From Desulfobacterales bacterium (lineage in GTDB: Bacteria > Desulfobacterota > Desulfobacteria > Desulfobacterales > G020353555): a stretch of DNA of 32,285 bases. A program made the position numbers and the translations under genes. The stretch lies in contig CP070697.1 of NCBI GenBank assembly GCA_020353555.1, forward strand, positions 5,592,258 to 5,624,542. The letters run 5' to 3'. Positions 1-32,285 of this stretch are shown here, one piece after another. Below the pieces are notes generated by a model. It was given only the letters and a program-made list of their open reading frames with translations, made no database searches and was not told the origin of the DNA. Position 1 is the first letter of the stretch. Each line of letters starts with the position of its first letter.

Positions 1-53
1 ACGGCGACGGTCTTGGCCTTAGTGCTCTGGGGCGTAAATTCGGTGACGTATTT

Positions 54-950
54 TCAAGCTGCCAGTTTTTGCTCTTCCACGAATCTGGATAGTAATTTTT
101 TCAGGTCTTCACGAGTGAATTTCCACTCGAATGGCCTTGAGACTTTTTCGTATTCTGTCTGAAAGCTGAGGATCCTGTTTGCAAGCTCATCGAGGCTTTC
201 AAAGTCGTTGGGTGTAAGTACTTTGCGCTGCAGCACGGAAAAGTAGATTTCAACCTGGTTAAGCCAGCTGGCATGGATCGGCGTATGGACCTGAATCGCG
301 TTGGGATACCATCGTTTAAGACGATCGATAGAGGTCTGTCCCCTGTGCGAGGAGCCGTTGTCGGTTACCCAAAAGACCCGGTGCGCAGATCGATACGGTT
401 CCTGGCGCATGACCAGATCGACCAGGTCGTGAAAGCTGGCGATTCCCGTGCTGTCCCGGCACAAACCAAAGACCTTGGCCTGCCGGACATCCCAGGCCGC
501 CATGTAAGCCAAAGCCCCCATTCTTTCATATTCATGCTCGACACGACCATAGCGGCCGGCCGTCGGAGCGGTTACGGGGGCGATTCGACGGCGTGCCTGG
601 ATGCTGGTCTTTTCATCCGAGGAGATGACAAAATCATGGCTGCTCAGGGGTTTGCCTTCCCAGATTCCCTGATACAAGTCGAGAACTCTTCCGGCCTTGG
701 GTTGAAAATCGGGATCCCGCGGCCAAATCCAGCTGCGGTAACACCAGGGGCGGATCGCATCCTTGCTCAGCCAGCGCCAGACCGTTTTGCCGCTGATCGA
801 AGCTACAATTCCGTGTTTTTCCGCCTGCCGGGCAATTTCATCGTGTGTAAATCTGGAAAAAGGAACTCCGAGTTGTTTGGGCAACTGACAGGCAAGCGCC
901 TTGACCGCCACAATGATCTCAGGGGGAAAAAGCGCCGGGTCTGCCGCGCC
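54..950 (-). CDS. IS630 transposase, DDE catalytic half (orfB)
   Basis: This is the catalytic half of the IS630 transposase. The open frame extends upstream to 1154, but homology to a transposase begins only near 950, where it takes over from the helix-turn-helix half. The catalytic triad is visible: Asp in SSDEKTS (codon ending at 615), Asp in WVTDNGS (362-360) and Glu in NQVEIYF (251-249). The last Asp and the Glu are 37 residues apart, as in the D35E pattern. It normally forms a fusion with the DNA-binding part, so expression needs a frame change near 919-924. The C-terminus appears complete, ending with a lysine-rich tail just inside the left terminal repeat. Confidence 0.85.
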   Translation of the reverse strand, partial: GAADPALFPPEIIVAVKALACQLPKQLGVPFSRFTHDEIARQAEKHGIVASISGKTVWRWLSKDAIRPWCYRSWIWPRDPDFQPKAGRVLDLYQGIWEGKPLSSHDFVISSDEKTSIQARRRIAPVTAPTAGRYGRVEHEYERMGALAYMAAWDVRQAKVFGLCRDSTGIASFHDLVDLVMRQEPYRSAHRVFWVTDNGSSHRGQTSIDRLKRWYPNAIQVHTPIHASWLNQVEIYFSVLQRKVLTPNDFESLDELANRILSFQTEYEKVSRPFEWKFTREDLKKLLSRFVEEQKLAA

Positions 951-1194
951 GGGGCCTTTCCTGTAGACCAACGAGGCGTTGGTCAAAGAAGCGCTTCCGC
1001 CATTTGGAGACGATCTGTCGGGGCAAATCAAGTCGCTGACCGATTGCTTTGTTTGAAAGCCCCTCGGCGGCAAGGAGGACGATCTTGGCCCGCATGACAT
1101 CACGATACTGTGACGTATACTTTCGGGCCGCCGACTGTAATTGTCTTTTTTCATCTGCAGTCAATATGACGCGATATGGACTTTTTCTCGGCAT
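919..1194 (-). CDS. IS630 transposase, N-terminal helix-turn-helix half (orfA)
   Basis: This 91-aa product is the DNA-binding N-terminus of an IS630-type transposase. A helix-turn-helix is visible at about residues 45-70 (GLSNKAIGQRLDLPRQIVSKW), followed by a basic arginine-rich linker. The ATG at 1194 has a good AAAGGAG ribosome-binding site just upstream. Reading stops at TGA (921-919) immediately after a run of five T and five C in the coding strand. The catalytic half continues in the +1 frame, so the two halves are joined either by programmed +1 frameshifting at CCC-TGA or were separated by a one-base mutation. In the family the full protein recognises the terminal repeats and moves the element by cut and paste. 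Confidence 0.85.
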   Translation of the reverse strand: MPRKSPYRVILTADEKRQLQSAARKYTSQYRDVMRAKIVLLAAEGLSNKAIGQRLDLPRQIVSKWRKRFFDQRLVGLQERPRRGRPGAFSP

Positions 1195-1302
1195 AACCAG
1201 CTCCTTTCTGAGAGAAGATTATGCCACAGACTAGTCAAAGATACAAGCTTAATACGTCATCGTATTTATGCCCACGTGTACTTAGCTACTTAACCTCACG
1301 GG

Positions 1303-2157
1303 TCAACCCTTCATTGCGCCGGCAATAACTCCTCGGACGAAGTGGCGTTGCAGAGATAAGAATACCAACAGCGGGAGTGCCATCGAGACAAATGCCGCCG
1401 CCGTCAGTAGCTCCCAGTTTTGTCCCCGGTTGGTCACGAGATTGGCCACGGTCAGCGTCACCGGGGCCACCTTCGGTGCGGCACCTAAATAAATCAAGGC
1501 CACGAGAAAATCGTTCCAGATCCAGAGAAACTGAAAGATGAAAACCGATGCAAGCGCTGGAAAGGAAATCGGTATGACGATACTGCAAAAAATCCTCATC
1601 GGCGAGGCCCCGTCGATGGCCGCCGAATCTAACAAGTCCGGAGGGACCCTGGAGATGGAGGTATAAAGTAAGTACGTGCTCAAGGGCAGACCGTAGCCGG
1701 CATGCGCCAGCCAGATCCCCGGAAAAGTTCCTGATAACCCCAACCAGCGGTAAATCGGCAAAATCGGAATAAATGTCATCTGCAGGGGCACCACCATCAA
1801 ACCGATCAGCAGCAGAAAGAGGATCTTACGCCCTGCAAATCTCATCCAGGCAAAACCGAAAGCAGCCATTGCGGCCATGAACGTCGATAGGAGGGTGGCG
1901 GGCACACTGATGCTTAGACTGTTGAAAAACGATCGCCCCAGACCCTCCTTGGCGATCACCTGCATGTAGTTGGTGAAGGTGAATTGGTCCAAATCGAACA
2001 GATTGGCAAACACCGTCCACCATCCGGAGCCGAAAATGTCCTGCGGAGACCTGAACGAGGTGACGAATAGGCCCAGCGTTGGAACCAGCCAGGCCGCTGT
2101 AAGGGATAACAGTATCAAATGGATCGGGAAGCGGACCATCAGGCATTTGAAACTCAT
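1303..2157 (-). CDS. Carbohydrate ABC transporter permease, MalG type (CUT1)
   Basis: Inner-membrane permease of a CUT1 sugar importer. About six hydrophobic segments are visible. The cytoplasmic EAA loop that docks the ATPase is recognisable as AAIDGASPMRIF followed by IVIPIS, around residues 190-210. The ATG at 2157 is preferred over a GTG two codons earlier because it overlaps the TGA of the upstream permease gene as ATGA, with AGGAGGAG upstream; this implies translational coupling. The partners are the MalF-type permease and the binding protein encoded upstream. The stop is followed within 20 bases by the IS630 element. No ATP-binding subunit is encoded nearby. The substrate is unknown. 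Confidence 0.9.
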   Translation of the reverse strand: MSFKCLMVRFPIHLILLSLTAAWLVPTLGLFVTSFRSPQDIFGSGWWTVFANLFDLDQFTFTNYMQVIAKEGLGRSFFNSLSISVPATLLSTFMAAMAAFGFAWMRFAGRKILFLLLIGLMVVPLQMTFIPILPIYRWLGLSGTFPGIWLAHAGYGLPLSTYLLYTSISRVPPDLLDSAAIDGASPMRIFCSIVIPISFPALASVFIFQFLWIWNDFLVALIYLGAAPKVAPVTLTVANLVTNRGQNWELLTAAAFVSMALPLLVFLSLQRHFVRGVIAGAMKG

Positions 2158-3047
2158 GCGCACTTCTCCTCCTGACGGGTGAATCTGCGGATGTTGAAAA
2201 TCATAACCGGGGCAATTAGAAACAAGAGAACGACGGCAATAGCGCTTGCCCTGCCGTAATTGTAAAAGCTAAACATCTCCTTGTACATTCGGCTGGCAAT
2301 CACTTCGGTATCATAGGCTCCATGGGTCATGACGAAAACAATATCGAAGATCTTGAGCACTTGAACGATCATGGTTGTCGTTACCACGGCTATGGTCGGT
2401 GTCATCAGCGGTAGGGTGATCTTCCCAAAAATCTGCCATTCGTTCGCCCCGTCGGTGCGGGCTGCTTCAATGATATCTTCGGGGATGCTCTTGTAAGCTG
2501 CTGAAAAAATCACCATGCAGAACCCCGTCCAGATCCAGATACCAACGACAATGAGGGCCAGATTGTTGATCCACGGACGTTCGATCAACCAGCCCACGGG
2601 TTCTTTGCCGCAAGCAACCATAAGGGCATTGACAACCCCAATCTGCGGCAGATCAACGGGTCTGTAAGCGTACACAAACTTCCAAATGACCGCGGCGCCA
2701 ACCATGGAAATGGCGGCGGGAATGAAAATGATCGATTTGACGACTTTCTCGTAGCGCACCCGATCCAGCAACACCGCCAACAACAGACCGCAGGTGACCG
2801 TGCAAATGGTGAAGACGATCGTCCACAAAGCGTTGTTGCGCAGAGCCGCAAGCATCGTGGGATTGGTAAAGACAAACTTCCAGTTGGACAAGCCCACAAG
2901 CGTTGCGGTTGATCCGAAAATCTGGGTTCCCTTGCCGTAGAACGACCGCACGATGGTCATCAATGTGGGATAGGTCAGAAAAAAAAGAATCAGAAAAACA
3001 GCGGGGCCTACAAACAACCAGACAATCCAACGCTGAGTATGGATCAC
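2154..3047 (-). CDS. Carbohydrate ABC transporter permease, MalF type (CUT1)
   Basis: A 297-aa inner-membrane permease with about six transmembrane segments, the first at roughly residues 8-30. The EAA loop is clear: EAARTDGANEWQIF then ITLPLM, near residues 205-225. The start is GTG at 3047, supported by TAGGAG seven bases upstream; an ATG in the leader lies in a different frame. The gene overlaps the next permease by four bases. Together the two permeases would form the heterodimeric channel fed by the solute-binding protein encoded 118 bases upstream. Most likely it imports an oligosaccharide or polyol; the sequence does not show which. Confidence 0.9.
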   Translation of the reverse strand: MIHTQRWIVWLFVGPAVFLILFFLTYPTLMTIVRSFYGKGTQIFGSTATLVGLSNWKFVFTNPTMLAALRNNALWTIVFTICTVTCGLLLAVLLDRVRYEKVVKSIIFIPAAISMVGAAVIWKFVYAYRPVDLPQIGVVNALMVACGKEPVGWLIERPWINNLALIVVGIWIWTGFCMVIFSAAYKSIPEDIIEAARTDGANEWQIFGKITLPLMTPTIAVVTTTMIVQVLKIFDIVFVMTHGAYDTEVIASRMYKEMFSFYNYGRASAIAVVLLFLIAPVMIFNIRRFTRQEEKCA

Positions 3048-3165
3048 GGCTCATCTCCTAAGATAACATTTCGATGGGTCGAGTTCTGCTGAATTTAGTA
3101 AGGCTGCAACGTGCGCGATTTGGGGAATTTTGACTAATTCTGATTTGAGGTCGAATTTTCTTTCT

Positions 3166-4437
3166 TCAGTTGCTGGAATAGGCGTCTTGGGCACTTTCCT
3201 CGATCTTTTCCAACACTCGGTTCAGTGGAATGCCGCTTACAAAATCGAGCACTCCGGACCAGAAGGAACCGGTCCCTACAGCACCAGGCATCATATCGGA
3301 AGCGTCGTACCGGGAGATTGTCGCATCGGATAAGATGTCCCAGGCTTTCCGAGTGACGGGGTTGGTGAACAAGGCCGGGTTGGTGCGTTTGTTAGAGGAA
3401 AGCTCCCCCAATTCTTTAATCCATATCTCTTGGGCCTCTTTAGAGATTAGAAATTTTGCGAATTCGATGACTTCCGGTCGCCGGGCAAAACAGTTTACCA
3501 CATCACCGCCCACAAGAATGGGCACCGGTTCAACCGCTGAGGGATCGATCGGCGGAAAAGGGAAGATATCATAGTCTTTTCCGGCAACCAAGCCGCGGTT
3601 CTGCGTACGAATGAATCCTTGAATGAAGGTCGCTTGACGGTGCATTAACGCCCGGGGCGGTTGGGTGAACAGGGCGGAGGGCGAATCCCCGAAATTGGTC
3701 GTCAAGGCACCCGTGGGTCCTCCAAAGACATAGTCGGGATTTAAAACGATTTGGCCAAAATATTGAAAGGCTCGCCTGACAGATGGATGGGTCCAGGGAA
3801 TCTCGTGCTGCACCCACTTGTCATATAATTGCGGACCCGCGGCACGGAGCATGATATCTTCAATCCAATCGCTTCCGGGCCAACCGCTGGCGGCCCCGGA
3901 CTCCAGACCGATGGCCCACGGGGTTCCGCCGTCGGCCACGATCTTGTCGCTGAGAGCGATCATCGCATCCCATGACACCGGAGGCCGGTACCTTTTGCGC
4001 GCGAATTGCCCTTTGTTGTACCAAACCAGGCTTTTGATATTGGGGAAAACAAATAGTCCATACAATTTTCCGTCTACATAGCCGAAGGGTCTTAAAGCAT
4101 CCAAAAGCTCAGAGGGATCTACCAGCCCGTCAAGGCATACGATCTGGTTGTTTTGGGCCCATTCCGTCTGTCGACCGAGCCATGGGTGCGGAGTCAGATC
4201 CGGCGGGTTGCCCGCCGCAAGCCGGGTTGCTAGAAAGGCCGGGCGGTCGCGTCCGACTACCTCGACAATCACTTCGACCCCCGGGTGTTCGTGCATGAAT
4301 GCTCGCACAATTTTTTCGAAAGCCGCCCCCTGCTGAGCGGGCCAGCCGTGCATTACGGTAACCTCACTTGCCGGCGCCGACGTCGCTGAAAAGATGGTGA
4401 AGTTGATCGCTGCCAAAAATCTTAAAAATCTCTTCAT
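3166..4437 (-). CDS. Extracellular solute-binding protein, sugar ABC importer
   Basis: A periplasmic binding protein of family 1, the maltose/glycerol-3-phosphate type, 423 aa, first gene of the transporter operon. The N-terminus is a classical signal peptide: basic MKRFLRF, a hydrophobic core, and likely cleavage near residue 24 after a small-residue stretch (SAPAS). The sequence next reads EVTVMHGWPAQQG, which resembles the first strand of this fold, and contains the typical WYNKGQF segment. The start ATG at 4437 has AGGAAA upstream. It would capture substrate and deliver it to the two permeases downstream. Specificity cannot be read from the sequence. Confidence 0.88.
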   Translation of the reverse strand: MKRFLRFLAAINFTIFSATSAPASEVTVMHGWPAQQGAAFEKIVRAFMHEHPGVEVIVEVVGRDRPAFLATRLAAGNPPDLTPHPWLGRQTEWAQNNQIVCLDGLVDPSELLDALRPFGYVDGKLYGLFVFPNIKSLVWYNKGQFARKRYRPPVSWDAMIALSDKIVADGGTPWAIGLESGAASGWPGSDWIEDIMLRAAGPQLYDKWVQHEIPWTHPSVRRAFQYFGQIVLNPDYVFGGPTGALTTNFGDSPSALFTQPPRALMHRQATFIQGFIRTQNRGLVAGKDYDIFPFPPIDPSAVEPVPILVGGDVVNCFARRPEVIEFAKFLISKEAQEIWIKELGELSSNKRTNPALFTNPVTRKAWDILSDATISRYDASDMMPGAVGTGSFWSGVLDFVSGIPLNRVLEKIEESAQDAYSSN

Positions 4438-4905
4438 CAGAATTTCCTGTACGGTTTGATCCCAAGTATCTCGTTACGGATTGTATTCCCAAATTCACAC
4501 TCAGATCAGGGCGCACCGTCAAATGGGTTCAGGGAAATCTGCTGGCCATCGTCCTTGAGGCCCTAGTAGCATCGCTTTTAAGGAATTCTCTGTGATTTTG
4601 CAAGAGCGGAGATTGCCGATTCGCAACGTTGGCCGATCTGTCCCCACAAGATCGTGGTTGTCAGGGAGATATCTCAGCTGATGGGTGGTTCATACCGGCG
4701 GCCGACCCCGCCCATCCGTTTCACCCGGGCCGGCCGCCCGAATGACCAGCAAGCACCTGACATTCAGAGGACGCGCTTTTTCGAACGCCATCAGATCAAT
4801 GCCGGTGGCATATTAATTGCTGGCTATGTTTGAAGGATTATCGGGCCGTCTGACCGCCGAACGGTTACGGATACACTTCATAAATCAATTTAGCAAATTT
4901 TCGAT
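4438..4905. other. Divergent intergenic region between ABC importer and sensor kinase
   Basis: A 468-base region between divergently transcribed genes. On the plus side it holds the sigma-54-type promoter described separately. On the minus side only the AGGAAA ribosome-binding site of the binding-protein gene is clear. I see no convincing coding sequence in the middle, which is GC-rich around 4695-4745 and includes short palindromic stretches such as CGGCCGACC and GGCCGGCC. Confidence 0.6.
4806..4821 (+). promoter_or_regulatory. Candidate sigma-54 (-24/-12) promoter of the sensor kinase gene
   Basis: The sequence TGGCATATTAATTGCT matches the sigma-54 consensus TGGCAC-N5-TTGCW at all the key bases. 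GG is at 4807-4808 and GC at 4819-4820, with the required 12-base offset, and both TGGCA and TTGCT are intact. Initiation would be near 4832, about 75 bases before the kinase start codon. An enhancer-binding activator would be required; none is encoded in this window. Confidence 0.6.
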
Positions 4906-7900
4906 ATGTTACACCATTTTCTGCCGAGGCGGCCTTCCCGTCTCAACGGGATCCGGTCCCAGGGCCTGACCGTTATTTTTTTGACGGCCATCCCGTTCCT
5001 GGTATTGGGTGGGTTTCTCATCCATCTCGGCGACCAGATCACCTCCAGGGAGATCGAATCGGAACTGGAAGGGCGCCTCGCCACCACTTCGGCACTGATC
5101 TCTCAGACCCTTTCCGGCCCCATGACGGTCGTAAAGCTCATGGCCCACGAAGAAGGGGCCATCCGTGCCCTTGACCAGCCGCAGTCAACGCAGGCCGTGG
5201 CCGCGGCCAACCGGCTGATGGATGATTTCAAGGAGATTTCCGGGGTGTCGGTGACCGCCATTTGCACGGCAGAGGGCCGGTTGCTGGCGACCAACAAAAG
5301 GGGATTGGGATTTCTGGGGTGCGATCTGTCTTTCCGGCCTTACGTCCGGAATGCCTTGGCGGGCAACGACTTCCAATACCTCGCCCTGGGGCACAATGAA
5401 AAACGGAGAGGCTGTTACGCGGCGACGCCGGTTCGCGGCCCAGAAGGACGAATTCTGGGCGTGGCCATGGTGAAAGTTGAAATTGACGAGAATCTCGTCG
5501 GCATTAACAAAACCGAGCACGTCCACCTTGTCAGTCCCGACGGCGTTATTTTTCTGTCCAGCGATCCCGCGCGCCTCTATAAGGACATTCGGCCGGTTCC
5601 GGCCCAGAGACGGCGTGAACTTCAGCAGAGCAAGCAGTTCGGCAATGAACGGCTAGAACCTTTGGAGATCGACTGGAAGTCGGAAATCGGTGAGGTCTCC
5701 TGGGGGGATCACACCTTCCTTTACAAGGAGGCACCGGTCGGTCCGCCCGGGTGGCGTTTGCTCATCTTCAGAGACAAAAGTCCGATCTTCCGGTTGCGCT
5801 GCATCATGGCCGCTATTGCCCTGAGCATTTTTCTGATTTCGAGTCTGGGGATTCTGGCTTTTGTCCGGACGAGGGAGACGGCCCGGTTGCTGTCTGCTTC
5901 CAACAGCGAACTGGAAAAACGGGTAGATGCGCGCACCGCGGAGCTGACCAAGAGCAACCAGGATCTCCGCGCGCAGATCGCGGAACGGGAAAAGGTGGAA
6001 CAGGCCCTGCAAGACAGCAACGAGGTCTTCAGCGCCATTGATGCCGCCGCACGGGACGCGATCATCATGATTGACGATTACGGCCGGGTGACCTACTGGA
6101 GCCGGGCCTGTGAACCCACCTTCGGTTACAGCCGGGAGGAGATGCTCGGCAAGGATCTCCATCGCGTGCTGGCCCCCGATCGGTTCCACGATACCTTCCG
6201 CAAGGCTCTCAACTGCTTTCGAGAAACCGGTCAGGGCGAGGCCTTTGGCAAAACCATCGAGCTGATCGCCCGGCGTAAGGACGGTGCGGAATTTCCGATC
6301 GAACTTTCCCTTTCCTCGGTTCGCGTTCGGGAACGGTGGCATGCAGTGGGTATCATAAGGGATATCACGGAAAGAAAAAGAGCCGAAGAAGAGCTCAGAA
6401 AGAGCGAGCAAAAACATCGACTGCTCGCCGAAAATAGCAGCGACGTGATCTGGACCATGGATCTGGACCTGAATTACACGTACATCAGTCGAGCCATCGA
6501 GAGAATCCAGGGCTGGAACGGGGAGGACTGTGAGTCGCTGACCATCGAAGACATTCTGCCGCCGCAATCTCTACAGGTGGCCTTTAAGCGCATGGAAGCC
6601 CACCTGGCCCATGGTGAAAAAACGGGTGATTACAGCATGTCGGATCGCTTCGAGATGGAGCTGTACTGCAAGGACGGCTCCACCATCTGGACGGAAATCA
6701 CCGCCTCGTTTATCTTGGGCGAAAACGGCAAGCCGGTCGGCATCCAGGGGGTTACCCGGGATATCACCGAGCGCCTGAGATCCCAGAAGGAAAAAGAAGA
6801 ACTCCAGGAGAAACTCGCCCGATCCCGTAAAATGGAAGCTCTGGGCTTATTAGCCGGCGGGGTGGCCCATGATTTGAACAATGTGCTTTCAGGCATTGTC
6901 AGTTACCCGGATCTCCTGCTGATGGACCTTCCCGAGGGCGACCCCCTGCGCGGGCCGATAGAGACGATTAGGGAATCCGGACAAAAGGCCACCGTCATCG
7001 TCCAGGACCTGCTGACCCTTGCGCGAAGGGGTGTGACGACCCATAGCGTTGTCAACCTAAATCGTATCGTCGATGAATATCTGCTATCTCCCGAGCACCA
7101 GAAAATGCTGGCGTATCACCCGAATATCCTGATCCATACCCGGTTTGAAGATCGCCTGCCGAATATTAAAGGCTCGCCCTTTCATCTCAAAAAGATGGTC
7201 ATGAACCTGGTCTCCAATGCCGCGGAAGCCCAACTCGGCGGCGGCGAGATCTTCATTCGGACCGAAAGCCGCTATCTGGATCGGCCGCTGAGAGGATATG
7301 AACAGATCGTTGCCAACGAATACGTTGTTCTGCGCATCGAAGACCGCGGCGAGGGAATTCCAGAGGACCAGCTTCATCGGATTTTTGAGCCCTTTTATAC
7401 CAAAAAAGTCATGGGACGCAGCGGCACCGGCCTGGGTATGTCGGTGGTCTGGGGAACCGTTCAAGACCACTCAGGGTACATCGACGTCAGAAGTTCGGAG
7501 GGCGAGGGGACGATTTTCGAACTGTATTTCCCGATGACCCGCGAAGAGATCGAAGCGGCGCAGGCGCCCCATAGTATTGAGAGCTACGCGGGTAGCCAAG
7601 AAGCCATTTTGGTGGTTGACGACGTCGAGGGCCAGAGAGAGCTCGCTAAAAAGATCCTGACCAAATTGAACTACCAGGTGGATACGGTCTCAAGCGGCAA
7701 CGCCGCCATTGAATATCTGAAACGGAAGAGCGTCGATCTGGTGGTTCTGGATATGATCATGGATCCGGGCCTCGATGGTCTGGATACCCACCGGCGCATC
7801 CTTGAAATTCGACCCGGCCAAAAGGCGATTATCGCCAGCGGATTCGCCGAGACGGATCGCGTGAAAAAGTCTCAGCAGCTGGGAGCCGGCGTCTACATCA

Positions 7901-7965
7901 AAAAACCTTACACCTTGGAAAAAATCGGTCAAGCGATCAGAGATGAGCTGGATACGGGTAAATGA
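4906..7965 (+). CDS. Membrane hybrid sensor histidine kinase: dCache, two PAS, HisKA, HATPase, receiver
   Basis: A 1019-aa sensor. Residues about 21-42 form the first membrane helix. A periplasmic double-Cache domain follows (about 45-295), with an FRPYVRNALAG segment and a CYAATPV segment reminiscent of DctB-like organic-acid sensors. The second helix is at about 300-320, then a coiled coil, PAS1 (about 372-490) and PAS2 (about 500-625). The dimerisation box is AHDLNN with His655. The ATPase boxes are NLVSNAAEA (near 766), DRGEGIP, FEPFYTKK and GTGLGM. A C-terminal receiver has Asp905/Asp906, the phosphoacceptor Asp949 and Lys1000. The start ATG has no obvious ribosome-binding site, but the membrane helix needs this N-terminus. 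No separate response regulator is adjacent. The signal may be a carboxylic acid, which is inference from the DctB-like features. Confidence 0.92.
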   Translation: MLHHFLPRRPSRLNGIRSQGLTVIFLTAIPFLVLGGFLIHLGDQITSREIESELEGRLATTSALISQTLSGPMTVVKLMAHEEGAIRALDQPQSTQAVAAANRLMDDFKEISGVSVTAICTAEGRLLATNKRGLGFLGCDLSFRPYVRNALAGNDFQYLALGHNEKRRGCYAATPVRGPEGRILGVAMVKVEIDENLVGINKTEHVHLVSPDGVIFLSSDPARLYKDIRPVPAQRRRELQQSKQFGNERLEPLEIDWKSEIGEVSWGDHTFLYKEAPVGPPGWRLLIFRDKSPIFRLRCIMAAIALSIFLISSLGILAFVRTRETARLLSASNSELEKRVDARTAELTKSNQDLRAQIAEREKVEQALQDSNEVFSAIDAAARDAIIMIDDYGRVTYWSRACEPTFGYSREEMLGKDLHRVLAPDRFHDTFRKALNCFRETGQGEAFGKTIELIARRKDGAEFPIELSLSSVRVRERWHAVGIIRDITERKRAEEELRKSEQKHRLLAENSSDVIWTMDLDLNYTYISRAIERIQGWNGEDCESLTIEDILPPQSLQVAFKRMEAHLAHGEKTGDYSMSDRFEMELYCKDGSTIWTEITASFILGENGKPVGIQGVTRDITERLRSQKEKEELQEKLARSRKMEALGLLAGGVAHDLNNVLSGIVSYPDLLLMDLPEGDPLRGPIETIRESGQKATVIVQDLLTLARRGVTTHSVVNLNRIVDEYLLSPEHQKMLAYHPNILIHTRFEDRLPNIKGSPFHLKKMVMNLVSNAAEAQLGGGEIFIRTESRYLDRPLRGYEQIVANEYVVLRIEDRGEGIPEDQLHRIFEPFYTKKVMGRSGTGLGMSVVWGTVQDHSGYIDVRSSEGEGTIFELYFPMTREEIEAAQAPHSIESYAGSQEAILVVDDVEGQRELAKKILTKLNYQVDTVSSGNAAIEYLKRKSVDLVVLDMIMDPGLDGLDTHRRILEIRPGQKAIIASGFAETDRVKKSQQLGAGVYIKKPYTLEKIGQAIRDELDTGK

Positions 7966-8232
7966 AACGCTCTGTCGCGCAGACTTCGTGAAAATCCGCC
8001 GAATGGTGGTGGATGACGCTGGGGGCGGCCTACCCGCTGGGAAGTCTCCGCCCCCCTCTGCCCAACCTGTCCCGACCCGCGGGTAAGGAGTTAAGACCGC
8101 CCTCCCCGGACGGAAGTCATCCCCGCCCCGCCTCTTCGCAGTCCATCCCCATCGGCTTTAGATAAATTGGGTTGAATTGCATATGTGGCCGAAACCGTCA
8201 GCTGAAAAAAGATGGCCACCGGAAAACATTTC

Positions 8233-8262
8233 TTGACAGGCTCTCTTTGTATACCGTATACA
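8233..8262 (+). promoter_or_regulatory. Candidate sigma-70 promoter of the indoleacetate-type cluster
   Basis: TTGACA at 8233-8238 is a perfect -35 box. TATACA at 8257-8262, with an 18-base spacer, is the best -10 match (4 of 6). Transcription would start near 8270, about 85 bases before the CoA-transferase gene. The -10 box lies inside the palindromic operator, so a bound repressor would block RNA polymerase directly. Confidence 0.55.
8248..8262. promoter_or_regulatory. Perfect palindrome, likely GntR/FCD-family operator
   Basis: TGTATAC-C-GTATACA is a perfect 15-base inverted repeat centred on 8255. Operators of FCD-type GntR regulators commonly follow a GT-N(few)-AC pattern, for example TTGTATACAA-like sites, and this site has that character. 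The second gene of the operon encodes an FCD-type GntR protein, so autoregulation and control of the whole cluster by this site is the simplest reading. I did not see a second copy elsewhere in the window. Confidence 0.65.
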
Positions 8263-8354
8263 GAAAGCCGTACGACTTCCTCATTCGAAAAACCGGGTGG
8301 GGCTCCGGCTTTTTCCCGATCATCTCAACTTGTTAAGTCATAGGGGGATCATCG

Positions 8355-9545
8355 ATGGATTTATTCAAAGACCTCACGGTATTGTCCCTCGAACAGGCCA
8401 CGGTTTTGCCCTATCTGACCTTCCGGCTAGCCCAGGACGGTATGCAAGTGCTTCGCCTGGAGCATCCCGTGTACGGTGATCCCAACCGGCTGATCGGCGA
8501 AAATTTACTGGGGGAAGAGCGCATGAATGCCTATTTTCTGTGCATCAACGCCGGAAAAAAGGCCCTGACGTTGAACCTGGCGGAGGCCGAAGGCCAAAAG
8601 CTTTTTCATTCGCTCATCCGGGATTTGAATGTCGATATCTTCGCCACGAATCAACTGCCGCGCAATTACCAAAAGCTGGGTATCGACTACGGCACCCTCC
8701 AAGCGCTGAAACCGGATATCATTTGGCTGGGGGTTACCGGGTTTGGCCCGGATAGCAATGAAGCCGCCTATGATCCTATCTTGCAGGCGCGATCGGGTCT
8801 TATGGAACTCACCGGCGAAGCCGACGGTGATCCCCAGGTCCTGGGCATTCCACTGCCCGATATGGGCACCAGTGAGCATGCCTACGGGCTTCTGATGAAG
8901 GCGCTGTATACCCGCCAGGCAACCGGAAAAGGCACCTGTATTAATTTGGCCATGTTCCAATCGTCAGTCTCCTGGCTGACGGTTCCCATCACCCTGACGG
9001 CCAGCTTTGCCAAAAAGATCACGCGTCGCGGCAATACCCATGAATTTTTCTGTCCGGTATCGGTTTACCAAACCCGCAACGGCTTTGTCTATCTCGCGGT
9101 GGGAAACGACCGACAGTGGAAAAGCATCGTCTCCCAGGAGATGTTCAGAGTTTTGGACAAGCCCGCGTATGAGACAAATGCGGGCCGGATTGGAGACGTC
9201 CAAAACCTGAACCGGGCGATCAACGCGATTACCAGAAATTACACCTCCGAAGACCTCATCGATCTTTTTACCTCCCTGACGGTACCGATCAGCAAAATTA
9301 AGCCTGTTCCGGAAGTCATCGCGGATCCAGAGGTGGAAAGGCATTTGCTGTTTGCGCGGGATCCGGTCACCGGAACCCGCATCACCTTAGCGCCTCCACC
9401 GTATATGACGCCGTTTCTGGAAGCATCGAATCGCCAGCTCTCGTTCCCTCCGCGTTTGGGAGAACAAAATCAAGAAATCTACGGCCGACAGCTGGGTTAC
9501 TCTGATGAAGATCTTAGACGCCTGAAAGCCATGAGCGTTATCTAG
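8355..9545 (+). CDS. Family III (CaiB/BaiF) CoA-transferase, IaaL-like candidate
   Basis: A 396-aa member of the type III CoA-transferases, which move CoA between carboxylic acids through an aspartyl-CoA thioester. The catalytic Asp169 is in PLPDMGTSEHAYG, the same residue number as in formyl-CoA transferase. The family's N-terminal pattern (LSLEQATVLPYLTFRLAQDG) and the GITGFGP-like WLGVTGFGP are present. It is the first gene after the cluster promoter. A type III enzyme acting on phenylsuccinyl-type acids belongs to the known indoleacetate pathway, so the likely substrate is (2-aminophenyl)succinate with a CoA donor such as succinyl-CoA; that is inferred from the neighbours. The family membership is firm, the substrate is not. 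Confidence 0.88.
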   Translation: MDLFKDLTVLSLEQATVLPYLTFRLAQDGMQVLRLEHPVYGDPNRLIGENLLGEERMNAYFLCINAGKKALTLNLAEAEGQKLFHSLIRDLNVDIFATNQLPRNYQKLGIDYGTLQALKPDIIWLGVTGFGPDSNEAAYDPILQARSGLMELTGEADGDPQVLGIPLPDMGTSEHAYGLLMKALYTRQATGKGTCINLAMFQSSVSWLTVPITLTASFAKKITRRGNTHEFFCPVSVYQTRNGFVYLAVGNDRQWKSIVSQEMFRVLDKPAYETNAGRIGDVQNLNRAINAITRNYTSEDLIDLFTSLTVPISKIKPVPEVIADPEVERHLLFARDPVTGTRITLAPPPYMTPFLEASNRQLSFPPRLGEQNQEIYGRQLGYSDEDLRRLKAMSVI

Positions 9546-9578
9546 ACCCCATGGGAAGCGCCTATCAGGGGAATACCG

Positions 9579-10286
9579 ATGCGCAAAAAAGCAGAATTGA
9601 AAGGGTTGAATATTGGGCCTCTGCCGGGTTGGCCGGAACGAAAGTCCTTGGGTGAGCATGTCTTTGAAAATCTCAAGCAGGCCGTAATCAAGGGCGATAT
9701 TGCGCCGGGGACCTGGCTGGTGGAAAGCCATATCGCCGAGACATTGGGAATCAGCCGCACGCCGGTCAGAGAGGCCATCCATAAGCTGGAGCGGGAAGGG
9801 TTCGTTCAGAAACAGCCCCGGAGCGGCTTTACGGTGCTGGGTTTGAACCGGGATGACATTGAAGAGACTTTCGGCATCCGCAGCGTATTGGAAAGCTATG
9901 CGGCGCGGCTGGCCGCCATCAAGCATAAAGAAAAAGAACTGAAAGCGTTGGAAAAGAAAATCGAAGAATTCCAGACTTGTATCGAAAAAAAACAGATGAA
10001 AATCCTGCCGGAGATCAACACCGAGTTTCACGATTTGCTTTATGCCCTGAGCAAAAGTCCCAAGCTCATCCAAATGATCAACAATCTCAAGGATCAGATC
10101 TACCGCTTCCGGCATATCATCCTGATGAAAGATAACATGGCGTTAAAAAGCAATGAGGATCATCGCCTCATGCTGCTGCATATCCGCAAGCGGGATGCGG
10201 ACGGCGTGGAACGATTGGTCCGGGAGCATGTTTTGAGGGGGCAGGAGGTCGTCCTGCAGGAATTCGATCGGCGGCGAGCCAAGTAG
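9579..10286 (+). CDS. GntR-family transcriptional regulator, FCD subfamily
   Basis: A 235-aa regulator. The winged helix-turn-helix spans about residues 22-90, with the signature IAPGTWLVESHIAETLGISR and TPVREAIHKLEREG. The C-terminal all-helical FCD ligand domain has three histidines in the usual metal-binding places: NTEFHDLL, NEDHRLM and REHVLRG. Asn stands where many members have Asp. It follows the CoA-transferase by 33 bases and precedes the mutase small subunit by 36, so it is transcribed within the operon it probably controls through the 8248-8262 palindrome. The effector is probably a pathway intermediate or indoleacetate itself, which is inference. A GntR gene is also part of the described Azoarcus indoleacetate cluster. 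Confidence 0.92.
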   Translation: MRKKAELKGLNIGPLPGWPERKSLGEHVFENLKQAVIKGDIAPGTWLVESHIAETLGISRTPVREAIHKLEREGFVQKQPRSGFTVLGLNRDDIEETFGIRSVLESYAARLAAIKHKEKELKALEKKIEEFQTCIEKKQMKILPEINTEFHDLLYALSKSPKLIQMINNLKDQIYRFRHIILMKDNMALKSNEDHRLMLLHIRKRDADGVERLVREHVLRGQEVVLQEFDRRRAK

Positions 10287-10322
10287 CAGCAACAATCATC
10301 AGCGGTCGGGAAGAAAAACGAC

Positions 10323-10736
10323 ATGGCAGAAAATAGAATTAAAGTACTGATCGGCAAACCGGGTTTGGACGGGCATGATCGCGGTGCTAAAGTAGTGGCC
10401 TTGGCCCTGCGTGACGCCGGCATGGAAGTGATCTACACCGGGCTCCATCAGACCGTAGAGCAGATCGTGCGCATTGCTATCCAGGAGGCGGTGGATGTGA
10501 TCGGTCTCAGCATTATGTCGGGAGCGCATATCCCCATCTGTCGAAAACTACGGGAGCTCATGCAGGCCGAAGGGATCGAGGATATGCGCGTGGTGGTCGG
10601 CGGCGTCATCCCCAAGCAGGATATTCCAAAATTAAAAGCAATCGGGCTGGACGGGGTGTTTCCCGGAGGGACGCCGTTTGAACGGATTGTCACGGAAATC
10701 AAAAGAGTGGTTAACCGGCGGCCAGCGGGAGCTTGA
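10323..10736 (+). CDS. B12-binding small subunit of an acyl-CoA mutase
   Basis: A 137-aa stand-alone cobalamin-binding domain. The DxHxxG motif is DGHDRG, with His18 as the lower axial ligand of B12. The second motif reads GLSIMSGAH, where the usual SxL has Met in place of Leu. The VVGGVIP glycine motif is present. The length matches small subunits of split mutases such as 2-hydroxyisobutyryl-CoA mutase and archaeal methylmalonyl-CoA mutase. The catalytic subunit is encoded 138 bases downstream. Together they would move a thioester group between adjacent carbons by adenosyl-radical chemistry. In this cluster the likely step is (2-aminophenyl)succinyl-CoA to (2-aminobenzyl)malonyl-CoA. Confidence 0.92.
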   Translation: MAENRIKVLIGKPGLDGHDRGAKVVALALRDAGMEVIYTGLHQTVEQIVRIAIQEAVDVIGLSIMSGAHIPICRKLRELMQAEGIEDMRVVVGGVIPKQDIPKLKAIGLDGVFPGGTPFERIVTEIKRVVNRRPAGA

Positions 10737-10874
10737 CGGTCAACCCGCTGCCAGGGGTGCGACGCGGTGGAACCGGCCCCTGTCAATGGTCGGAAGGGGG
10801 CTTTGGGGATAACCCCATCGCTGACCTCGTTTTGATCCAGGATTTTCGGTTGCGACGTTGATTGAGAGGAGAAA

Positions 10875-12509
10875 ATGGGCGTAGCAAAATACGTTAAAGA
10901 CAAGCAAGACGCTATCAAGGAAGTCATCTACCAATCGGGCATCCGCGTTAAATCGGCATATACCCCCCAAGATCTCGAGGAAGTGGGATTCGATTATGCG
11001 GCCGACCTGGGGGATCCGGGCCAATACCCGTTTACTCGCAGCCTGCATCCCCAGGGCTACCGCTCCCGGGCCTGGACCACCCGACAATACACCGGTTTTG
11101 GCACCCCCGAAGAAACCAATAAGCGCTTCAAGCTGATGATTTCCCACGGCCAGACCGGGCTGAATGTGGCCTTCGACCTCCCGACCCAGATGGGCTACGA
11201 CTCGGACGACGCCAAAGCGTTAGGGGAGGTCGGCCGTGTCGGCATGGCGGTGGATTCTCTGCGCGACTTTGAGATCGCTTTTCAAGACATCCCGCTGGAC
11301 CGCATCGGCTCGGGCTTGACCATTAATGCCGTAGCGACCATCATGCTGGCGATGTATCAGGTCGTGGCCGAAAAATTCGGTTACCCCAAAGCTAAAATCA
11401 GCGCCACACCGCAGAACGATATATTAAAGGAAATGATCGGCCGCGGCGCTTGGATCTTCCCCGTGGAGCATGCCGTGCGCCTGGTGGGCGACAGCATTGA
11501 GTATGCGGTCAAAGAGCTGCCGCGGTGCAATCCCGTGAGCATCTGTGGCTACCATATCCGCGAATCCGGCGCCAATCCCGCCCAGGAAATCGCGTGTGCC
11601 TTTGAAATCGCGAAGGCTTACATGGAGAACGTGATTGCGCGGGGAATGCCGGCGGAGGATTTCGTGGGGCGCTTTTCGTTCAACCTGAATGTCTTCGGCA
11701 ACCTTTGGGAACAGATCGCTAAATTCCGTGCGGCCCGCAAAATGTGGGCCAAGATGCTGAAGGAGGAATACGGCGTGCAGGACAAAAAAAAATTGTTCCT
11801 GCGGGGGCTTTTCGGCGGGGGCGGCAGCGGTTTGACCAAAGAACAGCCGGAGAACAATATCGTGCGCGGCGCCTTTTACGCCCTGGGAGCCGCTCTCAGC
11901 GGCGCCCAGACCACGGCCCTTTGTTCGTTTGACGAAGCCTATACGATTCCGACGCCGCGCGCCGCGCTTTTGTCCCTGCGCACGCTCGAACTCATCATGG
12001 AGGAAGTCGGGCTGCGCGATACCGTCGATCCCTTGGCGGGCTCATACTTTATCGAAACCCTCACCAAGCAGATGGAAACCCGGATCCAGGCGGACATGAA
12101 ACAGATCCAGGAAATCGGGGGGATGGTGCATGCTGTGGCCACCGGTTTTATACAACGGAAAGTCTCCCAACAGGCCTACGAATACGAAAAAGGTTTGCAG
12201 ACGGGGGCGTACGTTAAGGTCGGTGTCAATAAATATCGGGATACGAGTGAAGATCAAACCGATGTGGAACTGCACGAATACAACGAACAATGGGTCGAGC
12301 AGCAGATCGCACGCCTGCAGGAGCTGCGCCGGACACGGGACAATCGCGCCGTCGCGCGGACCCTCCAGGATCTGGAACAAGGCACCCGGGCGGGCCAAAA
12401 CGTGATGCCGCTGTTGGTGGACTGCTGCCGGGCCTACGCGACGGTCGGCGAAATGGCGGGCGTCTTGCGCAACATTTTTGGCGAATGGCACGAACCCAGT
12501 ATTTTCTGA
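10875..12509 (+). CDS. Acyl-CoA mutase large subunit (methylmalonyl-CoA mutase family)
   Basis: A 544-aa catalytic barrel subunit without its own B12 domain. Recognisable family segments are TTRQYTGFGT, LNVAFDLPTQMGYDSDD, TPQNDILKE, SICGYHIRESGA and GSYFIETLT. Tyr72 occupies the place of the catalytic tyrosine of methylmalonyl-CoA mutase; 2-hydroxyisobutyryl-CoA mutases have Ile there. Arg202 lies in the segment that carries the carboxylate-binding arginine. Both suggest a dicarboxylic acyl-CoA substrate, which suits (2-aminophenyl)succinyl-CoA. The ATG is preceded by GAGAGGAG. No MeaB-type G-protein chaperone is adjacent. Plain methylmalonyl-CoA or ethylmalonyl-CoA mutase is an alternative, but the neighbouring hydantoinase and Mo hydroxylase argue for a specialised substrate. 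Confidence 0.9.
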   Translation: MGVAKYVKDKQDAIKEVIYQSGIRVKSAYTPQDLEEVGFDYAADLGDPGQYPFTRSLHPQGYRSRAWTTRQYTGFGTPEETNKRFKLMISHGQTGLNVAFDLPTQMGYDSDDAKALGEVGRVGMAVDSLRDFEIAFQDIPLDRIGSGLTINAVATIMLAMYQVVAEKFGYPKAKISATPQNDILKEMIGRGAWIFPVEHAVRLVGDSIEYAVKELPRCNPVSICGYHIRESGANPAQEIACAFEIAKAYMENVIARGMPAEDFVGRFSFNLNVFGNLWEQIAKFRAARKMWAKMLKEEYGVQDKKKLFLRGLFGGGGSGLTKEQPENNIVRGAFYALGAALSGAQTTALCSFDEAYTIPTPRAALLSLRTLELIMEEVGLRDTVDPLAGSYFIETLTKQMETRIQADMKQIQEIGGMVHAVATGFIQRKVSQQAYEYEKGLQTGAYVKVGVNKYRDTSEDQTDVELHEYNEQWVEQQIARLQELRRTRDNRAVARTLQDLEQGTRAGQNVMPLLVDCCRAYATVGEMAGVLRNIFGEWHEPSIF

Positions 12510-12531
12510 TCATGCAGAGGATAGGGGGACG

Positions 12532-12548
12532 AAAGGAGGCCCTGGTTG
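12532..12548 (+). promoter_or_regulatory. Strong ribosome-binding site deciding a TTG start
   Basis: AAAGGAGG at 12532-12539 is followed after six bases by TTG at 12546-12548. This near-perfect Shine-Dalgarno sequence supports the rare TTG start for hydantoinase A; the family homology begins six codons later (RLGCDIGGTF). Confidence 0.75.
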
Positions 12549-14660
12549 GTTAACGGAACCTATCGGCTGGGCTGTGACATCGGCGGCACGTTTACCGATT
12601 TCGTCCTGGTCAATGACGAAACCGGGGAGTTTCAGATCAACAAATGCCTAACGACCCCCGCCGATCCCTCCGATGCGGTGGAAGAGGGTATCCGGGAATT
12701 TCTCAAACGTTGCCCCGGCTTCATGCCGGCGGTCGATGAGATCATTCACGGCACCACCCTCGTGATCAATGCCATCATCGAACGCAAAGGGGCCCGGACC
12801 GGGCTGATCACCACCAAGGGCTTTCGGGATGTGCTCGAACTGGGCCGGGAGATCCGCTACGATGCCTACGATATTTTCGCCGAATACCCGCAGCCGCTGA
12901 TTCCCCGCTATTTGCGCCTGGAGGTCTCCGAACGGATTACCAGTGACGGCCGCGTGATCCAGGATCTGGACCTGGCCGAAGCACGCCACATGCTTTCCGA
13001 GCTGCGCGATCGCGGGATTGAATCCCTGGCGGTGTGTCTGATCAACTCCTTTGAAAATCCGGTGCACGAGATCAAGATCAAAGAAATGGTGAGTCAGGAG
13101 GCGCCGGACCTGTTTTTATCTACCTCCTATGAGGTTTTGCCCCAAATCCGGGAGTATGAAAGAACCTGCACTACGGCCACCAATGCCTATGTCAAGCCCA
13201 TTACGGCCAAATACCTGCACAAGCTCTCCTCGCGTCTGGAGGCGCTTGGCTTCAAGGGCAGACTGTTTATCATGCTCTCCAGCGGCGGCATTACCTCCGT
13301 GGATGCGGCTCGGGAATTCCCGGTGCGCATCATCGAATCCGGTCCTACGGCGGCGGTCATTGCTTCCCAGCACTATGGTCGCCTGTTTCAGATCAAGGAT
13401 ATTTTCTGTTTTGATATGGGGGGTACCACGGCCAAATCCTGTCTGATCCAGAAAGGACAAGCTGGCCTGGTATCGACCTTTGAAGTGGGGCGCGTGCAGC
13501 GCTTCAAAAAAGGCAGCGGCTTGCCCATTCAAGTGCCGGTCGTGGATTTGATGGAAATCGGCGCCGGGGGCGGCAGCATTGCTAAAATCAGCAAAATGGG
13601 GCTGCTGCAGGTCGGTCCCGCAAGTGCCGGGGCGGATCCCGGGCCAGCTTGTTATGCCCGGGGCGGAGAAAATCCCACCGTCACCGATGCCGATCTGCTG
13701 CTGGGGTATTTGGATCCCCATTATTTTCTGGGGGGAACCATGGTTCTGGATCGAACCGCCTCAGAGACAGCCATTGCCGCCAAAGTCGCCCAGCCCTTGG
13801 GGATGTCGGTGGTGGAAGCGGCTTTCGGTATCCACGATCTGATCAATGAAACCATGGCTGCTGCGGCCAAGACCCATATCGCCGAAAAGGGCGGTAATCC
13901 CAATATTGTGACCATATCGGCCTTCGGCGGGGCCGGACCGGTCCATGCCTACGGGCTGGCCAAAAAGATCGGGGCGCTGCGGGTCATCGTGCCGCCCCTG
14001 GCCGGCGTCGGATCCGCCCTGGGGTTTTTCACGGCGCCGGTGGCCTTTGATCTGTCCCGCAGCCACCGCGTCCGCCTGGACGATGCTGATTTCAACAACA
14101 TCGAGCATCTTTTCCAAGCCCTCGAGCGCGAGGGCGCCGCGATCCTTCAGGAGGCGGGCCAGGACGCGACCATCATCTTCGAGCGGACCTTGATGATGCG
14201 CTTTGTGGGGCAGGGGGCGGAGACCGACCTGCCCATTGAAAGAAAACCGTTCGGCCAGTGGCAGAGATCGCAGATTCGCAATCTTTTTGACGGCGTGTAC
14301 CAACGCCTGTACGGTCGCACCTACCCGGAAACCCCCGTTGAATTTGTAACCTTTAAAGTCAGGGCCAGCCTGCCGGAGCGTCCGTTTCGGATCCCTCGCC
14401 TAAAAGATACGGTGGCCGCATTGGCCGATTGTATCAAAGGCGAACGCCCGGCCTTTTCGGTGATCCGAAAGGATTTTATACCCTTCACGGTCTACGACCG
14501 TTACCGGCTTTTCCCGGGCGCCGTTCTGGAAGGTCCGGCCATCATTGAAGAGAAAGAATCGACCATTGTGGTCGGAGAAGACGCCCAGGCTAAAGTGGAT
14601 GAGTGCGGGTTTGTGTGGATCAGCCTAAATGGGAGCGACGCAAGGCCGCAAGCGCTATGA
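12546..14660 (+). CDS. Hydantoinase/oxoprolinase A subunit (HyuA-like), lactam-opening
   Basis: A 704-aa ATP-dependent amidohydrolase subunit. The N-terminal phosphate-binding motif is GCDIGGTFTDFVL (residues about 8-20). The second ATPase motif is FDMGGTTAKSC near residue 292. Family segments HGTTLVINAI and SAFGGAGPVHAYGLA are also clear. The length matches HyuA of N-methylhydantoinase and 5-oxoprolinase rather than acetone carboxylase, and no gamma subunit is present. With the B subunit encoded just downstream it would hydrolyse a cyclic amide at the cost of ATP. In this cluster the expected substrate is 2-oxo-indoleacetate, giving (2-aminophenyl)succinate. The start is TTG behind a strong ribosome-binding site. 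Confidence 0.9.
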   Translation: MVNGTYRLGCDIGGTFTDFVLVNDETGEFQINKCLTTPADPSDAVEEGIREFLKRCPGFMPAVDEIIHGTTLVINAIIERKGARTGLITTKGFRDVLELGREIRYDAYDIFAEYPQPLIPRYLRLEVSERITSDGRVIQDLDLAEARHMLSELRDRGIESLAVCLINSFENPVHEIKIKEMVSQEAPDLFLSTSYEVLPQIREYERTCTTATNAYVKPITAKYLHKLSSRLEALGFKGRLFIMLSSGGITSVDAAREFPVRIIESGPTAAVIASQHYGRLFQIKDIFCFDMGGTTAKSCLIQKGQAGLVSTFEVGRVQRFKKGSGLPIQVPVVDLMEIGAGGGSIAKISKMGLLQVGPASAGADPGPACYARGGENPTVTDADLLLGYLDPHYFLGGTMVLDRTASETAIAAKVAQPLGMSVVEAAFGIHDLINETMAAAAKTHIAEKGGNPNIVTISAFGGAGPVHAYGLAKKIGALRVIVPPLAGVGSALGFFTAPVAFDLSRSHRVRLDDADFNNIEHLFQALEREGAAILQEAGQDATIIFERTLMMRFVGQGAETDLPIERKPFGQWQRSQIRNLFDGVYQRLYGRTYPETPVEFVTFKVRASLPERPFRIPRLKDTVAALADCIKGERPAFSVIRKDFIPFTVYDRYRLFPGAVLEGPAIIEEKESTIVVGEDAQAKVDECGFVWISLNGSDARPQAL

Positions 14661-14723
14661 ATCCAGCCCCAAGGGTTCCGATTTTAAATCACGAAAGTGT
14701 CTGCTACGGGAGAAGATGATACG

Positions 14724-16502
14724 ATGCAAAGTAACGGTGGTAAAAGTAAAATTGCGCCTTCCGCCTTCCGCCTTCCGTCTTCGCAATTCGATCCCATCAC
14801 TCTGGAAATCCTCTGGCGCCGGTTGGTATCCATCGTGGATGAGGCGGATGCTGCGGTGGCGCGCACCGCCTTTTCCAGTCTGTTGCGCGATGCGCATGAC
14901 TATACCTGCATGTTTACCGACAGCCGCGGGCAGGAGCTGGTCCAAGGGACCTTTTGCACACCGGGTCAGGCAGGTGCGATGGCATTGGGCGTTAAAAAGA
15001 TCATCAACTCCGTTCCCCGGGAAGATTATCACCCCGGCGATGTGTTGATTGTCAATGATCCCTGGCTCCTGGCCGGCCACCTGAACGATGTGTGCGTGCT
15101 CAGCCCCATTTTTTTCAAAGGCCGGCCGGTGGCGTTTACGGCCTGCGTCTTTCACCATTCGGACATTGGCGGCAGGGTTTCTTCGGATAATCGGGAGGTC
15201 TACGAGGAAGGACTCTTCATCCCGCCGATCAAGCTTTACGATGCTGGCGTGCTCAACGAGGCTGTTTTAAATATGATTCGGTGGAACGTGCGGACGCCGG
15301 AAGAGGTGACCGGCGACATCCGCTCGCAGGTGGCGGCCAACCATGTGTGTTCCCAGAAGATTATCGAGCTGCTGGAAGATGAAGGCCTGGACACCCTGGA
15401 TGATCTGGCCGATGAAATCATCGCCCGCACGGAAGCAAGCATGCGGACGGCCATCGCGAAGATTCCCGACGGCATCTACCCTTACGCGGGTGTGATCGAA
15501 GGCGCCGGTACCCGCCAAGATGTCACGATTAAGTTGGCCGTGCAAGTGAAAGACCGTGACATTCTGATCGATTTTGACGGGACCTCCCCCCAGGTGGATT
15601 GGGGCGGCAATGTGGTCTACAACTTCACCTATGCCTATGTGTTTATGGCCATCAAGAGTGCGTTCGATCCGGATATCCCGATCAATGAAGGGGCTATTCG
15701 GCCGGTAACGATGACCGCGCCCGAGGGCACCGTGGTCAATTGCAGGTTTCCGGCGCCCGTGGCCGCACGCATGCAGATCGGTCATTTTATGACCGAGATG
15801 GTCTTCAAGGCCCTCGCCACCGCCACCCCGGATAACATCATTGCCGGCAGCGGCGGAACCCCGGCCCAGACGAACATCTTCTACGGCAAACGTCACAACG
15901 GCAAGAACTGGCACACCATGATCATCCGGGGCGGGGGCATGGGTGCCAGCAGCCAAATGGACGGGCATCACTGCGCCATTTTTCCCGCCAACGGGGCCAA
16001 TACCCCGGTGGAGATTGTTGAAAGCGATACCCCGCTGATTGTGGAAGAACGGGCCCTGGTTTGTGATTCCGGGGGGCCCGGGAGACTACGCGGGGGACTG
16101 GGCCGCAAGATGGTAATCCGGGTTCCCGACGATGAGTTCGCACCGCGGCCTCCCACGACCGTTGCGGTGCAGGCCGGCCGCTACCGGTATCCGCCCGAAG
16201 GTCTATTCAAGGGCGGCGCCGGGGCCAAAGCGCAGTTTTTGCACAACGGCCGCGCGGCGGACGCGAGTGGTCTGACGCTCTGTCAGTCTGGTGATGTTCT
16301 GGCTTTTTACAGCGCCGGCGGCGGCGGTTACGGTGATCCGCTGGAACGCGATCCGCAAGCGGTGGAACAGGATGTTTTCAACGGGTATGTGAGCATTGAG
16401 GGGGCACGGGTGGACTACGGGGTCATCATCGACCCTGTGACCGCGAAGGCCGATCTAAACGAAACCGCCAAAATTCGCGCTCTGCGCAAGCAGAACCAAT
16501 AA
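14724..16502 (+). CDS. Hydantoinase/oxoprolinase B subunit (HyuB-like)
   Basis: This is the partner of the A subunit. The open frame begins with GTG at 14697, but ATG at 14724 is preferred because GGGAGAAG lies eight bases upstream. Homology starts at about residue 22 with FDPITLEILWRRL. Family landmarks are FSSLLRDAHDYTC, GDVLIVNDPWLLAGHLNDV, a metal-binding-like FHHSDIGG, DFDGTSPQ and the C-terminal GGGGYGDPLERDP. The extra N-terminal residues are encoded by a heptanucleotide repeat (separate entry) and are not part of the family. It would form the catalytic complex that opens the oxidised pyrrole ring. Acetophenone-carboxylase-like activity is an alternative for this superfamily, but the other Apc subunits are missing. 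Confidence 0.88.
   Translation: MQSNGGKSKIAPSAFRLPSSQFDPITLEILWRRLVSIVDEADAAVARTAFSSLLRDAHDYTCMFTDSRGQELVQGTFCTPGQAGAMALGVKKIINSVPREDYHPGDVLIVNDPWLLAGHLNDVCVLSPIFFKGRPVAFTACVFHHSDIGGRVSSDNREVYEEGLFIPPIKLYDAGVLNEAVLNMIRWNVRTPEEVTGDIRSQVAANHVCSQKIIELLEDEGLDTLDDLADEIIARTEASMRTAIAKIPDGIYPYAGVIEGAGTRQDVTIKLAVQVKDRDILIDFDGTSPQVDWGGNVVYNFTYAYVFMAIKSAFDPDIPINEGAIRPVTMTAPEGTVVNCRFPAPVAARMQIGHFMTEMVFKALATATPDNIIAGSGGTPAQTNIFYGKRHNGKNWHTMIIRGGGMGASSQMDGHHCAIFPANGANTPVEIVESDTPLIVEERALVCDSGGPGRLRGGLGRKMVIRVPDDEFAPRPPTTVAVQAGRYRYPPEGLFKGGAGAKAQFLHNGRAADASGLTLCQSGDVLAFYSAGGGGYGDPLERDPQAVEQDVFNGYVSIEGARVDYGVIIDPVTAKADLNETAKIRALRKQNQ
14755..14782 (+). repeat. Four tandem copies of a 7-base repeat in the start of hydantoinase B
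   Basis: CGCCTTC is repeated four times in a row (the last copy is CGTCTTC). It lies between the start codon at 14724 and the first conserved residue of the protein. Seven is not a multiple of three, so gain or loss of one copy would put the gene out of frame. There is no good start codon between the repeat and the conserved domain. Confidence 0.85.
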
Positions 16503-16514
16503 GGATTTCCAGCG

Positions 16515-17807
16515 ATGCCCAAAACTTTCATGCCGTCCTTCAAGGATCCGGCCGAACTGCAGGCACATCAGTTAAAGGGTCTGCAGTGGACCGTGTCCCA
16601 TGCCTATGAGGGTTCTTCCTTTTATCGTCAGAAGTGGGCGGCAACCGGCGTGCAGCCCGCAGACATTCAATCTTTAGACGATATCCGCAAGCTGCCCTTT
16701 ACCACCGCAGATGATTTGCGGGCCGGTTATCCGCTGCCGCTGCTGTCGGTGCCCGTGTCCCAGGTGGTCCGCATTCATGCCTCCTCGGGGACCACCGGCA
16801 AGAAGAAAGTCCTGGCCTATACCCAGAAAGATATTGACGATTGGGCGCATTTTTTTGCCCGCTGTTACGAAATGGCCGGTCTTTCCGCCGAAGACCGGGT
16901 GCAGATTGCGGTGGGGTACGGCGTCTGGACCGCCGGGGTAGGATTTCAGCTGGGTTGTGAGAAGTTCGGAGCCATGGCCGTGCCCGTGGGGCCCGGCAAC
17001 GTGGATTTGCAGTGTCAGTTTCTGGTGGATCTCCAGTCGACCGTGATGTGCTGTACGGCTTCCATGGCGCTGTTGATGGCGGAGGAGGTCCGGCGGCGCC
17101 GTCTGAAAGACAAAATCGCGTTGAAAAAAATCATATTCGGTTCGGAACGCAGCAGCGATGCCATGCGCCAGCGGATCAAAGAACTGCTGGGCCTGGAGGA
17201 TATGTTCGATATTCCCGGTATGACCGAGCTCTACGGGCCGGGCACCGGGCTCGACTGTGCGACGCATGAAGGCATCCATTACTGGGCCGACTACTATATT
17301 TTGGAGATTCTGGATCCGACCACGCTGGCGCCGGTTCCACCGGAGGAAATTGGGGAGATGGTGGTGACAACGCTTTGCAAGGAAGCCGCTCCGCTGATTC
17401 GCTACCGGACCCGGGACCTGACCCGCTTGATCGACCATCGCTGTTCCTGCGGCAATATCCTGCCCTTGCACGATCGGATTTTGGGCCGTTCAGACGACAT
17501 GATCATTTTCAGGGCGGTGAACATCTATCCCGGGCAAATCGACGAAGTGCTTTCGACCATTCCGGAAGCCGCTTGTGAATATCAGGTAATTCTGGATCGC
17601 CGCGACGATGGCAAGGATTATATGACTATCCGACTGGAATGTTGTGAAGATTTTGACCCGGCGCGCAAGCCGGAACTGGCGCAACGGGTGGCCGACGAGG
17701 TCAAAAAACAGATCATGGTCAGCTGCCAGGTGGATGTTGTCGATTACTGCGCTTTGCCGAGGTCGGAGCGGAAGGCCAAGCGGTTTTTCGATAAGCGACC
17801 CCCCTAG
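16515..17807 (+). CDS. PaaK-type aryl-CoA ligase (AMP-forming), IaaB-like candidate
   Basis: A 430-aa adenylate-forming ligase of the phenylacetate-CoA ligase family. The phosphate-binding loop is SSGTTGKKK at residues 90-98. Also visible are GMTELYGPG, YRTRDLTRL (the usual Asp-binding hinge region) and the C-terminal catalytic lysine region SERKAKRFF. Length and layout match PaaK. It follows hydantoinase B by 12 bases. In Aromatoleum a ligase of this family, IaaB, acts on indoleacetate itself. Here it could activate indoleacetate or a later aryl acid, a choice the sequence does not settle. A cysteine trio near residue 310 (RCSCGNILP) is a typical zinc-like turn of this family. Confidence 0.9.
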   Translation: MPKTFMPSFKDPAELQAHQLKGLQWTVSHAYEGSSFYRQKWAATGVQPADIQSLDDIRKLPFTTADDLRAGYPLPLLSVPVSQVVRIHASSGTTGKKKVLAYTQKDIDDWAHFFARCYEMAGLSAEDRVQIAVGYGVWTAGVGFQLGCEKFGAMAVPVGPGNVDLQCQFLVDLQSTVMCCTASMALLMAEEVRRRRLKDKIALKKIIFGSERSSDAMRQRIKELLGLEDMFDIPGMTELYGPGTGLDCATHEGIHYWADYYILEILDPTTLAPVPPEEIGEMVVTTLCKEAAPLIRYRTRDLTRLIDHRCSCGNILPLHDRILGRSDDMIIFRAVNIYPGQIDEVLSTIPEAACEYQVILDRRDDGKDYMTIRLECCEDFDPARKPELAQRVADEVKKQIMVSCQVDVVDYCALPRSERKAKRFFDKRPP

Positions 17808-18242
17808 GAATTTTTGAGGCCCTCTGCTCCCGGTAAACGGATTTTCAGCGCAAGCGGGAAGACAATTATTGTGGTTGGTTTTTGGAACGGCAAATAACAA
17901 ACCAAGGGTAACTAATTCTACTTGGTCACATGACCGCAAGCCTTCCAGGGTCAAGCGCAAGGGATGATCAGAGTTGAAAGCGTGTAACTGTCTGAGGGCC
18001 TTAGGGATCGTTAAGAAAGCACCGCGCTGTGGCACCGCTGCCTTCAAAGACCTCGGAAAAATGTGGATGCAACTCGTGCCTATTGTACGCGGCCTCGGGG
18101 GTTTCTTTACGAGCCCTTAGGCACGAGTTTTACACGGTTTCAACTCTGATCGTCCCTTGCAGCGCCCCATGCTGAACGTGGTTAATGTGACAAAGTCGAA
18201 CCAATCACCGATATTAAACAATATGATGCGGAGGAGATTACG
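17808..18242. other. Long gap inside the cluster with a palindromic element
   Basis: A 435-base non-coding stretch between CoA ligase and thiolase. Most of it is the inverted-repeat element at 17957-18160. Beyond it, GTGACA at 18187-18192 and GATATT at 18210-18215 (17-base spacer) could be a weak promoter for thiolase and the hydroxylase genes. CGGAGGAG before 18243 is the thiolase ribosome-binding site. No gene is recognisable. Confidence 0.5.
17957..18160. repeat. MITE-like or regulatory inverted-repeat element, about 204 bp
   Basis: The outer arms 17957-17987 and 18130-18160 are inverted repeats matching at 29 of 31 bases, and weaker similarity continues inward for about 30 more bases. 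A second, perfect 12-base inverted repeat (AACTCGTGCCTA) is nested at 18071-18082 and 18118-18129, ending exactly where the right outer arm begins. The transcript could therefore fold in two alternative ways. A non-autonomous transposon-like element or an intra-operon attenuator or stabiliser would both fit. No coding capacity was seen. Confidence 0.7.
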
Positions 18243-19433
18243 ATGTTGACGAAAGCTTTCATCCCTTACGGCGGCTACTATAGTTCACCCTTTGCTCGGT
18301 GGCAGGGGAGCCTGGCCAACGAAAATTCCATCACCCTGGGGGCGACCACGGCCAAAAGATGGCTGACGCACAAAAATTGGGATCCAACCATTTTTGACTA
18401 CCTGATTTTGGGGATCACCGTGCATCAGCCCCACGGGTTTTACGGGAGCCCCTGGGCGGCGGCCTTGATGGGCTGCCCGGACATTCCGGGGATGATCATC
18501 AGCCAGGCCTGCACGACTTCGACCACCTGTATTTATCAGGCCAGTGTCGGAATCGAAACCGGGCTCTATGCCAACGCTTTTTGCCTGATGACCGATCGGA
18601 CCTCCAATGGTCCGCACACGATTTGGCCCAATCCCATAGGTCCGGGCGGCCAGGTGATTTTTGAAGACTGGTTGATAGACAATTTCGGCAAAGACCCCTG
18701 GGCCGGGGGCGCGATGATCTGGACCGCCGAAAACGTGACCCGCGAGGCCGGTGTTAACCGGGAGCAGTGCGATGCCTTGACTTTAAGACGCTATGAGCAG
18801 TATCAGGCCGCTCTGGCCGACGATCGCGCATTTCAAAAACGCTATATGTTTCCGGTGGAGGTAACGGTTTCCAAAAAGAAGACCATGGTGGTGGAAGCGG
18901 ATGAAGGCATCATGGAAAGCACGGCCGAAGGGCTGGCCCGCCTCAAACCGGTGCTGCCGGACGGGATTCACACTTTTGGATCCCAAACCCACCCGGCGGA
19001 CGGCAACTGCGGCGTGACCGTAACCACCCGGGACAGGGCCCGCGCGCTGAGCACCGATGCCGGGATCGAAATCCAGGTGGTTTCTTCCGGTTATGCCCGG
19101 GCCCGCAAAGGGTATATGGCCGCGGCGGTTTATCCGGCCGTCCAGATGGCCTTGGACCGAGCCGGGATTAGCGTGGCCGACGTCAAGGCCATTAAGACCC
19201 ATAACCCTTTCGCAGTGAATGATATTTATCTGGCCCAAAAGCTGAATGTGGATGTCAACACCATCAACGACTACGGCTGTTCAATGATTTACGGCCATCC
19301 CCAGGCGCCCACCGCCGGGCGCAGCATCATCGAGGGCATTGAGGCCGTGGTCATGGCCGGCGGCGGTTATCTGCTCTGGGGCGGCTGCGCAGCGGGGGAT
19401 ACCGGCGGTAGCCTGGTGCTCAAGATCGGATAG
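18243..19433 (+). CDS. Thiolase-family protein, likely beta-ketoacyl-CoA thiolase
   Basis: A 396-aa thiolase-fold protein. The nucleophilic Cys90 lies in QACTTSTT, His352 in YGHP and the second cysteine Cys382 in GGCAAGDTGG, so the full Cys-His-Cys set is retained. Overall it resembles the divergent thiolases (SCP-x/benzoylsuccinyl-CoA thiolase-like) more than the classical FadA type. Some of those need a small DUF35 zinc partner, but none is present here. In the indoleacetate pathway a beta-ketothiolase releases acetyl-CoA and an aminobenzoyl-CoA from 2-aminobenzoylacetyl-CoA, which is the most likely role here. The ATG has GGAGGAG upstream. A palindromic element separates it from the ligase. 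Confidence 0.88.
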   Translation: MLTKAFIPYGGYYSSPFARWQGSLANENSITLGATTAKRWLTHKNWDPTIFDYLILGITVHQPHGFYGSPWAAALMGCPDIPGMIISQACTTSTTCIYQASVGIETGLYANAFCLMTDRTSNGPHTIWPNPIGPGGQVIFEDWLIDNFGKDPWAGGAMIWTAENVTREAGVNREQCDALTLRRYEQYQAALADDRAFQKRYMFPVEVTVSKKKTMVVEADEGIMESTAEGLARLKPVLPDGIHTFGSQTHPADGNCGVTVTTRDRARALSTDAGIEIQVVSSGYARARKGYMAAAVYPAVQMALDRAGISVADVKAIKTHNPFAVNDIYLAQKLNVDVNTINDYGCSMIYGHPQAPTAGRSIIEGIEAVVMAGGGYLLWGGCAAGDTGGSLVLKIG

Positions 19434-19503
19434 CTGGGAGTCACGCCTTGGGAGCTGCGAGTTACGGGTTGGAAGTCAATCTTATTTGATTTGAGAGGGT
19501 TGC

Positions 19504-20406
19504 ATGCGGAAATTTACTTACCTCGTTCCCAAAACACTGGATGAGGCCATCTCATTGCACGAGGCCCGTGGAGAGCGGGCGAAATATATTGCGGGGGGCA
19601 CCGATGTCCTGGTTAAAATCAAAGAGGGCAAACTGGCTCCGGATTATCTGATTTCTTTGAAACATATTTTGAGTCAGGATCGCCCTTTTTTAAACAATGA
19701 AACCGGAGAGCTTTATGTGGGCGCCTTTATGACCCACCGCTCGATCGAGAAGTCACCGCTGGTGCAGCTGCATTACCCGATTCTCCATGATGCCGTCAAA
19801 AATATCGGATCGGTCCAAATTCGCAATGTGGCGACCATCGGCGGAAATCTGGTCAACGCGGTACCTTCCGCCGACGGCGCCATTCCGCTGATCGCCCTGG
19901 ACGGCAAGGCCCATATTTACAGCGCCAAGGGCGAACGCACGATGGAGCTTCTCCGTTTCTTTCTGGGACCGGGCCAGTGTGATTTGGGTCGCGGCGAAAT
20001 CCTGACGGAAGTTGTGATCCCGCCGCAACGGCCGCGCACCGGCAGCGCCTACATGAAACACGGTCGGCGCGAAGCCATGGAACTTCCCATGCTCGGTGTC
20101 GGTGTTTTGTTGAGTCTAGAAGAGGATCTGAATACCTGCGCCCAAGCCCGTATTTGTCTGGGCGTGGCCGCTCCGACGCCCTTCCGGGCTCTCATGGCGG
20201 AGAAGTTCCTGGTTGGCAAAGCGATTAATGCCGAAAACTTGGCGGAGGCTGGCCGAATCGCCGGGGATGAGTCGCGGGTCCGAGACAGCATTCGCGGCGT
20301 CGCCTGGTACCGGCGCGAGATGGTCGGCGTTCTGGTTAAACGCATGGGGCTCAAAGCGCTGGAGCGGGCTGAAAACAAGGCGGAAGGCGGCCGTTTGACG
20401 GTTTGA
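19504..20406 (+). CDS. Molybdenum hydroxylase FAD subunit (CoxM/XdhB type)
   Basis: A 300-aa flavin subunit of a xanthine-oxidase-family enzyme. The FAD motifs are YIAGGTDVLVKIKEG (residues about 28-42) and ATIGGNLVNAVPSADG (about 115-130), followed by the CO dehydrogenase flavoprotein C-terminal domain. The extra [4Fe-4S] loop that marks 4-hydroxybenzoyl-CoA reductase is absent, which argues for an oxidative hydroxylase. It passes electrons from the iron-sulfur subunit to an acceptor. The gene order FAD, 2Fe-2S, Mo is that of coxMSL. The expected reaction in this cluster is hydroxylation of the pyrrole ring of indoleacetate with water as oxygen source. Confidence 0.92.
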   Translation: MRKFTYLVPKTLDEAISLHEARGERAKYIAGGTDVLVKIKEGKLAPDYLISLKHILSQDRPFLNNETGELYVGAFMTHRSIEKSPLVQLHYPILHDAVKNIGSVQIRNVATIGGNLVNAVPSADGAIPLIALDGKAHIYSAKGERTMELLRFFLGPGQCDLGRGEILTEVVIPPQRPRTGSAYMKHGRREAMELPMLGVGVLLSLEEDLNTCAQARICLGVAAPTPFRALMAEKFLVGKAINAENLAEAGRIAGDESRVRDSIRGVAWYRREMVGVLVKRMGLKALERAENKAEGGRLTV

Positions 20407-20446
20407 CGATTAGAGAGATTAACCAAACCCTGGGAGGCATCATCCA

Positions 20447-20968
20447 ATGGCAAGAGAGGTGTCATTCGTATTCAACGGCAATCCAATGAAAATGACGGTC
20501 GGGGACCATTGGACCCTGCTGCATTTGATTCGGGAAGAACTCGGTTACCTGGGAACCAAGGAAGGTTGCGGGAGCGGCGAATGTGGGGCCTGTACGGTGA
20601 TTGTGGACGGGGAGGCGGTCAATTCCTGCCTTTTTCTGGCAGCGGAAATTGACGGCCGGGAACTGCTGACCATCGAAGGGCTGGCCGTGGGCGATGGGAC
20701 GCTGCATCCGCTGCAAAAGGCCTTTATCGAAAACGGCGGCATTCAGTGCGGGTTTTGTTCGCCGGGAATGATCATGGCGGGCAAAGCCCTCCTGGACGAA
20801 AATCCGAATGCGACCGAAGAGGAAATCAAGGAGGCCATCGCCGGCAATCTCTGCCGCTGCACAGGCTACGTTCAGATTATCGAATCCATCAAATCGGTAA
20901 GCGGCCATCAAACCGAAGAACCCCGTGTGATCGCCTGGAAGACCGAAGAAAATGATCGAGACGCGTGA
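20447..20968 (+). CDS. Molybdenum hydroxylase [2Fe-2S] subunit (CoxS/XdhC-type small subunit)
   Basis: A 173-aa iron-sulfur subunit. The plant-ferredoxin-like cluster is held by Cys41, Cys46, Cys49 and Cys61 (CGSGECGAC, then NSC). The second cluster, in the helical domain, is held by Cys101, Cys104, Cys136 and Cys138 (CGFCSPGM, NLCRCTGY). All eight ligands are intact. It lies 40 bases after the FAD subunit with a GGGAGG ribosome-binding site. The protein is slightly longer than the usual 155-160 aa, ending in a charged tail. It links the Mo centre to FAD. Confidence 0.94.
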   Translation: MAREVSFVFNGNPMKMTVGDHWTLLHLIREELGYLGTKEGCGSGECGACTVIVDGEAVNSCLFLAAEIDGRELLTIEGLAVGDGTLHPLQKAFIENGGIQCGFCSPGMIMAGKALLDENPNATEEEIKEAIAGNLCRCTGYVQIIESIKSVSGHQTEEPRVIAWKTEENDRDA

Positions 20969-21167
20969 GAAAAATGGGCGAGTTCACCGCGGAAGGCCAC
21001 CGGATATCAGCGCGAAAACAGCCGAAGGGTACCCTCGGTGTACGCAGGGCGAAGTTTGATGTGCGCAGATACGGCTGGTGACGGTGACCGGGAAATTAGT
21101 GAACGCAAGAATTCATCTGTTTCGGTGAAAACTCCATGATGGATTGGTACAAAAAGGAGAATAGTGC

Positions 21168-23495
21168 ATGCAAGCTTTGTGTTCCGTCGGCAAACGGATT
21201 CCGAAAATCGACGCCGTTGATAAGGCTACGGGCCGTGCCCAGTATATTCAAGACCTGAAACTGCCCGGCATGCTTTATGGAAAAATTCTCTACAGCAAGT
21301 ATCCCCATGCCAGGATCGTCCACATCGATACGTCCAGAGCCAAACAACTGCCCGGGGTTCGGGCGGTCCTGACCGGGGCGGACATCCCGGAAATCAAAAT
21401 GGGTGTGTATAAGGATAATCGGCCGCTGAAGGTCGGCAAAGTCCGTTCCTACCGGGATGAAGTGGCGGCCGTCGCCGCCACCGCGCCGCATATCGCCAGG
21501 GAGGCCTTGAATCTCGTTGAAGTTACCTATGAAGCCCTGCCCGGGATCTTCGACCCTGAGCAAGCCATGCAGGCGGGGGCGCCCCTGGTGCACGAAGAAC
21601 ACAAGACCAATGTCTTGAAGATGCCATGGAAGTTGCACTACGGAGACGTGGAGGCCGCCCGGAAAGAAGCGGCTTTCATCGTCGCAGATCGGTTCACCAC
21701 GACATGGGTCACCCACTGCTGTATGGGAACCAGCGGCGCGATCGCCGAATTTGACCCGGCCAATAACCTCACGGTCTACTCCAACACGCAGATCCCGTCT
21801 CTGGCCCAGAAGGATTTTTTGGAAGCCCTGAAAGCCATGGGTGTGCAAGATCGCCGGGTGCGGGTAATTAAACCCTGCATCGGCGGGGGTTTCGGCAGCA
21901 AATTGGACACTTATGCCTACGAGTATATCGCCATCCTGCTAGCTTATCATACGCGGCGGCCGGTGAAAGTGGAATTTGATCGTACGGAAGAATTTAGCGC
22001 GACTTCCACCCGGCAGCCCACCATCACTTATATTTCCCAGGGTTGCGATAAAGACGGAAAGCTTCTCTTCCGGGATGTGTCGATGATTCTGGATAACGGG
22101 GCTTATACTTCCTGGGGGGCCACTACGCCCTCAGTGATGATGATGCCTATCACTTCCCTTTACCGGGTCCCCAACGTTCGCTATGAAGCTAAATGCGTCT
22201 ATACGAACAATACTTATGCCCAGGCCATGCGGGGCTACGGCAATCCCCAAGCGACCTACGCCATCGAAAGCACCATGGACATGCTGGCTGAGGCCGCCGG
22301 AATCGATCCCATCGAATTTCGGCGCATCAATGCGAACAAAGCCGGGGATGTTTCCATCCAGGGCTTGCGCATCACGACCTGCGGTCTGGAAGAATGCATG
22401 GCGGTGGTCAAGGACCAGCTGGCGTGGGACAGGCCCAAAGAGGCAAATGAAGGCGTCGGAATGGCCTCCCTCATCCATGTGGGGGGCGGAGCCAGGGTCT
22501 ATAAATCGGATGGTTGCGGAACTATCATTAAAATGGACGATTTCGGCAAGGTGGACCTCTTCACCGGCGCCACCGACATGGGGCAGGGTTCCGACACGGT
22601 CATCGCCCAAATCGTGGCGGAGGAACTGGGCCTGCATATCGAAGATGTGCATGTGATCCATACCGACACCGATGTCTGTCCCTGGGATGTGGGCGCCCAT
22701 GCCAGCCGGACCACCTTCGTTGCGGGCAATGCGGCTTTAGGGGCGGCCAAAAAAATTAAGGCCCGCCTGCTTGAGTTGGGCGCCAAACAACTGGAATCAC
22801 CCCTTGAAAAGTTGATCCTCCAGGACCGTCAGATCCGGCATCGTGAAGATGCGGAAAAGCGCATCGAGATTGGCAAACTCCTGCGGAAGACCCATTTCAG
22901 CCATGCCGGTCAAATGCTCATGGCGGAGTACTTCTACGATCCCACCAACGAGAATATGGGCCGGGACTTTCGCGGGAATATGTCCATGACCTATACTTTC
23001 GGTACCCACGGGGTGCGGGTGAAAGTGGATGATGAGACCGGCAAAGTAAGAATACTGAATTACGTGGCCGCCCATGACGTGGGGAAGGCGATCAACCCCA
23101 TGCTGCTGGAAGGCCAAGTTTACGGTGGGGTAATGATGGGCATCGGATACGCCTTGAGCGAGCAGGTCATCCTTGAAAAAGGTGAGAACATGAATCCCAA
23201 TTTCCGGGATTACAAAATTCTGACCGCCAAAGATGTGGTGCCCATCGCCGCACCGGTGCTGGAAACCTATGACAAAGACGGACCTTTTGGTGCCAAAGGA
23301 ATTGGTGAACCGGGCTGCGTCCCGACGGCGCCCGCCGTGGCCAATGCCATTTACGATGCTGTTGGCGTCCGGATCAAGGATCTGCCCGTTACGCCCGAAC
23401 GGGTGCTGGCCGCGATCAGGGCCAAAAAGGGGTTGGATCTCTGCGGCCGGGAGCTGAGCCAGGACCACCCAGACGAGTGTGTCATCCAGCAATAG
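21168..23495 (+). CDS. Molybdenum hydroxylase large subunit (xanthine oxidase family)
   Basis: The 775-aa molybdopterin subunit. Landmarks: the hammerhead domain at about residues 10-115; GGGFGSKLDTYAYEY near 240; MRGYGNPQATYA near 355; TGATDMGQGSDT near 470; the C-terminal GAKGIGEPG with catalytic Glu714. Length matches CoxL/HcrA-type subunits. AAAGGAG precedes the ATG; 199 non-coding bases separate it from the 2Fe-2S gene. The substrate is most likely indoleacetate or a related N-heterocycle, inferred from the hydantoinase in the same cluster. The adjacent YqeB/YqeC genes suggest a selenium-containing Mo centre; this would be a cofactor ligand, not a selenocysteine in the protein. Xanthine or nicotinate dehydrogenase are weaker alternatives. 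Confidence 0.92.
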   Translation: MQALCSVGKRIPKIDAVDKATGRAQYIQDLKLPGMLYGKILYSKYPHARIVHIDTSRAKQLPGVRAVLTGADIPEIKMGVYKDNRPLKVGKVRSYRDEVAAVAATAPHIAREALNLVEVTYEALPGIFDPEQAMQAGAPLVHEEHKTNVLKMPWKLHYGDVEAARKEAAFIVADRFTTTWVTHCCMGTSGAIAEFDPANNLTVYSNTQIPSLAQKDFLEALKAMGVQDRRVRVIKPCIGGGFGSKLDTYAYEYIAILLAYHTRRPVKVEFDRTEEFSATSTRQPTITYISQGCDKDGKLLFRDVSMILDNGAYTSWGATTPSVMMMPITSLYRVPNVRYEAKCVYTNNTYAQAMRGYGNPQATYAIESTMDMLAEAAGIDPIEFRRINANKAGDVSIQGLRITTCGLEECMAVVKDQLAWDRPKEANEGVGMASLIHVGGGARVYKSDGCGTIIKMDDFGKVDLFTGATDMGQGSDTVIAQIVAEELGLHIEDVHVIHTDTDVCPWDVGAHASRTTFVAGNAALGAAKKIKARLLELGAKQLESPLEKLILQDRQIRHREDAEKRIEIGKLLRKTHFSHAGQMLMAEYFYDPTNENMGRDFRGNMSMTYTFGTHGVRVKVDDETGKVRILNYVAAHDVGKAINPMLLEGQVYGGVMMGIGYALSEQVILEKGENMNPNFRDYKILTAKDVVPIAAPVLETYDKDGPFGAKGIGEPGCVPTAPAVANAIYDAVGVRIKDLPVTPERVLAAIRAKKGLDLCGRELSQDHPDECVIQQ

Positions 23496-23709
23496 TGGGC
23501 CAGAAGCGCCGCTCTTTTCTCCCCTAGCTGGTTTGGGTGATGCCGAGCACGATGCCGTAATTACCGGATAGGAGTTGATGGATGCCGCCCGTAATGGGGC
23601 AGAAAGCATCGGGCAGAAGGGTCAAGCGCTAAGACGAGATACGGGAAATCAATCCAAAAAAAGTCGAAAAAGGCCTGGAAACACCCGCGGCCATGCATTT
23701 GGCGGCCGT

Positions 23710-24321
23710 TCATCCGGGAAAGAGGGTCTCAAGTTTGGCGAGATCTTCAGGTGTGTCGATATCAAAAAAACACAGAGGATTGTTGACCTCGACTTCCAGG
23801 ATACGGTCAGGATGAGCGTTTTTGAGATCTCGGGCGCCAATATCGCCGGTCAGACTCAGGATCCGGGGGTAGAATTTTTGACCGATGATCGTGGGGGTCC
23901 CCCTTTTTCCTTGGTAAACCGGGACACAGATGTCTTTGTCGGATTGCCAGAAGCGGGCCAGCAAGTGATCAATGGTCGCCGGATCCACTAGGGGTTGATC
24001 TCCCAATAAAAACATCACGGAAGGAAATCCGTTTTGGGCGCTCCTTAGCCCGGCCTGAAGCGATCGGCTCAGCCCGTCCTGATACCGATGATTGGTCACC
24101 ACTTGAACACGGGGGTGCGCGATTTTGGTTCCAAGTACTTGCTGAATGTTCGCCCCGTGGTAACCCAAGACCAGAATAACCCTTGCCAGATCGGACTCTA
24201 AGGCCGCGTCCAGCACCCACTCGATCAACGGTTTGTCCCTGAGCTTTAACAGCTGTTTCGGCCGTCCAAATCTGGTTGCCCGACCGGCGGCCAAAATAAT
24301 TCCGGCAGTGGGGTGTCGCAT
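23710..24321 (-). CDS. mocA: MocA-like molybdenum cofactor nucleotidyltransferase
   Basis: A 203-aa MobA-like NTP transferase. The nucleotide-binding signature is AGIILAAGRATRFGRPKQLL (residues 6-25), with the metal-binding FLLGDQPLVD near 105 and GTPTIIG further on. Such proteins (MocA/YgfJ) attach CMP to molybdopterin to make the cytosine dinucleotide cofactor used by xanthine-oxidase-family enzymes. The gene converges on the Mo subunit gene and diverges from yqeB, a grouping typical of Mo-hydroxylase maturation loci. The start at 24321 has only a weak ribosome-binding site. Confidence 0.85.
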   Translation of the reverse strand: MRHPTAGIILAAGRATRFGRPKQLLKLRDKPLIEWVLDAALESDLARVILVLGYHGANIQQVLGTKIAHPRVQVVTNHRYQDGLSRSLQAGLRSAQNGFPSVMFLLGDQPLVDPATIDHLLARFWQSDKDICVPVYQGKRGTPTIIGQKFYPRILSLTGDIGARDLKNAHPDRILEVEVNNPLCFFDIDTPEDLAKLETLFPG

Positions 24322-24459
24322 CGATCAGAAAACGAGGGGCACTTAGCCTTCTTTGATAAGAGTTGTAATTTGTAATCCATTATCATATGGCATGGGCAAT
24401 TTCCACTCTAAAGTTCTGAGAGATCAACTTGTCGTTGTATCCTTTTAGAGTTTTTGTAG

Positions 24460-25275
24460 ATGATTATGCGGACTAGGCTCAACCAGCTGGTCATAGGAAT
24501 CAAAGGCGCCGGCGAAATGGCCAGTGGAGTGGCCTGGCGCCTTTATATGGCCAACCTGCGTAAAATTTTCATGTTGGAGATCCCGGAACCTGTGGCCGTG
24601 AGACGAAAGGTTGCATTTTGTGAAGCGGTTTACGACGGGCACCAGACGGTGGAGGGGGTTGAGGCCGTAAAGGTCACCGCAACGGAAGATCTTAAGCGCG
24701 CGTGGTGTGCCGGGCGGATCTCCGTGGTGGTTGATCCGAAAGGCAAACTTCTGCAGAAGCAGCGTCCGGATGTTCTGATCGACGCCGTGCTGGCGAAGAA
24801 GAATGTCGGAACCACGATTACAGATGCCCCCTTGGTAATCGGCCTGGGTCCTGGCTTTGCGGCCGGAAAGGATGTCCATTTGGTTATCGAGACCAATCGA
24901 GGGCATAATTTGGGGCGAATTATTACCACCGGGTCGGCGGAGCCTGATACCGGCGTTCCGGGAGCTATCGGTGGGCACACGGAAACAAGAGTGCTGCGGG
25001 CTCCCGTGGGCGGCTCATTCTACGCACGCAGGGCCATCGGTGATCTGGTCGAACGGGGCGAAATTGTGGGATCGGTCGCCGGGGAAGACGTACAGGTCCA
25101 AATCGATGGCGTTCTCCGTGGCCTGATTCGATCACCCCGCCAAGTGGTCCGGGGGTTGAAACTGGGAGACATCGATCCCCGGGGGAATCAGCGTTATTGT
25201 GATACCATTTCCGATAAAGCGCGCGCCATCGCAGGATCCGTGTTAGAGGCCATTCTTAGAGTTTATAATACCTAG
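24460..25275 (+). CDS. yqeB: YqeB/EF2563 family selenium-dependent molybdenum hydroxylase protein
   Basis: A 271-aa protein of the EF2563/YqeB family, known from comparative genomics as a marker of selenium-dependent molybdenum hydroxylases. The N-terminus has a Rossmann-like glycine motif, IGIKGAGEMASGVAWRLY (about residues 12-29). A second region includes LVIGLGPGFAAGKDVHLVIETNRGH near 127-150. The biochemical function is not established; a role in placing selenium at the Mo centre is proposed for the family. It lies with mocA, yqeC and xdhC directly beyond the hydroxylase genes, so it probably matures that enzyme. ATG at 24466 is an alternative start two codons later. Confidence 0.87.
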   Translation: MIMRTRLNQLVIGIKGAGEMASGVAWRLYMANLRKIFMLEIPEPVAVRRKVAFCEAVYDGHQTVEGVEAVKVTATEDLKRAWCAGRISVVVDPKGKLLQKQRPDVLIDAVLAKKNVGTTITDAPLVIGLGPGFAAGKDVHLVIETNRGHNLGRIITTGSAEPDTGVPGAIGGHTETRVLRAPVGGSFYARRAIGDLVERGEIVGSVAGEDVQVQIDGVLRGLIRSPRQVVRGLKLGDIDPRGNQRYCDTISDKARAIAGSVLEAILRVYNT

Positions 25276-25491
25276 CCCGGACGCCACCGAGGGCGGGAAA
25301 CCCCCCAAACGGTGTTAGGAGCCACCGAGCGAACAGAGAACATGGCGCAATGAGGTGAAGAATTTGCCTGACCTTTACGTCTTTGCGGCGCAATGAAGTT
25401 TGCGATTACAACCAAGTCCGACGACCGTTGGATCTAAAGACCAACTTTAACCGCGACGCGCAGCCCGCAAATCGCCACTTGGAGCCCGGAA

Positions 25492-26310
25492 ATGACATCA
25501 CTGCGGCAGGCCCTGACGCTGGAAGACGGCGGTGTGATCAGCCTCGTGGGCGCCGGCGGAAAAACAAGCTTGATGTTCCGGATCGCCCGGGAACTCTCAG
25601 CAAATGGCCAATCCGTTTTGACAACGACCACGACCAAAATGATGATGCCCGAGCGGAGTCAATCGCCGTGCGTGATTTTTGGCGCCGCCGCCGATACGGT
25701 GCTGCACCAGGCGCGGAGTCTTCTCAAGAAAAATCCGCATATGACCGCCGCCGCCGGCAAACTGCAGGACGAGAGGAAGATTGGCGGTTTGCAGCCTGAG
25801 ACCATTGATTTGCTCTGGCAGTCGGGTCTGTTCCGCTGGATTATCGTGGAAGCCGATGGAGCCGCCGGCCGGCCTTTGAAAGTTCCGGCCGACCATGAAC
25901 CGGTGATTCCTGATTGCACCCAATGGCTCATCGGACTGGTGGGTCTGAAGGCCGTCGGCAAAACGTTGAACGAGAGTTGGGTTTTCAGGTCGGGCTTGTT
26001 TGAAAAAATTACAGGGTTACCCCAGGGACAGGCCGTTACGGCCGAAGCCATCGCCATTGCTGTGGTTCATCCCAAGGGGATTATGAAAGGGGCCCCGGCC
26101 CCTGCCCGCCGGCTGGCTTTTTTCAATCAAGCCGACTTGCCTGACATGCTAAAGGCCGCGAGGCGTATTGCCGGCATATTGGTTGGCAAATGCCGAACCG
26201 CCTTGCATCGCGTCGTTATCGGACAGGTCCTTTATGACCCTCCGGTTTTGGAATGCTGGGAGGTTAATCCGAATTCTTCAGGAGGATTCAGTGCGCAACA
26301 TTTACGGTGA
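25492..26310 (+). CDS. yqeC: YqeC-like selenium cofactor protein, P-loop ATPase
   Basis: A 272-aa protein with a P-loop (VGAGGKTSLMF, residues about 19-29), a TTTTTKMM strand near 44-51, and the family signature EADGAAGRPLKVPADHEP near 119-136. These features identify the YqeC family, which occurs with selenium-dependent molybdenum hydroxylases. The precise reaction is unknown; a nucleotide-dependent step in selenium handling is presumed. Its last bases overlap the start of xdhC, so the two are translationally coupled. A 216-base gap separates it from yqeB. Confidence 0.85.
   Translation: MTSLRQALTLEDGGVISLVGAGGKTSLMFRIARELSANGQSVLTTTTTKMMMPERSQSPCVIFGAAADTVLHQARSLLKKNPHMTAAAGKLQDERKIGGLQPETIDLLWQSGLFRWIIVEADGAAGRPLKVPADHEPVIPDCTQWLIGLVGLKAVGKTLNESWVFRSGLFEKITGLPQGQAVTAEAIAIAVVHPKGIMKGAPAPARRLAFFNQADLPDMLKAARRIAGILVGKCRTALHRVVIGQVLYDPPVLECWEVNPNSSGGFSAQHLR
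26280..26293 (+). promoter_or_regulatory. Ribosome-binding site deciding the GTG start of xdhC
   Basis: AGGAGG at 26280-26285 is followed after five bases by GTG at 26291. This choice removes 41 upstream codons that have no similarity to the XdhC family and merely overlap yqeC. Confidence 0.75.
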
Positions 26311-27346
26311 AGTAAATAAATTGTTAACTACCGGCAAAAGATTGGTTTTGGCTCGAATTATCAAACAGGTGGGATCGGCCCCCCGCGCTTTGGGGACGAA
26401 GTTTATTGTCTTGGAGGATGGATCCCAGGTGGGGACGATCGGGGGCGGTTCTCTGGAATATCAGGTGAGTGAAAAGGCGAAGGAAGTATTTCAAAAGGAT
26501 CGTTCATTTGTGCTGCATTTCCGGCTTACTGGTCAGCAGGTCGCTCGGACCGAAATGCTGTGTGGGGGCATTGTGGATGTGTTCTTAGAGCCCCTTTCGC
26601 CGGAGAATTCAACCGCCCTGACCGTCTTTCGTAAAGCAGAGGCATTGGCGGATATGGGGCGCAAGGGAACGCTGTTGACTTTGGTTGCCGAAGGGATTGA
26701 CTCTAAAGCTGAGAAATGCCGCCTCCTGATCACTGAGGATGGTGCCGTAACCGGAAGCATGGGAGACATCCCACCGCTCGAAGCCTCCGATTTACAGCAA
26801 TGGATTCAAGCCCGCAAACCACTGCTGCGCGAACTGCATCCCGGAACGGAGGGGCTGCTCTTATTTGTCGAGCCGATTGAACCCGATGCGGTTCTCTATC
26901 TTTTCGGCGCCGGGCACGTCTCCACTTTTATCGCGCCGCTGGCCAAGATGGTGGGATTCCGCGTCTGTGTGATCGATGATCGCCCGGAATTTGCCAATGC
27001 CGAGCGGTTCCCCAACGCCGATGAGTTCATCGTTTGTCCATTTGCGGACGCATTTCAGCGGATAGCAGTTACCGCGGCATCCTACGTCAGCATTATCACC
27101 AGAGGGCATATTCACGACCGGGAGGTCCTGCGCGCGGCGTTGCAGGCAAATCCGGCCTATATCGGTATGATCGGCAGTCAACGCAAACGCCAGATGATCT
27201 ATCAGTCACTGCTTGACGAAGGAATCGCGCCAGAGAGGCTTGAGCGCGTCTCTTCTCCCATTGGGCTGGAAATAGGGGCGGAAACCCCCGAAGAAATCGC
27301 TGTCAGCATTGTGGCTGAGCTTATCCAGGCCCGCGCGGTGGGATAG
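26291..27346 (+). CDS. xdhC: XdhC/CoxI-family molybdenum hydroxylase maturation protein
   Basis: A 351-aa protein with the XdhC/CoxI N-terminal domain (LVLARIIKQVGSAPRALGTKFIV and GTIGGGSLEYQV) and a C-terminal Rossmann domain (LYLFGAGHVSTFIAPLAKMVG, then IDDRPEFAN and IGMIGSQRKR). XdhC proteins bind the molybdenum cofactor, help to add the essential terminal sulfur, and insert it into the large subunit. In selenium-type systems the same protein may serve with YqeB/YqeC. The GTG start is chosen from the ribosome-binding site; it overlaps yqeC by 20 bases. It is the last gene of the maturation group. Confidence 0.88.
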   Translation: MRNIYGEVNKLLTTGKRLVLARIIKQVGSAPRALGTKFIVLEDGSQVGTIGGGSLEYQVSEKAKEVFQKDRSFVLHFRLTGQQVARTEMLCGGIVDVFLEPLSPENSTALTVFRKAEALADMGRKGTLLTLVAEGIDSKAEKCRLLITEDGAVTGSMGDIPPLEASDLQQWIQARKPLLRELHPGTEGLLLFVEPIEPDAVLYLFGAGHVSTFIAPLAKMVGFRVCVIDDRPEFANAERFPNADEFIVCPFADAFQRIAVTAASYVSIITRGHIHDREVLRAALQANPAYIGMIGSQRKRQMIYQSLLDEGIAPERLERVSSPIGLEIGAETPEEIAVSIVAELIQARAVG

Positions 27347-27442
27347 CCCGCAAATCAAGCCCCGCATACAGTCTGAGCGTTGTGGGGGTCTCGGAGGTTG
27401 AGCTAAGAAATGCGGATTGGCTTACAGCGAAGGGATTAGACC

Positions 27443-27967
27443 ATGGATCTTAGCTTTTTTGAGAAAATGGAAACGCCCGATCTGCGGAATTATATCGCGT
27501 TTCTGTTATGGCACTACCGGGTGATGGATTCCTTCTGGTACCTTTACATTGCTGAGCAATTTGATGAATCTACCGCAGACCACTTGAACGAGAAAGTCTG
27601 GCGCAGAGTGTCGGCCATGGCGGCCAAGGATCTTTTGAGGCGGTTTGAGATCCACGAGCGGGGCTTGGAAGGATTTGTCAAAGCCTTGCGTTTTTGGCCG
27701 TGGTGTATCCTTGTCGGCTATGAGATCGAGGATAAACCGGAGGAGGTCATCATCTCGGTTCCTTCGTGTCCCACCCAGGAGGCGCGACTCAGACGTGGTT
27801 TAGCCGAATATAACTGCAAGGAAATGCATCGCGGCGAATTTGAGGGCTTTGCCCGGGAGATCGATGACCGCATCCAGACGGAATGTCTCTTTGCGCCGCC
27901 GGATAGCCATCCGGAGGATATGTATTGCCAGTGGCGGTTTTTTTTAAAGGAATACGGTCACGGTTAG
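27443..27967 (+). CDS. DUF6125-like protein with four conserved-looking cysteines
   Basis: A 174-aa soluble protein of unknown function, which I place in DUF6125, a family I associate with strict anaerobes such as Desulfobacterota; this assignment is from memory of its pattern. The N-terminal half is helical and aromatic ([24 protein letters not shown]). The C-terminal half holds Cys109, Cys125, Cys148 and Cys162 together with His129 and several acidic residues, including the segments SCPTQEARL and [13 protein letters not shown]. Such spacing could bind a metal or cluster. It follows xdhC by 96 bases but may be independent, and no partner is evident. Confidence 0.7.
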
Positions 27968-28073
27968 ACTCGGGAATTGATCGCTGGGTACTAGGCTTGC
28001 TTGTTTGCATTTTATGCTGCGGGTGAATACTACCAGACTTTATACGGCCGACGAGGGGCGTGAACCGTCCAAA

Positions 28074-28562
28074 TTAAGAAGTTGGAAATGAAGTCAATTT
28101 GTTCTCCTCATCTACCAGAAGGTAATACTCTTTGCGGCCGCTTACGGTCGTCGAATCCAAAGACCCGTTTAGGTGGTAAACCCAGGCCTCACAATATCCT
28201 TTTTCTGTCACCCCGGCTTTTCTGTCGCCGATGATTCTTGCCTGCAAACCGTTGGATAAAACAAAAACTGGTGTTCGGATGTTATCGGAAGTATCTTTCG
28301 CTCCAATATTAGCCCCATCCCCGGGGTCATGCAAGAGGTCCACATCGTCCGCATCCAGGAAGACATTAATAATTGCCTTGCCCATTCCCCGGGTTTCCGC
28401 TAGGGCGGTCGCATCCAGCACACTCATCCGTGAGTTCTTGTAACCTGAGATGGCGATGCTTGCCACAATAGCTATGATGGCGACGACAACGAACAGTTCC
28501 ATCATCGAAAAGCCACGGTTATCTTTAAGATATGTGAACATTTTAGGTGTTCTTGGGATCAT
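28074..28562 (-). CDS. Type IV pilin-like / pseudopilin protein
   Basis: A 162-aa prepilin. The signature RGFSMMELFVVVAIIAIVAS begins at about residue 16: cleavage by prepilin peptidase would follow the Gly, leaving Phe as residue 1 and Glu at +5, then a hydrophobic helix that anchors the subunit. The start ATG at 28562 is chosen because AGGAG lies just before it; an in-frame ATG 13 codons upstream would overlap the previous gene. The C-terminal domain has one cysteine and is not otherwise recognisable. It could be a major or minor pilin or a type II secretion pseudopilin. The gene is 17 bases from the upstream membrane protein, so the two are one operon. Confidence 0.85.
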   Translation of the reverse strand: MIPRTPKMFTYLKDNRGFSMMELFVVVAIIAIVASIAISGYKNSRMSVLDATALAETRGMGKAIINVFLDADDVDLLHDPGDGANIGAKDTSDNIRTPVFVLSNGLQARIIGDRKAGVTEKGYCEAWVYHLNGSLDSTTVSGRKEYYLLVDEENKLTSFPTS

Positions 28563-28579
28563 TTCGCCGTCTCCTGCGA

Positions 28580-29590
28580 TCAGTTGATGGTGGTTTGCCA
28601 ACTGCCATCCACATGTATCCGAATGTCTCGGCTGTGCGGATATTGAACGTTGCCAAGTCCAATATTTCCTTTAGCGTCTTTCCATACAAGGTATTGACCG
28701 GAATAGGCCGCGACAAGACGGTTCAGGTCGGCCGTTTTTTCTTCGTGGGGCTCCTTGGCGACGGATGCGGTCTTAAATTTTGGGCGGTGGCGGCTGATTT
28801 GAATCCATACCCCGTTTTCATAGATTGTCATTGCGGCGGAGGGCGGATATTGAACATTCCCGAATCCCAACGACCCGTCCTGATTTTTCCAAACCAGAAA
28901 CTTTTCCCCTACATCCTGCACAAACTGCTCTTCTTCCCCCAATTTCTTGGTTGAAACGGGTTCGAATTCATGCAAAGATTCTTTTTCGGAAATAACGGGT
29001 TTTAATGAAGCGTTACGTTCTTCGCTTGAAATTTGACCGTATGTTTGACCAGGAGCAGCTGTCGAGCTGGCGGCGCCAAGAGGGGACTTTGTAGTTGCGG
29101 CAAGGGTGATGCTTGTTTCGGTTTTCTTGCGAAGGGGAGTGATTGTCGTCTTTGCCGGCAGGTGTTTCGGTGTTTGAATCGCTGCCACCACGATATCCGA
29201 TTCTGTTGTCGGCCGCAGGTCCGCCCCAATGGCCGCCGTCATGACGTTATTCCTGCTGTCAGCAACCGTCTTGCTCAGATAAAAATCGTCGCCCCGCACT
29301 TCGTAATTCCACTGCAGTTCTTCAATGAATGCTTGAACAGGCACATAGTCCGGATAAAGAGTAGATAAGCTCTCCGGGTAAGCCCCCTTTTCTTCACGAT
29401 ATTTATTCAGCGCCATGCCCATTTGGGCTAGACCGGCTTTGGGGCTTTTTTGAGCGAGTTCAATCATCCGACTATACTGCCGCGTGTTATGCACATTCAG
29501 GTCTTTCTGACTTTTCCAATGTCGATACATGAAGAAGCCACCGGCCGCCACAACAGCAAGTACGAACACGACAATATACCTTCTATCCAT
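28580..29590 (-). CDS. Membrane-anchored pilin-associated protein with duplicated C-terminal motif
   Basis: A 336-aa protein of unknown function. One membrane helix lies near the N-terminus (about residues 5-21), without the GF-x4-E prepilin site. A segment LNKYREEKGAYPESLSTLYPDYVP (about 61-85) looks like the start of a pseudopilin G globular domain. A Thr/Ala/Lys-rich low-complexity linker spans about 130-200. The C-terminus carries two similar units at about 231-265 and 299-333, sharing LVWK, a glycine pair, GNVQYP, Ile and GxW. The start ATG has GGAGG upstream. The pilin gene follows directly, so a role in pilus or secretion-system assembly or surface binding is plausible. I do not know a named family for the repeated unit. 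Confidence 0.8.
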   Translation of the reverse strand: MDRRYIVVFVLAVVAAGGFFMYRHWKSQKDLNVHNTRQYSRMIELAQKSPKAGLAQMGMALNKYREEKGAYPESLSTLYPDYVPVQAFIEELQWNYEVRGDDFYLSKTVADSRNNVMTAAIGADLRPTTESDIVVAAIQTPKHLPAKTTITPLRKKTETSITLAATTKSPLGAASSTAAPGQTYGQISSEERNASLKPVISEKESLHEFEPVSTKKLGEEEQFVQDVGEKFLVWKNQDGSLGFGNVQYPPSAAMTIYENGVWIQISRHRPKFKTASVAKEPHEEKTADLNRLVAAYSGQYLVWKDAKGNIGLGNVQYPHSRDIRIHVDGSWQTTIN

Positions 29591-29752
29591 CCTATCCTCC
29601 GCGGGTTGTCACGGCATGGGATTCATAAAATACGTTTGAGATAACACCAGCGGCGTGTACATTTGACAATATGTGCTTTTAGGGACATCCTGCCAATCAG
29701 GGTGTCCCAACCCGATAAATGCGACGATTTTTCTAATCGCATTTCCGATGTA

Positions 29753-29768
29753 TGCCAAATTCGTGCCA
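29753..29768 (-). promoter_or_regulatory. Candidate sigma-54 promoter of the pilin operon
   Basis: Read on the minus strand the site is TGGCACGAATTTGGCA. It matches the consensus TGGCACG-N4-TTGCW except for one base, with the essential GG (-24) and GC (-12) correctly spaced. Initiation would be near 29742, about 150 bases before the first gene. Pilin genes of several Deltaproteobacteria and Pseudomonas are sigma-54-dependent, which makes this placement plausible. Confidence 0.55.
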
Positions 29769-29789
29769 AAACTTTGCCAGCAATTGCCA
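29753..29789 (-). repeat. Four helically phased TGGCA direct repeats
   Basis: The pentamer TGCCA (TGGCA on the minus strand) starts at 29753, 29764, 29775 and 29785, spacings of 11, 11 and 10 bases, one DNA turn each. The sigma-54-like site uses the two copies closest to the gene; the others lie immediately upstream of it. Confidence 0.8.
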
Positions 29790-30267
29790 ATAAAAGGATA
29801 TTGGCTTTTATCTTAGATAGTTAACACTAATAATGGTTTACTCAAAAATGGAGGATACTGCTCATCAACGATGCAAGAATCGAAAATTTGGCATCGGTGT
29901 GACATTTTTTGTCACTTGGGGATTTGACGGCTCTTCTTTTACGTCGGTTTCCCCTCAACATCCCGTCGTTAATTGCCCCGCAAGATCAAGCGTGGATTGC
30001 CAGGTTGACACCCAAGGCTCTTTTTGCCATAGAGAGGAATCTCGAATTAAATCCTACGTATTTTCAAATTCAGGGAAAGCTCAAATTTTGACCCCAGTAA
30101 TACAGGGCAAATTTCGAGAATTAATCCCGCTGCGGTGGGAGGGCCTGACACAAGAATTGACAAAAACAGCCATCTCTAAATGGACCCTGCTGGGCAAATA
30201 TGTCTGACGCGGATGACCTGGCGACGACTTGCCGCACGCGCGAAAAAGAGACGCTCCCTAACCGCGT

Positions 30268-31070
30268 ATGCCCCGTATTGGATGGATGAGAAAGACCGAT
30301 CCGATGTCCATTAGAACCGTGCTTGTGGTCAGCATGCTGCTGGTCACCTTCGTGCCCACCACGCTGGCCCAGACCAATCGCAACTATATGCAAACCCTGG
30401 GTTTCGTGACGCATGAACTTAAAGCGCCGCTGGCCGCCATCCAGACGATTATCGCCACGGTTGTCGGCGGCTATGTGGGTAAGGTCCCGGAAAAGGTCGC
30501 CGAATTCCTGCGCAACTGTGAGGAACTTCAGGATATGGTGAAAAACTACCTGGACTTGTCGCGGGCGGAGCGCGGCGAGCTGGCCGCGGCCAAGAAAAAC
30601 ATTGACCTGCGCCAGGATGTCGTGGAACCGAGTGTTGATCAAACGGCGGCCTTCTTCACCTCGCGCCGTATGAATCTTACGGTCGCATGTCCGGAGAAAC
30701 TGCAGGCATTTGCGGATGCCGAACTCGTGCGCATCGCCCTGACCAACTATTTAACCAATGCCGCCAAATATGGCCGCGAAGGGATCCTGGCCAGCATTAC
30801 CGTCCGGGCGGACCAGGGAAACATCTTCGTCTCCGTGCGCAACGACGGTGAGGGATTTACACCGGATGAAGCCAGCCAGTTATTTGAAAAATTCTCCCGC
30901 CTCAAAAACGAAAACACCCGCAACCAGCGCGGCAGCGGTCTAGGCTTTTCCTGGTTAAACGCATACTGGCCCTTCACGACGGCAAAGCCTGGGCGGAATC
31001 GCAACCCGGCCATTGGGCCGCTTTTCATTTCAGCTTTCCGATTGGAGCCGAGGATGCACCGCCCCCATGA
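30268..31070 (+). pseudogene. Remnant of a membrane sensor histidine kinase
   Basis: This is a decayed kinase. A membrane-helix-like start (TVLVVSMLLVTFVPTTLA) runs straight into the dimerisation box MQTLGFVTHELKAPLAAIQ, so the sensor domain and second helix appear deleted. The ATPase domain follows (NYLTNAAKYG as N box, VRNDGEGFTPDEA as G1, LFEKFSR, GSGLG as G2). Right after GSGLG, near 30940, the frame shifts by one base: the plausible continuation LFLVKRILALHDGKAW is found in another frame and ends at TGA 31068-31070. In the unshifted frame the sequence runs on into the RidA gene, creating a false fusion. Confidence 0.8.
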
Positions 31071-31164
31071 GTTTTGCTTTCCGTATTTCAACGCGCTGAG
31101 GTTGCACCAAATCTGTTCAGCGGGTATCATTGCAGTTATTTTCGATAAAAAAAGGAGGTGTGCC

Positions 31165-31632
31165 ATGCCAATCGAAATCAAACTCCAGGAAATGGGCTTG
31201 AAACTTCCACCGGCGATTAAGCCGGTGGCCAATTATGTGCCTGCGGTTCGTGCCGGTAACTTGGTCTTTCTTTCCGGTCACGGTCCCGTGCGGGACGACG
31301 GAAAACTGATAACCGGAAAAGTCGGCGAAGATCTGACTCTCGAGGCGGGCTACCAGGCAGCCAGGCAGGTGGCTCTGGTGCTGCTCGCATCATTGAAAGC
31401 CGAGATCGGGGATCTGGATAAGGTGCAGCGGGTGGTGAAGCTGTTGGGTATGGTCAATTGCACGCCGGACTTCACCGATCAACCCAAGGTCATCAACGGT
31501 GCGTCTGATCTTCTGGTTGCCTTATACGGCGCCAAGGGCCAACATGCACGCTCAGCCGTCGGCATGAACGCGCTGCCTTTGAACATTGCCGTTGAAATTG
31601 AAATGATCGTGGAAGTGGAAGATCAGGCGTAA
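31165..31632 (+). CDS. RidA/YjgF-family protein
   Basis: A 155-aa protein of the RidA (YjgF/YER057c/UK114) family, in the slightly longer form seen in many bacteria. Family segments are AGNLVFLSGHGPVRDDG, LTLEAGYQAARQVALVLLASLKAEIGDL and the C-terminal HARSAVGMNALPLNIAVEIEMIV, which contains the conserved arginine region and the VEIE strand. RidA proteins hydrolyse reactive enamine/imine intermediates; the substrate of this subgroup is not known. The ATG at 31165 has a strong AAAGGAGG upstream and clearly restarts translation inside a longer open frame running on from the kinase remnant. Confidence 0.88.
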   Translation: MPIEIKLQEMGLKLPPAIKPVANYVPAVRAGNLVFLSGHGPVRDDGKLITGKVGEDLTLEAGYQAARQVALVLLASLKAEIGDLDKVQRVVKLLGMVNCTPDFTDQPKVINGASDLLVALYGAKGQHARSAVGMNALPLNIAVEIEMIVEVEDQA

Positions 31633-32140
31633 TGGCGTCCAACAGTTCGATGAAGTTCACGTGCTTGATTCCTACTGCGGCGGCATACCCGAGAAAAAAG
31701 CCTGTGACAACCCCCTCAACTACAAAATAAGCTGGAACTGGGATATGGTCCTGCGGTCTCAAAAGCGGGAGTCAGTGTTCGTCAAAGACGGCCGGCAGAT
31801 CACCATATCGGCCGCCGATCAGCATGAAAACGAAATGATTCATCAGATATCCTTTCCGGAATTGGGGGTATTGGAGGCGATCCCCAACGGCAACGCGGTC
31901 TTTTATGCGGATCTTCTCGGGTTTGGCGCTACCGTCCGACAGGCCGGGCGCTTCGCGTTGCGCTGGCCCGGCCGGTGCGCCTTCTGGCGGCCGCTGAAAA
32001 AATTCGGTTTTCTCTCCGACGAGCCGCTTGCTAAAGGGGACTGCCCCGTCAGCCCCCGTCAGTTCCTGGTTGATCTCATGGCGCCCCAGCTGCAATACCG
32101 CGACGACGAAAAAGACATCGTGGTCATGTATAATGTATAA
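31631..32140 (+). pseudogene. Truncated saccharopine dehydrogenase-like C-terminal fragment
   Basis: Reading from the end of ridA the frame encodes GVQQFDEVHVLDSYCGGIPE and NPLNYKISWNW, which resemble the middle of a saccharopine dehydrogenase/carboxynorspermidine synthase-type protein; later LGFGATVRQAGRFALRWPG fits the same family. About half of the expected 400-plus residues is present. The N-terminal NAD-binding half is missing, the only possible start is an internal GTG at 31661, and the end (IVVMYNV) is cut short by a stop where the family continues. I regard it as a remnant left by a deletion that joined it to ridA. Confidence 0.65.
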
Positions 32141-32285
32141 AATAAGGTGGACTTTTTTTAATATTTAGAATCTCGTCTACAAGCAAATACTCAGAGAAAT
32201 ATAGTTGGGTTGAGTCGGAAGTGGTGAAAGAGGGAAAACCTTTAGAAAAAAACCATAGCCATGAAAGATAGACAATATTTCTTTT
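32141..32285. other. AT-rich window end without a recognisable gene
   Basis: The base composition drops sharply to AT-rich sequence compared with the catabolic cluster. An ATG at 32260 (MKDRQYFF) could begin a gene that continues outside the window, but its ribosome-binding site is poor and nothing can be identified. Confidence 0.4.

Follow-up and report, generated by a model that had tools for sequence, protein, structure and literature searches.

Introduction

Nicotinate dehydrogenase of Eubacterium barkeri and, in purinolytic clostridia, xanthine dehydrogenase and purine hydroxylase are selenium-dependent molybdenum hydroxylases (SDMHs), enzymes of which only a handful are known. XdhA-type xanthine dehydrogenase is a known client type for selenium. 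For the anaerobic degradation of the auxin indoleacetate (IAA), Azoarcus evansii and Aromatoleum aromaticum carry an iaa cluster, reportedly described by Ebenau-Jehle and co-workers in 2012.

Of the routes by which selenium is used, its installation in molybdenum hydroxylases has been described as the least understood (PMC11448449). YqeB has been linked to it by comparative genomics (PMC2276186, PMC2432076) and by one genetic study (PMC11448449): all genomes in which TIGR03309, the YqeB family, was detected were selD-positive (PMC2276186), and deletion of yqeB in C. difficile mimics loss of selD for xanthine and uric acid use, with no phenotype for yqeC in the same study (PMC11448449). Co-occurrence of yqeB and yqeC is the published trait signature, and either gene alone may serve selenium-independent processes (PMC5029168). 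In the yqe/ygf region of E. coli and in EF2563–EF2570 of Enterococcus faecalis, yqeB, yqeC and mocA/ygfJ lie beside molybdenum hydroxylase (MH) genes in a setting of purine-related catabolism (PMC2276186).

Here we describe a stretch of 32,285 nucleotides (the window) from a Desulfobacterales bacterium, an anaerobe resembling sulfate reducers, in which the same genes adjoin an MH whose neighbours belong to an aromatic-acid pathway, with selD elsewhere in the genome. We consider it somewhat probable that the maturation set serves the upstream MH, which would then be an SDMH opening anaerobic IAA breakdown.

Results and Discussion

In agreement with the preliminary description, full-length and open genes for MocA, YqeB, YqeC and XdhC occupy positions 23710–27346, directly beyond a three-subunit MH, and their presence and intactness are established. 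The gene for the MocA/YgfJ-type molybdenum cofactor cytidylyltransferase (23710–24321, reverse strand; PF12804) has TIGR03310 as its best family by a wide margin, at a score slightly under the cut-off (171.5 versus 186.45 bits). On the forward strand lie yqeB (EF2563 family; 24460–25275; TIGR03309, 347.6 bits, cut-off 220), the only copy in the genome, and yqeC (25492–26310; TIGR03172, 190 bits, cut-off 73; PF19842), the product of which has a P-loop-like GAGGKT motif with G20, G22, G23, K24 and T25 conserved. The XdhC-type maturation factor (26291–27346, forward; NF045664, 375.8 bits, above the cut-off of 350) corresponds to a mechanical open reading frame at 26168–27346; from the sequence we read the GTG at 26291, behind AGGAGG, as the likely start, which gives a 20-nt overlap with the end of yqeC, and an invariant Cys is found at position 132 of the frame. 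A gene for a DUF6125 protein (27443–27967, forward; PF19620, 93.6 bits) closes the set, as it does in near relatives (loci L155 and L158), where it is 69% identical and in the same position. The family scores exclude chance similarity for the maturation proteins. A reading of the four maturation genes as a single operon was rejected, mocA being on the opposite strand.

The MH comprises a FAD subunit (19504–20406, forward; PF00941, PF03450), a 2×[2Fe-2S] subunit (20447–20968, forward; PF01799, PF00111) and a Mo-binding subunit, the putative indoleacetate hydroxylase (21168–23495, forward; PF01315, PF02738, PF20256), in which a GEPG motif is present and the catalytic Glu714 is invariant in 16 orthologues; the Pfam domains of the three subunits and the catalytic Glu together give the MH fold expected of an SDMH. 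The best curated family for the Mo subunit is TIGR03194, that of 4-hydroxybenzoyl-CoA reductase (4-HBCR), but its score of 626.6 bits is under the cut-off of 994, and the FAD subunit, at 300 aa, scores 98 bits with the 4-HBCR beta model against a cut-off of 404.5. The enzyme resembles the known SDMHs in being a xanthine-oxidase-family MH beside MocA and XdhC, in sharing its genome with selD, yqeB and yqeC, and in its predicted action on an N-heteroaromatic ring. It differs from them in its predicted substrate, an arylacetic acid (auxin) instead of a purine or nicotinate, in that its selenium is predicted, and in its Mo subunit, which falls outside the curated Se-dependent xanthine dehydrogenase family (TIGR03311, 415.5 bits, cut-off 830.45) and is closer in sequence to 4-HBCR alpha (432 bits with PDB 1rm6) than to NdhL and NdhM (262 and 198 bits with 3hrd). 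Comparison of the Mo subunits of yqeB-positive and yqeB-negative hydroxylases revealed no selenium signature; a yqeB-less clade differs at only 2 otherwise invariant positions, and another clade at 5. A plasmid collection held no hydroxylase homologue of at least 60% identity, and the type is rare in the phylum of a Dethiobacter relative (G288), where 2 of 200 genomes matched.

The MH is part of a cluster with a gene content matching anaerobic IAA degradation, the other genes of which precede it on the forward strand. A CaiB-type CoA-transferase (8355–9545; NCBIfam CaiB families, under their cut-offs), with a 74% identical counterpart in the cluster of the Olavius Delta 4 symbiont, is followed by a GntR-family regulator (9579–10286; NCBIfam GntR models) that is kept upstream of the mutase in relatives, and by the small, B12-binding (10323–10736; TIGR00640, 146.6 bits) and large (10875–12509; TIGR00641, 546 bits) subunits of an acyl-CoA mutase, both above cut-off. 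Then come hydantoinase-like subunits A (12546–14660; CapA/ApcC-type families) and B (14697–16502; CapB/ApcD-type families), a phenylacetate-CoA-ligase-like CoA ligase (16515–17807; TIGR02155, 402 bits, under the cut-off of 646) and a thiolase-like protein (18243–19433; TIGR01930, 153 bits), counterparts of which, 71–73% identical, occupy the same place in L155 and L220. This content matches the gene list of the denitrifiers, Azoarcus and Aromatoleum reportedly sharing with the window the Mo hydroxylase, hydantoinase-like enzyme, CoA ligase, CoA-transferase, B12 mutase, thiolase and GntR regulator. The window differs from their cluster in stemming from a member of the Desulfobacterota, in its adjoining yqeB, yqeC, mocA and xdhC, and in that an acyl-CoA dehydrogenase and a hydratase/dehydrogenase fusion were not identified within it.

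The preliminary description had tied the locus to selenium, and selD is indeed present in the genome (369.7 bits), away from this cluster and with an in-frame TGA that makes it a Sec-type SelD; selB is intact, and yqeB and yqeC are both there. Nearly every genome of the phylum carries selD, however (217 of the 247 sampled), and its presence therefore does not discriminate.

Of the 247 genomes, 50 encode an orthologue of this hydroxylase. At a completeness of at least 90%, yqeB is carried by 37 of 41 genomes with this hydroxylase versus 24 of 45 whose MHs are all of other types (Fisher P = 2.6e-4, uncorrected for relatedness), and it occurs in 2 of the 143 genomes, of any completeness, in which no MH was detected. 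Genomes reached via named loci of this hydroxylase, some of which overlap with the phylum sample, have yqeB in 44 of 50 cases. Co-occurrence across genomes is thereby established, as is recurrent linkage: of 42 sampled genomes, 9 have yqeB no more than 10 kb from this hydroxylase, in several gene orders (binomial P about 3e-10, assuming a rate of 1% per genome and ignoring shared ancestry). The preliminary description asked whether yqeB also flanks iaa clusters of other anaerobes; it does so at 17 of the 32 loci for which 9 kb is available on either side, again in several orders. Examples are L085 and L089, in which mocA begins a few bases after the Mo gene and is followed by yqeB; L155, L158 and L162, with a mocA-yqeB-yqeC block downstream of a TRAP transporter; the Syntrophaceae loci L187 and L196, with a linked reverse-strand block; and L228 of Desulfocarbo. 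At the same time yqeB is missing from five iaa-positive genomes (G112, G159, G231, G216 and G238), among them a clade (hydroxylase families f17/f50) whose families never occur with yqeB in this sample, which means that this hydroxylase type can exist without YqeB.

Linkage and co-occurrence favour this MH as the YqeB client; XdhA and a second MH are the other candidates. The genome encodes, besides several other MH loci, an intact XdhA equivalog (4390207–4392483; NF043082, 1191 bits against a cut-off of 780), accompanied by its FAD and FeS genes. The maturation genes could therefore form a general island with XdhA as chief selenium client, the IAA hydroxylase being an ordinary sulfido-Mo enzyme linked to it by a shared need for MocA and XdhC. 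Relatives in which yqeB adjoins several other MH types or belongs to a free-standing mocA-yqeB-yqeC-xdhC block agree with such a role, as do the 24 genomes with yqeB and only other MHs and the clade lacking it. We nevertheless hold it to be rather unlikely, because the sole yqeB adjoins this MH and lies far from XdhA, because yqeB is more frequent with this MH than with others, and because four near relatives (G250, G251, G255 and G256) retain one yqeB beside this MH with no XdhA equivalog, an arrangement seen in relatives such as the one with the CP070652 chromosome. The refuting case named in the preliminary description, another MH as the usual yqeB/yqeC partner, thus applies in part: an intact XdhA exists, but far from yqeB. 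At many yqeB-flanked iaa-type loci a second, 4-HBCR-related MH, with a FAD subunit of about 342 aa and a cysteine-rich insert like that of 4-HBCR beta, shares the position, so that the client is not proven by linkage. In L177 the second Mo gene and yqeB are adjacent open reading frames, in L060 yqeB follows the second MH, and loci of the Desulfobacula, Desulfotignum and Syntrophus type are arranged likewise. That this enzyme is the client in many relatives, and that the window inherited the yqeB set along with the cluster after losing it, is very unlikely in our estimate: an orthologue is absent from the window genome, G248–G251 and G256 (best matches at most 41% identity), yet yqeB is still beside the hydroxylase; in L085 and L089 mocA and yqeB directly follow the first MH, with the second about 20 kb off; and G112, G159, G216 and G238 have the second MH without yqeB.

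Two further readings concern function. In this lineage, YqeB and YqeC might serve to sulfurate or insert the cofactor with no involvement of selenium, as part of an ordinary MH maturation set. The derivation of the selenium link of YqeB from comparative genomics and one genetic study, the lack of a yqeC phenotype in the latter (PMC11448449) and the possible selenium-independent action of either protein alone (PMC5029168) are in keeping with this, but both genes co-occur at the locus, as in the published signature (PMC5029168), TIGR03309 was seen in no genome lacking selD (PMC2276186), and G112 and G159, with no detectable selD, are also without yqeB; we regard this reading as quite improbable. 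The pathway substrate, in turn, might be a related N-heteroaromatic or arylacetic acid, the assignment to IAA resting on gene content matched to the denitrifier pathway. We judge this improbable, given that the CoA-transferase, GntR regulator, B12 mutase, hydantoinase-like pair, CoA ligase, thiolase and MH are clustered both in the window and in relatives, in largely conserved order and in a step-by-step match to that pathway. As for the labile-selenium IAA enzyme of the preliminary description, the single-copy adjoining yqeB, the linkage and the co-occurrence speak for it, while the intact XdhA elsewhere and the second MH of relatives leave that part of the claim provisional.

For the predicted SDMH of the window we infer the biochemical steps, the selenium and the substrate from other systems. 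SelD would produce selenophosphate and MocA would attach CMP to molybdopterin; YqeB, together with YqeC, would handle selenium, and XdhC would hold the cofactor and supply the apo-Mo subunit with Mo bearing a terminal Se ligand. The hydroxylase would then convert indoleacetate, by hydroxylation at C2, into 2-oxo-indoleacetate, which the hydantoinase-like pair would open.

Credible solved relatives of YqeB or YqeC were not found by sequence. An AlphaFold model of YqeB (mean pLDDT 90) gave poor global matches in a fold search (TM no higher than about 0.3); its partial matches point to a Rossmann-like N-terminal part (TcdA/E1-type) and a biotinyl/lipoyl-like C-terminal barrel (chain J of 9yx4, with a TMt of 0.82 across 67 columns). 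Such an architecture would agree with the resemblance to AccB reported for YqeB of C. difficile (PMC11448449), and no mechanism follows from it. YqeB is fused to MeaB in L162 and L063, and other iaa-type clusters encode MeaB beside the mutase. An apparent 657-aa YqeB of L157 was rejected as a fusion, being merely a stop-to-stop frame.

Conclusions

It is plausible, though not quite probable, that the IAA hydroxylases of strictly anaerobic Desulfobacterota are SDMHs, the first to attack an indole ring as part of an aromatic-acid pathway, that anaerobic auxin breakdown in sediments is selenium-dependent, and that the f17/f50 clade is a natural sulfur-only counterpart. Should the client turn out to be the second MH or xanthine dehydrogenase, the finding would be an ordinary one. 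As it stands, the locus predicts that SDMHs of a widespread anaerobic group act on a new class of substrate, and the yqeB-positive and yqeB-less clades offer a comparison of one hydroxylase with and without yqeB. If the prediction is true, more organisms, relatives of Desulfobacula and Desulfotignum among them, would become available for the study of YqeB, and auxin turnover in anoxic sediments would be tied to selenium supply.

Results and Discussion

The indoleacetate-type cluster lies in a genome assembled as a single contig of 6.84 Mb, with Desulfobacterales MAGs as its closest matches. On the plus strand, the upstream part encodes a CaiB CoA-transferase, a GntR regulator and a two-subunit B12 mutase, followed by a hydantoinase-like pair, a phenylacetate-CoA-ligase-like enzyme, a thiolase and then a molybdenum hydroxylase in three subunits, FAD, FeS and Mo (19504-23495), the substrate of which, judging from gene content, would be indoleacetate. 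Beyond it (23710-27346) come mocA, on the minus strand, and then yqeB, yqeC and xdhC, and this anatomy, as given in the preliminary description, is borne out: YqeB, YqeC and XdhC pass their curated profile cut-offs, with MocA scoring slightly below its own. The likely start of XdhC is GTG 26291, preceded by AGGAGG, and the gene overlaps yqeC. A DUF6125 gene (27443-27967), possibly encoding a further accessory protein, lies 3' of xdhC here and in near relatives (loci L155 and L158), and adjoins yqeB in L133. The open reading frame at 30268-31632 looks like a partial histidine kinase continuing into what, from its sequence, reads as a RidA-like protein, for which a separate AGGAGG and ATG are present at 31153-31167.

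Mo-subunit orthologues, about 52-76% identical, were found in 50 of the 247 sampled genomes of the phylum, many with the same pathway neighbourhood. In genomes of at least 90% completeness, yqeB occurs in 37 of 41 with this hydroxylase versus 24 of 45 with only other molybdenum hydroxylases (P = 2.6e-4), an enrichment that persists with few (P = 0.0097) and with many (P = 0.036) hydroxylase candidates, all P values ignoring shared ancestry; among genomes of any completeness with no detected molybdenum hydroxylase, yqeB is present in 2/143. The locus-based set, selected by the hydroxylase and overlapping the phylum sample in part, has yqeB in 44/50 genomes.

The linkage of yqeB and hydroxylase is real and recurrent. 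The two lie within 10 kb in 9/42 sampled genomes and near each other in 17 of the 32 named loci having 9 kb on both sides, so that yqeB does flank iaa-type clusters elsewhere, in several gene orders: in L085 and L089 mocA starts a few bases 3' of the Mo gene and yqeB follows, in near relatives L155, L158 and L162 a TRAP transporter and mocA precede yqeB, in Syntrophaceae (L187, L196) it is on the reverse strand, and in Desulfobacula-type loci it follows a second molybdenum hydroxylase. The TRAP genes (DctP, DctQ and DctM, called by Pfam in L158, by BLAST in L162 and by matching ORF sizes in L155) lie between hydroxylase and mocA, and possibly encode an indoleacetate importer. A transglutaminase-like protein is encoded between mocA and yqeB in L158 (16429-17241) and L155 (16733-17431). 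YqeB and MeaB, a mutase-associated GTPase encoded beside the mutase in other iaa-type clusters, are fused into a single open frame in L162 (17202-18884) and, on the reverse strand, in L063 (MeaB part 2524-3276, YqeB part 3316-4113). The second hydroxylase, related to 4-hydroxybenzoyl-CoA reductase and with a cysteine-rich insert in its FAD subunit, is found in many related clusters (L060:10960-14810, L177:15225-19074, L237:6251-10194), and no orthologue was found in the window genome; a reductive step on 2-aminobenzoyl-CoA is a speculative role for it.

Possible selenium dependence and alternative clients

By comparative genomics, yqeB and yqeC are markers of the selenium-dependent molybdenum hydroxylase trait (PMC2276186, PMC2432076, PMC5029168), and in C. 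difficile SelD and YqeB are required for xanthine and uric acid use, deletion of yqeC having no clear effect (PMC11448449). The window genome encodes SelB and a SelD that is full-length and contains a TGA in frame, and therefore very likely uses selenocysteine. The selD gene looked for as a check is present, but, being found in 217/247 sampled phylum genomes, it does not discriminate and lends no support to a selenium hydroxylase in particular. A second selD-like stretch spans only positions 3-153. This partial stretch and several molybdenum hydroxylase genes interrupted by stops or frame changes (sites near 5436380, 1579913, 2492951 and 2922599), together with a genome completeness of 79.6%, suggest decay or assembly errors.

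Another molybdenum hydroxylase as the partner of yqeB/yqeC would speak against the indoleacetate enzyme as client. Several more such loci, some interrupted by stops or frame changes, exist in the window genome. At one of them an XdhA equivalog (1191 bits, cut-off 780) is intact and accompanied by FAD and FeS genes. Since enzymes of the XdhA type are recognised clients of the clostridial selenium pathway, this objection holds in part, and the clients of the maturation set may include XdhA. Yet the sole yqeB copy adjoins the indoleacetate-type hydroxylase, and BLAST of the window proteins against 20-kb regions around the other hydroxylases returned no YqeB, YqeC, XdhC or MocA homologue. The cleanest cases for the indoleacetate-type hydroxylase as client are G250, G251, G255 and G256, where yqeB adjoins it and no XdhA equivalog is present (the second hydroxylase, too, is absent from G250, G251 and G256); all four nevertheless carry one or more further molybdenum hydroxylases. 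Five iaa-positive genomes of the second group are without yqeB, so dependence of this hydroxylase on YqeB need not be universal. Three of these (G112, G216 and G238) form one clade, and yqeB is missing from 9/9 sampled molybdenum hydroxylase-bearing genomes of their two families; selD gave no match at E ≤ 1e-70 in G112 and G159. Comparison of Mo subunits found no residue change marking the yqeB-less clade, the hydroxylases of which (L102, L104, L105) sit on a long branch.

A YqeB model, the global fold matches of which are weak, hints at a Rossmann-like part together with a barrel of the biotinyl/lipoyl type, and XdhC keeps an invariant Cys. Maturation would proceed from SelD through MocA, YqeB and XdhC to the hydroxylase, in an order of steps that we infer. 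The proposal that the putative indoleacetate hydroxylase is a selenium enzyme is made plausible by linkage and co-occurrence, though unproven, with XdhA a potential fellow client, and on balance we lean slightly towards predicting that this hydroxylase is selenium-dependent.
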